Shown one piece after another: positions 1 to 64,000 of a DNA stretch of 64,000 nt. A program made the position numbers and the translations under genes. The stretch comes from Phycisphaerae bacterium (GTDB lineage Bacteria > Planctomycetota > Phycisphaerae > UBA1845 > PWPN01), in contig JAAYDF010000229.1 in assembly GCA_012729395.1 (NCBI GenBank), forward strand, positions 1 to 64,000. The letters are read 5' to 3'. A model generated the notes under the pieces. The model was not told the origin of the DNA. It did no database searches and saw nothing but the letters and a program-made list of their open reading frames with translations. Numbering within the stretch: position 1 is the stretch's first letter; every line of letters begins with the position of its first letter.

Positions 1-285
1 TACCCAACCAGGCGGACTACTGCCCCGGCACCGCGCCCGGGGCTCCTGTTGACGCCAACGGCTGCTCAACGCTGGATGAAGACGGCGACGGGGTCACCGA
101 CCAGCTCGACCTTTGCCTGGGCACGGCCGCCGGCGAAGCCGTCGATGCGGATGGCTGCTCGCTGGCGGATGGCGACGGCGACGGCGTACCCAACCAGGCG
201 GACTACTGCCCCGGCACCGCGCCCGGGGCTCCTGTTGACGCCAACGGCTGCTCAACGCTGGATGAAGACGGCGACGGGGTCACGG
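1..285 (+). repeat. 186-bp tandem repeat within the calcium-repeat gene
   Basis: Bases 1-99 recur almost unchanged at 187-285, a period of 186 bp or 62 codons, which is two 31-residue calcium repeats. Further, more diverged copies continue to about 480. The near-identity at DNA level points to recent unit duplication. Confidence 0.85.
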
Positions 286-650
286 ATCAGCTAGACCTTT
301 GCCCGGGCACCGCTCCGGGCGAGCCGGTCGATGCGAACGGTTGCTCGCTGGCGGACGACGATGGCGACGGCGTACCGAATCAGCGGGACTACTGCCCCGG
401 CACCGAGGCAGGGGCACCCATTGACGCCGACGGCTGTTCGCTGCGGGATCGGGACGGCGACGGTGTAACCGATCAGTATGACCTGTGCGCGGACGACCCG
501 CTCAAAACAGAGCCGGGCAACTGTGGGTGCGGCACTCCCGAAGGCTTGTGCTTGGTGCCTCTTTGTGGAGCTGGTCTTGGGCCGGCCTTGCTGATGGCCT
601 GGGCGGGACTTATGGGCTTATCACGGCGTCATCGCCGGATCGGAGCTTGA
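1..650 (+). CDS. Secreted protein with thrombospondin type 3-like calcium repeats, C-terminal part
   Basis: The gene enters from the left edge and stops at 648-650 (TGA). In the frame starting at base 3 it reads as a chain of about 31-residue units alternating DGDGVTDQLDLCPGT-like and DGDGVPNQADYCPGT-like motifs, which is the Asp-rich calcium-binding pattern of thrombospondin type 3 repeats, with regularly spaced Cys. The chain ends in a CGCGTPEG motif, often seen closing such repeats. Then comes a short hydrophobic helix (residues about 185-203 of the visible part) and the basic tail SRRHRR. That end has the three-part layout of a C-terminal sorting signal, but it has no PEP motif; PLCGAG precedes the helix. 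The protein is probably an exported, surface-anchored calcium-stabilised protein. The N-terminus lies outside the window. It converges with ogt and overlaps its last 30 bases. Confidence 0.85.
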   Translation, partial: PNQADYCPGTAPGAPVDANGCSTLDEDGDGVTDQLDLCLGTAAGEAVDADGCSLADGDGDGVPNQADYCPGTAPGAPVDANGCSTLDEDGDGVTDQLDLCPGTAPGEPVDANGCSLADDDGDGVPNQRDYCPGTEAGAPIDADGCSLRDRDGDGVTDQYDLCADDPLKTEPGNCGCGTPEGLCLVPLCGAGLGPALLMAWAGLMGLSRRHRRIGA

Positions 651-1154
651 GGGCCGCTTGGCCGCTTCGAGGTCGAGGAGCCAGCGTTTGAGGGCGACAC
701 CCTGCTCCGCGGAGAACCCTCCGAGCGAGCCATCAGCTGCCACCACCCGGTGGCAGGGGATGACCAGCGGCACAGGGTTGCGGGCCAAAGCTCCACCGAC
801 GGCCCGAGCGGCTCCGGGATGCCCGACGCGATCGGCCAGTTGCCCGTAGGTCATCGTGGCACCGTAGCGAATGCGGGCGCAGGCTCGGAGCACGGACCGC
901 TGGAACGGTGTCAGGGCATCAAGATCGAGTTTCACGTCGAATCGAACCCGTTGGCCGGCGAAGTAGGCTCGCAGTTGCTCGCGCAATGCGGGGAAGAGAA
1001 TGGGATCGGGCGCGGCCTCGGGCCACCGCTTCTGAGCCAATCGCTCGGCCGCACTCTTGGTGCGGCGAGTGATGACCAGCTCCGACAAGCCGTGACGTGA
1101 CGCCGCGAGGATGACGGCACCCGGGCCGACCTCAAGGATAGCGTAGCGTTTCAT
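621..1154 (-). CDS. ogt: Methylated-DNA--protein-cysteine S-methyltransferase
   Basis: A 177-residue suicide repair enzyme that transfers the alkyl group from O6-alkylguanine (and O4-alkylthymine) to its own cysteine. The active-site motif IPCHRVV is present with the acceptor Cys at residue 134. The DNA-binding helix-turn-helix region (TYGQLADRVGHPGAARAVGGAL) precedes it, as the family expects. I start at ATG 1154, which gives a normal N-terminus (MKRYAILEVG); an in-frame start at 1223 would add 23 residues that do not look coding. It begins 29 bases after the last PilZ gene and is the last gene of that minus-strand operon. Its 3' end overlaps the convergent calcium-repeat gene by 30 bases (621-650). 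Confidence 0.93.
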   Translation of the reverse strand: MKRYAILEVGPGAVILAASRHGLSELVITRRTKSAAERLAQKRWPEAAPDPILFPALREQLRAYFAGQRVRFDVKLDLDALTPFQRSVLRACARIRYGATMTYGQLADRVGHPGAARAVGGALARNPVPLVIPCHRVVAADGSLGGFSAEQGVALKRWLLDLEAAKRPSSSDPAMTP

Positions 1155-1183
1155 ACCACCAGGGTACGGCTCTCGGACACGGA

Positions 1184-1954
1184 CTACAAGCGACCTCTCG
1201 GCTCCATGCGGCGCAGGCGGCAAGTGAGCTGGCGGATATGGTCGACGATCAAGGGTCCGTCGGGTCCGGATTCCAGCCCCACGAACTGCAGACCGAGACG
1301 TGTGTGCCCATCATCCAAGCGTTCGCAATGGGTGACGCGACCCGCGAGTTGCTGGGCCGGATGGTCGGGTTGGAGACGAAAAGCGCAGGTCACCGAATCG
1401 CCCGATCGCCAGCGTCCCACTCCACGATTCGCAGGTACGGCGACGCTGAGACCTCCCGCGGAGAGATCGAGCATGAGTCCGCGACAGGGTATCGATGGCG
1501 GGCTGTCCTCGGGCAGCGGATCTGGTCTCCAAAGATCGACCGGCACGACGACATGGCGTGGCACAGGGGTGCGGATGTAGAGGCGACGCTGGAACTGATG
1601 GGCGCTCTCTGGCCACTGGAGGGTAAGAGCCGGCAAATCTTGTCCGCTGCGCAGGGTGAACCGGCATCGCCCGATCGTCTCGGTATCAAAGACGCATTTG
1701 CGGCTGGCATGGTGAAAAGAGAGACCGAGACACTGGCCGGCCACGATCTCGGCATGGGGTTGACCGGGCACGGCGGGCGTCGGGTACTCGATCACCAACT
1801 GGTTGCGTTGCGGGTCAGCCGCGAGGATGCGCGTCCGGTGGACGTTGGCTCCGCCGACGCTGCGACAGTGCACGGTGACGGGTACGCGCGTGCTGGCCGC
1901 CTTCCTCAAGCATTGGGCCAGTTCCGTCGTGGTGATAGGTAGGAGTTGAGTCAT
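1184..1954 (-). CDS. PilZ-domain c-di-GMP receptor, YcgR-like (first of three)
   Basis: A 256-residue cytoplasmic protein with an N-terminal YcgR/PilZN-like beta domain (about 20-115) followed by a PilZ domain. The two c-di-GMP-binding signatures are visible: QRRLYIR (RxxxR type, 122-128) and DLSAGG (DxSxxG, 163-168). Such proteins bind c-di-GMP at the RxxxR motif and then act on a partner, classically the flagellar motor or a pilus/secretion ATPase. The ATG overlaps the TGA of the upstream PilZ gene in an ATGA junction (1951-1954), so translation is probably coupled. The partner is not known. The c-di-GMP-linked pilus operon begins about 10 kb away. Confidence 0.88.
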   Translation of the reverse strand: MTQLLPITTTELAQCLRKAASTRVPVTVHCRSVGGANVHRTRILAADPQRNQLVIEYPTPAVPGQPHAEIVAGQCLGLSFHHASRKCVFDTETIGRCRFTLRSGQDLPALTLQWPESAHQFQRRLYIRTPVPRHVVVPVDLWRPDPLPEDSPPSIPCRGLMLDLSAGGLSVAVPANRGVGRWRSGDSVTCAFRLQPDHPAQQLAGRVTHCERLDDGHTRLGLQFVGLESGPDGPLIVDHIRQLTCRLRRMEPRGRL

Positions 1955-2769
1955 CGTCCGCCCTCTTTGGGAGCCCGGCCGGCGAGCATGTGACGATCAA
2001 GCAGTCTGCGGCGAAGAGATTCAGCCGCCATCGCGGAAGCCTCGTGGCCGGTTCCCGTGATGAACTGCATGCCAATTAGCATCTTGCCCTCGTTGCCGGC
2101 CGGCGTCTTGTTGCAGATGACCGCATCGAGAGCGAAGGTTTCAGGATCGGTGGGTGACAAGCGAAACTCGACATGAAGAGATTCGCCGATCAGAAGCCGG
2201 TCAACGAGGTGGGCATCAACCCGGCAGGCGAGTCCGCCGGCACTGACATTGCAGAGCCAACCGATGCCCTCGCCCGGCTGTTCGTCTTCGCGTGTCCAGG
2301 TCATGCGCACCTTGGAGGAATTGCCAAGCTGGATACGGCGGTAGATTCGGCGTTGAGCGACTTGGAGTCTATCCGGCCGCGAGACGTGAATACGGATCTC
2401 GGTGTGCATCGCGGAGGGCTTCTCGACCTTGACCACATCGGTATCGGCAAGGTACACGTGTTCACCAAGCCGGATGACAAGATCGCAGTAAGTCCCGACG
2501 AGCTGGCGATAACGTTCGGCGGTGCTTTCGAGGGTCTCCAAGCTGACCACGACATCGGGGTCGGCGACACCGGGATCCCACACCAAGAGCAGCGCGGGCG
2601 GGGCAGCCAGGGCCTTTTCGTCGGCGTTTAATGCCCGTTCGAGATGACAGACAATCGGCTCGGCGTCGGGCCAAAGCCGTGGCTCGATGATGGTGACGGC
2701 CTGATGCCGGATCGCCTGCTCCAGCGTCCTGGCCGACTGCCGCTCGCTAAGGTCTATTGAGAAGGCCAT
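1951..2769 (-). CDS. PilZ-domain c-di-GMP receptor (second of three)
   Basis: A 272-residue soluble protein. An N-terminal domain of about 125 residues, YcgR-N-like in layout, precedes a PilZ domain with QRRIYRR (139-145) and NVSAGG (174-179), the RxxxR and NxSxxG signatures of c-di-GMP binding. It lies 43 bases after the upstream PilZ gene and overlaps the downstream one by four bases. The three PilZ paralogs differ strongly outside the motifs, so they are old duplicates rather than a recent tandem copy. They probably read the same signal for different partners. Confidence 0.88.
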   Translation of the reverse strand: MAFSIDLSERQSARTLEQAIRHQAVTIIEPRLWPDAEPIVCHLERALNADEKALAAPPALLLVWDPGVADPDVVVSLETLESTAERYRQLVGTYCDLVIRLGEHVYLADTDVVKVEKPSAMHTEIRIHVSRPDRLQVAQRRIYRRIQLGNSSKVRMTWTREDEQPGEGIGWLCNVSAGGLACRVDAHLVDRLLIGESLHVEFRLSPTDPETFALDAVICNKTPAGNEGKMLIGMQFITGTGHEASAMAAESLRRRLLDRHMLAGRAPKEGGR

Positions 2770-2812
2770 ATTAGTTCTCTAATCCACCCATTTTTCACGC
2801 GTCTCCCAGATC

Positions 2813-3625
2813 TCAACGATCGGCGGCCCGGGCCCTGCGAAGGGCCTCGCGCTGCTCGGCGGTGATGAACTTGGCAAGCCGGGCCTGAATGGCCGCGTGT
2901 TCGCGGTCTGTCGGATCCAGTTGCCAAGCCAATCCCACCACGATGCGGTCACCCGCCGGGTGATCCCGACACCAGCGAATCTGCCCGATGAAATCGAACG
3001 GAGTCGGGTCTCCGGGCAACGAGAAACTCGCCCGATACATCGCGCTGACCGAGAAACGCCGAGCCTCATTCTTCTCGAATACGATTCCGCACCCGGTTTC
3101 GGAGAGATTCATCATTCTGCCCCTCACTCCGGCGTCGGCTTGCGGCCCCGGGGCAGCTTCATCCGCACGATTCCCTTCGGGACAGGCTGAACCCGAAGCG
3201 GAGGCGCTCGCCGCGCCAACCAGCTGGGCGACGGGCTCTTGCTCGGATACTGTCCGGAGTATGATCGCCGCGGACGGCAGATGCATCAGAGATAAACGAT
3301 AACACTCGCGCCGCTGAGCCTTCTCGATCTCCTCGGGGTACTGCAAGGCCAACGCATCGAGAGCCTGGGCCTTGTTCACCCGCCACTGCGTTCGCCCGAC
3401 GACACGGGACCGGAGCCCGAACCGTTGCCCCTTCCACAGAAAGAATAATTCGACCATTTCCCCCGGCCGAATCAGAACCGGTCGCCCGGCAACGGTCGGC
3501 GCGTCCACCACAAGACACTGATCGGCAAGACTGAGGAAGCGGACGTTCGCGTTGATTCTCTGTCGCTTTGGGGAGACGTATCGTAGCTGACACGGAATGT
3601 TCCGCTGGCACAGATCGACCAGCAT
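2813..3625 (-). CDS. PilZ-domain c-di-GMP receptor (third of three, first in the operon)
   Basis: A 270-residue soluble protein with a YcgR-N-like beta domain and a C-terminal PilZ domain. Signatures are QRRECYR (RxxxR, about residue 105) and NLSETG (NxSxxG, about 173). Between them lies an unusually long Ala/Gly/Ser/Pro-rich insert of about 35 residues, not expected in a compact PilZ fold and probably a loop. I chose ATG 3625; an in-frame TTG at 3667 would add 14 residues, and neither has a clear ribosome-binding site. It leads the operon PilZ-PilZ-PilZ-ogt. Confidence 0.82.
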   Translation of the reverse strand: MLVDLCQRNIPCQLRYVSPKRQRINANVRFLSLADQCLVVDAPTVAGRPVLIRPGEMVELFFLWKGQRFGLRSRVVGRTQWRVNKAQALDALALQYPEEIEKAQRRECYRLSLMHLPSAAIILRTVSEQEPVAQLVGAASASASGSACPEGNRADEAAPGPQADAGVRGRMMNLSETGCGIVFEKNEARRFSVSAMYRASFSLPGDPTPFDFIGQIRWCRDHPAGDRIVVGLAWQLDPTDREHAAIQARLAKFITAEQREALRRARAADR

Positions 3626-3744
3626 CTCGTGCCTGGCTTGGTCCGATACTTTCGGGCACAACGACAATGTGCGTCACCGCTGTGAATCCAGCCTTTCAAC
3701 GGCCCGCCGCTTTGCGCGTAGCAGAACGACAACTGCATTTGTGG

Positions 3745-3772
3745 TATTCGGCGCAAGGATGTCTGGACTTGA
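3745..3772 (-). promoter_or_regulatory. Possible sigma-28-like promoter for the PilZ operon
   Basis: On the minus strand, TCAA (3772-3769) is followed after 16 bases by GCCGAATA (3752-3745). The flagellar sigma-28 consensus is TAAA-N15-GCCGATAA, so this is six of eight at the -10 and an imperfect -35. It lies 120 bases before the first PilZ start. YcgR-type genes are sigma-28-dependent in enterobacteria. Weak support. Confidence 0.25.
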
Positions 3773-4070
3773 CCTAGAGGAAATCGGACAGACGGGCAGG
3801 ATCCGATAAAGGTCATGGCGTCGCGTCCGCCACGCCAGAAGCGGCATACCGGTCCCGTTGCGAGGATCGGACAATCACCTCTGCCGCAAAGGGGACGATC
3901 GGCAATCAAGCCGCGGATGAGGAGCGATCGGCAGCCAGTCAGGCACGACAGGCGAACGCCCGATCACCTGAAAGCGACGTGCGATGGAGGAGACGGACGA
4001 CCCGCAGGAAGCGTCCGGCCTCGATCCGGACACTTCCTGCTGGTCATGGATCCCGGTAATGAAGCGAAGG
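3773..4070. other. Non-coding stretch between the PilZ operon and the zinc-ribbon gene
   Basis: I see no convincing gene on either strand. Open frames here lack ribosome-binding sites and have Arg/Ser/Pro-rich compositions typical of GC-rich shadow frames. The zinc-ribbon gene ends at 4071, and no U-tract terminator follows it. Confidence 0.6.
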
Positions 4071-4403
4071 TCAGCGCTTGCTTCGGAAACAGTCGCGGCA
4101 GTAGACGGGTCGGCCCTGGGTCGGCTTGAAGGGCACCGTGGTGTGGGCACCGCACTCGGCGCACACCGCGTCGAAGGTCTCGCGAGGCGGGCGACTTTGG
4201 TAGCCCTCTCCTCCCGAGGATCGCTCGTGCCGGCCTCCGCCTCCTCCGCCACCGCCCTGGTTCTTCCGCTTGGCCCGACAATCGCGGCAGCGTTTGGGCT
4301 CATTGGTGAACCCACGCTCCGCGTAGCGGGCTTGGTCCGCTGCGGAATGCACGAATTCGCAACCGCAATCGGCACATACGATGGTCTTATCCTCAAACGA
4401 CAT
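4071..4403 (-). CDS. Small double zinc-ribbon protein
   Basis: A 110-residue protein with two CxxC-type zinc-binding modules. The N-terminal half carries CADCGCEF and, 25 residues on, CRDCRAKR; this matches the bacterial 'probable zinc-ribbon' (zf-trcl) type. A run of eight Gly and an Arg/Ser-rich linker follow. The C-terminal half carries CAECGAHT and, after 17 residues, CRDCF, matching the CxxC-x17-CxxC family of small bacterial proteins. The function of the family is unknown; nucleic-acid binding is often assumed. I start at ATG 4403, preceded eight bases upstream by GGAGGA; an upstream frame extension lacks this. It is monocistronic. Confidence 0.85.
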   Translation of the reverse strand: MSFEDKTIVCADCGCEFVHSAADQARYAERGFTNEPKRCRDCRAKRKNQGGGGGGGGRHERSSGGEGYQSRPPRETFDAVCAECGAHTTVPFKPTQGRPVYCRDCFRSKR

Positions 4404-5145
4404 GAGCACTGTCCTCCGTACCCAACCCCAAGCCATAATCCAATGGCTCGGTGTCCTATGACTGGCTGGTAGTCACCCGATCGGAAGGGAGAGGGACGAA
4501 GGGACGGTCCTTCCGCAAGAGGATCGGCCAGCGTGCCAACACTGGCCCTTCGAGTCGGGGCATACCCACCTATGTGGCCCGATCGGCCTGGGATGCAGGC
4601 CCAACACCGCTACGCCGGTGGGCCTCCGCACCTGCCGAACAGACGCCACGCCTCGGCAGCCAACCGCTGCCAATTCACCAACGCGCAGTATGCGCGAGAA
4701 CCTGCGGCCGGTCAAACTGCGACCTGAGGACAAGGACCAGCGGGCGGTCACGCTCTGAGCCGGCATTTCCGCGCCGCGAAAGCAAGGTAGCTCCTGGGCT
4801 TTCCGCGGATCGCACCAAGGGGAGGAAACAGCCCAGGCAGCCATTCGGCCCCACTGCGATGAAAGCGTCTCTGGAAGCCTGGCCTGGACACCCTGTTGCC
4901 GAGACCGACGGCAACGCCTGACGCATCTGGAGCGCCGCAGAATGTCAACAGGACGGCAGCTTGCCTGTCTCCGTCTCAAGGGGGTACACTCAGGGTATCT
5001 GGCAAACCTCGCAGTGCCCTTCTCCGAAGGCGGAGTTCCGTCTACTGGCGGTGTCGTGGGGCAGCCTGCTCGGACAACCAGGGGGACGACAGCGCAGGGG
5101 AGCTCGCGAACGGAGGACGGCACTCCCCCGCGGAGGTGCATAGCC
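4404..5145. other. Non-coding stretch with the likely lacI-type promoter and leader
   Basis: No gene is supported. Both strands have long open frames, but these are GC-driven and lack start signals. The right part holds a candidate promoter (4961-4990) and a GGAGG ribosome-binding site (5132-5136) for the regulator that follows. Confidence 0.6.
4961..4990 (+). promoter_or_regulatory. Candidate sigma-70-type promoter of the LacI-family gene
   Basis: TTGCCT (4961-4966) and TACACT (4985-4990) are separated by 18 bases; each matches four of six consensus positions. Initiation near 4997 would leave a leader of about 150 bases. It would also place the upstream in-frame ATG at 4942 outside the transcript, which supports a start near the DNA-binding domain. 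Confidence 0.4.
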
Positions 5146-6300
5146 ATTCGCAGGACGCTGAGTAAGAACGTCAAGCCCAAGCGGACCACTCTCGCCGATG
5201 TGGCGGCCGCAGCGGGCGTCTCGATGACCACCGCGTCCGTGGTTCTGGCTGGGCGTCCGGAAGGGTTGCGCCAATTCCGCTCGGCGACCATCGACCGCGT
5301 TCGTGAGCAGGCCGAGCGTCTGGGCTACCAGACTAATCTTTTCGCATCGAGCTTGTCCGGCAGAGCCTCAGCGTTCTTCACCTTGGTCATCCATGATGTG
5401 GGGGGCAACGGGCAAGCACACCCGACGCAGGAGTCCGGAATCCGCTGGTACTACTGGGCCTTCGAGGGCAGCTTGCTGGCCGGGGTGATTCAGGCGGCTC
5501 GCACAACCAGTCTGCATCCGATTATCGCGACATGCGGTCCTGATGCCGATCCCCAGAGCATACAGTCAGTGCGGCGGATCATCTCGGGCGGCGTACGCGG
5601 CACCATCGCTCGGACGCCACCAGCTCCCCTGGAAAGCTACCTGCGGCAGAAGTGGCGTCAGGGACACCGGCTGGTTGTCGTGTTTCCCGAGCGATTCGCA
5701 TCCTGGCCATCCAATGCCCTGGACGTGGACAATCGTGCGATTGGCCAAATCGCTGCCCTCTTGCTTCATCGCCAGGGCCGACGGCGATGGGGCCTTGTGC
5801 GTCCGCCGCACCACAGCCTATCGCTCAACCATCGCTGTGAGGTCTTTCAAGCGATGGCGCACGAGTTGGGTCTGGAGGTTCACGTGGTGGAGTTGCCGGC
5901 TCATCTGCCGGAAGGGTTCGCGGCCACCTCCGTCGCTCACAACCTGCGGCAACTCAAACTTGACGGGTTGTTCGCCCTCAACTGTGTGGCGTCCGTGAGC
6001 GCCCTTTTGGGCTGCATGCAGAACGGCCTCAAGCCCGGCATCGACGTCAGCCTGGTGGGTTGCGATTCGTCTTTGTGGCAGAGTTCCCAGCTTCCGCGAA
6101 TCACATCCGTAGACATCTCCTGGAAGGCGGTGGGGATCACCGCGCTGACCAAGCTGTTGGAGATGGTGGAGACGGGTGAAACGCGGTTTGACAACGTGCT
6201 GCTGCAGCCGCAGATCACGCCAGCCGAGAGCTGTCCGGTCCCGTCGGACATGCTGGCCGGTCAGGATCAAGGCGACTGGGAATCGCGAACCGCCCAGTAA
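5146..6300 (+). CDS. LacI-family transcriptional regulator, probable ATT start
   Basis: The N-terminal LacI helix-turn-helix and hinge are clear (TLADVAAAAGVSMTTASVVL, then SATIDRVREQAERLGYQTN). A periplasmic-binding-protein-like effector domain follows, with the typical end LVGCDSSLW...ITSVDISWKAVG. The start is odd: no ATG, GTG or TTG lies in frame between a GTG at 5056 and codons inside the helix-turn-helix. GGAGG at 5132-5136 sits nine bases before an in-frame ATT at 5146, giving a normal-length N-terminus. Other candidates are GTG 5056, ATG 4942 and CTG 5158. The ligand is probably a sugar. It lies 80 bases upstream of the envelope-sugar cluster, which it may or may not control. Confidence 0.85.
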   Translation: MRRTLSKNVKPKRTTLADVAAAAGVSMTTASVVLAGRPEGLRQFRSATIDRVREQAERLGYQTNLFASSLSGRASAFFTLVIHDVGGNGQAHPTQESGIRWYYWAFEGSLLAGVIQAARTTSLHPIIATCGPDADPQSIQSVRRIISGGVRGTIARTPPAPLESYLRQKWRQGHRLVVVFPERFASWPSNALDVDNRAIGQIAALLLHRQGRRRWGLVRPPHHSLSLNHRCEVFQAMAHELGLEVHVVELPAHLPEGFAATSVAHNLRQLKLDGLFALNCVASVSALLGCMQNGLKPGIDVSLVGCDSSLWQSSQLPRITSVDISWKAVGITALTKLLEMVETGETRFDNVLLQPQITPAESCPVPSDMLAGQDQGDWESRTAQ

Positions 6301-6380
6301 CAGGCGGACGTCTGTCACACCGGGCTGCATTCTTGGTGCAGTCTTTGTCTCGGAGCCTTGTTGCCTGTAGATTGATCGGC

Positions 6381-6992
6381 GTGATCTACCTGACGGTCAA
6401 ACGTGGACTGGACATTGTGGTCAGCCTGGCGTTGATCGCCCTGCTGTCGCCTGTTTGGTTGGCTGCGTCGCTGGCGGTCAAGTGCAGTTCTCGTGGGCCG
6501 GTGCTTTTCGTGCAGGAGCGATGTGGACAGGCCGGCCGGCGGTTCCCGCTGATCAAGTACCGGACCATGCGTGTGGACCACGTCCACGACCCGACGGAGA
6601 TCGTGGCGCTGCGCCATCCGGGAGTGACCTGGGTTGGTCGGATTCTGCGACGGACAAAGGTGGACGAACTACCTCAGTTGTTCAACGTGCTGGCGGGCCA
6701 CATGTCCCTGATCGGCCCGCGGCCCACGATTCCCGAGCAAGTTGAGCAGTACGATGATTTTCAGCGGCGTCGACTGGAGGTCCGGCCGGGTATCATCGGC
6801 CTGGCCCAAGTGAACGGGAATGTCGCCCTGACGTGGGATGAGCGGATTCGCTACGACGTGTACTACGTGGACCATGTGTCGGCGGCGCTGGATCTGGGAA
6901 TCATGCTCAAGTCGGGTGCGGTGGTTGTGCTGGGCGAGGAACGTTTTGCCCGGCCATTCGATGCGAGTCCATACGCGGGGCGGGATGGATGA
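6381..6992 (+). CDS. Bacterial sugar transferase (phosphoglycosyl transferase, small PglC/WcaJ-core type)
   Basis: A 203-residue membrane-associated enzyme that moves a phospho-sugar from a nucleotide sugar to undecaprenyl phosphate, the first step of exopolysaccharide or glycan assembly. One N-terminal hydrophobic helix (about 8-32) is followed by the catalytic core: KYRTM, the RRTKVDELPQLFNVL segment with the essential Asp-Glu pair, MSLIGPRP, and RPGIIGLAQVNG. The length fits the core family without the extra N-terminal membrane domain of WcaJ. I start at GTG 6381; TTG 6372 or TTG 6333 are alternatives, none with a strong ribosome-binding site. Its stop overlaps the next start in ATGA (6989-6992), so the formyltransferase is probably translated with it. 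Confidence 0.9.
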   Translation: MIYLTVKRGLDIVVSLALIALLSPVWLAASLAVKCSSRGPVLFVQERCGQAGRRFPLIKYRTMRVDHVHDPTEIVALRHPGVTWVGRILRRTKVDELPQLFNVLAGHMSLIGPRPTIPEQVEQYDDFQRRRLEVRPGIIGLAQVNGNVALTWDERIRYDVYYVDHVSAALDLGIMLKSGAVVVLGEERFARPFDASPYAGRDG

Positions 6993-7888
6993 ACGCGGCG
7001 TTGATGGGAAGCGTGAGTTCGAGTGCGGCCGCGTTGCGAGGTCTGCTGCGGGGAGGCCTGGAGATCACCGGCGTCCTGGGGCTGCCGGAGGATATGGCGG
7101 CGCGAATCAGCGACTACGCGAGTCTCGGCTCCTTGGCGAAGCAGGCCGGCGTGCCCTTCGTCCCGTTCCGTAAGGTCACCGAAGACGCGGTGCGATCCTT
7201 TCTCCATGATCGCCGGCCGGACTGGCTGTTCGTGATCGGGCTGTCACAGCTTGTCTCGGCGGATTTGCGTGGTCTGGCACCCCAGGGTGCGGTGGGCTTC
7301 CACCCCACGCCGCTGCCGGAGGGTCGCGGGCGAGCGCCGGTGGCCTGGACCATTCTGCTGGATCGGCCGGCAGCGGCGAACCTGTTCTTTCTGACGGACG
7401 AAGCCGACGCGGGCGACATTATCGCCCAGCGCGCGGTACCGGTGCTGCCGAACGACTATGCGGCCGATCTGATTGCCCGCACGAACGTCGTGCTGGAGGA
7501 GATGGCGGCGGAGTTGGCGCCGGCTTTCGCGAGTGGGGAAGTGCCCCGGACTCCGCAGGATCACCGCCGGGCAACGTGGTACGCCCGGCGTCGGCCGGAG
7601 GATGGTCTCATTGACTGGACCCAATCGGCCCGCGACATCCAGCGTCTCATCCGGGCGGCGAGCCGTCCGTACCCGGGCGCATTCACGGGACATCACGGGC
7701 AGAAGATCGTGATTTGGCGAGCTGACTGGACGTTGGAATGCGGCGGGAATGCGGCCCCGGGCACGGTCGTCGAGGTCCGCGACGGCAAGCCGGTCATCCA
7801 AGCCGGACGCGGCTTGGTTCAGGTGGTGGAGTACGAGACCGCGGGCCCGGCAACCCCGGTCGTGGCAACAGGCGACCGGTTGGGTTAA
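6989..7888 (+). CDS. Sugar/aminosugar N-formyltransferase (Fmt/ArnA-N-like)
   Basis: A 299-residue protein with the formyl-transfer fold that uses N10-formyltetrahydrofolate. The core segment FHPTPLPEGRGRAPVAW contains the catalytic His, and DEADAGDII supplies the catalytic Asp. The usual Asn two residues before that His (NxH in ArnA and Fmt) is Gly here (VGFH). A C-terminal Fmt-like domain starts near residue 205 (IDWTQSARDIQRLIRAASRPYPGAF). Because it follows a sugar transferase with a four-base overlap, and a deacetylase comes next, the substrate is more likely an amino-sugar nucleotide than Met-tRNA. Exact substrate unknown. Confidence 0.82.
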   Translation: MNAALMGSVSSSAAALRGLLRGGLEITGVLGLPEDMAARISDYASLGSLAKQAGVPFVPFRKVTEDAVRSFLHDRRPDWLFVIGLSQLVSADLRGLAPQGAVGFHPTPLPEGRGRAPVAWTILLDRPAAANLFFLTDEADAGDIIAQRAVPVLPNDYAADLIARTNVVLEEMAAELAPAFASGEVPRTPQDHRRATWYARRRPEDGLIDWTQSARDIQRLIRAASRPYPGAFTGHHGQKIVIWRADWTLECGGNAAPGTVVEVRDGKPVIQAGRGLVQVVEYETAGPATPVVATGDRLG

Positions 7889-7941
7889 TGTGACCGTCAC
7901 GGGCGATATCGTCTGAACGCGTCCTTGGGAGAAATGCGGCG

Positions 7942-8664
7942 ATGCCAGCACGGAGTTCCGATCGAGTTGAGTCGCGCCAAGTGAGTTCACCGCCGAAGAT
8001 CCTCGTGGTGGCGCCGCATCCGGACGACGAAGTGCTGGGATGCGGTGGTACGATTGCCCGCTACGCACGGGCGGGCGGAGAGGTGACCGTGGCCGTGGTC
8101 ACCAAGGGCACGCCGTTGTTCCCGGCGGCCCAGGTTCGGCGAGTACGGCGCGAGGCCCGCGAAGCCAACCTTGCATTGGGCAGCAAGCTTTGCTTTCTGG
8201 ACTTGCCGGTGACGACGTTGCAGCTCATGCCCGAGCACCGCCTGAACGGGGTTTTTGACCGGCTGGTGGGTACGGTCCGGCCGGACGTGGTTTTCCTCCC
8301 CTACCGTTGGGATCGGCACGAGGATCACCGGCAGGTTTTCGACGCGTGCATGGTCGCGTTGCGGCCTGACGGTCGGCGTCCGGCTCCTCGACGCGTCTGT
8401 TGCTACGAGACGTGCTCGGAGACGCATTGGTCGGCGGCGGGCGTGGAGCCCGCGTTTGAGCCGAACTGGTACGTGGACATCACAGACACGCTGGCGAGCA
8501 AGCTGAGCGCCTTGCGTGCCTACGCATCGCAGATCGAGGGGGGAGTTCCGGCTCGCTCGGTTGAAGCCGTGGAGGCTCTGGCCCGATTCCGCGGCAGCAC
8601 GGTGGGCATGGTGGCGGCGGAAAGCTTCCTGATCGTGCGCGACACATGGCCGGCCGGCCGGTAA
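7942..8664 (+). CDS. PIG-L/LmbE-family deacetylase
   Basis: A 240-residue enzyme of the zinc-dependent N-acetylglucosaminyl deacetylase family. The metal/catalytic motif APHPDDEVLGCGGT is at 24-37, and the second His-rich segment RWDRHEDHRQVF is present. Family members deacetylate N-acetyl sugars in lipids, small thiols or glycans. Coming after a phosphoglycosyl transferase and an aminosugar formyltransferase, it fits a pathway that exposes an amine by deacetylation and then formylates it; this is inference. I chose ATG 7942 (GGGAG upstream); GTG 7981 is an alternative. Confidence 0.9.
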   Translation: MPARSSDRVESRQVSSPPKILVVAPHPDDEVLGCGGTIARYARAGGEVTVAVVTKGTPLFPAAQVRRVRREAREANLALGSKLCFLDLPVTTLQLMPEHRLNGVFDRLVGTVRPDVVFLPYRWDRHEDHRQVFDACMVALRPDGRRPAPRRVCCYETCSETHWSAAGVEPAFEPNWYVDITDTLASKLSALRAYASQIEGGVPARSVEAVEALARFRGSTVGMVAAESFLIVRDTWPAGR

Positions 8665-8828
8665 GGGGCCAGCCTCGAAGCCGGCGGGGAGCATCCGCGG
8701 CACGAGTGTCGGATAGGTATACACAAACGAACGGCCCATCGAGTGCCCGTCGGTGACGTTTCCACAATGCCGTCGAGCTTGGCGACGTACTGCACGTGCG
8801 ACGTTCGAGGGCAACGGCATCGAGAATC

Positions 8829-11258
8829 ATGGCACGACACAGATCACCACGGCAACCGACGCCCCGGAAGCGACGTGCCCCCCCGCGCCAGCCAAGGGAG
8901 TCACTATCCCGCGCGCCCGTCGAGCCGTCCTATCCGAACCCGGATGCTGATCCTGCCATACCGGACGAAGCGTTTTTCGAGGACATGGGGCAGGAGGTCA
9001 TACCACAGGTCCGCGAAGCGCTGATCCCCCCGGAGCGGTCGTTTTGGGAAGATACGGCAGCAGCCCGAGCTTATCTCAGGCACATGCCTCACCCGGCAGC
9101 GATCCTGGTGGGGCTGGGGGCCGGGTGGCAGTGGACCGGCCTGCGCCGCATGATTGCCTCGATCCTCGACGCTTCCCCCGGCACAGTCACCATGGTGGCC
9201 GCGGTGGTCTTCCTGGCTGCTTCGATCGGTCCGCGGGTACCCGGTCGGTTCATGCTAGCCATCGCTTCTCGACTCAGCGTTCGCTGGAGGCAAAGAACGG
9301 CCGAGTTGACTGACGAAGAAGACGCCTTCTGGATGTTGCGAGCGATCCGTGACCGCGACGCGTCGCTGCTATGGTTGTCGTTCGCGGCATTGACCAGCAT
9401 CGCGGGGGGCGTCGCCTTGGCCACGCTGGCGGCGACGGGCCTGTTTGCGGCGGTTCATCGCTGGCTGATGGCGCACTTCCTGTGGACTGAGCTGACGCTC
9501 AGCCTGCTGGAATGGCTGAGCGTCACCCTGTTGGCGGGGGCGGCATGGGTCGTCAACGGCATGGTCGTGGCCGGCTTGGCCCCGGTCACAGGGGCCCGCT
9601 CGGACGCCCGCCAAAGCCCGCCCGGGATTGTCGGGGGGTTGCTGGTCGGACTGGGCTTATCGTGGATGCTGCACGAGGTGTGGTTGCTGTGGGGCATCTC
9701 CGGCCAGCAGGAATGGTTGCTGGGGGTATTGCCGGTCTTCGCGTTGTCGATCATCGCGGCGGTGATGACCAAGCGTTGCGAGTCGGCGGCGCCGCCTCTT
9801 CCTTCGCAGGAGTCGGACGCCCCGGAATTGACCGCGCATGCGGAAGGTTGGATTTGGCTATCGCTGGTGATGTGGGCCTGCGGGACGATGCTCGCCTTTC
9901 AGGGATGGTATGGTTGCCGTTCGTGGGATCTTCCGCCGAGGGGGTTGGCAGCGGGCGGGATAGGGTTTGGGGTGCTCCTGTTGGGTGCGGGGATGGCCCT
10001 GGCGTCGTGGCATGCCCAGTATCGGAAGCGGTCGCCTTCGGGCTGCGGGATGGCCTTGTGGGCGGCCGGCCTGGGCGTGGGCCTGGCTGCCAGCCTGACC
10101 GCGTGGTGGTCGGCGGGCAGCGGGAGCGCCGTGGTTCAGCTCCTGGGCATGGCTCTTCCCGCGGGTTACGCACTGCATTATGCCGAGCGGGCGTGGCTGG
10201 CACGAGCGGGCAGTGAAACGCTGGGCTTCGCCCACATGACAACCGCCCTGCTCGCGGGCTGTGCGATCAGCCTCATCGCTGGCCGATGGTGGGTCCTGCC
10301 AGCGTTGGGTCCCATGGGCGCGATGAGCACCGGCACGCTGGCATTGTTGGCGTTCGGAGGTCTGGTCCAGATCTACGAAGAGGAGAGCCCCGCGCACACT
10401 CAGCGATTGCGTTTGTCGTTGGTGTTCGCTTCGCTGGCGGCGGCGATCGTGCTTCTACCGGCCAACGCCCGCCTGTGGGGGCGGCAGGTATGGACCAGTC
10501 GGAATCTCCCGGCCGCGGGCACCATGCTGGCCGACTTCCTGCACAAAGACAACACCATCAAGAGAGTTCTCCTGATTGGAGCGGAGCCTCCCCGGAGCCT
10601 CGGCGAAGCGGATCTTCGCATCCGCGGCATCGACTGGGTACCGTTGCATCCCGAGCATCGCTCAGCGAGTCCATCATCCGCGAAACACGGCTCGGCGCAA
10701 CCGCTCGGCCCAAACGGCTTTCGCACGCTGCGATTCCTGCGTGGCCGGTATGACTTGGTTTACCAGGCTTGCCCACCGCCGGGCCTGTCCTCCGGTGCTC
10801 CAGCCTATGCCGGGGAATGGCTAAGCCGGATAGCGGAGCAAACGACGCCCGGTGGGCAAGTAGTCCTGGAGGCGCCACTCGAACAGGCGACGGCCCAGAC
10901 CCTGCAAGTTTTGGGCATCACATTCGAGCAAGCGTTGCGGTCCGAAGGCTACTGCTGTCTTGCCGAATCAGGCACCCGGACGACCCTCTTGTTATGGTGC
11001 CGACCGGATCGATCGCGAGGCGTCAAGCCCGTGCTGCCGGGACAGTGGTTTCCGGTCAGCGCCTTGCTGAGTCCTAAGCACCACACACTGCAAGCACATT
11101 CGCTACAGCGGGATCAACTCAGCGCCACCTTGCTGAGAGAGAACGCCAAGAACCTCGCGGACCTGACGGAATGGCTTCGCTCAAGAACCGCCATGTCCGT
11201 TCCCTCCCGCGGCAGCTCGATGGGCTCGAACACCACGGACAACGGGTCCTTGAGGTAG
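8829..11258 (+). CDS. Large multi-pass membrane protein with a spermidine-synthase-like C-terminal domain
   Basis: About 809 residues. An N-terminal Arg/Pro-rich cytoplasmic stretch of about 80 residues is followed by roughly 11-12 hydrophobic segments between residues 95 and 570. The soluble C-terminus begins like a Rossmann fold (IKRVLLIGAEPPRSLGEAD), has a YDLVYQACPPPG strand in the place where spermidine synthases have their acidic substrate motif, and a TPGGQVVLEAP strand. This resembles the bacterial 'membrane spermidine synthase-like' proteins, but the glycine-rich SAM loop is not canonical, so catalysis is doubtful. I start at ATG 8829; a GTG at 8796 would add 11 residues. Role unknown; it lies between the envelope-sugar cluster and the pilus genes. 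Confidence 0.7.
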   Translation: MARHRSPRQPTPRKRRAPPRQPRESLSRAPVEPSYPNPDADPAIPDEAFFEDMGQEVIPQVREALIPPERSFWEDTAAARAYLRHMPHPAAILVGLGAGWQWTGLRRMIASILDASPGTVTMVAAVVFLAASIGPRVPGRFMLAIASRLSVRWRQRTAELTDEEDAFWMLRAIRDRDASLLWLSFAALTSIAGGVALATLAATGLFAAVHRWLMAHFLWTELTLSLLEWLSVTLLAGAAWVVNGMVVAGLAPVTGARSDARQSPPGIVGGLLVGLGLSWMLHEVWLLWGISGQQEWLLGVLPVFALSIIAAVMTKRCESAAPPLPSQESDAPELTAHAEGWIWLSLVMWACGTMLAFQGWYGCRSWDLPPRGLAAGGIGFGVLLLGAGMALASWHAQYRKRSPSGCGMALWAAGLGVGLAASLTAWWSAGSGSAVVQLLGMALPAGYALHYAERAWLARAGSETLGFAHMTTALLAGCAISLIAGRWWVLPALGPMGAMSTGTLALLAFGGLVQIYEEESPAHTQRLRLSLVFASLAAAIVLLPANARLWGRQVWTSRNLPAAGTMLADFLHKDNTIKRVLLIGAEPPRSLGEADLRIRGIDWVPLHPEHRSASPSSAKHGSAQPLGPNGFRTLRFLRGRYDLVYQACPPPGLSSGAPAYAGEWLSRIAEQTTPGGQVVLEAPLEQATAQTLQVLGITFEQALRSEGYCCLAESGTRTTLLLWCRPDRSRGVKPVLPGQWFPVSALLSPKHHTLQAHSLQRDQLSATLLRENAKNLADLTEWLRSRTAMSVPSRGSSMGSNTTDNGSLR

Positions 11259-11541
11259 ATTGGCGCGGCCCCACGATACGCGCCGACCCACGCGGGCGCT
11301 CACCAGAGGCGGCGGTGATTGGCATATTATCGGTCCAGGGACCTCGTTCGTGAATTGCGTTGCGGATCGCTGGATTGCCTGAAGCACTGAAGTTCAAGTG
11401 CCCCCCCCACCAGTCCGATGACTCCCGATGGAATGGACGGACATCCGCATCTGGCGATGCGGTCTCCCGGCTACACGTATCTCGGGGGATTGGTCAATTA
11501 CTAGGGGTGCGGCACTGCCGCAGCAGATGGAGACGTCAAAG

Positions 11542-11961
11542 ATGAGACGTGCCCGACAAGCATTCACGCTGGTAGAGGTTCTGATTGTGGTCATCGTCCT
11601 GGGGATTCTGGCTGCGATTGTCATCCCGCAGTTCACGGACGCCAGCACGGACGCGAAAGCCAGTTCACTGGAAACGAACAAGCAGATTGTTCGCGGCCAG
11701 GTCGAGCTGTACAAGCTCCAGCATGATGGCGAATACCCGGACGAGAAGACTTTCACGGACCAGATGACCAAGGCCAGCAAGATAGACGGGACGACCTCGG
11801 ATCCCGGAAGTGCGGGCTTCGATCTGGGACCGTACCTGCAGTCGATCCCCAACAACCCGTACACCAGCACCAATACGGTGGGTTCGGGAGCGCGCGGTTC
11901 GAGCGCCTGGTACTTCAACTCGAAAACGGGCGAGTTCCGCGACAACCACACGCTGGACTAA
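11542..11961 (+). CDS. gspG: Major pseudopilin, GspG/type IV pilin-like
   Basis: A 139-residue prepilin. The class III signal is short and basic (MRRARQA) and is followed by FTLVEVLIVVIVLGILAAIV, with Glu at +5 of the mature protein. The residue before the cleavage site is Ala instead of the usual Gly, a variant prepilin peptidases tolerate. The C-terminal domain has the GspG-like pattern DGEYPDEKTF...YLQSIPNNPYTS...AWYFNSKTGEFRDN, known from calcium-stabilised major pseudopilins. I start at ATG 11542 with GGAG nine bases upstream; an earlier in-frame ATG (11527) is less likely. It stands alone, with a terminator 65 bases downstream. No prepilin peptidase is in the window. Confidence 0.9.
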   Translation: MRRARQAFTLVEVLIVVIVLGILAAIVIPQFTDASTDAKASSLETNKQIVRGQVELYKLQHDGEYPDEKTFTDQMTKASKIDGTTSDPGSAGFDLGPYLQSIPNNPYTSTNTVGSGARGSSAWYFNSKTGEFRDNHTLD

Positions 11962-12025
11962 CAGGGCATAGCCAGTCCAGGGTACATGAGCAGTCCGCAC
12001 CTGCCGGGCACGATCTCAACGATAC

Positions 12026-12072
12026 GTGGGTTCGTCAGACCATTGGGGGGGCTGGCGAACCCGCCTTTTTTT
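12026..12072 (+). terminator. Rho-independent terminator of the pseudopilin gene
   Basis: GGGTTCGTCAG (12028-12038) pairs with CTGGCGAACCC (12052-12062) over 11 positions with one G-U, and a T-G and a G-C pair can extend the base. The loop has 13 bases and is G-rich. Seven T follow at 12066-12072. It is the only canonical U-tract terminator I see in the window. It separates pilin expression from the assembly operon. Confidence 0.9.
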
Positions 12073-12256
12073 CTCGCGGCATTCGGGGGCTGAGAGATGG
12101 GAGGAGGTGCCGCGTTGCCGATCGCCATCATCCTTGGTCCACCTCGACCATGCATCCTCCCGAGGCCGTACTCACAACAGGCAGGCGTCCGTTCGACCGG
12201 GCCGCTCGCAAGATGAACTCTGCGACGGCAGGTTATCGGACCTGATGAGCCGCCGG

Positions 12257-12354
12257 ACGACAACCGGGCACGAATTTCCGCAACCGACTGAAAACGAGAC
12301 CGTTAAGGTCGGATTCAGCGGCACCGATAAGAGTAACGAGTGCCCGGTGGTCGT
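12257..12354 (+). ncRNA. Candidate structured leader RNA upstream of the pilus operon
   Basis: Two arms 68 bases apart (12257-12271 and 12340-12354) are complementary at 14 of 15 positions with a single A-G mismatch. Inside, nested pairing is possible: CCG 12278-12280 with CGG 12319-12321, CTGAA 12288-12292 with TTCAG 12314-12318, and a GACC/GGTC hairpin with loop GTTAA (12298-12310). The element ends 80 bases before the PilM start. I could not match it to the GEMM c-di-GMP riboswitch or another known class. It could be a cis-regulatory RNA or a large inverted-repeat protein site. Confidence 0.5.
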
Positions 12355-12434
12355 GGAGCGTGTCATCAATGGCCGGGCGGCATATGCGCGAACCAGGCGG
12401 ACCGCCGCCTGGACGCACGAGCGTGAGGGATACC

Positions 12435-13580
12435 GTGAGTCGTTCATTTTCCTGGGTACCAAGACACATCGGCCCGATCGGAATCGACTTCGGTGCGCGC
12501 GTGGTACGCATGCTCCAGTTGGCCCGCCACAAGGGGCAGCTCACGATGACCTGCTACGCCCAGCGCGAGATACCTGAAGGGGTGACCGATGCGGCGGATC
12601 GCCGGCAACTCCAAATGCAGGCGGTCCAGGACATGCTCAAGACGGAGCGTTTCTCCGGGCGGAACACCGCGACGGCGTTAAGCTGGGATGATCTGAACAT
12701 CCGGAATGTGCGTATACCCACCATGCCGGAAGGAGAGATTGCCACCGCTATCAGGTTTGAAGCTGGTGACCGCTTCGGCATGGACGCGACTCAGGCGGAG
12801 ATGCGGTTTCTCGTGGCGGGCGATGTTCGTCAGGGGACTGACATCCGGCAAGAGGTCATCGTCCTGGCCGCCGGCCGAAAGGCGATCGATGCTCATGTGC
12901 AACGGCTGACTCAGGTGGGGCTTCACCCCGTCGCGATCGACGCCCAGCCGTGTGCGTTGTTCCGATGCTTTGAGCGGTTTCTGCGGCGAGACGAAGACAG
13001 CAATCAAGTCAACGCGTTTGTGGACATTGGGTACACGGGCACACGGGTCATCATGTCCCGCGGCGCGGAGTTGACCTTCATCAAGTCGATCCCGATCGGC
13101 GGGAGGCGATTTGACGAGCTGGTCAGTGAGGGGATGGAACTCAGCACTACGGAGGCGGCCCAGCTCCGCATACGCCTTCACCGTTACCACGTCGCCATGC
13201 TCACAGGTCAGGAGATGCGAATCGGCCCGGACGAGGCGGTGGGCGAGGGCATGCGGCGGGCAATACTTGACGCTCAGCGGCCGGCCTTGGAGCAGTTGAG
13301 CAAGGAAATCGCTCTGTGTATTCGCTATTGCTCGGTCACCTTCCGCGGCCCCCGGTCCGACTCGGTCACAGTCCTGGGGGGCGAGGCGTGCAATGCGGAG
13401 TTACTGCAGCTGCTTTCGGATCAGGTACATGTGCCGTTTCGAGTCGGCAAACCGATGCGGAACATCACTCTGGAGTCGGCCTACGGTAGCGCGGACAGGC
13501 GAACCGGGCAACCGGAATGGGCCACGGTGCTGGGTTTGGCCCTCAAGCCGACCATTGAAAACGCGGCGGTGGCATCATGA
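12435..13580 (+). CDS. pilM: Type IV pilus/secretion assembly protein PilM (actin-like ATPase)
   Basis: A 381-residue cytoplasmic protein of the FtsA/actin fold. The phosphate-1 loop is IGIDFGARVVRMLQL near the N-terminus, phosphate-2 is FVDIGYTGTRVIM, and VTVLGGEACNAEL near the end fits the adenosine motif. In pilus systems PilM binds the cytoplasmic tail of PilN and links the inner-membrane platform to the extension ATPase. I start at GTG 12435, preceded five bases upstream by GAGGGA; GTG 12423 is an alternative and earlier in-frame codons look non-coding. It is the first gene of a 13-gene operon and overlaps pilN by four bases (ATGA). Confidence 0.88.
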   Translation: MSRSFSWVPRHIGPIGIDFGARVVRMLQLARHKGQLTMTCYAQREIPEGVTDAADRRQLQMQAVQDMLKTERFSGRNTATALSWDDLNIRNVRIPTMPEGEIATAIRFEAGDRFGMDATQAEMRFLVAGDVRQGTDIRQEVIVLAAGRKAIDAHVQRLTQVGLHPVAIDAQPCALFRCFERFLRRDEDSNQVNAFVDIGYTGTRVIMSRGAELTFIKSIPIGGRRFDELVSEGMELSTTEAAQLRIRLHRYHVAMLTGQEMRIGPDEAVGEGMRRAILDAQRPALEQLSKEIALCIRYCSVTFRGPRSDSVTVLGGEACNAELLQLLSDQVHVPFRVGKPMRNITLESAYGSADRRTGQPEWATVLGLALKPTIENAAVAS

Positions 13581-14230
13581 AGGAACTAGACTTCCTGCCC
13601 TTGAGCTTCCACCAGGCGATCGCGAGAAGGCGAGAGCATCGCCGCAACACTGCGCTGTCCGTCGCGCTGGTGCTGGCGATGGGTATCCTGCATGTCGTGA
13701 ACAACCAGCGTATCAACTCTGCGCAGGCTTCGCTGGCATCCTTGCGTGGGGCCTCGGGGGCATTTCAGAATGCCCGTGACCTCGCGGAGTCCTACCGGGT
13801 TCGCAAGGCGCTCCTGCTACAACAGACCGATTTGCTGAATCGACTCGAGGACAACGCTCCGCCGGACGCGGTACTCGCTGAGGTCACCCGGTACATGACC
13901 AAGGCGATGGCCTTGCGGGCCATCGAGATTGCGAGTCGTGAAGGTCAAGCAAAGTCCGTCGAATCCGGCCGGCAGCGCGGCCGGGGGCAACCCGAGGCGG
14001 AAGAGGCGCGCGAGTTGATTCCCGTGCCTGAGCGAGAACTGACCGCGGTTCGGCTTACAGGCATCGCCGCAACCGACCTGGAAGTGGGCGTATTCTTTGG
14101 ACGGCTGAGCTCCTCACCGTTGTTCGACGACGTTCAGATGGTCTTCTCGCAGGAGACCACGGTGCATGAGCAGCCGATGCGGGAGTTTCAGTTGACCTTT
14201 GTGGTCAAGCGTATCGAGATGACACCGTGA
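13577..14230 (+). CDS. pilN: PilN-like inner-membrane assembly protein
   Basis: A 217-residue bitopic membrane protein. The N-terminal FLPLSFHQAIARRREHRR is the short cytoplasmic tail that binds PilM in the family (the usual NLLPW motif is replaced by DFLPLSF). One membrane helix (about 27-43) is followed by a periplasmic coiled region and an alpha-beta domain ending FVVKRIEMTP. A low-complexity insert rich in Arg/Gly/Glu lies at about 130-150. ATGA junctions join it to pilM upstream, and a GTGA junction to pilO downstream, so the three are probably made in fixed ratio. Confidence 0.8.
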   Translation: MKELDFLPLSFHQAIARRREHRRNTALSVALVLAMGILHVVNNQRINSAQASLASLRGASGAFQNARDLAESYRVRKALLLQQTDLLNRLEDNAPPDAVLAEVTRYMTKAMALRAIEIASREGQAKSVESGRQRGRGQPEAEEARELIPVPERELTAVRLTGIAATDLEVGVFFGRLSSSPLFDDVQMVFSQETTVHEQPMREFQLTFVVKRIEMTP

Positions 14231-14769
14231 ACACGATGAAAATGAGTCTTGACCGGCGATCCGTTCTGTGGATCGTGGGGATCCTGGTTGCGACAGCGGC
14301 CTTCTGCGGCATGATCGTGCGACCGCAGTTTGGGCGGCTGGTTTCGCTGAACGCGATGATCGATCGTGAACATACAGAGATCACCTCTGGCCAGAACAGT
14401 CCCCAGTCCATCGCCCAACTGCAACAGGAGGTTGAAGAGCTAAGTCGGCTGGCCGCACGGTTTGACGAGCAGATTCCGCGTGAGGCGGACTTGGGCGGGA
14501 TTGTGCAAACACTAGCCGCCTTCGCGGAGGCCCATCAACTGCGTCCGGACAGCATCAAGCCCGGAGCGGCGGTGACCTACTCCGATGTCACAGGGTTACC
14601 GATCGCGATTCGAGTGCGCGGCCCCTTCCAAGCGATCTTTGAGTTGATCAAGAGTATCGAGCAATCGCCGAGGCTTACGCAAATGGAACGTTGCGCGGTC
14701 ATCGCGGACAACGACGGAAAGGCGGTCACCGCCGAACTGGATTTCAGGGTGTTCTTCCGTGCCTCATGA
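14227..14769 (+). CDS. pilO: PilO-like inner-membrane assembly protein
   Basis: A 180-residue bitopic protein with one N-terminal membrane helix (about 13-31), a coiled coil (40-80), and a PilO-type ferredoxin-like periplasmic domain (IAIRVRGPFQAIFELIKSIEQSPRLTQMERCAV). PilO pairs with PilN in the periplasm to form the alignment subcomplex. The start is GTG 14227 in a GTGA overlap with the pilN stop. The pairing with the next gene follows the usual M-N-O-P order. Confidence 0.85.
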   Translation: MNTMKMSLDRRSVLWIVGILVATAAFCGMIVRPQFGRLVSLNAMIDREHTEITSGQNSPQSIAQLQQEVEELSRLAARFDEQIPREADLGGIVQTLAAFAEAHQLRPDSIKPGAAVTYSDVTGLPIAIRVRGPFQAIFELIKSIEQSPRLTQMERCAVIADNDGKAVTAELDFRVFFRAS

Positions 14770-15359
14770 GCGGGGCCGGTGATTGGTTAGGGATGAACAT
14801 GGCAAACGGCAGGCCTCCAGTTCTGGTATTGATTCGGGCCCACCTGCAGGCGGACCCGAAGAAGACCGCCGTGCTGGGCCTGCTGGCCATCGTCATGGTC
14901 ATCGTCTATGTGCGGATGTTCACGTCCGCGGAACGACCGCGAACGGCGGCGGCGAGTGAGCTCGTGACGGTGCCGGCGAGTCCTGCCCTTGAGGCGGACC
15001 GGGGCGAGGGCTCTTCGCCCAACCGGACGAAGGCCCGAATCGCCCTGCGTGAGCCGGTCAACCGGCAATTGGTTCGCGATCCATTCGTGGTGCCGTCGCT
15101 CTACGTTGAGGCGGAGTCGCCGGTGAATCGGGAGGGCACGGCGGGCTTGTCCGGACAGGCTCTTGAGCGGGAGGTGCGGGCCGGGGCCCAAAACCTCGTG
15201 CTGCAAAGCACCATCTGCGGCCATAGGCCGTTGGCGACGATTAACGACCGCGTGCTTGGCGTCGGGGATGAAGTTGAAGGCTTCATCATCGAACAGATCA
15301 AGCCAACCAGTGTGACGGTTCGGCGGGCCGGGGTTCTCGTGAGGCTGCCGCTGAAATGA
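14766..15359 (+). CDS. PilP/GspC-like periplasmic linker protein
   Basis: A 197-residue protein with one membrane helix (about 37-54) and a C-terminal beta domain (LATINDRVLGVGDEVEGFIIEQIKPTSVTVRRAG) of the PilP/GspC homology-region type, which bridges the inner-membrane platform to the secretin N-domains. It has a membrane helix like GspC, not the lipobox of classical PilP, giving a hybrid look. I start at ATG 14766 because it forms an ATGA overlap with pilO; ATG 14793 or 14799 are alternatives with AGGG upstream. Confidence 0.78.
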   Translation: MSGAGDWLGMNMANGRPPVLVLIRAHLQADPKKTAVLGLLAIVMVIVYVRMFTSAERPRTAAASELVTVPASPALEADRGEGSSPNRTKARIALREPVNRQLVRDPFVVPSLYVEAESPVNREGTAGLSGQALEREVRAGAQNLVLQSTICGHRPLATINDRVLGVGDEVEGFIIEQIKPTSVTVRRAGVLVRLPLK

Positions 15360-15372
15360 GGGAGTGCTCGTC

Positions 15373-17781
15373 ATGATCAGGAAGATGTCAAGGATGATGC
15401 CCCACGGACGGCGCACCCACGCGATGTGGGTGGCGTTGCTGTTGGTATTGCCGCTGATGTCGTTTCGGGGCAGCGATGCGCTCGGGCAGGCCCCGCCCAC
15501 GTCGCCGCAGGCCACCGCGACCGAATCGGTGATCGAGTTGGACAGTGCGACGCCGGAACCGCCCCTGAACCAGATTTTCGTGGACAGCCAAGGCCGTGTC
15601 GAGCTCCACGTGCGTGATCTCGATCTGGCCGCCGTACTGCAGATGCTGTCGATGCACAGCCGCCGCAACATCGTCGCGACGCAGGGAGTTCAAGGTCGCA
15701 AGGTGACGGCGAACCTTTACGACGTCACATTCGAGGAAGCGCTCGATGTCCTGCTGATCAGCCACAACTGCACCTGGCACAAGGCGGAAGGCTTCGTATA
15801 CGTCTACCCGAACACGCCGAGCGAGGAGAGCGAAGCCCGGCCACTGGACATTCAGGTAAGTCTTGACGGACGGGTGACTTTGCGGGCCTACGAGCAGCCG
15901 TTGAGCACCGTCTTGCAGGCACTCGCCAGCCAAGCCAACCGAAACATCATCCCCGACCCGGAGGCATCGGAGCGTCGCGTCAACGCGAACTTGAAGGAAG
16001 TACCCTTCGATCAGGCCTTGACCGCGATCCTCGACCAACACGGCGGGGGTTGGGAAGAGCAAGACAATCTGATCTACGTGTACTCGCCCGAAGCATGGGC
16101 CCGCAAGAGCATCGAGAAGAAAGAGGCGACTCTGCTGGAAACTCGCCTCTTCCGCCTGCATTACATCACCGCGGAAGAAGCGGAGAAGATGATTACTCCT
16201 TTGCTCAGCACGATCGAGGGTGAGGTCAGCGCCTTGAACCGCAGTGCCGAGCTTCGAGGGAACATCACACAAGAGCAGCAGCTTGAAGACTCATCGGGAT
16301 GGCGGGGACAATCGCCCGGCGGACAGCAGGACGGCGTCGCGTCTTCGGTGACGCGTTCGCGTCAGCTTCAGCCGGTCGGGCAGGGATCCTCGTCTTCAAC
16401 CGAGAAGGAGTTGGTCGAAACCATCCAGTCTGAGTCCGCGGCGTTCAGCATCGGTTCGAAGGATATGGACAACGCCTGGCTGCTGGTCCGCGACTACAAG
16501 GACAACTTGAACAAGATCGCGGAAGTTATCGCCCAGATCGACGCTCGCCCCAGGCAGGTCTTGGTGGAGGCTACGATTCTGCGAGCCCGGCTGGACGAGA
16601 ACAACGCACTGGGCATCGATTTCAACTTTGTGGGCGGTGTCGATTTTCAGGCCTTGGGGTCGACGTCGACCGGTGTGACGGACCTCGTTACCGGGGACTT
16701 GCCGCTCAACCGGATGAATGACACGAACATCACGACGCGTACGGACTTCAACGACGCGATCGCGCCGGGCGGGCTCACTTTCGGCTTGGTCAAGGGATCC
16801 GTCAGCGTGTTCGTGCGAGCGCTGGAGGAGATCACGGACACGACCATCCTGGCCAACCCCAAGATGCTCGTCCTCGACAAGCAGGAAGGCCAAGTGCTTG
16901 TCGGCCGCGAGGACGGCTACCGCAACACGATCGTGACGCAGACGGCGGCCATTGAGACTGTTGAGCAGCTCCAGACGGGCACGAAATTCAGGTTTCGGCC
17001 CTTCATCGGGGACGATGGATTCGTGCGTGTCCAGGTCCGTCCCGAGGACAGCAGCGGCGGTCTGACCGGCGCCAACCTGCCCTTCAAGCAGACCACGGAG
17101 GTTGAAACCAGCGTGGTTGTGCGGGATGGGCACACGATCCTGATCGGCGGGCTGTTCCGCGAGATGTCATCGGCGGCCCGCGGGCAGGTCCCGGTGGTTG
17201 GCAACATTCCCGTGGCCGGAGCCCTCTTCCGCAACTCGCGAGACAACACACAGCGTGAGGAAGTCATCATCCTTCTGACTGTCCATGTGGTCAAGAATGA
17301 AGCGGAGGCGGACAAGGCCAGCATGGCGGCCATGCAAGATGTCGAACGTTACCGGGTGGGCATGCGGCAGGGGCTGCAACTGCACGGCCGGGAACGGCTG
17401 GCCCAGGCGCATTACCGATGGGCACAAGAGCATCTGGCCAAGGGACACCGTGGGCAAGCGCTGTGGGATCTCGAATTGGCCCTCAACAACAACCCCACCC
17501 TTGTGCCGGCCATGCGTTTGAAGGAACGCATCACCAGCCGCCGGGATTACGACGAGGATGGCAGTTCGGTGCGTGGCTTCGTGCGGCGTCAGATCATGCG
17601 GGAGACGGGTGAAATCGCCCCTCTCTTTGGCCGGCCTGAACCGCTACTCGACGACCTTCCTCTTCAAGGCCCCAGTGGGTTCGACGATGGCGACGGCTCG
17701 CCTCCACAGGCGACCGGCGGAGCAGCGCCCTTCACCACCCCGTCGCAGGAATCGACCACATCTGTCAAGGAGGACACCTGA
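15373..17781 (+). CDS. Secretin (outer-membrane channel of the pilus/type II-like system)
   Basis: An 802-residue secretin with a signal peptide at the start. Two STN-type N-domains follow (about 67-140 and 150-240; each has a LAAVLQMLSMHSRRNIV- or LSTVLQALASQANRNII-like core). Then comes an N-domain region with a Gln/Ser-rich linker, and the C-terminal secretin domain ending VPVVGNIPVAGALFRNSRDN...EEVIILLTVHVV. About 160 residues follow the channel: a helical, TPR-like stretch (AHYRWAQEHLAKGHRGQALWDLELAL) and a Pro/Ser-rich tail. Secretins multimerise in the outer membrane to let pili or substrates through. I start at ATG 15373 (GGGAG upstream); GTG 15364 is possible. It shares one base with the next ATG (17781). 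Confidence 0.9.
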   Translation: MIRKMSRMMPHGRRTHAMWVALLLVLPLMSFRGSDALGQAPPTSPQATATESVIELDSATPEPPLNQIFVDSQGRVELHVRDLDLAAVLQMLSMHSRRNIVATQGVQGRKVTANLYDVTFEEALDVLLISHNCTWHKAEGFVYVYPNTPSEESEARPLDIQVSLDGRVTLRAYEQPLSTVLQALASQANRNIIPDPEASERRVNANLKEVPFDQALTAILDQHGGGWEEQDNLIYVYSPEAWARKSIEKKEATLLETRLFRLHYITAEEAEKMITPLLSTIEGEVSALNRSAELRGNITQEQQLEDSSGWRGQSPGGQQDGVASSVTRSRQLQPVGQGSSSSTEKELVETIQSESAAFSIGSKDMDNAWLLVRDYKDNLNKIAEVIAQIDARPRQVLVEATILRARLDENNALGIDFNFVGGVDFQALGSTSTGVTDLVTGDLPLNRMNDTNITTRTDFNDAIAPGGLTFGLVKGSVSVFVRALEEITDTTILANPKMLVLDKQEGQVLVGREDGYRNTIVTQTAAIETVEQLQTGTKFRFRPFIGDDGFVRVQVRPEDSSGGLTGANLPFKQTTEVETSVVVRDGHTILIGGLFREMSSAARGQVPVVGNIPVAGALFRNSRDNTQREEVIILLTVHVVKNEAEADKASMAAMQDVERYRVGMRQGLQLHGRERLAQAHYRWAQEHLAKGHRGQALWDLELALNNNPTLVPAMRLKERITSRRDYDEDGSSVRGFVRRQIMRETGEIAPLFGRPEPLLDDLPLQGPSGFDDGDGSPPQATGGAAPFTTPSQESTTSVKEDT

Positions 17782-19022
17782 TGCGAGGCCTTGCCTGGAC
17801 AGTATGCATCATCGCCTTGGGCCTGGGATTGGCCGCATGCTCGGAGATGCGCCCAGAGGACAGCAAGAAGGAAGTGCGTCAGCACTGGGACACGATGCGT
17901 GCCCGGCTGAAGTACCAACTGGCCCTGGATAGCTTCAACTCCGGCCAACTTGACCAAGCCCACGAAAGGCTGCGGGAGTCGCTGGCGCTCGATTCGATGG
18001 CCGCGCCCGCCTATGCGTTGCTCGGCAAGATCCTGCTGGAGCGTGGCGAAGTGGCGGCGGCCTCCCAGGCATTGGAGCAAGCGGCCCAGTACGGCGGCGA
18101 CAAGCAGGGTGAGGTTCCCTACCTTCGCGGGCTGATCGCCCAGCGGTACGAACGGTTCGAGGAAGCTCTGAGTTGGTATCGGCAGGCCTCGTTCGCCGAC
18201 CCCATGAACGCTCACTATGTGGCGGCGGTGGCGGAGACACTGGTCGCTCTCGGCCGCCCCAACGAAGCTCTGGCCCTTGCCCGCGGCCGTTGGACCGACT
18301 TCGAACAGAATGCGACATTGCGTTCGCTGACGGCGGGCATCGAGATGTTGTTGGGGCGATATGAAGAGGCGGCGGACGCCTACCGCGAGGCCCTGCGACT
18401 GGCACCTCAGGATGATATCCTGCGCTGGCGGCTGGGTTCGGCCCTGGTTTTGGCCGGGCGTCACGAAGAAGCCGCTGACGTTCTGGCATGCGCGACTCAA
18501 AGCGACAAGCAAGCGCCGACAACCGCTCTGGTCGATCTGGGTCATGCGTCGCTGGAATTGGGGCGGGCGGATCAAGCCAAGACGCTGCTACGGCAGGCAA
18601 CCAGTCAAGAACCAACGCTGGTGAGTGGTTGGCTGTGGCTGGCGCGGGCCTCGCTGATGTGCGAGGATCTGGTCACCGCCCGACGTTCCGCTCAAGAGGC
18701 CGTGCGTATCGAGCCGGACAACGACGGACATCACATTCTGCTGGCTTACGTGTGCCTGCGGCAGAAGGATTATCCAGCCGCGGAGGCATCCAGCCAGGTG
18801 ATTCTCCGACAGCGTCCCGACGACCCACTGGCGCTCCATCTCCTGCATCTGGCACAGTCGCATCTCGATCTATCCGAGGCCTCGTACCGATCTCTGCCAA
18901 TGACCTCTGAGTCCGACCCGGCGGCGGCCGGGCGTTTGGCGGAAATCTCCGAGCACGACATCGGCGGCTCGACCGCGCCGACCACCGAGGCCCACCTGAA
19001 CAGGAGGGCTCGATCGCCATGA
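17781..19022 (+). CDS. TPR-repeat lipoprotein, probable secretin pilotin or assembly factor
   Basis: A 413-residue protein with a lipoprotein signal (lipobox LAAC, Cys at 20) followed by about nine tetratricopeptide repeats covering residues 40-380. TPR lipoproteins of the PilF/PilW kind carry secretin subunits to the outer membrane and stabilise the multimer, and the position directly after the secretin supports that role. It is longer than PilF (about 250 residues), so it may also be a general scaffold. The start overlaps the secretin stop by one base (TGATG), and the end overlaps the kinase start by four. Confidence 0.82.
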   Translation: MRGLAWTVCIIALGLGLAACSEMRPEDSKKEVRQHWDTMRARLKYQLALDSFNSGQLDQAHERLRESLALDSMAAPAYALLGKILLERGEVAAASQALEQAAQYGGDKQGEVPYLRGLIAQRYERFEEALSWYRQASFADPMNAHYVAAVAETLVALGRPNEALALARGRWTDFEQNATLRSLTAGIEMLLGRYEEAADAYREALRLAPQDDILRWRLGSALVLAGRHEEAADVLACATQSDKQAPTTALVDLGHASLELGRADQAKTLLRQATSQEPTLVSGWLWLARASLMCEDLVTARRSAQEAVRIEPDNDGHHILLAYVCLRQKDYPAAEASSQVILRQRPDDPLALHLLHLAQSHLDLSEASYRSLPMTSESDPAAAGRLAEISEHDIGGSTAPTTEAHLNRRARSP

Positions 19023-20542
19023 GCGCTTCGGTCAGCCACAAGACCGCTCTGCCTCTGTTGCATGAATCGCCGACGGTGAGCTCCGTCGCGACGAAGACGC
19101 TCTCTCTGCGCAGCACGACATCGCTGGCTATCGCCCTTCTTCTGATGATCGCAGCGATCGCGGCGTACGGGATCTGCGACGTCGTGAGTGAGGCCTCCCT
19201 GCAGACCCAGTATGTCGCATGGTCGGTCTGCGGCATGTTGGTCCTGCTGGCCATTGTGATCCTGCTGCTTGGCCGGCTCATCACTCACCGCTCGCTACGC
19301 ATCATTGAGCAGCGATTGCACCACCTGACGAAAGATGATGAACTCGCGAATCTCGATGCCCCGGTGCCTGGCGAGTTGCAGCCGGTGTTGAGCGCTCTGA
19401 GTGGATACGTCACCAAGGTTCGCACCCGGGTCGACCAACTCCGCATGCAGAAGAAGGAACTCGACATCCAGATGCGTGTCGCCGACGCGGAGCGGCAGAA
19501 CACCGAAGCGATCATCTTCAGCATCTCGGACGCCGTTCTGGTCATCGACTCCTTCGGTGAGCTGATCCTGGCGAACACCGCGGCCGAGCGGCTGTTCGGA
19601 TTCCGATCGGCGGCGTGGCGTCATCGGCCTATCGAACGGGTACTGGACGAGGGCTCGCTGATAAGTCTCATCAAGGACGCTCGTACGGCGGGCGATCGCA
19701 GTATCCGTCGGCAGGTCGAATACAGCACGCTGCGGAACGGCCGCACCCAGACCTTCAACATCACCCTGTCGACGGTGGTGGACGCCAACGGGCAATCGCG
19801 CGGGGTTGTGGCTGTGTTCCACGATATCACCCGCGAGCGCGAGATCGCCCAGGTCAAGACCGATTTCGTCTCTTCGGTCTCGCACGAACTGCGAACGCCC
19901 CTGTCCAGTATCAAGGCCTACGTCGAGATGCTCGTGGACGGGGAAGCGCACGACGAGAACACCCGGCGGCATTTTTACGAGATCATCCAAACAGAAACAG
20001 ACCGGCTGCAACGGCTGATCAGCAACATCCTGAACATCTCGCGGATCGAGTCGGGCGTGGTGGATATCCATCGGGAATCCATCCCGGCCAACACGGTGGT
20101 CGAGACCGTCACGGACATGATGTTACCGCAGGCACGGGAGAAGAACATCGAGCTGACTTGCGAGTTGGGCGAGAACGTACCGGCGGTATGGGCGGACCGC
20201 GATCTGCTCCACCAAGCGGTGCTCAACGTGATCAGCAACGCGGTGAAGTACACTCAGCCGGGCGGGCTAGTGCGTGTGTCCACGCACGTCGAGACTGAAA
20301 ACAGGCATGTGGCAATCAGCATCTCGGACAACGGCATGGGGATACGTGCCCAGGATCTATCGCGGGTTTTCGATAAGTTCTACCGCGCTCCGGACGGCGC
20401 GGCGATTGCGAAAGGTACGGGACTTGGTCTCAACCTGGTCAAGCACATCGTGGAAACGGTGCACGGTGGGCAGATCTCGGTCGCCAGCGAGTTGAACAGC
20501 GGCACCACGATGGTGCTGCGGTTCCCCTACCTGGCCGATTGA
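19019..20542 (+). CDS. Membrane sensor histidine kinase with PAS domain
   Basis: A 507-residue kinase. Two membrane helices (36-56 and 68-88) are separated by only about 11 residues, so the input is probably membrane-embedded or cytoplasmic. A HAMP-like stretch and coiled coil follow, then a PAS domain (about 160-275), a HisKA domain with the phospho-acceptor in SHELRTPL (His 289), and an HATPase domain with N-box HQAVLNVISNAVKY, DNGMGI and GTGLGLNLVKHI. The layout resembles PhoR/ResE-type kinases. It sits inside the pilus operon, overlapping the TPR gene by four bases and directly ahead of a receiver protein, its likely partner. Confidence 0.92.
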   Translation: MSASVSHKTALPLLHESPTVSSVATKTLSLRSTTSLAIALLLMIAAIAAYGICDVVSEASLQTQYVAWSVCGMLVLLAIVILLLGRLITHRSLRIIEQRLHHLTKDDELANLDAPVPGELQPVLSALSGYVTKVRTRVDQLRMQKKELDIQMRVADAERQNTEAIIFSISDAVLVIDSFGELILANTAAERLFGFRSAAWRHRPIERVLDEGSLISLIKDARTAGDRSIRRQVEYSTLRNGRTQTFNITLSTVVDANGQSRGVVAVFHDITREREIAQVKTDFVSSVSHELRTPLSSIKAYVEMLVDGEAHDENTRRHFYEIIQTETDRLQRLISNILNISRIESGVVDIHRESIPANTVVETVTDMMLPQAREKNIELTCELGENVPAVWADRDLLHQAVLNVISNAVKYTQPGGLVRVSTHVETENRHVAISISDNGMGIRAQDLSRVFDKFYRAPDGAAIAKGTGLGLNLVKHIVETVHGGQISVASELNSGTTMVLRFPYLAD

Positions 20543-20562
20543 CATGCAAGAGAGGAGCGGTC

Positions 20563-20958
20563 ATGGGCAACAAGACCATCCTGATTGCGGACGATGAGAC
20601 GCACATTCTGAACGTGCTCTCGATCAAACTTCGGAACGCCGGCTTCAACGTCGTCACGGCGGAGGACGGCGCCGAGGCGTACGCCCTGGCTTGCGCGCAC
20701 CAACCGGACTTGGTCATTACCGACTACCAGATGCCGCTTCTGAGCGGGCTGGAGCTGTGCAGCAAGTTGATGAGTGATCCCAAGACGCGGAATGTGCCGA
20801 CCATTCTCTTGACGGCCCGCGGTTTCTCGATGTCCGAGGCGGATATTACTTCGCACAACATTCGAGAGGTGATCACCAAGCCCTTTAGTCCGCGCGAAGT
20901 GCTGGCCCGTGTTCAGGATCTGGTTCAGCACAACGTCGTGGGGGTTGCTTCCGTGTAG
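20563..20958 (+). CDS. Single-domain response regulator (receiver only)
   Basis: A 131-residue CheY-like receiver with all phosphorylation residues: acidic pair D10-D11, phospho-acceptor D54 (ITDYQMP), T84 (LLTA) and K106 (TKPF). It has no output domain, so it must act through protein contacts, for example on a motor ATPase or the adjacent HD-GYP protein. I start at ATG 20563 with GGAG seven bases upstream; a TTG at 20539 would extend it without need. The kinase upstream is the obvious phosphodonor. Confidence 0.92.
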   Translation: MGNKTILIADDETHILNVLSIKLRNAGFNVVTAEDGAEAYALACAHQPDLVITDYQMPLLSGLELCSKLMSDPKTRNVPTILLTARGFSMSEADITSHNIREVITKPFSPREVLARVQDLVQHNVVGVASV

Positions 20959-20975
20959 TTTGGGGGAGCTGAACG

Positions 20976-22658
20976 ATTTCAACCGTAAACGTCAACGAGA
21001 GTCGCCGTGAGGTTCTGTCGGATTTCACCGAGTGGGCCCAGCCATGGTCCCAACTCGGGCTGTGGTTGTCCACCTGGAACGATGGGGCGGAACTGGCCGA
21101 GGAGATGGGGCCCAAGGGCACATTCTGGCAGACCCTTGTTCGCCACTCACCGAGGTTCTATGAGCGGCTGCGCCACTTTGCGCGCCGAGCCCAGGGGGGT
21201 GATACGCTGGCATGTGAGTTGGACCCGCTGGCAGGAACGCTGGTGGTGGCGGTTCCGGTCACTCATCGGCACCATACCGTGGGGGCCGTACTCGCCTGCG
21301 GGTTGACGGAGGCCTTCCTTGACGAGGAGACGTTCGCGAGGTTCTGCGACACATACCAGTTGGACCGTACGGTCATGATTCGCCTGGCGTCCGAGCAGCC
21401 AAGGCACCAGATTGGCCATCTGCAGGCCTACGCCAGCATTCTGGCCCACCACGTCAACGCGAGCAGCACCGCGAATGCCGCCCAGCGCGACATCTGTGAC
21501 ATGTCCTCGCACCTCGACCGCACGTATGAGGAACTGCATCTGCTGTACCGGGTGAGCACGGGATTAAGCGTCAGCAGAAAGCCGATACACCACTTTCGAG
21601 AACTCTGCCAGGAACTCCTGCACACCACCGTGGTTCGCAGTTTCGCCGTCATTCTGGAGTCGCCCAAGGACTCGACCGTCCCACCCGGGGTGGTGCAAAT
21701 CGGCCCGCTGGAGGCGGATACCGACGACCTGCTGCGGCTTTACCATCTCGTCCGCGAGCGAACTCCCAACGTAGGGGAAGCCTTGGTAGTTGACCAGGCG
21801 GCCGCTGATCCCACGCTGAGCTGGGCTTCTCCCTGGCTGAAGCAGTTCGTGTTCTACCGCTTAGCCAAGCGTGAACGACTGTTCGGCGGCATCCTGGCGA
21901 TCAATCACGTCGACAATACGGAGTTCAACTCCTACGAGATCCAGTTCATCAACGCCCTGACCGAGCGAAGCTCGGCCTTCCTGGAGAACGTCCAGCTCTA
22001 TGATGACCTGGAGCGGCTGTTCAGCGGGCTGGTGCATGCTCTGGTGAGCAGTATCGACGCGAAGGATCCATACACCTGCGGCCACTCTCAGCGAGTCGCC
22101 CGGCTTAGCCACCGTATCGCCCAGCTGAACGGGATGTCGGAGGCCCAGTGCCGGCGGGTTTACCTGAGCGGTCTGCTGCACGACGTCGGCAAAATCGGAA
22201 TCTCCGAGGCGGTGCTGTGCAAGAGCGGCCGACTCACCCGCGAGGAGTTTGAGGAGATCAAACGGCATCCGGAGATCGGAGCGAGAATCCTGGCGGGTGT
22301 TCCGCAGGTGGTTCATGCCATCCCCGGTGTGCTGCATCACCATGAGCGGATGGACGGCAAGGGCTACCCGGCGGGCTTGGCGGGCTACGACATTCCCTTG
22401 CTGGGGCGGATTATCGGGCTGGCGGACAGCTACGACGCCATGACAACCAATCGCACCTATCGGCAAGCTCGGCCGGTGCAGATCGCCATCGCCGAGATTC
22501 GCCGGTGCAGCGGCACGCAGTTCGACCCCCTGCTGGCTGATCTCCTGCTGCAACAGAATGTCGAAACCATGCACCAGGAGGTGACGGAATTCGGCAATCT
22601 GCCGATGGGAAGTCACCCAGCCATCGGCATGGGCTTCTTCATGGGAGACGAGCCATGA
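20976..22658 (+). CDS. HD-GYP c-di-GMP phosphodiesterase with GAF-like sensor, probable ATT start
   Basis: A cytoplasmic protein of about 560 residues. An N-terminal sensory region and coiled coil lead into a GAF-like domain (about 190-345). A complete HD-GYP domain follows: HSQRVARLSHR, the HD pair in LLHDVGKIG (402-403), HPEIGARIL, and HHERMDGKGYP with the GYP motif at 463-465. Such enzymes hydrolyse c-di-GMP at a di- or tri-iron site. The start is unusual: GGGGGAG at 20962-20968 lies seven bases before an in-frame ATT (20976), the upstream stop is at 20970, and the first standard in-frame start is a TTG at 21066 without a ribosome-binding site. The 30 codons between look coding. The end overlaps the STAS gene (ATGA). 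Confidence 0.88.
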   Translation: MSTVNVNESRREVLSDFTEWAQPWSQLGLWLSTWNDGAELAEEMGPKGTFWQTLVRHSPRFYERLRHFARRAQGGDTLACELDPLAGTLVVAVPVTHRHHTVGAVLACGLTEAFLDEETFARFCDTYQLDRTVMIRLASEQPRHQIGHLQAYASILAHHVNASSTANAAQRDICDMSSHLDRTYEELHLLYRVSTGLSVSRKPIHHFRELCQELLHTTVVRSFAVILESPKDSTVPPGVVQIGPLEADTDDLLRLYHLVRERTPNVGEALVVDQAAADPTLSWASPWLKQFVFYRLAKRERLFGGILAINHVDNTEFNSYEIQFINALTERSSAFLENVQLYDDLERLFSGLVHALVSSIDAKDPYTCGHSQRVARLSHRIAQLNGMSEAQCRRVYLSGLLHDVGKIGISEAVLCKSGRLTREEFEEIKRHPEIGARILAGVPQVVHAIPGVLHHHERMDGKGYPAGLAGYDIPLLGRIIGLADSYDAMTTNRTYRQARPVQIAIAEIRRCSGTQFDPLLADLLLQQNVETMHQEVTEFGNLPMGSHPAIGMGFFMGDEP

Positions 22659-22999
22659 AAGTGCAGACCGACATACGGGATGACCTGGCCATCCTCGCCG
22701 TCGCGGGCGAGCTGAACGCCGATTCAGTCGCCAAGTTCGGGGAAGCGGTCGAGCAAGCACACACCCAAGCGGCGCGGGATTTCATCGTGGACCTTTCCGA
22801 GGTCACCAGCGTGGACAGCGCGGGGCTGGAATGCCTCGTCCGTCTGCAGCGCGAGGCCGAGGAGCAATTGGGGATGGTGCAGTTCTGCGGCGCCGACCAG
22901 ACACTGAGCAAGATCTTCGAGATGACGCGGCTGGATAAGCGTTTCACCCTGCATCCGAGCGTTGATGCGGCCATAGCCAGCTTTGCACCCGCGGGATAA
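22655..22999 (+). CDS. STAS-domain protein (anti-sigma-factor antagonist type)
   Basis: A 114-residue SpoIIAA-like single STAS domain. The phosphorylatable Ser lies in VDSAGLECL (Ser 55), preceded by the typical FIVDLSEVTSVDS strand. In classical partner switching a HPK-like kinase phosphorylates this Ser and a PP2C phosphatase removes it; neither is in the window. In this operon it may be a switch on the pilus machinery. It overlaps the HD-GYP gene by four bases and ends three bases before the pilB/gspE ATG. Confidence 0.88.
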   Translation: MKVQTDIRDDLAILAVAGELNADSVAKFGEAVEQAHTQAARDFIVDLSEVTSVDSAGLECLVRLQREAEEQLGMVQFCGADQTLSKIFEMTRLDKRFTLHPSVDAAIASFAPAG

Positions 23000-23002
23000 C
23001 CG

Positions 23003-24730
23003 ATGAGCAATGTGAACATGACCAGTACGACAAGCTCGCCTCCCCGTCAGGTCGGCCAGATCCTGGTTGAGAAGGGTCTGGTGACCGAGGCGCAGATCCA
23101 GCAGGCACTTGCCGAGCAGAAGCAAAGCGGGCACCGCAAACTGCTGGGCGAGATGATCGTCGAGCTTGGCTTCGCGACCGAGGACCAGGTAGTCGAGGCG
23201 CTGGCTGAGGCGTATGGCATGCCGTACGCCAAGCTCACGCCGAAGCTGGTCGACCCGAAGATGATCGGCGAGTTGCCGCGCGACTTTGTCGAGAAGCAGT
23301 GCGTCCTGCCGCTGTTCAAGGTCGACAGCGTGCTGACGGTGGCGATCCATGAGCCAGCCAACGTCTTCCTGATGGAAGAGGTGAGCAAGCTGGTGAACTG
23401 TCCGGTGCAGGCGGTCGCCACCTCCGCGGGAGATATCAAGGCCCTCCTGCAGATGCACCTGCCTTCCAGCAATGTGTTTGTGATCGATGAGATCCTCGAA
23501 GACGTGGCCACTGAAGTACTTGAGGAGCTCCAACAGCCGTCGCTGGACATTGCGTCGCTGGAAACCGACGCGGCGGGTTCGCCCGTCATCAAGCTGGCCA
23601 ACTACATCATCTTCAACGCCGTGCGCGAGGGGGCAAGCGACATCCACATCGAGCCGGACGAGAACCTGCTCCGTGTGCGTTACCGGATCGACGGGCGGCT
23701 GGTGGAGAAGCTTCAACCACCGGCAGTGATGCAGCCCGCTCTCGTGTCGCGTATCAAGATCATGGCCTCGCTGGACATCTCCGAGCGGCGGCTGCCGCAG
23801 GACGGCGGCATCCACGTCAAAATGGACGGCCGGCCTATCGATCTGCGCGTCTCGACGCTTCCGAACAAGTTCGGCGAGAAAGTCGTGCTCCGGATCATCG
23901 ACAACAAGAACGTCTGCGTGTCGATGGAGCAACTCGGATTTGACAAGGACACGCTCGATAAGTTCCGGCGGCAAGTGCATCAGCCGCACGGTCTGATGCT
24001 GGTGACAGGCCCGACCGGCAGCGGCAAGAGCACGACGCTCTATGCCGCCCTCTCGGATATCAACACCAGCGACATCAACATCTGCACGGTCGAAGACCCG
24101 ATCGAGTTCAACCTCGTCGGGATCAACCAGTTTCAGGTCAACGAGAAGATTGGATTCACCTTCCCCGCGACGTTGCGCTCGCTGCTGCGGCAAGACCCGG
24201 ACGTGATCATGGTGGGCGAGATTCGCGACGCGGAGACGGCCAAAATCGCGGTGCAGGCGGCCCTGACCGGGCACATGGTTTTCTCCACGCTGCACACCAA
24301 TGACGCTCCGAGCGCCGTCACCCGGTTGTACAACGTGGGCATCGAGCCTTACCTGATCAGTGCGTCCTTGGTGGGCGTGCTGGCTCAGCGTCTGGTGCGG
24401 CGGCTGTGCCCTGGTTGCTCCGAGGAGATCACCCCGACCCCGCATGCCATCCACGCCGCTCAACGACTGGGTGAGCAACTGGACCGCGTTTTCGTGGGCA
24501 CGGGATGCTCGCGTTGCCGACGTACCGGTTTTTCGGGGCGGGTCGGGCTCTACGAGGTATTCATCCCCGATGATGAGGCCCGGGATGCCATCACCGGCGG
24601 CGCCACGCTGCATCAGTTGCGCGACTTGGCCTGCAAAGGGGGCATGAAGTCGCTCGTGGCCGACGGGTTCGAGAAGGTCCGCCAAGGCATGACCAGCATC
24701 GAGGAGGTTCTCCGCGTGACCACGTCATAG
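23003..24730 (+). CDS. pilB: Extension/secretion ATPase PilB/GspE with MshEN-like N-terminal domain
   Basis: A 575-residue hexameric ATPase that powers pilus extension or pseudopilus growth. The N-terminus has two MshEN-type motifs (RQVGQILVEKGLVTEAQIQ ending in ALAEQ at 35-39, and LLGEMIVELGFATEDQVVEAL), a fold known to bind c-di-GMP in MshE. The motor part has Walker A GPTGSGKST (336-344), Asp box EDPIE (364-368), Walker B DPDVIMVGEIRD (398-409), His box with STLHTND, and the zinc tetracysteine C469/C472/C502/C505. It follows an HD-GYP enzyme and a STAS protein, which suggests direct second-messenger control of the motor. Confidence 0.93.
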   Translation: MSNVNMTSTTSSPPRQVGQILVEKGLVTEAQIQQALAEQKQSGHRKLLGEMIVELGFATEDQVVEALAEAYGMPYAKLTPKLVDPKMIGELPRDFVEKQCVLPLFKVDSVLTVAIHEPANVFLMEEVSKLVNCPVQAVATSAGDIKALLQMHLPSSNVFVIDEILEDVATEVLEELQQPSLDIASLETDAAGSPVIKLANYIIFNAVREGASDIHIEPDENLLRVRYRIDGRLVEKLQPPAVMQPALVSRIKIMASLDISERRLPQDGGIHVKMDGRPIDLRVSTLPNKFGEKVVLRIIDNKNVCVSMEQLGFDKDTLDKFRRQVHQPHGLMLVTGPTGSGKSTTLYAALSDINTSDINICTVEDPIEFNLVGINQFQVNEKIGFTFPATLRSLLRQDPDVIMVGEIRDAETAKIAVQAALTGHMVFSTLHTNDAPSAVTRLYNVGIEPYLISASLVGVLAQRLVRRLCPGCSEEITPTPHAIHAAQRLGEQLDRVFVGTGCSRCRRTGFSGRVGLYEVFIPDDEARDAITGGATLHQLRDLACKGGMKSLVADGFEKVRQGMTSIEEVLRVTTS

Positions 24731-24820
24731 CCGCTTGCGGTTGTCCGCAGGCCCGAGGGATCGCCGGCAGGAACGCGCCAAGCTCCATTCGACCCGTCAC
24801 CAGCGAACAAGGAAGACAAC

Positions 24821-25966
24821 ATGACGATCATCGCCCTTCTCAGACAAGCTCGACAACGCGGGGCCTCCGACCTGCTCTTGGTGGCGGGCAAGCCGCCCAG
24901 CGTTTACATCCAGGGACGACTCCAGCCCCTGAAGGAGCAGACGCTGGTCGCGGTTGAGTTGGACCAGATGCTCGAGGAGTTCATCCCACAGGCGCGCCGC
25001 CGGCAATTGGCTGAGGCGGGCGACGTGGACTTCGCCTTCGGCTCGCCGGAGACCGGGCGAACCCGCATCAACGTGCACAAGCAGCGCGGATCGCTCGCCG
25101 CCGCCGCCCGACTCATCGCCGACGAAGTCCCCTCGTTTGACGATCTGCACCTCCCGCCCTGCCTGCCGGAGTTCGCCCGTTTGCCGCGGGGACTCGTTCT
25201 GGTCACCGGGTGCACCGGCTCGGGCAAGAGCACCACGCTCGCGGCGATGATCCAGTACATGAACGAAAGCATGGACCGGCATGTGATCACACTCGAAGAC
25301 CCGATCGAGTTCATGTTCACGCACGGTCGCTGCATCATCGAGCAGCGCGAAATCGGGGAAGACTCGCCGACCTTCGCCCATGCCCTTCGGCATGTGGTAC
25401 GTCAGAAACCCGACGTCATTCTGGTTGGCGAAATGCGGGACCACGAAACGATCGCAACGGCGTTGTCCGCATCTGAGACGGGCCACCTGGTGCTTGGGAC
25501 GCTGCACACCAACACCGCGGCCCAGACCATCGAGCGCATCATCGATCTTTTCGAGGCCGGCCAGCAGGCCCAGATCCGCATTCAGTTGGCCAACACCTTG
25601 CAGGCGGTCGTCTGCCAGGCGCTGTTGCCGCGGTTGGAAGGCACCGGCATGGTGCCCGCGGTCGAACTCATGACCATGACACCCGCGATCCGTCGCGCCA
25701 TCCGCGACCGGGAGACGCACCTCATCCCGGGCATGATCGAAACCGGCGCCAAGCAGGGCATGTGCCCGCTCGACCGTGCACTGGCCAACCTTGTGAATCG
25801 GGGCACAGTCTCGGCTGATGCGGCAATGTGCAAAGCCATCGATCCCGAGAAACTACAGCGGCTGACCGGCGGCCAGCATGCACCACGAGCGGTCGAAGAG
25901 CTACCGACCGATCTACCGGAGCTTGAAACGGCGGTCGCCGCGGGATCCGTCAAGCCGTGGCATTGA
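24821..25966 (+). CDS. pilT: Retraction ATPase PilT
   Basis: A 381-residue hexameric ATPase of the PilT family, which drives pilus retraction and twitching. Walker A GCTGSGKST (130-138), LEDPIEF, Walker B PDVILVGEMRD (198-207), and the PilT C-terminal AIRNLIRE-type helix as AIRRAIRD (289-296) are all present. Residues after about 345 form an acidic tail. Having pilT argues for a true retractable pilus, not only a type II secretion system. AAGGAAG lies five bases before ATG 24821. The 90-base gap after pilB is the widest in the operon. Confidence 0.92.
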   Translation: MTIIALLRQARQRGASDLLLVAGKPPSVYIQGRLQPLKEQTLVAVELDQMLEEFIPQARRRQLAEAGDVDFAFGSPETGRTRINVHKQRGSLAAAARLIADEVPSFDDLHLPPCLPEFARLPRGLVLVTGCTGSGKSTTLAAMIQYMNESMDRHVITLEDPIEFMFTHGRCIIEQREIGEDSPTFAHALRHVVRQKPDVILVGEMRDHETIATALSASETGHLVLGTLHTNTAAQTIERIIDLFEAGQQAQIRIQLANTLQAVVCQALLPRLEGTGMVPAVELMTMTPAIRRAIRDRETHLIPGMIETGAKQGMCPLDRALANLVNRGTVSADAAMCKAIDPEKLQRLTGGQHAPRAVEELPTDLPELETAVAAGSVKPWH

Positions 25967-25990
25967 TCGGGGGCAGTAGGGAATCTCGAC

Positions 25991-27211
25991 ATGGCCAAGT
26001 TCATCTATCAGGCACGAGATAACGGCGGGGCCTCGCTGGCGGGCGAAATCGTCGCGTCAGGCGAGGCGGAAGCCGCCCAGTTGCTTCGCGCGGAAGGCAA
26101 GTTCGTCGTCCGCCTCGATACCGCCGACGACTCGCACAGCCTCGCCGCGCACCTGCCACGCAAGGGCAGCAATCGCATTAAACCTGATGAAGTGATCTAC
26201 TTCGCCAATCAACTCGCGGGCATGGTCGAGACGGGCGTACCTTTGGCGGACGCACTGGAAGCCACAATCGAGCAGGCACCGCCTGGCGCGTTCAGGCGAA
26301 CCATCGAGGACATCATCGCTCGCGTGCAGGGCGGAACGGACCTGTCCGCGGCGCTCGCCGCCCATCCCAAGGTCTTCTCCCCCTTGTTCGTGCACATGGT
26401 GCGGGCCTCCGAGAAGACCGGCACGCTGGGCCCCATGCTCAGTCGCATTGCCGACTACCTCGTCAACCAGCGAGAGATCCGCAAGAAGGTCAAGGGTGCC
26501 CTGACCTACCCCTGCTGCATGATGGTCTTCGCGGTGGGAGCGATGATCTTCCTGCTGACGTTCGTGCTGCCCAAATTCGCGGCCATCTACGCCGGCAAGG
26601 CCGCCGCCCTGCCCCTGCCCACACGCATCCTCATGAACACCAGCGAATGGATGGTCGGGCAGTGGTACTTTCTGGTCGGCGGGACCATTCTCGCCGCCGT
26701 GGCGGCACATCTCTACTTCCGTACTGAAAGAGGCAAGTACACAAGCGACTGGCTTCGGTTGCACATGCCCGTCGTCGGCGGGATGTTTCAGCAGGCCTGT
26801 GTCACCCGTGCCCTGCGCACGCTCGGATCGATGATCTCCGCCGGAGTTTCCGTCCTCGAAGCGGTGCCCATTACCCGCGACGTAGTTGGGAATCGTCTGT
26901 TCGGTCGCATCTTCGACGATGCCTGCCGCCGTATGGAATCAGGCGATCAACTCAGTGCCGCCTTGCTTAACGCCCCCTACATTCCCCGCAACGTCTGGCA
27001 GATGCTCCGGGCAGGCGAACGCACCGGGAAGCTCGGCCCGACGATGGACCGCATTGCCGAGCTCTGTGAAGCCGACCTCCGCAACTCCATCCGCACCATC
27101 ACCCAGTTCATCGAGCCCGCCATGATCGCTTTTCTGGGAATCATGATCGGCGGCATCGCCATCGCCGTCCTTATGCCCATCTTCCAGATTTCCAAGATCA
27201 TGGCACACTGA
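25991..27211 (+). CDS. pilC: Inner-membrane platform protein PilC/GspF
   Basis: A 406-residue polytopic protein with two GspF domains (about 65-190 and 268-390), each with the YFANQLAGMVETGVPLADAL or TRALRTLGSMISAGVSVLEA core. Membrane helices lie near 172-193, 222-240 and 375-396. It is the rotor-like platform on which PilB and PilT act to insert or extract pilin. AGGGA precedes ATG 25991. It is the last gene of the operon and converges with the efflux operon end at 27327. Confidence 0.93.
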   Translation: MAKFIYQARDNGGASLAGEIVASGEAEAAQLLRAEGKFVVRLDTADDSHSLAAHLPRKGSNRIKPDEVIYFANQLAGMVETGVPLADALEATIEQAPPGAFRRTIEDIIARVQGGTDLSAALAAHPKVFSPLFVHMVRASEKTGTLGPMLSRIADYLVNQREIRKKVKGALTYPCCMMVFAVGAMIFLLTFVLPKFAAIYAGKAAALPLPTRILMNTSEWMVGQWYFLVGGTILAAVAAHLYFRTERGKYTSDWLRLHMPVVGGMFQQACVTRALRTLGSMISAGVSVLEAVPITRDVVGNRLFGRIFDDACRRMESGDQLSAALLNAPYIPRNVWQMLRAGERTGKLGPTMDRIAELCEADLRNSIRTITQFIEPAMIAFLGIMIGGIAIAVLMPIFQISKIMAH

Positions 27212-27326
27212 AAGCTGACCGCCGAGTGATTGCCTGTCAGGAGCGATGCCGCGCTGACCGGAGTGCCGCCCCACGGAGCCCACGGTTCCGGCGGATCCGC
27301 GCCGTGCAAACGCGCGCCGCCACCCG

Positions 27327-28931
27327 TCAGCCCTCCCATCCCCCTCCCAAAGCCTTGTAGAGGGCAATCAGGTCGGTCACCACCGCCATATCGCTCTGGA
27401 CCAGGGCATCCTCGGAACTGTACAGGGCTCGCTGGGCCTCAAGCAGATCCAGGAACGAAGCCCGCCCCCAGGTGTAGAGCTCCGTGCTCAACTCCGTCGC
27501 TTGCCGGCTGGCCTGGACGGCGTTCTTGAGCGACTCGCGGCGTATTTGCTCGTTCGAGTAGGCGGACAAGGCAATCTCGACTTCCTTGAGGGCGATCAGC
27601 ACGGTCTGCTCATAGGTGGCCAGCGCCTGCTCCTGGCGGGCGTTCTGGGCCTCGATATTCGCCCGTATCCGCCCGCCCTGGAAGATCGGCCAGGAAACGG
27701 CGGGGCCAACAGCCCACCCGAGGCTCTTACACGAGAAGAGGTTGTCGATATTCCTGCTCTGCGAGCCGAACGAGCCGGTGAGCGAGAACTTGGGGAACAG
27801 CTCCGCGATGGCCTCGCCGATGCGGGCTGTGGCCGCCGCCAGTTGACGCTCGGCCGAACGCACGTCCGGCCGGCGGCGAAGCAGGTCCGAAGGCAGACCA
27901 ACAGGCACTGCGGGAGGACTCGCGGGGATGGCCTCCGCCTGATCCAACTCCGCCACCAGCGCATCGGGCTGTTGGCCAAGCAGAACACTCAGATGATAAA
28001 GGGTCTGCCTGATCCCATCCTGGAGCATGGGAACCTGCGAGGTAGTCGTCGCCAGTTGCGTTTTCGCCTGGGCGACCTCCAATTGGCTCGCGAATCCGGC
28101 CGCCAGTCGCTCCTGGGTTAGCTCGACCGTGCTCTGTTGGGATTCGATATTCCGCAGCGCGATATCAAGACGCTGCTGGTATCCTCTCAACTGCACGTAA
28201 TTGAGGGCCACCTCGGACACCAGAGAAACGATCAAGGTTCGTCGATCTTCCTCGGACGCCTCGATGTCCGCCTCGGCGGCCTCCAAGCCTCGCTGCGCAC
28301 CGCCGAATACGTCGATTTCCCAGCTGGCGTCAAAGCCCGCCTGAAACAGATTCTGGCCGCGATGCGAAGGCTGATCGCCGCCTGTGAGCCGATTGTCGAT
28401 CACCTTGCCGACGATCTGATTCACCGCTCCGGAGGCGATCTGCCCGGCATCCACACCTTGGCCGGCTAGAATCGACCTCGCCGCCGAGCTCAAGGCCGTG
28501 TTCCGTGCATCCTTGAGAAGCCCGGTACCCCCGGACGACTTGGCGCCGGCGTTCAGACTCGACCCGCTGTATCGATAGCTGCCGGACAAGCCGATCTGGG
28601 GCCACAGCGACGAGGCCGCGGCGCTGCGCTGGGCGCGAGCCTCCCGGACACGGGCGGTGGCAATCCGCAGGTCCAGGTTGGATTCCGCTGCCCGGGCAAT
28701 CAATGAATCGAGCGTCGGGTCGTTCAAGTTCTTCCACCATGCAGCCACGTCGGTTGGATCGGCGGTCGGCTGCGTGGCGGGCACGCCGTGCTCGCCGGTC
28801 GCACCGGATGGCTGCAGCCCGCTCCACTGCGCGGGCGTCTGGACATCCGGAGGCGTGTAGTTGGGCCCTACCACACATCCGCCCACAGTGAGTACCATCA
28901 TCCAGACTGCCCAATGTGCTGCCGCTTTCAT
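27327..28931 (-). CDS. Outer-membrane efflux lipoprotein, NodT/TolC family
   Basis: A 534-residue lipoprotein with signal and lipobox VGGC (Cys 19) followed by VVGPNYTPP, the classic start of NodT-type outer-membrane factors. Two OEP repeats form the rest (for example NLDLRIATARVREARAQR and LPSDLLRRRPDVRSAERQLAAA). It forms the trimeric tunnel that completes an efflux pump. ATG 28931 has GGAG seven bases upstream. It is the last gene of the MFP-ATPase-permease-OMF operon. Confidence 0.93.
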   Translation of the reverse strand: MKAAAHWAVWMMVLTVGGCVVGPNYTPPDVQTPAQWSGLQPSGATGEHGVPATQPTADPTDVAAWWKNLNDPTLDSLIARAAESNLDLRIATARVREARAQRSAAASSLWPQIGLSGSYRYSGSSLNAGAKSSGGTGLLKDARNTALSSAARSILAGQGVDAGQIASGAVNQIVGKVIDNRLTGGDQPSHRGQNLFQAGFDASWEIDVFGGAQRGLEAAEADIEASEEDRRTLIVSLVSEVALNYVQLRGYQQRLDIALRNIESQQSTVELTQERLAAGFASQLEVAQAKTQLATTTSQVPMLQDGIRQTLYHLSVLLGQQPDALVAELDQAEAIPASPPAVPVGLPSDLLRRRPDVRSAERQLAAATARIGEAIAELFPKFSLTGSFGSQSRNIDNLFSCKSLGWAVGPAVSWPIFQGGRIRANIEAQNARQEQALATYEQTVLIALKEVEIALSAYSNEQIRRESLKNAVQASRQATELSTELYTWGRASFLDLLEAQRALYSSEDALVQSDMAVVTDLIALYKALGGGWEG

Positions 28932-28997
28932 TGTGTCTCTCCGCCGTGCCGCCCGCGACGACACGCCTCATACAAGGGCCATCTCTGCAGACCACTG

Positions 28998-30371
28998 CTA
29001 CTCATAACGAAGCGCCTCAATCGGATCGAGCCGCGAGGCCTTCCAGGCGGGGTAGTAACCGAACATTATACCGACGCTCGCGGAGACTAACACCGCCGAG
29101 ATGATGGCTCCCACGGACAGTTCGGTCGGCCAGCCGAGCAGCATGCGCACCAGCGTCGAGGCCCCTCGCCCCAAGGCGATTCCGAACGCACCGCCCAGCA
29201 GACACAGAACCAGCGACTCGACCAGAAACTGCCGAAGAATATCGCGAGGCTGGGCGCCGACGGCCATGCGCAGCCCGATCTCGCGGGTTCGTTCGGTCAC
29301 CGACACCAGCATGATGTTCATGATCCCCACTCCGCCGACGATCAGCGAGATGGTCGCCACGCAAAGCAGCAGGTTGGTCATCAGCGAGGTCGTCGAGGTC
29401 AACATGTTGCTCATCTCGGTCATATCGCGGACCTGGAAATCGTTGGCATCGCCTGCGCCGAGACGGTGACGCCGGCGAAGCACCTCGGTTATCTCGGAGA
29501 TGGCAGCGGAAATCGACTGCGGGTTTTGGGCAACGGCCAGGATCTGATCCACATTGGTGAACCTGACCGGCATGGGGTTATTCGCCGCCTGAACCTCCGA
29601 CCGCTCCGGGTACAGGCTTGTCTGACCGCTGGGATACAGGTTGCTCAGTGTGTTGACCGAACTGCTGCTCGAGCTGCTGCTGATGCTCTGATTGCCCGAT
29701 TGCAGCATCGAGCCGGTCACCCGGTACTTGATGGTGGACCACGGAGCAAGAACGATGTCGTCTTGATCCATGCCCATCATGTTGGCTCCCTTGCTCTTGA
29801 GGACTCCGACGACTCGAAAGGTCACGTTGTTGAGCCGGATCTCCTGCCCGATAGGCGATTGCCCCTGAAACAACTCGCGGGCCACCGTCCTGCCGATGAC
29901 GCAAACGCGGTTGCGATTGAGGATGTCCCGTTCGGTAAACAGCTCGCCCTCGGCCAGTTGGCCCCACTGCCTGACCTCGAGAAAGGCTGCCGTCGTCCCG
30001 TAGATCGAATTGGGCTCCCAGTTGCGGCTGCCGCGCACGATCTGAGTACGGGCCCGGACCACCGGGGCAGCCGTGCGTACCGCGGGACATTCGCGAAGAA
30101 TGGCGTCGCAGTCATCGGGGGTCAGCGTGATCATGCTGCCGGCGCCCAGGGTCACCCCGGCCGACGACATGGCCCCGGGCATGATGAGCAGCACGTTAGC
30201 TCCCATGCTGGATATGCCCTTCTGGATCTGCGAAGACGAGCCCGCCCCGATCTCCATCATCGCGATGACCGCCCCCACGCCGATCACGATGCCCAGGGTC
30301 GTCAGCGTCGCCCGCATGGGATTACGCCGCAGAGCCCGCAAGGCCGTTCGGATGGTTCGCAGGATTCTCAT
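28998..30371 (-). CDS. MacB-like ABC transporter permease
   Basis: A 457-residue permease with MacB/FtsX topology. The first membrane helix follows RRNPMRATLTTLGIVIGVGAVIAM. A large periplasmic domain (about 55-310) comes next, then three helices with the FtsX core (LLCVATISLIVGGVGIMNIMLVSVTERTREIGLRMAVGA). The periplasmic domain contains a run of eight Ser (about 228-235), probably a loop. Mechanotransmission transporters of this kind drive export from the periplasm through a MacA/TolC channel. ATG 30371 overlaps the ATPase stop in ATGA, whereas MacB itself is a fusion of the two. Confidence 0.93.
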   Translation of the reverse strand: MRILRTIRTALRALRRNPMRATLTTLGIVIGVGAVIAMMEIGAGSSSQIQKGISSMGANVLLIMPGAMSSAGVTLGAGSMITLTPDDCDAILRECPAVRTAAPVVRARTQIVRGSRNWEPNSIYGTTAAFLEVRQWGQLAEGELFTERDILNRNRVCVIGRTVARELFQGQSPIGQEIRLNNVTFRVVGVLKSKGANMMGMDQDDIVLAPWSTIKYRVTGSMLQSGNQSISSSSSSSSVNTLSNLYPSGQTSLYPERSEVQAANNPMPVRFTNVDQILAVAQNPQSISAAISEITEVLRRRHRLGAGDANDFQVRDMTEMSNMLTSTTSLMTNLLLCVATISLIVGGVGIMNIMLVSVTERTREIGLRMAVGAQPRDILRQFLVESLVLCLLGGAFGIALGRGASTLVRMLLGWPTELSVGAIISAVLVSASVGIMFGYYPAWKASRLDPIEALRYE

Positions 30372-31117
30372 ATGCAAGCTCCGACCTCTACGTACTCCGC
30401 CGACAAAGCCCGCCGCTCCTGCTCATCCACCGACGGAGATCCGTCCGAGATCGTGCCGTCGCTGATGTGGATGACCCGCTTGGCGAACTTGGCGACGTTG
30501 GCATCGTGCGTCACCAGGATGATCGTCAGACCCTCTTGCTCGTTGAGTTGCTGCAAGATGCGAAGCACATCGACACTGGTTCGCGAATCGAGGTTCCCGG
30601 TCGGCTCATCGGCGAACAGCAGGGGCGGACGATTGACCAAAGCGCGGGCGATGGCCACCCGCTGCTGTTGACCGCCGGACAACTGAGAGGGCTCGTGGTG
30701 CAACCGGTCCTCGAGTCCGAATCGGCACAGCATCTCCCGTGCACGCCGCCGGGCCTCGCGCTCCGACAGATTGTCCGCTGTATAGGACAGAGGCATGGCC
30801 ACGTTATCCAAGGCGCTTGTGCGCGGCAGCAGATTGAAGTTCTGAAACACGAAACCGATCCTCCGGTTCCGCTCAATCGCACGCTGGGCCACCGATAGCG
30901 TCGAAACCTCCTTGCCGTCGAGCCAGTACTGACCGGAACTCGGGCGATCCAGACAACCCAGAATGTTCATCAACGTGCTCTTGCCCGAGCCGGACGCACC
31001 CATCAGAGCGACCAGCTCACCGCTCTCGACAGTAAGGGAGACGTTCCGCAGCACCGGCACGCTGATCTCGCCGATGTGGTACGTCTTGCAGACATCTTGA
31101 AGTCGGATCATTGCCAT
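30368..31117 (-). CDS. ABC transporter ATP-binding protein (LolD/MacB-type)
   Basis: A 249-residue nucleotide-binding subunit with Walker A GASGSGKST, Q-loop FVFQNFNLLPR, signature LSGGQQQRVAIARAL, Walker B LLFADEPTGNLD and H-loop VTHD. The short type and the sequence class match LolD/MacB/FtsE partners. It powers the adjacent permease, with which it shares an ATGA junction. It lies 30 bases downstream of the membrane-fusion gene. Residues after 225 form a short tail outside the conserved domain. Confidence 0.94.
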   Translation of the reverse strand: MAMIRLQDVCKTYHIGEISVPVLRNVSLTVESGELVALMGASGSGKSTLMNILGCLDRPSSGQYWLDGKEVSTLSVAQRAIERNRRIGFVFQNFNLLPRTSALDNVAMPLSYTADNLSEREARRRAREMLCRFGLEDRLHHEPSQLSGGQQQRVAIARALVNRPPLLFADEPTGNLDSRTSVDVLRILQQLNEQEGLTIILVTHDANVAKFAKRVIHISDGTISDGSPSVDEQERRALSAEYVEVGACI

Positions 31118-31147
31118 TGCTCATACTCGCCACATGGGGAGACTCAC

Positions 31148-32497
31148 TCACATCGGCGGCGGCGGACCGCCCTTGCCCCTGTTGGGCGGCTTCGGCAGGA
31201 ACGGATTGCTGCTGACGGTGGCGGCGGCGGCCTCGGCCTCTTCCTGGCCCGTCACGACCTTCATCCCCGCAACCACTCCCTCGCCCTGGACCTCCGTCAT
31301 GACATCATCCGTCAGCCCCACTCGGACGAACACAGGTTTCACATACGGCCCATCAGGCGTCCAGAGCACGGCATCCGTCGCTTGGCCATCCTCGCAAGAC
31401 CCCGTTTCCGACTTGTCCGCCCGGCGGCCGCCTTCCGCCGCCTGCCCCTCAGGTCCCTTTCGGGACTCAGGCGATACCTGCGCCGCCGTCGGCGTCCACC
31501 TCAAGGCGGCGTTGGGCACCCTGAGCACGTCGTCATGACGAGCCAGCTCGAATCGAACGTTCGCTGTGAGGTACGGCAGCAACCGACCGTTGGGGTTGTC
31601 CGCCACGACCTCCACCGTGTAGGTGACCACGTTCTGGGTCATTGAGGCGTTCAGGCGAATCTTGCCCACCTGCCCGCGGAACGATTCGCCGGGAAACGCG
31701 TCCACCGTGAAGGTCACCGCCTGGCCCGGATGCAGCCGGCCGATATCCGCCTCGTTGACCGCGACCCACACCTGAATGCGGGTCAGATCCTTGGCGATCA
31801 GGAAAAGGCTTGGAGCGTTCAGGCTGGCCACGACTGTCTGCCCAATGTTCACCCGGCGATCGATGATCACCCCCTTCACTGGAGAGTTGATCGTGGTGTA
31901 TCCCAGATTCCGCTTCGCCCGGAGCAACGTACCCTCGGCCTGGGCTAGATTGCCCCGAGCCTGCACGATCGCCGCCTCGCCCATCGCGACGTTCGCCAGG
32001 GCCACATCATAGGCCGTCTTGTGGTTGTCGTAGTCCGTCGCCGACAATGCCGACGACGGCCCCAGTTGCTCTGCTCGGTGCCAGTCTCGCTGGGCCTGCT
32101 CCGCCTTGGCTTTGAGCTGCTCCAACTCCGCCTCGGCACGCCGCAGCCCGCCCTGGGCGGACAACACCTGGGCCTCCGCCTGCGCCACCTCAGACGTGTA
32201 GAGAGCATCGTCGATCCGAGCGAGCACCGTGCCCGCTTCGACCGACGAGCCATAATCGACCACCTTGCCGTCAGCGTCTTGCCCAAACTCGAGGATCTGG
32301 CCGGCAACTTGCGCACCAACGTCGATCACCTCCTCCGGCTGCACCGTGCCGGTTGCGCTGATCGATACCACAAGATCGCCACGCTCCACTTCCGCCGTCC
32401 GGAACACCATCGTGGTTGTCTCGTCGCCTCGCCAGTACATCGCGCCGAAACCCGCGATCGCCCCAACCAGAATCAAAAGCACCAGTAGTTTCTTCAT
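31148..32497 (-). CDS. Periplasmic membrane-fusion protein (MacA/HlyD family)
   Basis: A 449-residue adaptor with an N-terminal signal anchor (MKKLLVLLILVGAIAGFGAM), a lipoyl half-motif (VVSISATGTVQPEEVIDVGAQVAGQI), an alpha-helical hairpin (about 95-165), the second lipoyl half (LGYTTINSPVKGVIIDRRV) and a beta-barrel. An extra hydrophilic insert lies at about 345-380, and the C-terminus is Pro-rich. It couples the ABC transporter to the outer-membrane factor. It is the first gene of the efflux operon, about 67 bases after the predicted start of transcription. Confidence 0.93.
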   Translation of the reverse strand: MKKLLVLLILVGAIAGFGAMYWRGDETTTMVFRTAEVERGDLVVSISATGTVQPEEVIDVGAQVAGQILEFGQDADGKVVDYGSSVEAGTVLARIDDALYTSEVAQAEAQVLSAQGGLRRAEAELEQLKAKAEQAQRDWHRAEQLGPSSALSATDYDNHKTAYDVALANVAMGEAAIVQARGNLAQAEGTLLRAKRNLGYTTINSPVKGVIIDRRVNIGQTVVASLNAPSLFLIAKDLTRIQVWVAVNEADIGRLHPGQAVTFTVDAFPGESFRGQVGKIRLNASMTQNVVTYTVEVVADNPNGRLLPYLTANVRFELARHDDVLRVPNAALRWTPTAAQVSPESRKGPEGQAAEGGRRADKSETGSCEDGQATDAVLWTPDGPYVKPVFVRVGLTDDVMTEVQGEGVVAGMKVVTGQEEAEAAAATVSSNPFLPKPPNRGKGGPPPPM

Positions 32498-32570
32498 GGC
32501 AAAGCCCAGCCACTACGCGCCTATTGCGTTCAGTTCAGGCCCACAGCCCGAGCCACGCGCTCCTACCCGA

Positions 32571-32604
32571 ATGATACGATGGTGAACCTTAAGCCGAGAT
32601 GAAG
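32571..32604 (-). promoter_or_regulatory. Efflux-operon promoter with regulator direct repeat
   Basis: Read on the minus strand: CTTCA (32604-32600), six bases, CTTAA (32593-32589), then GGTT and eight more bases, then TATCAT (32576-32571) as -10. The 11-base period and half-sites resemble PmrA/QseB boxes of OmpR-type regulators. The same layout precedes the adjacent response-regulator gene at 34893-34926, including the 12-base distance to the -10. Confidence 0.7.
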
Positions 32605-32742
32605 GACGCGCCGGCAAACACATTCGGGCATGTTCCCCCTCCCGCTTCGTCCAAGACAAGCCGTCTGGACCACACTCTGGAATCAGCAGAGAGCGTGTGT
32701 CGCCTCTACGAGTTCACAAATGCCTCGCCGCCCCGAGGGCGT

Positions 32743-34203
32743 TCAGCCCGTGGTGGACGGCGCGGCCAACGGAAGCCGCACTTCGAATGTCGTACCCCGG
32801 CCAAGCTCGCTGTGAAAGGTGATCGTGCCGTGGTGGGCCTCGACGATGGTCTTGCAGATCGCCAGCCCCAGTCCGCTGCCGCCTTCCTCGCGACTGCGGG
32901 CCTTGTCCACGCGGTAGAAACGCTCAAAAACGTGTGGTTGGTTCTCGGCGGGAATGCCCACTCCGGTGTCGGCAATCGTCAGCAACGCATGAGAGCCGTT
33001 GATGGCCAGTGAGACCTGGACCCGACCCTCGCTGCGATTGTAACGGATCGCGTTGGTCAGCAGGTTGGTGGTCACCTGGGCCAGCCGGGACGCGTCAGCC
33101 ATCAGCTCCGCGGAACACAGATCCGCCTCGATACCGACATGCTTCGCTTCCGCCAAGGGGGCGACCATCGCGACGCAACCCTCCACGATCGTGCGAAGAT
33201 CCAGCGCCTCGCGCTTGAGCGTCAACCGCCCCGCGTCGGCACCCGCCAGAAGCAGCAGCGAGTCCACAAGGTCCTTCATCCGACTCGAGGCCCGCAGGCA
33301 CGTCTCCAACGTCTTGCGGTACTCATCCGCCGAGCGGTCGCGGGACAACGCCAGTTGCACATGCGTGTGAATGACCGAGAGCGGCGTACGCAGCTCGTGC
33401 GAGGCATCGGCGGTGAAACGCACCTGATGCTGAAACGCCGCGTCCAACCGGGCGAACATCTCGTTCAGCACCCCCGCCAGGCTCCCGAGTTCACTCTGAA
33501 TCTCGGCCGCCGCGATCCGCCGCGACAGGTTTGACGCCGAGATTTCCTGGGCCACCGCGGTGATGGTTTGGATTGGGCGAAGAACCCGGAGCGACACAAT
33601 CCATCCACCCATCAGCCCGATGACCAGAACGCCGCAACCGATCGCGCTCAACAGAAACGCCAACCGGCGCAACTCGATCTGCACCGGCCGGACCGACATG
33701 CCCAGCAGGATTCGCGTTCCCAGCGGGCCGTTCACATATGCTTCGTGGAACTCGCTCCGTTTCCTGATTTGTGGAGGACTGGGCGCGCGAGGATGCGGAT
33801 ACCACTGCGGCAACGTGCCGGGATAGCTCAATGTCGAGGCGACGCCCGCATGCGACGTCCGCATGATCCGTCCTTCGCGGTTCCAGATCACGTAGTAGTC
33901 GGCCCGAGACTGCCCAGAGCTGAATCGCGGAGCCAGGGCGGCAGGCACCTCGAACTCCGGCTCCAGCAGTCCATGCCACGGGTCACTTGACGCGGCCGCA
34001 ACCTCCTCCGCCGCCGTTTCCGGCAAGCGAGGCGGATGAAACCCCGCGGCCAGCAACTGGACCGACCGCTCGAGGTCTGTGTCAAACTGCTGATATCGCG
34101 ATCGCGAAATGGCATAGTGCGAGGCCACGCCAAACCCGATCAGCACGACCGCCAACAGGCATGCGTGCCACAGTTGAAGCGTCCATTGGATGGACCTAAA
34201 CAT
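32743..34203 (-). CDS. Sensor histidine kinase, OmpR-system partner
   Basis: A 486-residue kinase with a first membrane helix (about 12-31), a periplasmic sensor domain of about 145 residues, a second helix (about 180-203), a HAMP domain, HisKA with SHELRTPL, and an HATPase domain with NLLTNAIRYN, DTGVGIP and GGSGLGLAICK. The layout is that of CusS/QseC-type kinases. ATG 34203 overlaps the response-regulator stop by eight bases. The pair sits upstream of the efflux operon, with 245 bases between, and probably senses an envelope or toxic-compound signal. Confidence 0.92.
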   Translation of the reverse strand: MFRSIQWTLQLWHACLLAVVLIGFGVASHYAISRSRYQQFDTDLERSVQLLAAGFHPPRLPETAAEEVAAASSDPWHGLLEPEFEVPAALAPRFSSGQSRADYYVIWNREGRIMRTSHAGVASTLSYPGTLPQWYPHPRAPSPPQIRKRSEFHEAYVNGPLGTRILLGMSVRPVQIELRRLAFLLSAIGCGVLVIGLMGGWIVSLRVLRPIQTITAVAQEISASNLSRRIAAAEIQSELGSLAGVLNEMFARLDAAFQHQVRFTADASHELRTPLSVIHTHVQLALSRDRSADEYRKTLETCLRASSRMKDLVDSLLLLAGADAGRLTLKREALDLRTIVEGCVAMVAPLAEAKHVGIEADLCSAELMADASRLAQVTTNLLTNAIRYNRSEGRVQVSLAINGSHALLTIADTGVGIPAENQPHVFERFYRVDKARSREEGGSGLGLAICKTIVEAHHGTITFHSELGRGTTFEVRLPLAAPSTTG

Positions 34204-34849
34204 GCAGTTGATACCCCTCGCCCCGGCGTGTGGTGATGAAGTCCTTCCCCAGCTTCTTCCGGACATTGGCGACGTGCACATCGACCAGGTTCGACAGCGT
34301 GTCGCTCTCCTCGTCGAAAAGATGCTCATAGATCATGGTCCGCGTCACCAGCTTGCCCTTGTGCATCGCCAGCAACTCAACGAGGGCGTATTCCCGTGGC
34401 GTGAGCGACACCAACTGCCCCGCCTTGCGAACCGTCCGGTCGGCCGTGTCAATCACCACCTCGCCGATCTCGATCACCCCGCTCGCCTGACCAGCGCCCC
34501 GGCGAATCAACGCCCGGAGACGAGCGAGTAACTCCGGAAGCTCAAACGGCTTGGTCAGGTAGTCATCCGCCCCCGCATCGAGCCCGCGAACCCGGTCCGG
34601 CAACGTGTCCCGAGCGGTAAGAATCAGCACCGGCGTCGTCTTCCGCCTGCGCAGCTCACCCAACAGATCCCAGCCGCTCATGCCCGGCAGCATGAGGTCC
34701 AGTACAATCGCGTCGTACTCGTTGACCTTCGCCTTGAACAGGCCATCACGGCCATCCGAGGCCCCGTCCACCGCGTACCCTGCCTCGCGAAGCACCTGAA
34801 CCAACGCATCCAGCAGATCAGGCTCGTCTTCAACCACCAGCACTCGCAT
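34196..34849 (-). CDS. OmpR/PhoB-family response regulator
   Basis: A 217-residue regulator. The receiver has E7/D8, phospho-acceptor D51 (VLDLMLPG), T79 and K100 (LTKPF). The winged-helix output is complete: LTPREYALVELLAMHKGKLVTRTMIYEHLF, then VDVHVANVRKKLG and TRRGEGYQL. It belongs to the QseB/PmrA/CusR-like group by length and sequence. I start at ATG 34849; ATG 34861 would add four residues and has GGAG upstream. Its own promoter region carries the direct repeat shared with the efflux operon, so it probably autoregulates and activates the pump. Confidence 0.93.
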   Translation of the reverse strand: MRVLVVEDEPDLLDALVQVLREAGYAVDGASDGRDGLFKAKVNEYDAIVLDLMLPGMSGWDLLGELRRRKTTPVLILTARDTLPDRVRGLDAGADDYLTKPFELPELLARLRALIRRGAGQASGVIEIGEVVIDTADRTVRKAGQLVSLTPREYALVELLAMHKGKLVTRTMIYEHLFDEESDTLSNLVDVHVANVRKKLGKDFITTRRGEGYQLHV

Positions 34850-34892
34850 GCGACGCCCCATGAGTCTCCATGACCTACCGTCCGACATGAGT

Positions 34893-34926
34893 AGGATAGC
34901 AAAGCTAACCTGAAGCCTGCGTGAAG
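34893..34926 (-). promoter_or_regulatory. Response-regulator promoter with direct repeat
   Basis: On the minus strand: CTTCA (34926-34922), six bases, CTTCA (34915-34911), GGTT plus eight bases, then TATCCT (34898-34893) as -10. The repeat period is 11 bases and the second half-site is 12 bases from the -10, exactly as at the efflux promoter (32571-32604). The repeat covers the -35 region, typical for an activator that replaces a poor -35. Confidence 0.7.
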
Positions 34927-35303
34927 ACCACCAGAAATCGGCTTGTCGCCGATCTCCCCCCGTCCGGAGCGGGGCCAGAGCGGTAGCCCATGGCCAGCCA
35001 GCAACCGAAGGCGGAGCCGCGACCGGAAGGAAGCGCTGATCGCCGGCACCGCCCGTTTGCGACAGTGGCTCTGCTTGGCAACCGGCGCCCGAGATTCCAT
35101 CACCGGCGGAAGACGGGAAGCGCCGCAAGGCAACGCCGTCATGGCAGTCCTGGAATCGCCGCACCACTTCCCTCAACGCCGCCCCGGGAATCCGCACCAA
35201 GCAAAAGGGATCCGCGCCCGTTGACGAGCGAGGATCCCTCAGAGGGTTACGACGAGAGGCGGATAGTCAACGCCTCATTGTTGATTCAGAAACCAGGTCA
35301 CGG
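34927..35303. other. Non-coding stretch between two minus-strand genes
   Basis: No gene or clear terminator is visible. Open frames here are GC-driven and lack ribosome-binding sites. The upstream PEP-CTERM gene ends at 35304. Confidence 0.6.
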
Positions 35304-36083
35304 TCAGGCTGCCCGGCGACGCCGACGGGCCACCACCATTCCGCCCAGTGCTAACAGGCAGATGGACGCCGGCTCGGGGACAATCACGAACGCGCTGGTT
35401 CCGCTGGCTTGGTCACCCGGGCTGAGAATGAACTCGAACTCGCTTTCCATCATGTAAACCGTCGTGCCCAGATCGCTCCAACCCAGAGCGGGCAGCCGCT
35501 CAGTCATGCCCTGCCCAAAATCCGTGCTGAATTGCGCAACAAGGCTCGCAAAAGCGGTATTCGTCCACACTACAGGGTGCGTACCGTAACGCGCCTGGTA
35601 GAGCTTCTGATTCGGGAAGGTGCCGGCCGAAGTCAGTGAAGCGTTGGCCGGGCTACCCGCCCCGTCGGTCAGCGTCAGCGAAGCGGTAGCCCGGGCTTCC
35701 GCGTTCGGTATCCCATCGAACACCAACCGAGCCGCCTTGATGCTCACATACACCGGGTCGGTCATGCTACTGTTGGTCACCGCAAATCGCAGGTCAACCT
35801 GGGGGTCAGCGTCGAACACCACACCCAGATCGCTGAAGACGGCCAGTTCCTGGCCCTCGTCTGCCATCACCAACCCCTGGATCGCCCACGGCAGCACTCC
35901 GCCAAAGCTCGCGACAGGAAACACCTCCGAGAAGGTGTCCGTATGCCCGCCACATGTAGCCGTGACCTCAATGATGCTGGCCGTGGCCGGGGACGCTCCA
36001 CCCAACGCGGCCCCCGTGCAGACCAACACGCCCACAGCCGCCAACGCAACCCACCGCAACTGTGCAGACAATCCGTGAACCAT
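35304..36083 (-). CDS. PEP-CTERM secreted protein
   Basis: A 259-residue exported protein. It has an N-terminal signal peptide (WVALAAVGVLVCTGAALGG) and a C-terminal sorting signal: VPEPASICLLALGG, a membrane helix and the tail RRRRRAA. PEP-CTERM tails are recognised by exosortase, which removes them on the way to the surface or matrix. The middle part is a beta-rich domain I do not recognise, with few Cys. ATG 36083 has AAGGAGG six bases upstream. The gene is monocistronic on the minus strand. Confidence 0.88.
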   Translation of the reverse strand: MVHGLSAQLRWVALAAVGVLVCTGAALGGASPATASIIEVTATCGGHTDTFSEVFPVASFGGVLPWAIQGLVMADEGQELAVFSDLGVVFDADPQVDLRFAVTNSSMTDPVYVSIKAARLVFDGIPNAEARATASLTLTDGAGSPANASLTSAGTFPNQKLYQARYGTHPVVWTNTAFASLVAQFSTDFGQGMTERLPALGWSDLGTTVYMMESEFEFILSPGDQASGTSAFVIVPEPASICLLALGGMVVARRRRRAA

Positions 36084-36472
36084 GGAAACCCTCCTTATGG
36101 TACCTCCCGAGCCCGCTCTATGTGCCCGGTCTTGACTTGATGCCACCCTCCAGCCGCGGCAACCCACCGCGATCTGCGAAGGCTATGTGTCTGGAAAGGC
36201 TGCTTGCTAGGCAGGGCCTTTCGCCTCCTTATCCGGCGAGTCTATCCGATGACGCATTGGATTGCAAGAGAAACAACGATATTCGTATCAGAGATCTTCT
36301 CGCGTCCGTCCATCCGCCTGGTTCATCCCCTGGCGCACATAACACATTGCGATACAATATCTTATGGAATCATAGACTCCTGTCATCCCTCGATCGAGGC
36401 TCGTCACGGCGACAAATCTACCTAAACATGTCCTCTTTTTCGGTCATCCAGAAACCCAGCCTGGAGCTTCAG
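36084..36472. other. Non-coding, relatively AT-rich stretch with a leader hairpin
   Basis: No gene is supported. AAAGGCTGC (36195-36203) and GCAggGCCTTT (36211-36221) can pair around a 7-base loop with a two-base bulge, about 115 bases upstream of the PEP-CTERM gene and so possibly in its leader. The right end borders the stop of the protease gene (36473). Confidence 0.45.
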
Positions 36473-38683
36473 CTATTCCTTTTCGCCTACCGCAAACCAA
36501 GTCGATTTGAGAACCGAGTAATCGAGGATATTCGCAACGCCATCCCCGTTGATATCCCCGATTCCCGCGATGCCCCAATGCGTCTTGAGCAGTGAGTAAT
36601 CGAGCACGTTCACCGAGTTGGATCCGTTGAGATCGCCGCCAAGCAGCACGAAGTCGATCGTTCCCTGCCCTTCCTCCGACAATGCCCCCTCCTGCCTTCG
36701 TCGCAAATGCCAGGCGGTCTTCGCACTCAATGCCGCGATGCCTGCCGGCACGTCCGTCAGAACGTAGGAGCCGCTGGCTACCTCTTCGTGGTTGGTGAAG
36801 TCGACACTGATCGTCCACGACTTCAGCACACCGCCCCCCTCGCCGCTGGCAACGAAGACCACGTCCCGCACGAAGCCGTAATCCACAGAGGAGTAGGTCG
36901 CCAGCCGCACCGTACCGGCCATCTGCCGGTCAAAACACAACACGCCGGCCAGCTCGGCGTTGTTCCCGGCACGGTCCCTCGCCATCCCTTGGATCATCCA
37001 TTCGCCCGTCTCCGTATCCTCGTCGATGTTCACAACATAGTTGAACTGCCCCGCGGGATTCTCCCCCGAGTACGTAACCGGCAACGTGAGGTTCCCCTTG
37101 CCCGCCGACACGACAGGCGGCCCCTCCAGGCCGGCCAACAGATCAGCCGTCGTCACGGCAACCCGCACCTCGCCCTGGTGGGTCAAATGTGCGCAAGCCA
37201 ACACATCGACCCCCACCCCGCCCTGCTCCTGCGTGGCCGCCAACGCGATCGTCGGCGGCGTGCCATCGACCACAATCGCCTGGCTATCCACCTTCCGAGG
37301 CAGAACCGTCAACCCCCATGTGTCCGCGAACATCGTGGTCCGCGTCAATCCGGGGTCCGGCGCAGGATCGGGACGGAAAACGAGCCGTGTCGTCCCCTCG
37401 CCTGTCGCAACCAAGCTGATCACCGCCGTCGTGGCGTCTTCTTGCGTCCCCAACTCGCCGGATTGCAGATCCACCCCGACCGCCATATCCAGGTCACCCT
37501 CCTCTTTGAGCACGCTGTAGATGACCTCGTTCCAGGGTGGAGCACCGGGAGCAACGTTCACGTCGCCGGGCGCCGTCGAGAAATGCGATGAACTGAACGC
37601 CAAAAACGCCTGCAAGCCCGTGACCCGCTGAGCCAGGTTCAGGGCATCCAGATCCACAACGACCTGATCGCCCGGACGCACGTGGGCGGGATCTCCCTGC
37701 ACGTTGAACCGTAATGTGTTGTGCTCCCAGGTCAGCCCTGCCTGCTGTGCGATCCAGCCCCCGGATGGGAACAGCATGATGCCCCCCCCGGCCGAGCCAA
37801 ACATCGGAGCCGCGTAGGGTTGCCCGGTGAAACGAGCGATATAGGTGTTGATGCCCGCCAGCTTGTACGATCCGCCGTCCACAATGAAGGCCGGTCCGCC
37901 CGAGTCCCCGAAACCATAGGTCGTCTCGATCGCGTTTCCCAAGGTCAAATCGCCCAGGATGTTGGTGGCCTCGTCAGGACCGTCGAAATCGAAGACGAAC
38001 ACCTCCGAAAACCCTCGGCCCTCGTCATCCAAAAAAGACACGTCGGCCACGTTTCGGCCCCATCGCTTGACGTATCCGTTTTCCATGAACCACGGGTGAA
38101 ACCCAATATCCCCCCATCCGCTACGCCCATACCCCACGAACGTCAGCACGTCGCCCTGGGTCATTGGGCGGGCGAGGATGTCATAGATCGGCACGCCCTC
38201 CGGAATCGGTTCCTCCAACGTGAGCACCGCCAAATCGTCGTTGAGTGCCGGGCGAGAGAATCCGGAGAAATCCGGGTGAAGCTGGATCTCGCTCACGCCG
38301 AGCGTGTGCGTCAAGTCCCCGCCGAAGTTCAACGTGAACGTGACCTCCTCAGGAAGGTCGTCCGCGATGCCGTCGTTGTCCAAATCGATGACGTGGGCCG
38401 CTGTTAAAACGTGAAACCGGCTGATCGCCACACCCGTCGCCCGGAACGCGCCGTTCACCGCCAAACCGCCAACGCCCCCAAAGGGCGAAGTCACGTCGTT
38501 CGGGTCCACCCGATACGCCGGGTCGTCGGGCGGGGATACCAGATATCCCCCGGCCAGGAGAACCGCTTCCACATCATCCAGCAGAACATCCTCAGCCCGA
38601 AGAGGCTCCTCGCCCCCGGCGATCGCTCCTCCCAGAACACACCATGCGCACAGATACCTCAATACAAAACGTGAGTTGACCAT
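36473..38683 (-). CDS. Secreted trypsin-like serine protease with cohesin-like domain and C-terminal dockerin
   Basis: A 736-residue exported protein. After the signal peptide comes a chymotrypsin-fold protease domain (about 35-290) with the full triad: His in LTAAHV, Asp in NDDLAVLTL, Ser in GDSGGPAF. A cohesin-like beta-sandwich follows (VRPGDQVVVDLDALNLAQRV, about 325-465), then an Ig-like domain, a conserved beta module (LSAKTAWHLRRR), and a dockerin type I pair (GGDLNGSNSVNVLDYSLLKT and GDINGDGVANILDYSVLKST) ending FAVGEKE. The same four-part tail occurs in three other genes here. ATG 38683 gives a proper signal peptide with GAGG upstream. It could mature or anchor matrix proteins. Confidence 0.9.
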   Translation of the reverse strand: MVNSRFVLRYLCAWCVLGGAIAGGEEPLRAEDVLLDDVEAVLLAGGYLVSPPDDPAYRVDPNDVTSPFGGVGGLAVNGAFRATGVAISRFHVLTAAHVIDLDNDGIADDLPEEVTFTLNFGGDLTHTLGVSEIQLHPDFSGFSRPALNDDLAVLTLEEPIPEGVPIYDILARPMTQGDVLTFVGYGRSGWGDIGFHPWFMENGYVKRWGRNVADVSFLDDEGRGFSEVFVFDFDGPDEATNILGDLTLGNAIETTYGFGDSGGPAFIVDGGSYKLAGINTYIARFTGQPYAAPMFGSAGGGIMLFPSGGWIAQQAGLTWEHNTLRFNVQGDPAHVRPGDQVVVDLDALNLAQRVTGLQAFLAFSSSHFSTAPGDVNVAPGAPPWNEVIYSVLKEEGDLDMAVGVDLQSGELGTQEDATTAVISLVATGEGTTRLVFRPDPAPDPGLTRTTMFADTWGLTVLPRKVDSQAIVVDGTPPTIALAATQEQGGVGVDVLACAHLTHQGEVRVAVTTADLLAGLEGPPVVSAGKGNLTLPVTYSGENPAGQFNYVVNIDEDTETGEWMIQGMARDRAGNNAELAGVLCFDRQMAGTVRLATYSSVDYGFVRDVVFVASGEGGGVLKSWTISVDFTNHEEVASGSYVLTDVPAGIAALSAKTAWHLRRRQEGALSEEGQGTIDFVLLGGDLNGSNSVNVLDYSLLKTHWGIAGIGDINGDGVANILDYSVLKSTWFAVGEKE

Positions 38684-39391
38684 CAGGTTAGCGCCTCTTT
38701 GCCCAGCGTTCCGTCGATACCCATCCGCCGGCACGCCCCGCTCACCCAGAATGCGGCTCAGCAGAACGCTCCGAGCAGCCCCCCTTGGAGTGGTGCTCCG
38801 ACAGCCCCCATCTTGCTCAGGTTTTTTCTGATCTCTCGATAAGCATACCCGCCCCGGTAACGCTCTGCAAGCCGCCTGGTCGAAATCAGCCCCGTGAGTG
38901 ATCCACGAACGATGGCAATCACCGTTTTTCCGGGTTGGCCGCTCCTGAGAGGTGGACCACAAGGTTATCTACCGCAGGGATTTGCCCATCCGACCCGGCG
39001 GCAGCCCCCCCGAACGCCCCCCCTCGACGTGCCGAGAGCTCCTGGTCCTTCGGCTTATCGCTCCCTCCCCGCAGAAGAGACTCTTCGCCCGCCTCTATGG
39101 ACCAACGCTCGGGCGGACAGCACTTCCTTGCCGCCACGAGGATCAGCGGGGGCTCTGGCGAAAACCGGACCCTGGCACTTGACATCGGCGTCTCAAGTCA
39201 TACATTGAGGCTAGCGCTGGGTTCTGCCCCAACCGGGCTAAACGCGTCGGACCGCCGTGGAGAAAGTAAACGTTACACGCGCCGACAAGCATTCCGGCCT
39301 GGCTCTCGTGCTGACAACTGGATCTGGCAAACACTAACGCAGCTTCGTACGCGGAAGGTCTGAGCGGCCGTCTGATGCAAGGGCCACGCTC
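38684..39391. other. Non-coding stretch with a promoter for the pseudo-receiver gene
   Basis: No gene is supported between the divergent protease and pseudo-receiver genes. A sigma-70-type promoter lies at 39179-39206. The rest holds only short GC-driven frames. Confidence 0.6.
39179..39206 (+). promoter_or_regulatory. Sigma-70-type promoter upstream of the pseudo-receiver gene
   Basis: A perfect -35 TTGACA (39179-39184) and TACATT (39201-39206, four of six) are separated by 16 bases. It points at the gene starting at 39392, leaving a leader of about 180 bases. Confidence 0.55.
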
Positions 39392-39868
39392 GTGGATGAC
39401 ACGCCGGTCAAAATCGCTTTAGTCAGTCACGACCGCCGACACCGTCGGTTTCTTGCGAAGACTCTCCACTCCCCTCAAGCACTGCAACTGGTCGCGGAAT
39501 TCGAGGGTTTCACGGCTCTTTCCGCGCGCACTCTGGCAACCACTGCGGACCTTGTCGTTCTTTACCTGGCCTCGACCGACTGCCATCGGCAAGTTCCGAT
39601 GCTCGATCTTCTCTGCGATTTATCAGATTGCATGAAGGTGATTCTCGTTGGTGAATGCCAGAATGAGGAGCATGTCGCCGCTCTGCTGCGCACCGGGGCT
39701 CATGGCTATGTGCTGAACGAACGTGCCGACCAGGAATTGCCAACCGCCATCGAGTCTGTGCTTCGTGGTCGTCGTTTCATCTCGATGCCGATCCTCGATG
39801 CCATGGCTTTCAGGTTCATCGACCGAGAAAACGATACGCCCTCTTGTTCGGACGCTGATTCGACGTGA
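39392..39868 (+). CDS. Degenerate receiver (pseudo-receiver) protein without output domain
   Basis: A 158-residue protein with the fold and spacing of a NarL-type receiver (DLVVLYLAS, KVILVGECQNEEHVAALLRTGAHGYVLNERAD) but without the chemistry: the phospho-acceptor Asp position is Tyr 58, the conserved Lys is Asn 109, and the acidic pair reads SHD. There is no LuxR-type helix-turn-helix after it. It would therefore bind a partner independently of phosphorylation. GTG 39392 has AAGGG eight bases upstream, and a promoter and a terminator-like hairpin (39878-39906) frame it as a single-gene unit. Function unknown. Confidence 0.75.
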   Translation: MDDTPVKIALVSHDRRHRRFLAKTLHSPQALQLVAEFEGFTALSARTLATTADLVVLYLASTDCHRQVPMLDLLCDLSDCMKVILVGECQNEEHVAALLRTGAHGYVLNERADQELPTAIESVLRGRRFISMPILDAMAFRFIDRENDTPSCSDADST

Positions 39869-39877
39869 ATTTGTTCC

Positions 39878-39906
39878 CAATGCGCCCAGGACTTCTGGTC
39901 GCATTG
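39878..39906 (+). terminator. Terminator-like hairpin without U tract
   Basis: Arms 39878-39889 and 39895-39906 pair at 11 of 12 positions (one C-T mismatch) around a 5-base loop, nine bases after the pseudo-receiver stop. No T run follows. Confidence 0.55.
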
Positions 39907-40663
39907 CACCACGGATGCTCCTGTCCGGGGCCTGGGATCCAGGGCGATGCTGCTGCGCGATGTGCCGCCGGGAGAGACCGAAACCCGCCTGACAACACCT
40001 CTCATCACGGCCGGCCCCCATTTGTAGGGCCCGATCCCTCTTGCCTGGGTCGGACACAAACGGCCGGAAATCACCGTCCGGCGTACCGCCCAAGGTTCCG
40101 GGCCGCTCGCAGTAGAGAGCCTCACTATTTACGAAAATCAGAAATCTTCGGTTGACAGATCACGCCGATCGCGTATACTGGGGCACGTCGCTGACGCAGC
40201 ACAAGGGGAAGCTTCGTCGGCCGATGGCAGCGCGAGGCGATGCCGTCTCCATAGATCGCGTATCCAGCGGTCCGCTCACGAGCCTGGATAGCTCGCGTCG
40301 GACCCACAGGGGAACAGGGGAAGGAGTTGATGGGGTAAAGCACAAATGTGCAGTGGCGACAAAGGGGAAGCAACCACCTTTCCGCCATGGGTCGGGGACT
40401 TCGAGGGGCTGACATCGTCGCCTCGATGCCGCGCCTTGCTCTCGGCATGATCCACGTCTCGAGCAGGTGCTGCCCCCACCCCACCCTAACTGTCCTCCCG
40501 CAAACGAACCTCGGGTATGCGCTTGCCCCGTGGATTGTCGCCTGCGCGTATCCGCGATGAGCGCGGGCCAGAGCCGCTCTCGCCACGTCGTCGGACTAGG
40601 CCACTAACCGAGGCAGGAAGCGCCTCACGGCCTGATCGAGGCCCTGACAAAGGAGCACGAATC
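39907..40663. other. Non-coding stretch holding a strong promoter and a long leader
   Basis: No gene is supported. A consensus-like promoter lies at 40152-40179. If it drives the beta-helix gene at 40664, the leader is about 480 bases. I see only small local hairpins in it and no riboswitch class I can name. Confidence 0.55.
40152..40179 (+). promoter_or_regulatory. Strong sigma-70-type promoter
   Basis: TTGACA (40152-40157) and TATACT (40174-40179) are separated by 16 bases, 11 of 12 consensus positions. It is the best sigma-70 match in the window. It faces the beta-helix/dockerin gene 480 bases downstream. Confidence 0.65.
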
Positions 40664-43600
40664 ATGAAAGGTGCATTGAATCTGCTGATCATCTTGGCGA
40701 TGTGCGCAGGCACGGCCTGGGCGGATACCGTGTCCATTTCGGCCGGGGGCGACAGCACCACGGCGATTCAGACCGCGATCGATGGTGCGTCCGAAGCCCG
40801 GACCATCGTGCTGCAAGCCGGCACGCACGCAGTGTCAAGCCAAGTCAACGTCAACAGGCAAGATATTACCATCCAGGGTGAAGATCCCGCGAACACGCTC
40901 GTCCAGGTGAGCGGTACGGGATATCGCTTCTCGATCGCGGCTGCGGGCGCGGTCATCGAGAATCTGACACTGGAGAAAACCGACAAGACCGGCGTCCAGA
41001 ACCTCATCTACATCGGAGCCAGCAACGCAACCATTCGCGGAAACGTGATCTTTGGTCGGTACGTCATGGGCGATCCCGAGGTCAGTCGTGCCCTGGAGGT
41101 GACCTACGGAATCAGCGGGCTGACGATCGAGGAGAACGAAATCTACGCCCTCCGCCAACCCGCCTACATCAACGGCAGCCTGGCTTCACCCACGACGGGC
41201 AACATCACCAGTAACTACGTACACGGTACCAGGGGCTGGGTGATTGCCGGTGCCAACATGACCTTCAGCGGCAACACCTGGGGCAGCGGTGCCGACACGA
41301 ACTACCTGGACATCGCCATCCTGGCCGGAACCGATCCGAGCTACTACACGGACATCCCGGCACTCAGCGCGGCCCATCACGGCGCCGTGTTCGAGGATCA
41401 ACGCGTGAGCCCGGCCACGCTGACCACTGTCTATGTGGACGCCAACGCGGCTCCCGGCGGTGATGGAACGGTCACCAAACCCTATCAGACGATTACCCCA
41501 GCTGTTGCCCGTGTGATGACCGGCGGAACAATCCTCGTCGCGGCGGGCACGTACAACGAAACGGTCAGCGTGAGCAAATCGGTCAGCTTCGTTGGAGCAG
41601 GCTGCGGACAGACCATCTGGCGTGGTAGCGCCATCACCAGCCACTCCCTGAAAATCGTTCGTGACAACACCTCGCCGGCCGATGTCCACGTCGCCATCAC
41701 CGGTTTCTCCTTTGAAACCGAGAACAACCAGACCATTCGAGGCGACTGGAGCACAAGCTACGCCGAGGCACTGACGCTGGATATCCACGACAACTGCTTC
41801 GCACACGTGAACACCAGAAACCCCGGCACGGATTTCGCTCTCTACGTGAACGGCGCCAACCAGACCGCTCGCGACACCGAGGGGGCGATTCGCGTCTACA
41901 ACAACCAGTTTGATGTCGTGACCGGCGGCGTGCTCTTCGAGTATTGCCGTGCGGTGGACCTGCTGGACAACGACTTCCGCGTGACCTTTGAGGGCGTCAT
42001 CTTCAACTACTACGGGAACTCAGGTGCCTGCGGCGAGCAGTTGGTCAAGGGCAACGTGTTTACCCATGTTCCCGTTGAGTGGGCCCTGGCCATGAACAAC
42101 TGGCACGGAACGGGCAACTACACGGTCCTGCCAAGCGCAGTCACGAATAACGAGATCACCGCTACGGGCTTCTCCTACGCGATTCTCTATGGCGTTGCCG
42201 CGTCTCAAAGCCAGGCGCACGATTTCACGATCCAGGACAATGCCCTGCTGAGCGGCACGGTTTTTGTTTGGGGTGATTACGCCAGCCAAATCCTGCTGAA
42301 CGCCTCGGGGAACTGGTGGGGCAGCATCGCCAGCCCGGCCGGCCGCATCAACACTGCCGGCAGCGTCGACTACACCCCGTGGCTGGGCGGCGGAGACGAC
42401 ACAAGCACCGATCCCGGCTTCCAGGGCAACTTCTCCACCCTCTGGGCATCGGCCGCCAGCCCGCAGACCGGCACGACGGGCCGAATCCAGGAGGCTATCA
42501 ATTCTGTCGACGGCAGTACGGTCAACGTGCTGCCGGGAACCTACGCGGAGAGACTCACGATCAACAAGTCGCTGAACCTCTATGGGCCGCAGAAAGACGT
42601 CGATCCCACGGCATCCGGGGCGCGCACCAACTCAGCCAATGAGGCAATCGTAACCTGCGCGGGGCTCTCTACTCCCAACCCCGACGTTCTCATCGAAATC
42701 CCCACCGGGGTCACAGGCGTCGTTATCGACGGCCTCACACTCCAGGGTCACCCCACCAACCCCGTGGCAGACACATCGATTGTGCGTTGCTGGGGCAGCG
42801 ACCTCACCGTGTCGAACAACATCATGGACGGCTGGTATGCGGTCATCTTCAAAGGCGGTAACAACCTGACCGTCTCCGACAACCGCGTGACGGTCAACAA
42901 GGTCGGCGTGGCTTGCCAGCCAGGCACCAGTACTGAGATTACTTTGGCTGGCAACACATTCGTGCCGGGCACCAGCTCGGCAGCCGATTCACAGGCGGCG
43001 TACATGACCGCGGTGACCCATATGACCCTCACCGACAACGTCGCCTCCGGCTTCGGCGGGTCGGCGGTGGCCGGCAGTAATCTCTCCAACGTGCTCATCG
43101 AGGGCAATGTACTCACCAACTGCCGCGACGGCGTCAGTTTCTGGGGCAGCACCTACGACGTGGTGATCCGTGAGAATGAGCTGAGCGAACACACGCGATA
43201 CGGCATCAACTTCAAGGGGCAGAACCTCGACGTGCTTGACAATCGAATAGCGGATAACGGCAACACCGGCATCAACGTCGAACGGCATGTCATCGATACG
43301 CTGAACATCCATGTTCATGGAAATGAGATATTCGGAAACGCCAGCTTCGGCTTGAAGGCTGCCGCGAACATCACCGGGGTGGTGGACGCGGAAAACAACT
43401 GGTGGGGCCACGCTTCGGGTCCATACGACCCCGATGGTTCGGTCGAAGCGGACATCAACAACTGCGCCGACCCAGCCGTCATCAAGAATCCAAATGGGTT
43501 AGGCGACTTGGTCAGTGATGTCCAGGTCGACTACTGCCCATGGCTGCTTGGGCCGACCGCCCCCAACGCACTCTACCTGGTGCCGACAAGCGAAAGCATC

Positions 43601-44821
43601 TACATCAAACCAGGCGAAAGCGCGATTGTCGATATGAACGTGGCGAATCTTCTTCAGAAGGTGAACGCCTGCCAGGCGATGCTCGGGTACTCGTCCACTT
43701 ACTTCGAGGATCCGACGGCTGGAACGGTTGGACTGCCTGCCTCGGGACCGTGGGATCAGCTTATCTGGGATTCCTGGCTGAATTCAAGCGGAGCACCGGG
43801 TGAGATTGACACGGCCATCGGTGTCAACGCGGCGGGGACCGTGGGCACGGACGCCGACGGCAAGGTGTGCAAGATCACGCTGACCGCGAGGGCCGGCGTG
43901 CAAGGCATCACTCAGATAGTCTTCCGCCCGGACGCGGATCCGGATCCAGGCCTGGTGGCCAGTACTTACCTTTCGGACATGTTGGGCAACCCGGTCTGGC
44001 CGACCAAATTCGACAGCATTGGTATCGTCATCGACGACACGGATCCGGCGGTGGCGGCCCTGACGGCCACTCAGGACCAAGGCGCCGGCGCGGTGGATGT
44101 GCTGAACTGTGCGGCGACGACCCTGCAGGGCACGGTGGCCATCAGCGTGGGCGCGTCGGATGCCCTGGCCGGTATCGAGGCCGAGCCGGTCGTCACCGTC
44201 ACGCAGGGCGGCGACGCACTGACCGTGACCTACGCAGGTGAATCGCCGGCGGGAACGTTCAATTACACCGTGGACATCGAGCCCGACGCGGCCAATGGCA
44301 CCTGGACGATCGAGGCGACAGCCACGGATAAGGCCGGCAACGACGCCTCGGTATCCGGGACTCTGTGCGTAGACAAGAACCAGATCACCGGCCAGGTGGA
44401 GTTGGAGTCGCTGGTCGGCGGTCTGACTCGCACGGTGACCTTCGTGGCCACGGGCGGGGTCAAGAAGACCTGGGACATCCCGGTGGTCTTCCCCGCCGGC
44501 AGTGCGGTCGGCACCTTCACGCTGACCGAGGTGCCGGATGGAACCACCGCCCTCAGCGCCAAGACGAACTGGAATCTGCGTCGCAAGGTGGACTGCAGCC
44601 TCGACGGTGACGGCCAAGCTTCGGCCGACTTCATCGGCACCGCCAAGCTGCGCGGCGGGGATATCAACGGCTCCAACTCGATCAACATCCTCGACTACTC
44701 GGTGATGAAGATCAGTTGGATGGCCACCACCGCTGGCGACATCAACGGCGACGGGGCCACCGCCATGCTCGACTACTCGATCATGAAGAGCAACTGGTTC
44801 GTGGTGGGCGACGCCGAGTGA
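40664..44821 (+). CDS. Large secreted beta-helix protein with cohesin-like domain and dockerin
   Basis: A 1385-residue exported protein. The signal peptide ends near TAWA. Right-handed parallel beta-helix repeats fill about 20-950, in three blocks; two restart with the DUF1565-like pattern VYVDANAAPGGDGTVTKPYQTI or similar, typical of pectate-lyase-like folds that bind or cleave polysaccharide. I see no clear lyase active site. Then come a cohesin-like domain (about 965-1120, IYIKPGESAIVDMNVANL), an Ig-like domain, the conserved LSAKTNWNLRRK module and a dockerin (GDINGSNSINILDYSVMK, GDINGDGATAMLDYSIMK) ending FVVGDAE. GGAG lies eight bases before ATG 40664. The tail is almost identical in DNA to that of the next gene. 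Confidence 0.9.
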   Translation: MKGALNLLIILAMCAGTAWADTVSISAGGDSTTAIQTAIDGASEARTIVLQAGTHAVSSQVNVNRQDITIQGEDPANTLVQVSGTGYRFSIAAAGAVIENLTLEKTDKTGVQNLIYIGASNATIRGNVIFGRYVMGDPEVSRALEVTYGISGLTIEENEIYALRQPAYINGSLASPTTGNITSNYVHGTRGWVIAGANMTFSGNTWGSGADTNYLDIAILAGTDPSYYTDIPALSAAHHGAVFEDQRVSPATLTTVYVDANAAPGGDGTVTKPYQTITPAVARVMTGGTILVAAGTYNETVSVSKSVSFVGAGCGQTIWRGSAITSHSLKIVRDNTSPADVHVAITGFSFETENNQTIRGDWSTSYAEALTLDIHDNCFAHVNTRNPGTDFALYVNGANQTARDTEGAIRVYNNQFDVVTGGVLFEYCRAVDLLDNDFRVTFEGVIFNYYGNSGACGEQLVKGNVFTHVPVEWALAMNNWHGTGNYTVLPSAVTNNEITATGFSYAILYGVAASQSQAHDFTIQDNALLSGTVFVWGDYASQILLNASGNWWGSIASPAGRINTAGSVDYTPWLGGGDDTSTDPGFQGNFSTLWASAASPQTGTTGRIQEAINSVDGSTVNVLPGTYAERLTINKSLNLYGPQKDVDPTASGARTNSANEAIVTCAGLSTPNPDVLIEIPTGVTGVVIDGLTLQGHPTNPVADTSIVRCWGSDLTVSNNIMDGWYAVIFKGGNNLTVSDNRVTVNKVGVACQPGTSTEITLAGNTFVPGTSSAADSQAAYMTAVTHMTLTDNVASGFGGSAVAGSNLSNVLIEGNVLTNCRDGVSFWGSTYDVVIRENELSEHTRYGINFKGQNLDVLDNRIADNGNTGINVERHVIDTLNIHVHGNEIFGNASFGLKAAANITGVVDAENNWWGHASGPYDPDGSVEADINNCADPAVIKNPNGLGDLVSDVQVDYCPWLLGPTAPNALYLVPTSESIYIKPGESAIVDMNVANLLQKVNACQAMLGYSSTYFEDPTAGTVGLPASGPWDQLIWDSWLNSSGAPGEIDTAIGVNAAGTVGTDADGKVCKITLTARAGVQGITQIVFRPDADPDPGLVASTYLSDMLGNPVWPTKFDSIGIVIDDTDPAVAALTATQDQGAGAVDVLNCAATTLQGTVAISVGASDALAGIEAEPVVTVTQGGDALTVTYAGESPAGTFNYTVDIEPDAANGTWTIEATATDKAGNDASVSGTLCVDKNQITGQVELESLVGGLTRTVTFVATGGVKKTWDIPVVFPAGSAVGTFTLTEVPDGTTALSAKTNWNLRRKVDCSLDGDGQASADFIGTAKLRGGDINGSNSINILDYSVMKISWMATTAGDINGDGATAMLDYSIMKSNWFVVGDAE
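44372..44667 (+). repeat. Near-identical 296-bp segment, copy 1 (copy 2 at 48233-48528)
   Basis: Bases 44372-44667 and 48233-48528 differ at about eight positions by eye (about 97% identity), while the flanking dockerin and Ig-like codons diverge. The segment encodes the LSAKTNWNLRRK beta module before the dockerin. It indicates recent gene conversion or duplication. Confidence 0.85.
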
Positions 44822-45028
44822 GCCATCAGCCCGGCGGGCATCGCATTGGAGCCGGCCGGTTGCGTGCCCAAGGAGGGGTAAGCCCGATGGATCGCATGTG
44901 ACGTATCGGTTCCGTCGGAATGGACAGGCAGATCCCCCGCATGGGAAACCCTGGCGGCAGCGGGCCGTCACCCCAAGCGGATAGAGCAATGACGGCCGAC
45001 CAGAGGCCCACACGAAGGAGCATGCAAG

Positions 45029-48000
45029 ATGAGACGATCAGGAATGGTATGGCTGACAGCGCTGGCGGTGCTGGTCACCGCGGGCAGCGCATGGGCGGAC
45101 TGGCACACGCTGGTGATCCGCAATGCGACGACCAGCGGCAATCCGCCGGCAATCGTGGACAACACTGACTACGGTGTGCCGGCCAAGGAGTTCATCATCG
45201 CGGAAGGTGGCCAGAAAGCCGCATGGAGCACATCGGTGCTCGACGGTTTCACTGTTGGGGAGATTGCCCAACTGGCGGTCACCCGCTTCGACGATCGAAC
45301 GCGATTTGCGCCGACGTCCGGCGGCTATAGCGCCCCCTACTTCAACATCTGGATCACCGATGGCTCGGGACAATACGCGGTGATCGCTAACGAGCCGTCG
45401 GACTCGGTATTTCAGCCCCTTTACAGCAACGGCTACGATCTGACCTGGGCGGATATCTCCGACAAGCCGGTCAAAGTATACGAAAACAGCGACATAAGCT
45501 GGCTGCCCAACAACGGCGTAGGTCTGACTTTTGACGATATCAAGGACTTCGTGATCCAGGCTCCGTCGCCCGCCGAACTGGCCGCGGGCTGGCCCGGCCT
45601 GGGGACAGGCGCTCCGCGAGAACTAGGCACCAACATCGCCTACGGCTTCAACTGGATCCTTGGCGACACCCTCAGCAACTATGTGTCCGGCGATCCCGGT
45701 TACATTCTTGCCCAGCCCGGCGCCGGCGCGTTCGTGACGACGAACTACACCGTCACCCCGCAGATTCTTGCCGCCGGCAAGCCGGAGTTCAGCGCTCCGC
45801 ACGGCACGGGCGATAACCCGTTCGGCTATGACTGGGACTCGCGGGCTCCGGACACGGCTGCCGGCGCCCCCACCGGTTACGGATCGTCGAGCTTCTACGC
45901 CAACGTCGATCACAGCGACCCCGATCCTGACAGCCGCTACGTCACGCTGCGCATCGGGCTGCGCGACCTCTTCGGCCGCGAGGTGACCATCGGTGAGCTG
46001 ACTGCCCTGAGCTACTGGACCAACAAACCCACCGACCAGACAGCCATGGATTATCGCGTCACCATGTACACGACTTTCGACGACAGCGACAACCAGAATG
46101 GCGCGTCCTGGTACCGCAGCCGGCTTCAAGCCAGCCCGCACGCTGCCGCCAATCTCTCCGCCCCCGCCGATACGTGGAACCAGTGGACCACCGGCGGAGC
46201 AACCAACGAATTCCGCTTCTACGAGTCCACCAGCAAGCGCAGCTACTCGAACATGGCCTGGACGGACATCACGGACGGCGAAACCACATGGGACTACTCC
46301 GGTGAAGAAATCATGATGATCGATATCGGGCTCGGCACAAGAAGCAGCAGTCCAGCCTCCTGGTGGACCGGTGAAAGCCGGCTTGACGGCCTCCGCATCG
46401 AACTGGCCAACGGCCAGATCGCCGACATCGACTTGGCCGCGGGCACGGCCTGGCAAGTCGCCACCGTGCACGGCCACGATCAGTTCACCATCAGCGACGG
46501 CGGCTCTACCCTCCTCTACCACGCTCAGCCGCGCAACAGCAAGGAGTGGTACTGGTTCAACAACAACGGATCGGCCCCCGACGTCCTGGCGACCGGCGGG
46601 TTCGGGCCCAACGGCTGGCGAGACGGCTCGCGCACCTTTGCCGTATCCGACGTCGCGGTGGGCAAGAAGCTCAATGAGATCAAGCTGGCCTTCGAGTACA
46701 ACAACACCCTCGGCGGCTATACGACCATGAACTTCTTCCTTACCGACGGCAACGGCAAGTTCGGTATCTTTGCCCCCACTTCTCTCGGGATCCAGGCCAT
46801 CTCCGAGCAGGTCGTGGTCGATGGCTGGACACGGATCACCTTGGATCTGACCAAAACGAGCATTGCCGACTCCACAGCCGTCGCCATCTATGAGCACAAC
46901 GGATTCACCGATGTTTACGGCAACCCCTATACCACCATGACCTGGGGGGACATCAAGGAGTACACCATCGCCGGCATGTACGACTACCAGCGCAGCCCGG
47001 CCCACGGCTGGAGCAAATGGGGCAAGATGTTCGACCCAATCAACATCGCCGGCGAGGATGCGGTGGTCAACGGCTACGGCCTTGCCTTGATCTGGGGCGA
47101 TACCGTCGGTAACACCGCCTACGCCACCCAACAGCGACAGATCCGCAACGTGCAGGTCTCGTTCGACACCGTCGACTACCTCGGCACCTTCGCCGATGCC
47201 CAGATCCGCGACATTCTCGAGCTCAACGTCCAGCCTGACAGCCTGTACGTCAAGCCCAGCGAGAGCGTTACACTCAATATGGACGTCAAGAACCTGCAGC
47301 AGATGGTCAACGGTTGCCAGGCGCTCATTGGCTACGACTCCGAGTACTTCCCGGCTGCCGGCACGGTCGCCCCGGGCGGCGGCGGAGTATGGGAAGAACT
47401 CATCTATGAAGTCTGGCGAGATATCGCGGGCGAGTTGGACACGGCCATCGGCGTCCAGCTGACCGGAGGTGCGGGTACGGATGACGACGGCACAGTGGCG
47501 ATCATCGCCCTGACCGCCGGCACCAAGGAAGGCACTACCCAAATGGTCTTCCGTGCTGACGGCGAATACGGCTACGCCACCATGCTCAGCGACTTGAACG
47601 CCGAGCCCGTATGGCCGACGAAGATCGACAGTCAGACCATCGTCATCGACGGGACGGACCCGACGGTCGACACGTTCTCCGCAGACCCACTGTGCACCAA
47701 GACCACCACCACGCTGACCTTCACGGTCTCGGACGCTCTGGCCGGCGTGGACTATGTGGATGTTTACGTGGACGGTGCCAAGGTCGCCGAGGATGTCGCC
47801 AGCCCGTACGCGCTGGACATGAGCGGCTACGCGACCGACTGTTACGACGTGACCCTCAAGGTGGTCGACAAGGCCGGCAACGAAGCCGACAGCTCGGCGG
47901 TCGAGGTCTGCGTGGACAAAACCGCCCCGGCAATCAGCAACATCGCGGCCGAGCAGGATGGCGAAGACGTGCTCTGCCCGGCGGTGGCGGTGCAGGGCGT

Positions 48001-48685
48001 CGTGAACATTTACGTGGACGTCACCGACGCCGGCTGTGCCGATCTCGTGGTCCCGCCCGCGCTGACTGTGGACGGTATCGGCGCGGCGGTCTATGTGGAC
48101 GTGAGCGGCGATACCTACCACTATCAGGTGACGATCAGTGGCGCGACCGCCAACGGTGCTCATACCATCACCGTCGAGGCCGCGGATGCTCTGGGTAACA
48201 CCGCGTCCGACAATGCCCAGGCTATCTGCGTGGACAAGAACCAGATCACCGGCCAGGTGGAGTTGGAGTCGCTGGTCGGCGGTCTGACTCGCACGGTGAC
48301 CTTCGTGGCCACAGGCGGGGTCAAGAAGACCTGGGACATCCCGGTGGTCTTCCCGGCCGACAGTGCGGTCGGCACGTTCACGCTGACCGAGGTGCCGGAT
48401 GGAACCACCGCCCTCAGCGCCAAGACGAACTGGAACCTGCGTCGCAAGGTGGCCTGCAGCCTCGACGGTGACGGTCAAGCTTCGGCCGACTTCACCGGCA
48501 CCGCCAAGCTGCGCGGCGGGGATATCAAGCCTGACAACTACATCAACATCCTTGATTACTCGGTCTTGAAGAGCAACTACTTGTCGTCGAACGACGTGGC
48601 CGACATCGACGGCGACGGCACCGTCGGTTTGGTGGACTACTCCCTAATGCGGTCCAACTGGTTCCAGCCAGGAGACGCGGAGTAG
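45029..48685 (+). CDS. Large secreted protein with two related N-terminal domains, cohesin-like domain and dockerin
   Basis: A 1218-residue exported protein with signal peptide (VWLTALAVLVTAGSAWA). The N-terminal 720 residues contain two or more similar beta-rich domains, each ending in an IKDFVIQ- or IKEYTIA-type strand and a YGFNWILGDTLSN or YGLALIWGDTVGN segment. I do not recognise the family; lectin-like carbohydrate binding is a guess. A cohesin-like domain follows (LYVKPSESVTLNMDVKNLQQ, about 738-870), then two Ig-like domains, the LSAKTNWNLRRK module, and a dockerin (NILDYSVLKSNY, DIDGDGTVGLVDYSLMRSNW) ending FQPGDAE. AAGGAG precedes ATG 45029. Confidence 0.85.
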   Translation: MRRSGMVWLTALAVLVTAGSAWADWHTLVIRNATTSGNPPAIVDNTDYGVPAKEFIIAEGGQKAAWSTSVLDGFTVGEIAQLAVTRFDDRTRFAPTSGGYSAPYFNIWITDGSGQYAVIANEPSDSVFQPLYSNGYDLTWADISDKPVKVYENSDISWLPNNGVGLTFDDIKDFVIQAPSPAELAAGWPGLGTGAPRELGTNIAYGFNWILGDTLSNYVSGDPGYILAQPGAGAFVTTNYTVTPQILAAGKPEFSAPHGTGDNPFGYDWDSRAPDTAAGAPTGYGSSSFYANVDHSDPDPDSRYVTLRIGLRDLFGREVTIGELTALSYWTNKPTDQTAMDYRVTMYTTFDDSDNQNGASWYRSRLQASPHAAANLSAPADTWNQWTTGGATNEFRFYESTSKRSYSNMAWTDITDGETTWDYSGEEIMMIDIGLGTRSSSPASWWTGESRLDGLRIELANGQIADIDLAAGTAWQVATVHGHDQFTISDGGSTLLYHAQPRNSKEWYWFNNNGSAPDVLATGGFGPNGWRDGSRTFAVSDVAVGKKLNEIKLAFEYNNTLGGYTTMNFFLTDGNGKFGIFAPTSLGIQAISEQVVVDGWTRITLDLTKTSIADSTAVAIYEHNGFTDVYGNPYTTMTWGDIKEYTIAGMYDYQRSPAHGWSKWGKMFDPINIAGEDAVVNGYGLALIWGDTVGNTAYATQQRQIRNVQVSFDTVDYLGTFADAQIRDILELNVQPDSLYVKPSESVTLNMDVKNLQQMVNGCQALIGYDSEYFPAAGTVAPGGGGVWEELIYEVWRDIAGELDTAIGVQLTGGAGTDDDGTVAIIALTAGTKEGTTQMVFRADGEYGYATMLSDLNAEPVWPTKIDSQTIVIDGTDPTVDTFSADPLCTKTTTTLTFTVSDALAGVDYVDVYVDGAKVAEDVASPYALDMSGYATDCYDVTLKVVDKAGNEADSSAVEVCVDKTAPAISNIAAEQDGEDVLCPAVAVQGVVNIYVDVTDAGCADLVVPPALTVDGIGAAVYVDVSGDTYHYQVTISGATANGAHTITVEAADALGNTASDNAQAICVDKNQITGQVELESLVGGLTRTVTFVATGGVKKTWDIPVVFPADSAVGTFTLTEVPDGTTALSAKTNWNLRRKVACSLDGDGQASADFTGTAKLRGGDIKPDNYINILDYSVLKSNYLSSNDVADIDGDGTVGLVDYSLMRSNWFQPGDAE
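48233..48528 (+). repeat. Near-identical 296-bp segment, copy 2
   Basis: Partner of 44372-44667 at a distance of 3861 bases, in the same orientation and the same position within the protein tail. Confidence 0.85.
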
Positions 48686-48724
48686 TCCGTGTGAAGGCAG
48701 AAGGGTCTTGATGGCAGTCGGCAG

Positions 48725-48756
48725 GCGCCGGCGGGACGACCGCGTCCCGCCGGCGC
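48725..48756 (+). terminator. Very strong GC hairpin after a dockerin gene
   Basis: Arms 48725-48738 and 48743-48756 are perfectly complementary over 14 bases around a 4-base loop (ACCG), 40 bases after the stop. No T run follows. It could be a U-tract-less terminator or an mRNA-stabilising 3' structure. Confidence 0.6.
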
Positions 48757-48843
48757 TGCGTGGCACCGATACCACACCGACACACGGCGGCATCCCGCCA
48801 CGGGCCCAACGGAAGCGACCCGTGGCCTGGAGAGGAGGAGGTT

Positions 48844-50172
48844 ATGCGGCAACAAGCACTCAGGCCGGCCTTGCTCGCACTCGGACCTGCGCTGGCGGTC
48901 GTTCTGGTAGCACTGGGTCAGCCCACGCCTGCGATGGGCAACCCGAACACCCTCGCGCTCGAGGTGTCTTGCGAATCGTTGTTTGTCCAGCCGGGCGAGC
49001 CAGTGGTGCTCGGTCTCGACGTCTCCAACCTCGCTCAGATGATCAACGGCTGCCAAGCACTCATCGGGTACAACTCGACCTACTTGACCAGCCCCCACAG
49101 CGTGGCTCCCGGCGGCGGGTTCTGGACCGAACTGATCTACGAAAGCTGGCACGCACCGGGCGAGCTCGACACCGCCATCGGGCTGCAACTCGAAGGCGGT
49201 CCGACGGGAACCCAGGCCGACGCAACCATAGCCACCATCACCCTGACGGCCGGAACCACGGAAGGAGCCACCTTCCTCGTCTTTCGCTCCGACACCGACG
49301 ACAGATACGCCACCATGCTCAGCGACCTGAACGCCGAGCCCGTATGGCCCTTCAAAATCGATAGCCAACCCATCGTCATCGACGGTACGCCCCCTGTGCT
49401 GGTCGACCTGACCGCGACCCAGAACGGAGTTGATGTCCTTGACTGCGCCAATCCAACCGTCCAGGGCTTGGTGAGTATCACGGTGGACGCGGCCGACGTC
49501 CTGGCCGGCCTGGAGGGTATCCCGAGCATCGACATCACCGGCCCTGAAACCCTCGCCGCCACCCTCACCGACGACGAGGGGCCGAGCTTCGGATGGGAGG
49601 TCGTCATCGGTCCGACTACCCCCCAGGGTACATACACCATCGCCATCACCGCAACGGATCGCGCGGGCAACGAAACCACCGCGACAGGCACACTGTGCGT
49701 GGACCCTAACCAGATCACCGGCACAGTACAGATGAGCACGTTATCGGGTGCAGCATACGGCTTTGACCGCGAAGTGGTGTTCAAGGCGACGGATACCGGG
49801 AATACCGTGCTCCAAACATGGACAGTCACCGTGACCTTCACGAACAACCCGGTAACGAGAACCGCCGCCGGCTCCTATGTACTGACCCTGGTGCCCGGCA
49901 GCACGGCGAGGCTTAGCGCCAAGACGGACTGGAGCCTGCGGAAGCGGATACCCGTGACTCTGGACACCTATGGCCAAGGGGTGGCGAACTTCACCCTAAC
50001 CAGCGGCGATCTCGACGGCTCCAACACCGCGAACATCCTGGATTACTCGATACTCAAGGCGAACTGGATGACCGCCGGCCCAGCCGGCGATTACAACGGG
50101 GACAGCCAAGTCATGCTGCTGGACTATTCGCTGCTGAAAAATGCCTGGTTCACAACCGGCGATCCCGAGTGA
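48844..50172 (+). CDS. Secreted cohesin-like/Ig-like/dockerin protein (minimal form)
   Basis: A 442-residue exported protein with only the shared modules: signal peptide (1-40), cohesin-like domain (about 42-180, LFVQPGEPVVLGLDVSNLAQ), Ig-like domain (about 182-290), the beta module with LSAKTDWSLRKR, and a dockerin (GDLDGSNTANILDYSILKAN, YNGDSQVMLLDYSLLKNAW) ending FTTGDPE. It is the smallest paralog and shows that the four-part tail is an independent unit. It could be a scaffold or linker. AGGAGGAGG lies directly before ATG 48844. Confidence 0.88.
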   Translation: MRQQALRPALLALGPALAVVLVALGQPTPAMGNPNTLALEVSCESLFVQPGEPVVLGLDVSNLAQMINGCQALIGYNSTYLTSPHSVAPGGGFWTELIYESWHAPGELDTAIGLQLEGGPTGTQADATIATITLTAGTTEGATFLVFRSDTDDRYATMLSDLNAEPVWPFKIDSQPIVIDGTPPVLVDLTATQNGVDVLDCANPTVQGLVSITVDAADVLAGLEGIPSIDITGPETLAATLTDDEGPSFGWEVVIGPTTPQGTYTIAITATDRAGNETTATGTLCVDPNQITGTVQMSTLSGAAYGFDREVVFKATDTGNTVLQTWTVTVTFTNNPVTRTAAGSYVLTLVPGSTARLSAKTDWSLRKRIPVTLDTYGQGVANFTLTSGDLDGSNTANILDYSILKANWMTAGPAGDYNGDSQVMLLDYSLLKNAWFTTGDPE

Positions 50173-50188
50173 TCGGACGCTGCCGATC
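50171..50188 (+). terminator. Small hairpin overlapping the dockerin-gene stop
   Basis: GATCGG (50171-50176) pairs with CCGATC (50183-50188) around a 6-base loop, overlapping the stop codon. No T run follows. Weak as a terminator. Confidence 0.3.
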
Positions 50189-50229
50189 CGAAACGCGGAA
50201 CCGCCAGAAAGCAGAGATCATCTTATTCG

Positions 50230-50244
50230 GGGGCCGGTTTTTGC
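50230..50244 (+). promoter_or_regulatory. Possible sigma-54 promoter of a PEP-CTERM gene
   Basis: GG at 50231-50232 and GC at 50243-50244 are exactly ten bases apart, within TTTTTGC, matching the -24/-12 frame of sigma-54 promoters; the bases between fit the TGGCACG half only in part. It lies 110 bases before the PEP-CTERM gene at 50355, and a sigma-54 activator gene is 2 kb downstream. Confidence 0.35.
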
Positions 50245-50354
50245 TTGATTTCGATTAGCATATTCCCTTACAATGCAGTACGTTCCCGTCGGTGGAGTTG
50301 CCCGTGCAGTCAACGAGCGGGAAGGCGGAAAAGCATCACTCTCGGAGGACAGCC

Positions 50355-51035
50355 ATGGAAAGTCGCACATACCTCGCATGTGGTCTGCTTGTTCTAGGAA
50401 TGCTCATGCCGGTCCCGGCGTGGGGGCATGATATGGTTCAGCCCCCATGGCGAGGCGATGAAGGCACAACCTATCAGGAGTGGCGGTTTGACACCGACGC
50501 CAACCCCGCTTTGCCCGAGGTGATCTCAAATTCATACGGCTCTGCCATGGCATCCATCGTCCTTGGCGACTATGCCTCCGGGTGGCAGGTGCAACTCCCC
50601 AGCCTCGGCGATCAGATCGGATACTGGGATCTCGGCGGGGATCGAGGCAACGGCGGCGGGAGCATCCTGATCGATGTCGACAATCGGCCGCTGGCTCTCG
50701 AGTGCAAAGAGGTTTGGGTGCAGGTGACGTACTTCCGTGACATGTCCCAAGCTCCAACAGTCACCGTACCCGGCGCAGCCTACGTCACCGGGCAAACCCT
50801 GCTGGTCGAGCACGTACTCACCGGCGGAGATTGGTACCTGGATCAGTCCATCTGGCGGATCGAGCCCAACCCGGATCACGAGCAAATCCTCATCACCAGC
50901 GACCCGACGTGGGGATCGGTGATTGACCAGATCGTGATCGACACGATCTGTATCCCTGAGCCGGCTACCATGGGACTGTTCCTGGTCGGATCCTGGGCGA
51001 TGATCGCCCGACGGCGCAGGGCCGCTCGCGTCTGA
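50355..51035 (+). CDS. PEP-CTERM secreted protein
   Basis: A 226-residue exported protein. Signal peptide (YLACGLLVLGMLMPVPAWG) and C-terminal sorting signal (IPEPATMGLFLVGSWAMI then ARRRRAARV) are clear. The middle is a beta-rich domain with Trp/Asp-rich strands; I do not recognise it, though similar layouts occur in planctomycete PEP-CTERM proteins of unknown function. GGAGG lies six bases before ATG 50355. Confidence 0.85.
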   Translation: MESRTYLACGLLVLGMLMPVPAWGHDMVQPPWRGDEGTTYQEWRFDTDANPALPEVISNSYGSAMASIVLGDYASGWQVQLPSLGDQIGYWDLGGDRGNGGGSILIDVDNRPLALECKEVWVQVTYFRDMSQAPTVTVPGAAYVTGQTLLVEHVLTGGDWYLDQSIWRIEPNPDHEQILITSDPTWGSVIDQIVIDTICIPEPATMGLFLVGSWAMIARRRRAARV

Positions 51036-51204
51036 GTCGCTTGCCGTCCTGACACGCGAACCTCGTCGTATGCTGCCACTCCCGGGGCTGATGCCGCTCG
51101 CGGCCTCACACGGCTGCGGGAATGGCTTGGGATGTCCCCGCATTCGCGCTACTCCCGCTGCCCGCGATCGGTTCGTACGACGGCCCCTGGGGGAGATTCC
51201 GAGT

Positions 51205-52284
51205 ATGTGCCACCGGCGAACACGCTGGATCGCTCTCGCACTTTGGCTTGTCTGCGCAGCTGGGGTGCAGGCATCCTCATATCAGGTCGAAATCCTCGGC
51301 TCGCTGGAGGGCGGCTTCGCCCGGGCGCGGGCCATCAACGCTCAAGGGCTCATCGTGGGCGAGGCACTGACGCCGGCGAGCGTTGACCACGGGTTCCTCT
51401 GCTCGGGCTTGGGCCAGTTCGCCGACTTGGGCACGCTGGGCGGTACTCGCAGCCGGGCCCTCGCCATCAACGCTGCCGGCCTGATTGCCGGCTGGGCACA
51501 GAACATCGCGGGCCAGTCCAGACCCGTCCTCTGGGATGAGCACGGAATCCATGAGCTGCCGACGCTTGGCGGAGCTGCCGGCACAGCCTGGGCGATCAGT
51601 GATCTCGGGCACGCGGTCGGCAACTCCTTCACCTCCCCGGGCATCTACCACGCAACCCTCTGGCAAGACGGCGCCGCTTACGACCTAGGCACCTTGGGCG
51701 GCGACTACAGCATCGCCTACGGCATCAACAACCACGACTGGATCGTGGGCAGTTCCGACGACACTCAAGGCCGGGAGCGGGCTGCGCTTTGGCTCGACGG
51801 TGACGTTCACCTGCTCGACGGCTTGCCGGGGGCCACATGGAGTGCTGCACGCGGGATCAATGACCACGGGCAAGTCATCCTCTGGAGCAATACCACCGGC
51901 GGAGCGTCTCGTGCCGCCCTGTGGGAGGCCGGCATGGTGACTGATCTGGGAACCCTGGGCGGCATCGAAAGCTGGGCTTACGGGCTGAATAATCTCGGGC
52001 ACGTGGTCGGGTGGGCCGAGCTCCCGGCGGGCAACTACCATGCCTTTGTCCACGATGGCGGCGAGATGATCGACTTGGGCACACTCGGGGGCATGTTCAG
52101 CTCAGCCTACGGCATCAACGACGAGGGGGTGATCGTCGGGTATGCACAGGACGCAAGCGGGCAATGGCAGGCCGTCCGCTGGGTACCGGTACCCGAGCCC
52201 GCCACGTTATCCCTGGCCCTCACCGCCCTCGCCTGCTTCGTTGCCAGCATCCGACGTGCCCCTGCGCACGATCGGCCGGCGTAG
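51205..52284 (+). CDS. HAF-repeat PEP-CTERM secreted protein
   Basis: A 359-residue exported protein made of about seven HAF-type repeats (DLGTLGG, then AYGINN or AIN, then GHVVGWA-like strands), the pattern of the probable extracellular HAF family, likely a beta-propeller-like fold. Signal peptide at the start (WIALALWLVCAAGVQA) and PEP-CTERM tail VPEPATLSLALTALACFVA followed by a weakly basic SIRRAPAHDRPA. The basic tail is poorer in Arg than in its neighbours. GGGGAG precedes ATG 51205 by nine bases. Function of the family is unknown. Confidence 0.85.
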   Translation: MCHRRTRWIALALWLVCAAGVQASSYQVEILGSLEGGFARARAINAQGLIVGEALTPASVDHGFLCSGLGQFADLGTLGGTRSRALAINAAGLIAGWAQNIAGQSRPVLWDEHGIHELPTLGGAAGTAWAISDLGHAVGNSFTSPGIYHATLWQDGAAYDLGTLGGDYSIAYGINNHDWIVGSSDDTQGRERAALWLDGDVHLLDGLPGATWSAARGINDHGQVILWSNTTGGASRAALWEAGMVTDLGTLGGIESWAYGLNNLGHVVGWAELPAGNYHAFVHDGGEMIDLGTLGGMFSSAYGINDEGVIVGYAQDASGQWQAVRWVPVPEPATLSLALTALACFVASIRRAPAHDRPA

Positions 52285-52484
52285 CCATTACCGATCCTCC
52301 ATTCAAGGTGCCCTCAGAACAACACTTGTGGCGAAGGCCTCCTGGCTTCAGCACGTCACAAAGCGTCCGATACCCCCTCCTCGATCAGAACTTACTGGTC
52401 GGCAGCATTTCCGACACCTACAGTTTACAATCTGAGGTGTTCATCGGAACCGACACCTCCGGGCCAGTACAAGGGAAAAAGGGT

Positions 52485-53495
52485 ATGGGGAGAAAACACT
52501 TCAACCCGCAAGGGGAAAGCGCCCATCCTGTATGCCGGTCACAGGCTTTGGTTGGGGAAGCCTCACTCATCGCCGCGTTGAAGAAGCGCATCGAGAAAGT
52601 CAGCCTCCGCGACCACACGGTGTTGATTCGCGGGGAATCCGGCAGCGGCAAGGAGTTGGTCGCGCGGGCCATTCATGCGGCCAGTCGGCGCGCCGTGCAC
52701 CCGTTTGTGGCCGTGGATTGCACAACCCTGCGTGATACCCTTTTCGAGTCGCAGCTTTTTGGGCACGTACGTGGGGCTTTTACGGGAGCGGAGCAGGCGA
52801 CTCTGGGCTTCTTCCGCACCGCCGACGAGGGGACGCTCTTCCTTGATGAAATTGGCGAGTTGCCACCTCATATCCAGGCCAAGCTGCTGCGCTGCATCCA
52901 GGAAGGGGCGGTAGTTCCGCTCGGCAGCGTGGAGCCGATCCGGGTAAACGTACGGATCGTAGCCGCCACGCACCGCGATCTGCAGAGGATGGTGCGGGAG
53001 GGCGCTTTCCGGGGCGATCTGTATTATCGGCTGAACGTGGTGTGCCTCGATGTGCCGGCGTTGCGGGACCGGCGCGAGGATATCCCCGCGTTGGCACGGT
53101 TTTTTCTGGAGCAGCAGGCGAGTCTGTATCACGAGCCGGCCCGGACACTCGCTGAAGAGGTTTGCAGGGTCCTTTGTGCGTATCATTGGCCGGGCAATGT
53201 TCGCGAGCTGGCGAACGCGATCGAGCATGCCTGTGCCTTTTCTGAAGGCTCGGAGATCCAGCTGCGTGATCTGCCCCCGACCGTGCAACTGGCAGCAGCC
53301 AGCGCCCTCACCTCGCTGGAGGATCAAGTTCTTACTCTCGAGGCCGCCGAGCGTCTGGCAATACTGCAAGCCCTGCGAGCCGCTGGAAGCAATCGGGCTA
53401 AGGCGGCTCAACTCCTCCAGATCGAACGGCACCGGTTGTACCGCAAGATCCGTCGCTATCAGCTCCACAACGTCGCGGATTCCGTGGCCATCTGA
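52485..53495 (+). CDS. Sigma-54-dependent transcription activator without sensory domain
   Basis: A 336-residue enhancer-binding protein. The AAA+ domain starts almost at once (residue 23) with Walker A GESGSGKE (50-57), the sigma-54-contacting loop GAFTGA (97-102), Walker B LFLDE (118-122) and the R-finger region. A Fis-type helix-turn-helix closes it (AKAAQLLQIERHRLYRKIRR, 306-325). It lacks a receiver, GAF or PAS input domain, like PspF, so control must come from a partner or from expression. In Proteobacteria, PrsR, an activator of this class, drives PEP-CTERM genes; here it sits between PEP-CTERM genes. ATG 52485 has AGGGA upstream. Confidence 0.92.
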   Translation: MGRKHFNPQGESAHPVCRSQALVGEASLIAALKKRIEKVSLRDHTVLIRGESGSGKELVARAIHAASRRAVHPFVAVDCTTLRDTLFESQLFGHVRGAFTGAEQATLGFFRTADEGTLFLDEIGELPPHIQAKLLRCIQEGAVVPLGSVEPIRVNVRIVAATHRDLQRMVREGAFRGDLYYRLNVVCLDVPALRDRREDIPALARFFLEQQASLYHEPARTLAEEVCRVLCAYHWPGNVRELANAIEHACAFSEGSEIQLRDLPPTVQLAAASALTSLEDQVLTLEAAERLAILQALRAAGSNRAKAAQLLQIERHRLYRKIRRYQLHNVADSVAI

Positions 53496-53923
53496 TCTCT
53501 GATTTGTTCTGCCCGCCCGCCGTTCCCGGTGCCTATTCCCCGCGCGGATGATGACTTCCTTCGTATTGCCTTAGGATGTTGTGGCGACCAACGTGGTCGA
53601 TCAAACAACGACTGGCCCACACGTCATTGGGGCGGTCATTATGCGGAGAGCCACGGCACGAGGTTCAATCTGCACCCAAGGTACAAAGCGCACCGCGATT
53701 CCTAACTCCCGCTATCGCCGCGAGTTTCGCGCGCAGGTCATCGGCTGAGGGTTAAAACATACCTTGGAGACCCGGGAGGCAGAGATCAGCGGATGAGTTA
53801 CCTGCCCACTCTAAGTGTTTACGGATGAGCCTGTTAGCAAATTCCGACCGGTGGGCGCCCATCTGGCACGCCGGGTGCTTTTCCTCCTGTCGCATCGAAT
53901 TGGTGATGCAAGAGAGGCGGATG
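53496..53923. other. Non-coding stretch
   Basis: I see no gene, no U-tract terminator after the activator and no convincing promoter. A weak GG-N10-GC pair (53631-53644) is within what chance would give. Confidence 0.55.
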
Positions 53924-54391
53924 ATGAAGTACGGCCTCGGACAAGTGGGGGTGGTCGTGGTGATGGACAAGGCGGTGGCCTCGGGGCTCAGAAGGATGGC
54001 CCTACGATACGGATGGCCGCTGATTCACCTTCCCACCGCGACACAGGCTGCCAAGACGATCGGGCGTAACCGGGTTGACATCGCGGTAGTTCACATGGCG
54101 GTAGAGCTTCAGCAGGCCGTCGAGTTAGTGCGATGGTTGCGAATGACCCGGGAGGATGCACTGGTGATCGCGGTAGCTTCGCCACACGACGCGGACGTGG
54201 AACGCAGGGTCCGCCAGGCCGGGGCACACTGCTATCTGCCCCAGGATGACGAGGTATCGCTGGAACGAGCTATCATCGCCATGATCCGACAGGAACCGCT
54301 ACGCTCGGAGCCGAATCAGACGACCGCCACGCACAGCCGGTTGAAGCAGGACGAACCGACACGTGGCAGAACAGCCAGGCAGGGTGCGTGA
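53924..54391 (+). CDS. Degenerate receiver-like protein
   Basis: A 155-residue protein with receiver-like strands and helices (VGVVVVMDKAVASGLRRMA, RVDIAVVHMAVE, ALVIAVASPHDADVERRVRQAGAHCYLPQDD). The phospho-acceptor position is His 57 where Asp is expected, and the conserved Lys is absent (YLPQDD). It therefore cannot signal by normal phosphorylation. A polar tail of about 30 residues follows. It resembles the other pseudo-receiver at 39392 in kind but not in sequence. ATG 53924 has AGAGAGG six bases upstream; ATG 53921 is equivalent. It lies between the sigma-54 activator and four PEP-CTERM genes and might modulate the activator. Confidence 0.65.
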   Translation: MKYGLGQVGVVVVMDKAVASGLRRMALRYGWPLIHLPTATQAAKTIGRNRVDIAVVHMAVELQQAVELVRWLRMTREDALVIAVASPHDADVERRVRQAGAHCYLPQDDEVSLERAIIAMIRQEPLRSEPNQTTATHSRLKQDEPTRGRTARQGA

Positions 54392-54402
54392 TGGCCATAA
54401 GA

Positions 54403-54422
54403 CTCTCTCTCTCTCTCTCTCT
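54403..54422 (+). repeat. CT dinucleotide microsatellite, ten units
   Basis: (CT)10 at 54403-54422, right after the pseudo-receiver stop and about 200 bases before the next gene. Slipped-strand changes could alter promoter spacing or a leader. Confidence 0.95.
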
Positions 54423-54487
54423 CCTCCTGAACCGGGTTGCACGGGCCGGCCAGTGATCGGCGGACCGAAAGCCCGGTTGAGTACAAC

Positions 54488-54511
54488 GAGCCCGGAAGAA
54501 GCATCGGGCTC
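54488..54511 (+). repeat. GC hairpin upstream of a PEP-CTERM gene
   Basis: GAGCCCG (54488-54494) pairs with CGGGCTC (54505-54511) around a 10-base loop. It could close the pseudo-receiver transcript or sit in the leader of the gene at 54619. Confidence 0.5.
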
Positions 54512-54618
54512 TGACGATATGGCACGGTCTGAATCGAGGTGTGGGTATGTGGGGCCGGCCGAGATCACTGGTCGGTTTCGGTCCGGTCCCCCGTTTTTCT
54601 TTGTGAAGGAGAAAACCA

Positions 54619-55257
54619 ATGACAATGCGTAAGAAGGTAGGTGTGCTGGTGGCGGGCCTGGCAGCCTTGGGATTGTCTCCGCTGGCCTTCGCCCAGGGCG
54701 TGGGCAACCTTGGCGACCTGCCGAGCGGCATTCCGCAAGCTGGTCCCACTGGCTGGCTGATCGGCAACCCGTCGGCACCGATCCCCGTGGTCCGCGATCC
54801 AGCCGGCCCGAAGTGGATCAAGCTGCTGACCGATCCGAATGGCGGGCCGATCGTCAACCCGAATCCCGGCACCATCTACAACCTCAATGAGACTGTACTT
54901 ATCTCCGGCAATCTCTGGTGGTCCGACTGGCACGAGGAGATCATCACCCCGGGCTGGGAATGGACTTCGACCGTGGTGATCCTGGAGAACGTACTGAATC
55001 CGCCGGCGGGGCTCAACATCGTCAACACCCCCGGCAGCCCCACGCAAGGCGGGACTCTGGAGTTCTACTTCGATCCCCTGCCGCCCGGTACGGTGCTCCA
55101 CATCCGTAAGCAGTTGGAGTACGTGGGCATCGCGGGCACGGTGCACTTCGGGGCGGTTGAGGTCGCTCAATATCCCACTCCTGAGCCGGCCACGATGGGC
55201 CTGCTGGCCGCGGGCGGCCTTTTGGCGTTGCGTCGCCGTCGCTTGCGGGCGAGGTGA
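54619..55257 (+). CDS. PEP-CTERM secreted protein (QGVGN family, copy 1)
   Basis: A 212-residue exported protein with signal peptide (VLVAGLAALGLSPLAFA), a mature start QGVGNLGDLPSG, a Trp-rich beta domain (WWSDWHEEIITPGWEW) and sorting signal TPEPATMGLLAAGGLLAL plus RRRRLRAR. The gene at 56199 is a clear paralog with the same order of features (DWHETILSPSWAWTN), separated by an unrelated PEP-CTERM gene. Function is unknown. AAGGAG lies before ATG 54619; a second ATG is two codons later. It heads a run of four PEP-CTERM genes. Confidence 0.87.
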   Translation: MTMRKKVGVLVAGLAALGLSPLAFAQGVGNLGDLPSGIPQAGPTGWLIGNPSAPIPVVRDPAGPKWIKLLTDPNGGPIVNPNPGTIYNLNETVLISGNLWWSDWHEEIITPGWEWTSTVVILENVLNPPAGLNIVNTPGSPTQGGTLEFYFDPLPPGTVLHIRKQLEYVGIAGTVHFGAVEVAQYPTPEPATMGLLAAGGLLALRRRRLRAR

Positions 55258-55337
55258 GGCTTGAACAGGGCGTATACCGCCCCCTTGAGAAATGTAGAAG
55301 GAATGCGGAACAAGCGGATGTCCACAAGGAGCAACGT

Positions 55338-56081
55338 ATGAGATCACTGGCACTCTATATGTGTGCATGCGTGATCGCCCTGACGGGCGGCAGAGCGCTG
55401 GCTGACGACTGGAACGTGTACCTGACGGTGGACAATCAGTTCGATGTCTACTACGGGACCTCGATGACCACCACTTTCGCGGCCGGGGGCGGCAGTAACT
55501 GGATGGTCGAGTACAACTTCAGCGCCACCGGGCGGCCGACGACCGACTATCTGTATGTCGCGACCTCGTCCGACCACAGCGGTGCCCAGGGGTTTATCGG
55601 CACGTTTCACAACACCACGCTGAACGCCACGTTGAGTACGGGGACAACCGGTTGGCAGGTCTTTCCGGCCGGCCAGCATCTGCCGCAGCTTTTCGGGATG
55701 CCAGGCTCCTGGCCGGCGTCGCAGATGCCTACGCAGACCCAGGTGGACGCGGCTATCGCCTATGCCACAGCCAACAGCCTCTGGGTGGCGCCGTCCACCG
55801 CGCCGGGGTATGACAACGATCCGTCCACCCCGATCGCGCCCTACAGTTTCATCTGGCCGACCGCGCTGCCCAACATTCAGACCTCCGCGCAGTGGATCTG
55901 GTATGACTCGGGCAAGGACACCTCCGTCTCGTCGGTGCTGCCCATTCCTCTGCGCGGCTTCAACCATGATGAGTTCCTGGTCTTCCGGGTGCCCGGTGCC
56001 GTACCGGAGCCGGTAACCGCAGTGTTGCTGGGTGTCGGTGCGGTCCTGTTCGGGCGTCGTCGGGTGAGTGTGCGGGTGTAA
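55338..56081 (+). CDS. PEP-CTERM secreted protein
   Basis: A 247-residue exported protein with signal peptide (LALYMCACVIALTGGRALA) and a C-terminal signal VPEPVTAVLLGVGAVLFG followed by RRRVSVRV. The middle is a beta-rich domain with WNVYLTVDNQFDVYYG and a Trp/Asp-rich second half (FIWPTALPNIQTSAQWIWYDSG split by several loops). I do not recognise it. AAGGAG lies six bases before ATG 55338. A 7-bp GC hairpin follows the stop (56090-56108). Confidence 0.85.
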   Translation: MRSLALYMCACVIALTGGRALADDWNVYLTVDNQFDVYYGTSMTTTFAAGGGSNWMVEYNFSATGRPTTDYLYVATSSDHSGAQGFIGTFHNTTLNATLSTGTTGWQVFPAGQHLPQLFGMPGSWPASQMPTQTQVDAAIAYATANSLWVAPSTAPGYDNDPSTPIAPYSFIWPTALPNIQTSAQWIWYDSGKDTSVSSVLPIPLRGFNHDEFLVFRVPGAVPEPVTAVLLGVGAVLFGRRRVSVRV

Positions 56082-56089
56082 TCCGCCTT

Positions 56090-56108
56090 CGCGGCACGGT
56101 TTGCCGCG
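56090..56108 (+). terminator. GC hairpin after a PEP-CTERM gene
   Basis: CGCGGCA (56090-56096) and TGCCGCG (56102-56108) pair perfectly around a 5-base loop, nine bases after the stop. No T run. Confidence 0.45.
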
Positions 56109-56198
56109 GCACATGGATATGTTGCTTCACGGCCGTGTGGCCATGAAGGCTCAGTAGTTGGGAAATTTCAATCTCACCGAGTGTCAAGGAGAAACCAA

Positions 56199-56816
56199 AT
56201 GAGAAACCGACAGATGATCACGCGTTTGCTGGCGGCCTCGATGATCCTGGCCGTATCGCAGGTCGCCCTGGCGCAGGGCGTCGGCAATGTGGGTTCGCTA
56301 CCCACTGTGTTTCCGGGACCGGTTCCGCCTTGGGGCTGGGTGGTGACGGATGCTGCGGGTGGACCCGTCCCCGTGGAACTCGATCCCGACGGGCCGGGGT
56401 GGATCAAGAGCTTCACCGGACCGAACAACGGGCCGTTCCCCTACATGGGCGGCACCCTGCTGCACCTGGAAGAGCATTTGATCGTAGCGGGCGACCGACC
56501 TTGGACGGACTGGCACGAGACCATTCTATCGCCCAGCTGGGCATGGACCAACCCGGCGCTCCTGGTCAACGGCATCCCGGCGACCGGCCTGGTGATCCAT
56601 AATCTTGGCGACAGTCTTGATTTCTACTTTGACCCAGTCATGCCGGGCTCACAGGTCATCATCCGCAAGGATTTCGTCAGCACCCTGCCAGCGGGCGTGG
56701 TGGCCGACGGGACCATTCGTGTGGTCCAGTTCCCGACCCCTGAGCCGGCGACCATGGGCCTGCTGGCGTTGGGCGGTTTGGCTGTTCTGCGTCGCCGCCG
56801 TCCGCATGTGGCTTGA
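56199..56816 (+). CDS. PEP-CTERM secreted protein (QGVGN family, copy 2)
   Basis: A 205-residue exported protein, paralog of the one at 54619: the same signal-peptide end (QVALAQGVGNVGSLP), the same Trp-rich middle (WTDWHETILSPSWAW), and sorting signal TPEPATMGLLALGGLAVL plus RRRRPHVA. The two differ widely in the central part, so the duplication is not recent. AAGGAG lies seven bases before ATG 56199; an earlier in-frame start (56181) is unlikely. Function unknown. Confidence 0.87.
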   Translation: MRNRQMITRLLAASMILAVSQVALAQGVGNVGSLPTVFPGPVPPWGWVVTDAAGGPVPVELDPDGPGWIKSFTGPNNGPFPYMGGTLLHLEEHLIVAGDRPWTDWHETILSPSWAWTNPALLVNGIPATGLVIHNLGDSLDFYFDPVMPGSQVIIRKDFVSTLPAGVVADGTIRVVQFPTPEPATMGLLALGGLAVLRRRRPHVA

Positions 56817-56844
56817 AATGGCTGAAGGACTCCGTTTGCCCCGG

Positions 56845-56868
56845 CGGTGTCGCCGGTGCCGGACACCG
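56845..56868 (+). terminator. GC hairpin between PEP-CTERM genes
   Basis: CGGTGTC (56845-56851) pairs with GACACCG (56862-56868) around a 10-base loop, between the stop at 56816 and the next ribosome-binding site. No T run. Confidence 0.4.
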
Positions 56869-56909
56869 ACCACAAGACTCTAAACAGAGCTCGAAGGAGA
56901 ATCACGAAG

Positions 56910-57581
56910 ATGACAGCGCGCATGCAAACGATCTGCGTCTGCACCAGTCTGGCGATGGCGTTCGCCACCGCGTCCGCCCGAGCCAACCTGCTGGTGGATC
57001 CGGGTTTCGAGAACAATCCCACCACCAACTACTTTACCGTGCTTAACAACTTCCCTGGATTCCAGGGATTCTGGGGGGTCGAGGCGGCGACGATCAACGG
57101 GGTCGACGGCCCGGTGGTCCCGCCGGAGGGCGTCCGGATGCTACGCATGGTCAGCGATGGGCTGATTGCCACCCAGGCTTTCCAGACCACGGACGTGACC
57201 TCTTACGCGGCGCTGATTGACAGCGGTGGGGCTACGGCCCAGGTCAGCGCTTTGTTCAATGCCAATGTCCAGGCCGCTGCGGCGGGCATGTCCATCCGGT
57301 TCTTCTCGAGCGGCAGTTGGGCTTCGCCGATCAGCGCCGTCTTCGGGAATCTCGTTCTCGACAGCAACCCGGCCACTTGGGAGCCTGTCTTGGTCGCCCC
57401 CCCAGTACCCGTCGGTACCCGCTGGATGGTCACCGAGCTGATCTACAACAACGCGTCGCTGCAGGGCCATGCGGGCTATGTTGACGCGGCCAGGCTGGTG
57501 ATCGTGCCCGAGCCGACCACACTGGGGTTGCTCACCCTGGGCGGCATGGCAATCATGCGTCGTCGCGGGCGGAAACTGTAG
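56910..57581 (+). CDS. PEP-CTERM secreted protein with carbohydrate-binding-like domain
   Basis: A 223-residue exported protein. After the signal peptide (TSLAMAFATASARA) the mature part starts NLLVDPGFENN, the NxxxxGFE opening typical of CBM4/9-like jelly-roll carbohydrate-binding domains, and the rest is beta-rich. Sorting signal VPEPTTLGLLTLGGMAIM plus RRRGRKL. Binding of glycans is inferred from the opening motif only. AAGGAG lies ten bases before ATG 56910; ATG 56922 is an alternative. It is the last of four PEP-CTERM genes in a row. Confidence 0.85.
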   Translation: MTARMQTICVCTSLAMAFATASARANLLVDPGFENNPTTNYFTVLNNFPGFQGFWGVEAATINGVDGPVVPPEGVRMLRMVSDGLIATQAFQTTDVTSYAALIDSGGATAQVSALFNANVQAAAAGMSIRFFSSGSWASPISAVFGNLVLDSNPATWEPVLVAPPVPVGTRWMVTELIYNNASLQGHAGYVDAARLVIVPEPTTLGLLTLGGMAIMRRRGRKL

Positions 57582-57623
57582 CGTCTCATCGACGATGGCG
57601 CAAAATCATCCAGAGTGGTCATG

Positions 57624-57662
57624 GCGGGCGTTGACTGGACCTCGGGCCCGGTCAGCGCCCGC
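57624..57662 (+). terminator. Strong 15-bp hairpin ending the PEP-CTERM gene run
   Basis: Arms 57624-57638 and 57648-57662 pair over 15 positions with two G-U pairs around a 9-base loop, 42 bases after the last PEP-CTERM stop. No T run follows. It probably ends the transcript. Confidence 0.6.
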
Positions 57663-58140
57663 TGACAATGCCGAATACAGATCCCCGCGACGACGACGCG
57701 GTCAAGGGACTGCGATTCAGAGCTGGCGCGGACCTGCATACCAAGCGTCCATCCGCTATAGGATGCCCTGGCGTGTGGCTGGCCGATCCGGTTATCATCC
57801 CCATCAAGCCAATCGCCGCAATCATGCAGGAGCCTCAGCTGGCCGTTCTTGGCCCCGTAACACGGGCGGTCCCCAGGACCAAGGCGGCTTGTTGCTGATC
57901 GTCTGATGCGTCCGGGCACTGCTCATCAACCCATTGCCCCGGTCGCCATCACCAGGCTGCCCCAGTCCTCAGCGAATCCACACTCCGTCCGTCTCGTCAC
58001 GGCCTGCCGTACACGCGCCGCCGCCCAAGAGCCTCGCCACCGCGTCAAAGATGTGTACAATGACCGCAGTCACCCGCATCTTGCTCGACGATCGGGCGGG
58101 CAGGGTTCGTCAATTCTCTTTGCGAACGGAGTGTCAAGCA
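57663..58140. other. Non-coding stretch before the Tat isomerase-like gene
   Basis: No gene is supported; the isomerase-like frame stays open upstream of its start, but this part has no ribosome-binding site and a Pro/Ser/Arg-rich composition. No clear promoter is seen. Confidence 0.55.
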
Positions 58141-59577
58141 ATGTGCCAGCAATGCACGCGTCGGGTCTTCCTCGGCAGCACCGCGGCAGGCGGTCTGTTA
58201 CTCGCATCGAGTCGTCTGACAGCAAGCGGCGCTGGGGCCGTCCACACCGCCAAGCCTGCGAGCAAGGTCCGCATCTGCACCATCTTTGCTGGGAGCTGCG
58301 GAGAGCCCGGCAGAAACTGGGTGGTCACCGAAGGCGAGATGGCTGCCATGAAGGCACGCATGGTCGAGGCCGAGAAGAACCTCGGCAACGTCGAGTTCGT
58401 CATCGGGCAGGCGGGCAACGGAGCCGAAGCGGCGGCCCTGCTGGCCAAGGCAGGCGACGACGCTCCGGCCTTGGTGATCAACCTGCAGATCGGCGGCTTG
58501 GTGAGAACCGGAGTCGCCACAGCGGTGCTCGAATCGCGCCGCCCGATGGTGGTCTTCTCAAAGCCAGCCAGCGGCCATGACTGGATGTATCCCTATCGAT
58601 GGCACAAGGAAGGGCATCGCGTGACGCTGTTGGCGACCAGCGACCATAGCGAGTTGGAGCGGGCCGCGTCGCTCCTGCGCGTTGCCCCCCTGCTTCGCCG
58701 CAGTCGCGTCCTCATCATGCTGCCCATGCAGGGTACGCCCGCATCCTGCTCGCCGGAGAAAATCAAGGAACGCCTCGGCACTGAACTGGTGGCCATCGAT
58801 CAGGAGCGGTTCAACCAACTGCTCGACGCCGTGGACACCCAGGCGGCCGAGGCCGAAACCGAGCGGTGGCTGCGCGGGGCCAAACGCGTGGTCGAACCCC
58901 AACGCGAAGATGTGCTCAAAGCGGCCAAGGTCAGCTTGGCAATGGATAAGCTGATCGAGGAAGAGCAAGCCCAGGCGCTGGCCATCGGTACCTGCATGGC
59001 TTGGCTGCCGCGGGGCTTCCCCTGCCTGGGCTTCACCCGCTTGCGCGACCGAGGCATCCCCGCCTCCTGCGAAGGCGACATGGACTCGCTGTGGACTATG
59101 CTCATGTTCCAGTACGCCTTCGGCATCGCCGGCTTCCAGGGCAACGCGACCTTCGACACTTCCCGCAACGCCCTGTGGACCGCCCACTGCGTCGGCCCGC
59201 TGAAGATGGACGGGCCCGACGGCCCTGAGGCACCCTACCTCCTCCGCAGCCACTCGGAAATCGGCTACGGCGTCGTGCCCGAGATCCAGTATCGCGTCGG
59301 ACAGGAGATCACCCGCGCCAAGTTCGTCAATCTCGACACTATGCTTGTCTCCGGCGGGACGATTATGGAGGTCCCCGAACTGTCCGAACGTGCCTGTCGC
59401 ACCCAGATCGTCACCAAGGTACCCAACGTCGATAGTCTCGTCCGGAACTGGTCCACCGGCATCCAGGGCAACGACATGATGACCCTGCTGCACCGAGTGG
59501 TGTTCTACGGCAATCGCACGCAGGATCTGCGGCACCTGGGCGACCTCATGGGCTTCAACGTCGTACAGGAGGGGTGA
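58141..59577 (+). CDS. Tat-exported protein of the L-fucose/L-arabinose isomerase-like superfamily
   Basis: A 478-residue protein with a twin-arginine signal (TRRVFLGSTAAGGLLLA). The body resembles the FucI/AraA fold: an N-terminal alpha-beta part, then PCLGFTRLRDRGIPASCEGDMDSLWTML, followed by HC (TAHCVGP) and HSEIGYG. The Glu in CEGD and the late His residues are in the positions of metal ligands in FucI-type isomerases. Export by Tat with bound cofactor would be unusual for an isomerase; planctomycetes have many such Tat-tagged sugar enzymes of unknown substrate. ATG 58141 is preceded by GGAG. Single gene, with a hairpin at 59646-59671. Confidence 0.75.
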   Translation: MCQQCTRRVFLGSTAAGGLLLASSRLTASGAGAVHTAKPASKVRICTIFAGSCGEPGRNWVVTEGEMAAMKARMVEAEKNLGNVEFVIGQAGNGAEAAALLAKAGDDAPALVINLQIGGLVRTGVATAVLESRRPMVVFSKPASGHDWMYPYRWHKEGHRVTLLATSDHSELERAASLLRVAPLLRRSRVLIMLPMQGTPASCSPEKIKERLGTELVAIDQERFNQLLDAVDTQAAEAETERWLRGAKRVVEPQREDVLKAAKVSLAMDKLIEEEQAQALAIGTCMAWLPRGFPCLGFTRLRDRGIPASCEGDMDSLWTMLMFQYAFGIAGFQGNATFDTSRNALWTAHCVGPLKMDGPDGPEAPYLLRSHSEIGYGVVPEIQYRVGQEITRAKFVNLDTMLVSGGTIMEVPELSERACRTQIVTKVPNVDSLVRNWSTGIQGNDMMTLLHRVVFYGNRTQDLRHLGDLMGFNVVQEG

Positions 59578-59645
59578 GCGATCCACCCTTGCGGGCCTTG
59601 GAGAGCGGCAGTCGTCGGGACTACCGCGTGGTCCGCGCGCGCCGA

Positions 59646-59671
59646 CGCCTGGCCCCGACCGGAACCAGGCG
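59646..59671 (+). terminator. GC hairpin after the isomerase-like gene
   Basis: CGCCTGG (59646-59652) pairs with CCAGGCG (59665-59671) around a 12-base loop, 70 bases after the stop. No T run. Confidence 0.35.
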
Positions 59672-59769
59672 CCGACGTGATGGAAACGGTGTATCTGAAA
59701 CTGCCGCGGTGAAGCACCCACCCAAACCGTGCCGTAAGACCGGTCGGCGGCCTCACCGCGAGTTGCCCG

Positions 59770-60195
59770 TCACCCGTCTCGGGTATACGGGGATGCCCGA
59801 GGTTGTGCTGAACTCGTCAAGGCGAACCTGAGCCGACGGATGCGGACCGATAACCGGCTCACCGCCTCTCCCAACGGCCGCCCTCCCCATCTGCCCAGCC
59901 GGGCCGCAATCGTCGTCCGCGGGCTACGCGTTAGCCTGATTTCTTGCAGGCGACGGGCACGGCGTCGTGCCACCGTGCGTCTCAACGCCCGAAGCAAGCC
60001 ATCAGCGGCTTGGGCATCACCCGCTTCAAGCCAGATCATGGCGTCATACCATCGCTCCAGCTCACGGCCAGGCTCCACTCGCAACCGAAGTACGTCCAGG
60101 GCATGCCCCAGCTCCGCAAGTGTCGGTTTGCTTGCCGGCTGAGCCTCGGTTCTCGCCCTGTTCATCCGTCGCCTGTTCCGCATGGTCGCAATCAT
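59770..60195 (-). CDS. Hypothetical Arg-rich protein
   Basis: A possible 141-residue protein. The part HALDVLRLRVEPGRELERWYDAMIWLEAGDAQAADGLLRALRR reads as amphipathic helices with a plausible balance of residues, followed by a very basic stretch (RRTVARRRARRLQEIRLTR). I know no family. Start choices are ATG 60195, 60183 or 60165, none with a good ribosome-binding site. It lies 55 bases downstream of a small membrane-protein gene on the same strand. It may be spurious. Confidence 0.4.
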   Translation of the reverse strand: MIATMRNRRRMNRARTEAQPASKPTLAELGHALDVLRLRVEPGRELERWYDAMIWLEAGDAQAADGLLRALRRTVARRRARRLQEIRLTRSPRTTIAARLGRWGGRPLGEAVSRLSVRIRRLRFALTSSAQPRASPYTRDG

Positions 60196-60250
60196 CTTCC
60201 CAACATGCCGAAAACCCGGATCAATCCGGCCCGGCCCCCCATCCAACCGC

Positions 60251-60454
60251 CTACCCAAGGAAGAGCAAGGCAAACAGGGCAAAGTGAATCAGGACAGCCG
60301 CCAGAAGAACGCCACAGGCAAACCAACCCGGATCACAGCCAAACACCCGCGATGGGGCCTGCTGCGATTTTTGCGGTGACCAAGCTTGGGGTGCTTCGCC
60401 CATCCACCCGTCGCTGGCGACCTGGCCGAGATTATCGCTCCCTGAAGACTTCAT
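60251..60454 (-). CDS. Small single-span membrane protein
   Basis: A 67-residue protein: a hydrophilic N-terminal half (MKSSGSDNLGQVASDGW) and a C-terminal membrane helix of about 22 residues (CGVLLAAVLIHFALFALLFL) ending one residue later, the layout of a tail-anchored small protein. ATG 60454 is preceded by AAGGGGAC. No family recognised. It is divergent from the ribbon-helix-helix gene, and the region between has an inverted repeat. Confidence 0.5.
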   Translation of the reverse strand: MKSSGSDNLGQVASDGWMGEAPQAWSPQKSQQAPSRVFGCDPGWFACGVLLAAVLIHFALFALLFLG

Positions 60455-60547
60455 AGTCCCCTTGGCACCCGAAATCGCCGTTGAGCGCGCCTCCCGCTCT
60501 GCTGATGCCCCAATACGCCGGACACACACCTCTGCACGTGTAGCACG

Positions 60548-60597
60548 ATGTAGAGCCATGTCAACATACCCCATTTTTCGACGAATCCGCTCTACAT
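60548..60597. promoter_or_regulatory. Inverted repeat, candidate operator between divergent small genes
   Basis: ATGTAGAGC (60548-60556) and GCTCTACAT (60589-60597) are perfect inverted copies with a 32-base spacer. The right copy ends one base before the -35 of the plus-strand promoter. The gene downstream encodes a likely ribbon-helix-helix protein, so autoregulation is plausible. Confidence 0.5.
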
Positions 60598-60598
60598 G

Positions 60599-60628
60599 TT
60601 GTCTTTCGGCGCGGGTTCGCGGTATAGT
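60599..60628 (+). promoter_or_regulatory. Promoter of the ribbon-helix-helix gene
   Basis: TTGTCT (60599-60604) and TATAGT (60623-60628) are separated by 18 bases; four and five of six consensus positions. The leader to the start at 60803 is about 165 bases. Confidence 0.5.
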
Positions 60629-60802
60629 ATTTACATAGTCGCGGTCTCCCGTAGACACGGGCGGCCACCGGTCGATTGAAGTCGCGGAGCGGGATCCTCG
60701 TTTGGGCGCTCAGGCTTGCGGAAGAGGGCTTGGGGATATTAGCACCCCCAGACTGCCTCCCGGATGATCCGCAGCCTTGGCGGTGATTGGGAAGGGCATG
60801 TA

Positions 60803-61114
60803 ATGGCACAACAGAAACCCTCATTTCGCCTCCCTGAAGCAGTATTAGATATTTTGGAGACCGTCGCGGAACAAATGGAGCAGCAGTTCCACAAACGCCC
60901 CAAAGTCTCACACTTTTGCCATGCTGCCCTCGTGGATTTCCTCAGTCTGGATCTTCGCACACAACTTGACCGCATCTATGATCGAGAGCGCAACTTGGAC
61001 ACACTGAAGCTAAGAACGAGCCTTGAACAGGGGCTGGCGCGTACTGAGACAGAGTATCAAGTACCACGCGTCGTCCTCGGTCGGAAAGCAGTCGGTAGTA
61101 ACGAATCAGAATGA
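60803..61114 (+). CDS. Probable ribbon-helix-helix (CopG-like) DNA-binding protein
   Basis: A 103-residue protein. The start reads as strand-helix-helix: KPSFRLPEAVLDILETVAEQ, a turn with an insert (MEQQFHKRP), then KVSHFCHAALVDFLSLD. This matches CopG/Arc-type folds (RLPExxxxxLxxxAE, then a second helix), although the insert is longer than usual. The last 50 residues are polar. GGGAAGG lies seven bases before ATG 60803. Its base composition is less GC-rich than that of its neighbours. A promoter and an inverted repeat lie upstream. No toxin partner gene is next to it. Confidence 0.6.
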   Translation: MAQQKPSFRLPEAVLDILETVAEQMEQQFHKRPKVSHFCHAALVDFLSLDLRTQLDRIYDRERNLDTLKLRTSLEQGLARTETEYQVPRVVLGRKAVGSNESE

Positions 61115-61789
61115 TTTCCTCGACGGACAAGCAGGGCATCGGGCTCAGGCACGGTGCCAGAGTTGGAGAAGAGACCACATTACGCTTCTGCATGAGCGTT
61201 GCTCCCCCCGGCCGGCCGATCGAGTCGGTTCAAGCCGCGACCAATTGAACGCTTCAGGACGCCTCGCGTTTCTCCGGTCGTTCGTAACACCTTCCACTTC
61301 CTCGGCGGCGCCTTCCGCCATACCCAAACGGAACGCCGAGAAACAGCACGGCGGCACTGAGAAACGATCGCATGCCCCCCTGCCCGCAGTCATCCTCCGT
61401 GTGATTCCGCAACCGCGTATCCGCCCGGTCGGTGACCGTTGTTGCTGAGCCCTCGGGGGCCGTTCGCGCAGCCATCGCAGCATCCATCCAGCTGTTGCCC
61501 GCTCCGAAGAACCATCCGGGCTTCGAAGTCACCAAGGGCCAATCACACGAGGCACCTTCACATCCCGGCCCGCAGCGTTGATCCGTCTGGCATGTCGCCT
61601 CCCGCGGCGGCCATGGCTCCGCGAAGCGCATCCGGTCGAGCGGATACGTTAGCTTACCATACTTCGGATTATATGCAAGTAAGTTTTTCTCTTATTTTTC
61701 AGGGGCTGGTCCTTTTTTGCCGAACGACTCCATCCATCCGCCGAAACGCCGCTGCGTCAGCTGCGAGCCATACCCTTTCCAGGGATCGC
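61115..61789. other. Non-coding stretch with an AT-rich island
   Basis: No convincing gene. The part 61640-61720 is clearly richer in A/T than the surroundings, with a TATAAT-like hexamer on the minus strand but no matching -35. Confidence 0.5.
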
Positions 61790-62143
61790 ATGAACCTTGC
61801 TTTGAATCGCCGCAAGATATTTCATAAGTCCATGGTGTTCAAAATGTTACGGAATGACCCCATTGCAGCGAGCACCTGCGATCAACGGGAAGACCGGACA
61901 TCGGAGCAGGCTATCGGCCGCCAGACTCCCTCCGCAACCCACAGGGGATATTGGCTCCAGGCAAGACTCAGCAAACTGATCGCCCAGGCCCGCCCTATAT
62001 TGCGCAAAGATTTACTCTTAGGTTTCTCGCCGACACGAAGGAGCACCCGTCTCCTGGCCGGGAACCCGGTCCGCCTGGACGAGGATCTCTCCGGAGCCGC
62101 CGTTGACACCCATGGGGGAATGCTTCTAGGCTACACGGCATGA
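61790..62143 (+). CDS. Questionable small ORF coupled to pabA
   Basis: A frame of 117 codons starting at ATG 61790 (AGGGA upstream) whose TGA overlaps the pabA start in ATGA (62140-62143). The product (MNLALNRRKIFHKSMVFKML at the start) is basic and matches no family I know. The overlap suggests coupling, but chance cannot be excluded. Confidence 0.25.
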   Translation: MNLALNRRKIFHKSMVFKMLRNDPIAASTCDQREDRTSEQAIGRQTPSATHRGYWLQARLSKLIAQARPILRKDLLLGFSPTRRSTRLLAGNPVRLDEDLSGAAVDTHGGMLLGYTA

Positions 62144-62718
62144 TCGTGCTGATCGATAACTACGACTCGTTCACCTACAACCTCGTCCAGCGGATCGGCG
62201 AACTCGACCGCTCGCGAGTGATGAAGGTTTACCGCAATGACCAAGTGACGCTGGACCGGATCGAGGTGGATAAGCCGGACCATATCATCATCTCGCCGGG
62301 TCCGTGCACTCCTCGCGAAGCGGGTATTAGCGTCGAGGTGGTGCGGCATTTTGCGGGGAAGATCCCGATTCTCGGCGTCTGTCTCGGGCACCAATCGATC
62401 GGATTCGCCTTTGGTGCGGAGATTGTCCGTGCGGACCGACTCATGCACGGCAAGACGAGCGAGATTCAGCACGATGGCCGAACGATTTTTGCAGGCGTCA
62501 GCAACCCCTTCACCGCCACGCGCTACCACTCTTTGGTGATCCGGCCGGAGACGCTCTCGTCGGAGTTTGAGGTCACCGCCCGTACAACGGACGCTCCAGA
62601 CACGGAGATCATGGGGATACGGCACAAGAGCATGCCGATCGAAGGCGTACAGTTCCACCCGGAGAGTTTTCTGACCGACGAAGGTCCCAAGCTGCTGGCT
62701 AACTTCATGCAGATGTGA
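62140..62718 (+). CDS. pabA: Anthranilate/aminodeoxychorismate synthase component II (glutamine amidotransferase)
   Basis: A 192-residue class I amidotransferase that releases ammonia from glutamine for the chorismate-using partner. Nucleophile Cys in GVCLGHQ, His and Glu in GVQFHPES, and the start IVLIDNYDSFTYNLVQ are all typical of PabA/TrpG. PabA and TrpG cannot be told apart by sequence alone, and no component I or other trp/pab gene is adjacent. It ends before an 8-bp hairpin shared with the convergent MFS gene. Confidence 0.93.
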   Translation: MIVLIDNYDSFTYNLVQRIGELDRSRVMKVYRNDQVTLDRIEVDKPDHIIISPGPCTPREAGISVEVVRHFAGKIPILGVCLGHQSIGFAFGAEIVRADRLMHGKTSEIQHDGRTIFAGVSNPFTATRYHSLVIRPETLSSEFEVTARTTDAPDTEIMGIRHKSMPIEGVQFHPESFLTDEGPKLLANFMQM

Positions 62719-62730
62719 CCCTGTGGGTCG

Positions 62731-62753
62731 GCAGCGGGATAGCCGCCCGCTGC
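62731..62753. terminator. Hairpin between convergent pabA and MFS genes
   Basis: GCAGCGGG (62731-62738) pairs with CCCGCTGC (62746-62753) around a 7-base loop, 12 bases after the pabA stop and 48 before the MFS stop. Symmetry allows action in both directions. No T run. Confidence 0.55.
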
Positions 62754-62801
62754 AACCACGCGGCACATGGAATGCACCGGTGATCCGCTTCCGCGGGCGC
62801 A

Positions 62802-64000
62802 TCATCGCTCGGGCGGGCGCTCTTGTATTGCCTCCCCTGGAGGGTCGGTACTTCGCGGGCGGCAGGCGCGCTCGACAATCACGATGAATAGCAGCAGGGC
62901 GAAGAATGCCGGGACTACGAAGAAGCTGGCCCGCAAACCGGCTCGGTCCCCGACGAAGCCCATCAACCACGACACGAACGCGAAGCCGGGTATGCCCGCG
63001 CAGGAGAGCAGAATGAACAGGGCGGTGGGCTCAACTGGCAAGCGGTCGACGGCATAGGACTGGATGCTCGGCCAGAAACACGCAACCGAGAGACCGGCCA
63101 GCACAAGGAGCGTGTAGAGAGTCTCCAGGCTTTGCACCTTGGGGACGAGGAAGCTGATGCCCAGCCCCGCGAGCGCGGACAGGATGATGAACCGGCGAAG
63201 GTGTCGTTGCTCGATCAGCCAGCCACCCGCGAACCGGCCAACGATCATGCCACCGGCAAAGCAGGCTGTGCCGATTCCCCCGGCCCGCGGCAAGCCCTGA
63301 TGGTGCAATTGGATGTAGCTGGCGCTCCAGAAGGTGAACGCACCCTCCGCCCCGCCGGCGAGGAACATCATTGGGACAAAAAGCCAGAACCGGCCAGTGG
63401 TCAAAATCTCGCGTTTGTGGCCCAGCACGTCGCCCGCGGTGTGACTGATGACATGAGGGGCATGGCGAGCGAGAAACAAGAAGAGCCCGCCCGCCAAGAC
63501 GCTGAAGCCCGCCAGCGACGCGGCAATGACGCGCCAGGATACGTTGCGAGTGAGGAGGTCGCCGGTGATTAGGACGGTCAGGAGTACGCCGACGGACCAG
63601 AATCCGTTGACGATGTTGAGGTAGCGGCCAGAGTCGCTCGGATGCAACTCCTGGACGAGCGGATTGATCAGACCTTCGACGACCCCGCCGCCCAGGCCGA
63701 CCAGCGCCGCGGCCATGACAATCACACCGTAGACCGGGGCCATGGCGTAAAGCCCCAGGCCCACACCGAGGACGACAAGGCCCATCCCAAGGACCGAAGC
63801 CTTGCCCCACCGTGCCGCGGCAAACCCGCTTGCCAGCAGCACGAGCAGAATGAGCAGGCTGCGGGCGACCTCGATGGTGCCGCCCTGGGCCAACGTGAGC
63901 GACAATTCGCTGGCCAGGATGACCAAGCAGATTGGCGTGAGCACGGCGCTGGCCGAGTAGGCCAGGAAACTCACACAGGCCGCCCCATCGAGCCAATGGA
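62802..64000 (-). CDS. Major facilitator superfamily transporter, truncated by the window edge
   Basis: At least 399 residues with about 11-12 membrane helices. The frame stays open to the right edge: upstream of the possible GTG at 63974 it continues HWLDGAAC, which reads as the beginning of the first helix, so the true start lies beyond 64000. The RFAGGWLIEQRHLRR segment fits the second-half MFS loop motif. Resemblance is to FucP-like or unknown sugar/metabolite permeases; the substrate cannot be told. The tail after the last helix is basic and Pro-rich. Confidence 0.85.
   Translation of the reverse strand, partial: HWLDGAACVSFLAYSASAVLTPICLVILASELSLTLAQGGTIEVARSLLILLVLLASGFAAARWGKASVLGMGLVVLGVGLGLYAMAPVYGVIVMAAALVGLGGGVVEGLINPLVQELHPSDSGRYLNIVNGFWSVGVLLTVLITGDLLTRNVSWRVIAASLAGFSVLAGGLFLFLARHAPHVISHTAGDVLGHKREILTTGRFWLFVPMMFLAGGAEGAFTFWSASYIQLHHQGLPRAGGIGTACFAGGMIVGRFAGGWLIEQRHLRRFIILSALAGLGISFLVPKVQSLETLYTLLVLAGLSVACFWPSIQSYAVDRLPVEPTALFILLSCAGIPGFAFVSWLMGFVGDRAGLRASFFVVPAFFALLLFIVIVERACRPRSTDPPGEAIQERPPER

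Follow-up and report, generated by a model that had tools for sequence, protein, structure and literature searches.

In cellulosomes, the type II X-module-dockerin dyad (XDoc) pairs with type II cohesins. Both kinds of module can share a chain, e.g., in ScaA of Acetivibrio cellulolyticus, which carries cohesins together with a C-terminal X-module-dockerin, and in known scaffoldins with both modules per chain the two differ in specificity (PMC3413522). In 2019 a cohesin-dockerin 'planctosome' for peptide degradation, including an adaptor with both modules, was proposed for the Nemodlikiaceae (Phycisphaerae), as a hypothesis without biochemistry (PMC6461901). The initial annotation of the DNA studied here stated that cohesins and dockerins normally lie on different proteins, which is inaccurate in view of ScaA (PMC3413522) and the proposed planctomycete adaptor (PMC6461901), so the presence of both on one chain, known from CipA/ScaA and the planctosome proposal, is not new.

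Within the window, i.e., the whole stretch of 64,000 nucleotides that was analysed, four genes encode proteins (P1 to P4; Table 1) with a common tail of a cohesin, one or two Ig-like domains, a module bearing the motif 'LSAKT' and a dockerin. All four reading frames exist, and their tails show 48-51% identity to that of P4, with more than 100 invariant columns in the alignment of P1-P4. The frame at 36473 lies on the minus strand, and its signal peptide makes a start at 38683 more likely than one at the TTG at 38962. As had been described, the N-terminal parts differ: P1 carries a trypsin-like protease with the H-D-S motifs TAAH, DDLAV and GDSGGP, P2 a beta-helix, P3 a part with weak internal duplication but no Pfam or PDB match, and P4 a signal peptide only. 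The helix of P2 is right-handed according to Pfam, while the glycan binding originally ascribed to it is a guess; similarly, a single Ig-like domain per tail holds for P1, P2 and P4 but not for P3, which has two copies. No glycoside hydrolase match was obtained in P1-P4 with Pfam, and promoter and terminator scans gave results at chance level.

Table 1 Proteins and domains of the locus, with positions in the window and the evidence for each
Feature	Position	Strand	Evidence
P1: trypsin-like serine protease, secreted, with common tail	36473..38683	-	Trypsin PF00089 E 5.5e-8; Dockerin_1 26.3 bits
P1 protease domain	37883..38461	-	Trypsin/Trypsin_2 stretch, residues 168-360 of open frame
P1 cohesin	37265..37720	-	Profile matches
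P1 Ig-like domain	36923..37264	-	Alignment with P2-P4; itself without Pfam match
P1 X-module	36644..36922	-	Alignment A3; fold taken from P4 homologue
P1 dockerin	36476..36643	-	Dockerin_1 26.3 bits; loops
P2: secreted beta-helix protein with common tail	40664..44821	+	Beta_helix PF13229 E 1.2e-15; NosD 5.6e-12
P2 cohesin	43565..44035	+	Profile matches
P2 Ig-like domain	44036..44383	+	Big_13 E 1.1e-4, below cut-off; alignment
P2 X-module	44384..44647	+	DNA 97% identical to P3 X-module
P2 dockerin	44648..44818	+	Dockerin_1 27.2 bits
P3: secreted, uncharacterised N-terminal part and common tail	45029..48685	+	Open reading frame
P3 cohesin	47213..47650	+	Profile matches
P3 two Ig-like domains	47651..48244	+	Big_13 E 5.1e-8, Big_7 E 5.3e-6, both above cut-off
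P3 X-module	48245..48508	+	Alignment A3; DNA comparison with P2
P3 dockerin, weakest of four; Lys at calcium position 3, repeat 1	48509..48682	+	16.4 bits, below cut-off
P4: minimal linker, only signal peptide and tail	48844..50172	+	Frame, signal peptide, alignment
P4 cohesin	48946..49383	+	AlphaFold pLDDT 93.1, pTM 0.87; fold matches
P4 Ig-like domain	49384..49713	+	Big_13 E 2.4e-4, Big_3_3 E 0.001, both below cut-off
P4 X-module (LSAKTxWxLRR module)	49714..49998	+	Modelled with dockerin: pLDDT 90.4, pTM 0.82
P4 dockerin	49999..50169	+	Dockerin_1 24.4 bits; 2y3n dockerin 1.1 A rmsd, TM 0.84 by target

The beta-sandwich of the tail, first noted as cohesin-like, is a genuine cohesin, as judged from sequence profiles and from the jelly-roll fold predicted for P4. 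Profiles of relatives matched solved cohesins in the PDB (1g1k, the best, E 4.8e-9; 3l8q, E 4.5e-8), Pfam Cohesin (PF00963) matched 22 of the 26 aligned sequences (best E 6.7e-11), and all 50 of the PDB fold matches listed for the modelled P4 domain were cohesins (best E 2.5e-8, TM at most 0.77). The assignment needs the relatives' profiles because the P4 cohesin alone scores 19.0 bits with Pfam Cohesin, under the cut-off of 24.1. A single-sequence PDB search with this domain returned nothing relevant, and Pfam Cohesin had no matches in the whole genome, these four being missed as well; both searches are insensitive, since the relatives' profiles later established homology. The domain has the size of a type I cohesin and its best fold matches by TM are type I, yet its strand-3 Gln (Q33 of A4), which all 26 aligned sequences share, is also present in ScaB type II cohesins.

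The dockerin identified in the initial annotation is real and its calcium loops are mostly intact. Inspection of the loops found the two calcium-loop-helix repeats of dockerin type I (PF00404), with Asp, Asn or Ser at calcium positions 1, 3, 5 and 12 in seven of the eight loops of P1-P4, and Dockerin_1 exceeded the Pfam cut-off in all proteins but P3 (16.4 vs 22.9 bits). The 'LSAKTxWxLRR module' directly before it was likewise found in all four proteins, though the fold matches of P4 make it better read as an X-module; module and dockerin together are best read, on the model, as folding like the CipA XDoc dyad, which the earlier reader had overlooked. All five fold matches of the P4 XDoc model with E < 0.001 were CipA XDoc chains, with the whole dyad covered (TM ~0.53), while at the sequence level support is weak, with profile A6 spanning the X-module of 4wi0_B, 5k39_B and 4u3s_B at E 0.007-0.03. 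The modelled XDoc appears to be type II-like.

Used as a query against the whole genome, the P4 XDoc found exactly the four places in P1-P4, well above chance (E 4.5e-98 to 1.9e-28). Only four cohesins and four full XDocs were found in this genome (99.55% complete), one of each per chain; the cohesin search used two cohesin profiles and found no fifth, and further cohesins too divergent for these profiles may be missed. Dockerin matches numbered 76 at E <= 0.1 and 55 at E <= 0.001, and nearly all of the other dockerins read (30 loci) are of another type, which carries IFDLVxVRN repeats and differs in the residues at recognition positions. Twelve genomes of the same family hold 9-52 dockerins each, yet lack such a cohesin and gave no match to XDoc at E 1e-6; therefore, ordinary dockerins need no such cohesin, and XDoc tracks it. 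Across 114 genomes of the order, both modules occurred in 57, XDoc only in four, cohesin only in nine and neither in 44 (Fisher P 9e-18, not a real probability since the genomes are related). Much of this co-occurrence is trivial because both modules are often on one chain (59 of the best ~100 frames). Furthermore, related genomes have XDoc proteins that lie beside cohesin proteins and in which no cohesin was detected, a layout that fits pairing between chains. Horizontal transfer was considered because the genes are absent from other family members; the region is unremarkable within the window in its GC content, 0.61-0.64, and no near relative was found.

Given that each chain has a cohesin and an XDoc, the four proteins probably join into a protease-bearing complex. 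We favour, at about even confidence, the reading that they form the secreted portion of a small planctosome-type complex, non-cellulosomal and built on cohesins and dockerins. The cohesin of one chain would bind, with calcium, the XDoc of another member of the set, and the proteins would thereby join head to tail into extracellular chains or a network. The serine protease would come from P1 and long modules, non-catalytic or uncharacterised, from P2 and P3, and P4 would act as a pure linker, with a putative role of the whole in extracellular breakdown of protein (or protein-glycan) or in adhesion. Head-to-tail self-assembly of P1-P4, as first suggested, is a plausible hypothesis. We hold more tentatively the idea that each member carries both halves of one cohesin-XDoc pair and that the resulting head-to-tail extracellular matrix has no dedicated multi-cohesin scaffold.

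Head-to-tail pairing has against it a type I-sized cohesin beside a type II-like XDoc, and the two different specificities of known chains with both modules. These observations would suit a model, in our view rather unlikely, in which the XDocs plug into an undetected anchoring cohesin or into a surface receptor that is no cohesin, while the four cohesins take up other partners, without mutual polymerisation, like ScaA/CipA: this matches the working of known chains with both modules (PMC3413522), and a type I-like cohesin with a type II-like XDoc suggests two specificities. In related genomes some cohesin proteins end in PEP-CTERM-like or membrane-like tails: the one at L129:13448-15649 combines three cohesins with a membrane-like tail, and at L123:11521-12168 a small cohesin-like protein, just under curated cut-offs, has a PEP-CTERM-like end. 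Against such a model, the two cohesin profiles found no extra cohesin in the genome, and in the alignments all four cohesins are alike, as are all four XDocs. A second cohesin-like family (A5, beside the relatives' clusters) was looked for in the genome as a possible anchor and not found, and no cell-surface anchor for the complex was found there.

Pairing may instead have been lost. The cohesin and Ig-like domains would then act as spacers or bind ligands, and the dockerin, stabilised by calcium, would cap the C-terminus or serve as a signal for retention. The family genomes do hold many dockerins without a detected cohesin, and an NCBIfam family, 'GC-type dockerin domain-anchored' (NF041540), also comprises secreted proteins with a C-terminal dockerin, but only P3 matches it, with a score far under the cut-off (13.6 vs 29 bits). 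We consider this loss improbable, as XDoc and cohesin occur together in 57 genomes and the invariant Q33 is common to ScaB type II cohesins. About equally improbable is a broad scaffold whose four cohesins recruit dozens of other secreted IFDLVxVRN-type dockerin proteins, for although the 76 dockerin matches far outnumber the cohesins, paralleling the few scaffoldins for many enzymes of cellulosomes, the 12 family members are dockerin-rich without such a cohesin, so those dockerins have another job, and the 55 dockerins here (E <= 0.001) are only slightly over the relatives' maximum of 52.

As a candidate planctosome-type complex, the locus is compact, with four cohesins and four XDocs whose possible pairings number only 16, which would make the hypothetical planctosome measurable, and it bears on the many dockerins of this planctomycete family and their partners. 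If the self-complementary pairs are true, they would constitute a natural self-polymerising cohesin-dockerin material.

The locus resembles CipA/ScaA in having cohesin and XDoc on each chain and in both folds, whereas P1-P4 have one cohesin per chain and no cellulose-binding module or glycoside hydrolase match, and the cohesins and XDoc of CipA/ScaA differ in specificity. Cellulosomes are defined by a scaffoldin with several cohesins that holds dockerin-bearing hydrolases of the plant cell wall; the single cohesins and missing glycoside hydrolase matches of P1-P4 set this locus apart. The non-cellulosomal cohesins of Archaeoglobus fulgidus (2xdh) and Clostridium perfringens (2vo8) are both among the P4 fold matches, a likeness of fold alone. 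With the proposed planctosome, the locus shares its class, secreted chains with cohesin and dockerin (all four proteins here) and a peptidase cargo (P1). It differs in that Pfam gave no HYR or lamin-tail (LTD) match in the four proteins, in that P1 is a trypsin-like serine protease with its own cohesin rather than one of the paper's metallopeptidases, and in that every member has both modules, with the X-module recognised here. The relatives' loci, in turn, carry lamin-tail, HYR, cohesin and XDoc, and so resemble the proposed anchor and adaptor.

The four genes, here P1 to P4, encode secreted proteins that share one tail, consisting of a cohesin, Ig-like sequence, the LSAKT module (LSAKTxWxLRR) and a dockerin. 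This tail is real and well founded, and close precedents exist. With the end of P4 as query, a whole-genome search gave matches only at these four places, the ones listed in the initial annotation, which had also rightly described the N-terminal parts as differing. Reading by eye placed short secreted PEP-CTERM-like proteins on both sides of the cluster and a sigma-54-type regulator by it.

Features of the cluster and its surroundings
Feature	Position	Strand	Description
PEP-CTERM-like protein	35304-36167		short, secreted; read by eye
P1	36473-38683	minus	trypsin-like protease + shared tail
P2	40664-44821	plus	beta-helix protein + shared tail
P2 X-module	44384-44647		LSAKT module
P3	45029-48685	plus	long stretch matching nothing in Pfam or the PDB + shared tail
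P3 X-module	48245-48508		LSAKT module
P4	48844-50172	plus	signal peptide + tail, nothing else
PEP-CTERM-like protein	50292-51035		short, secreted; read by eye
Regulator	near 52300-53495		sigma-54-type; read by eye
PEP-CTERM-like protein(s)	54619-57581		short, secreted; read by eye

Taken alone, the P4 sandwich falls under the Pfam cut-off for Cohesin, therefore relatives were gathered from 114 genomes of the same order (UBA1845), where many were found, their DNA fetched and the domains re-aligned into a profile. Compared with the PDB, this profile hit cellulosomal proteins of solved structure; nearly all sequences listed up to E = 0.1 were cohesins (best 4.5e-8), and a second alignment matched a C. 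cellulolyticus cohesin at E 4.8e-9. Pfam Cohesin was matched in 22 of 26 aligned sequences, and several relatives exceed its cut-off as whole proteins. The P4 domain was confidently predicted (pLDDT 93.1), and all 50 PDB fold matches listed are cohesins. Taken together, the relatives' profiles, Pfam and the predicted fold make the cohesin assignment secure at the level of homology and of fold.

The LSAKT module is best read as an X-module. Together with the P4 dockerin (predicted at pLDDT 90.4) it has five PDB fold matches with E < 0.001, all to the X-module-dockerin dyad (XDoc) of Clostridium thermocellum CipA (5g5d_B, 2b59_B, 3kcp_A, 4fl4_L, 4fl4_C). The likeness is distant, as TM is only ~0.53, and sequence comparison supports an X-module weakly. 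The initial annotation had recognised the module and the dockerin, but not their dyad fold. X60-type modules have been reported to stabilise adjoining dockerins (PMC5590126). The P2 and P3 X-modules share 97% DNA identity (identical codons at 94% of shared residues) against 62% for the cohesins and 71% for the dockerins, which suggests recent local gene conversion or module exchange confined to the X-module.

Among the cohesin-bearing frames examined, P1 to P4 included, 50 of 74 also carry XDoc; of the remaining frames the majority finish with a dockerin-like tail of another sort, and a few, which have no such tail, show membrane-like or PEP-CTERM-like ends (e.g., L129:13448-15649; L123:11521-12168, its PEP-CTERM match just under cut-offs). 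The former has three cohesins, lacks a dockerin and finishes C-terminally in a membrane-like tail; it looks like an anchoring scaffoldin. Relatives' clusters also hold XDoc proteins without a detected cohesin. A second cohesin-like family (~250 aa, domain start LEWRP) recurs beside these clusters, ending in a dockerin, PEP-CTERM-like or membrane-like segment (L123:11521-12168, L132:4912-5664, L117:2355-3101 and others). At six related loci (L099, L101, L123, L126, L132, L133) XDoc is followed by a third segment that resembles an EF-hand and is conserved as roughly SVxELxxxGLxxLxxADLNxDGxxDxxDIxxFA; P1 to P4 are without it.

Twelve other genomes of the family (PWPN01) hold 9 to 52 dockerins each; profile searches of these twelve found neither such a cohesin nor, at E 1e-6, any XDoc, weaker XDoc matches being mostly to the dockerin half only. 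Across the order, 57 of the 114 genomes have both modules, 44 neither, nine cohesin only and four XDoc only (all matches with E near 1e-7); the Fisher value for this co-occurrence (9e-18) is descriptive only, since the modules often lie on one chain and the genomes are related. Cohesin was found in 3 of 391 other genomes sampled from the phylum. One genome of the order (G282) has 28 XDoc and 29 cohesin matches, a strong lineage expansion.

In the source genome (99.55% complete) the relatives' profiles found exactly four cohesins and four full XDocs, always on the same chains. Dockerin matches number 76 at E up to 0.1, and nearly all of the best 30 are of another type, with IFDLVxVRN repeats. 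Specificity of cellulosomal dockerins is set by positions 10 and 11 (PMC8063739). The two types are unlike at the recognition positions: the IFDLVxVRN type has Ile-Phe at 10-11 and Arg-Asn at 17-18, and P1 to P4 have Ile/Val/Leu/Met then Leu/Val, and Lys/Arg with mostly small residues, in a count that picked repeats by part of the IFDLVxVRN motif and is thus biased at positions 11, 13 and 14. Dozens of proteins (L005-L034) end in a uniform dockerin, GDVNGDGxVNIFDLVxVRNxLN..., many finishing CP, with no cohesin found.

As the set is closed, one-to-one and in cis, its simplest reading would be that the cohesin of one chain pairs with the XDoc of another within P1 to P4, which would give head-to-tail assembly. 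Doubt comes chiefly from two sides: the cohesin appears type I-like (in size, and in its best fold matches for P4) and XDoc, from the P4 fold matches, type II-like, and known chains with both modules avoid self-pairing. Set against this are the documented unreliability of cohesin type as a predictor of binding specificity (PMC3413522) and an invariant strand-3 Gln common to cohesins of the P1 to P4 type and ScaB type II cohesins.

A cohesin-dockerin complex for peptide degradation, the planctosome, has been proposed for Nemodlikiaceae, class Phycisphaerae (PMC6461901), and the relatives' proteins, which also carry lamin-tail, HYR, CotH, CBM96 and laminin-G modules, agree with part of its proposed parts list. 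P1 to P4 are a variant of the assemblies previously proposed for Phycisphaerae, and the variant itself is new.
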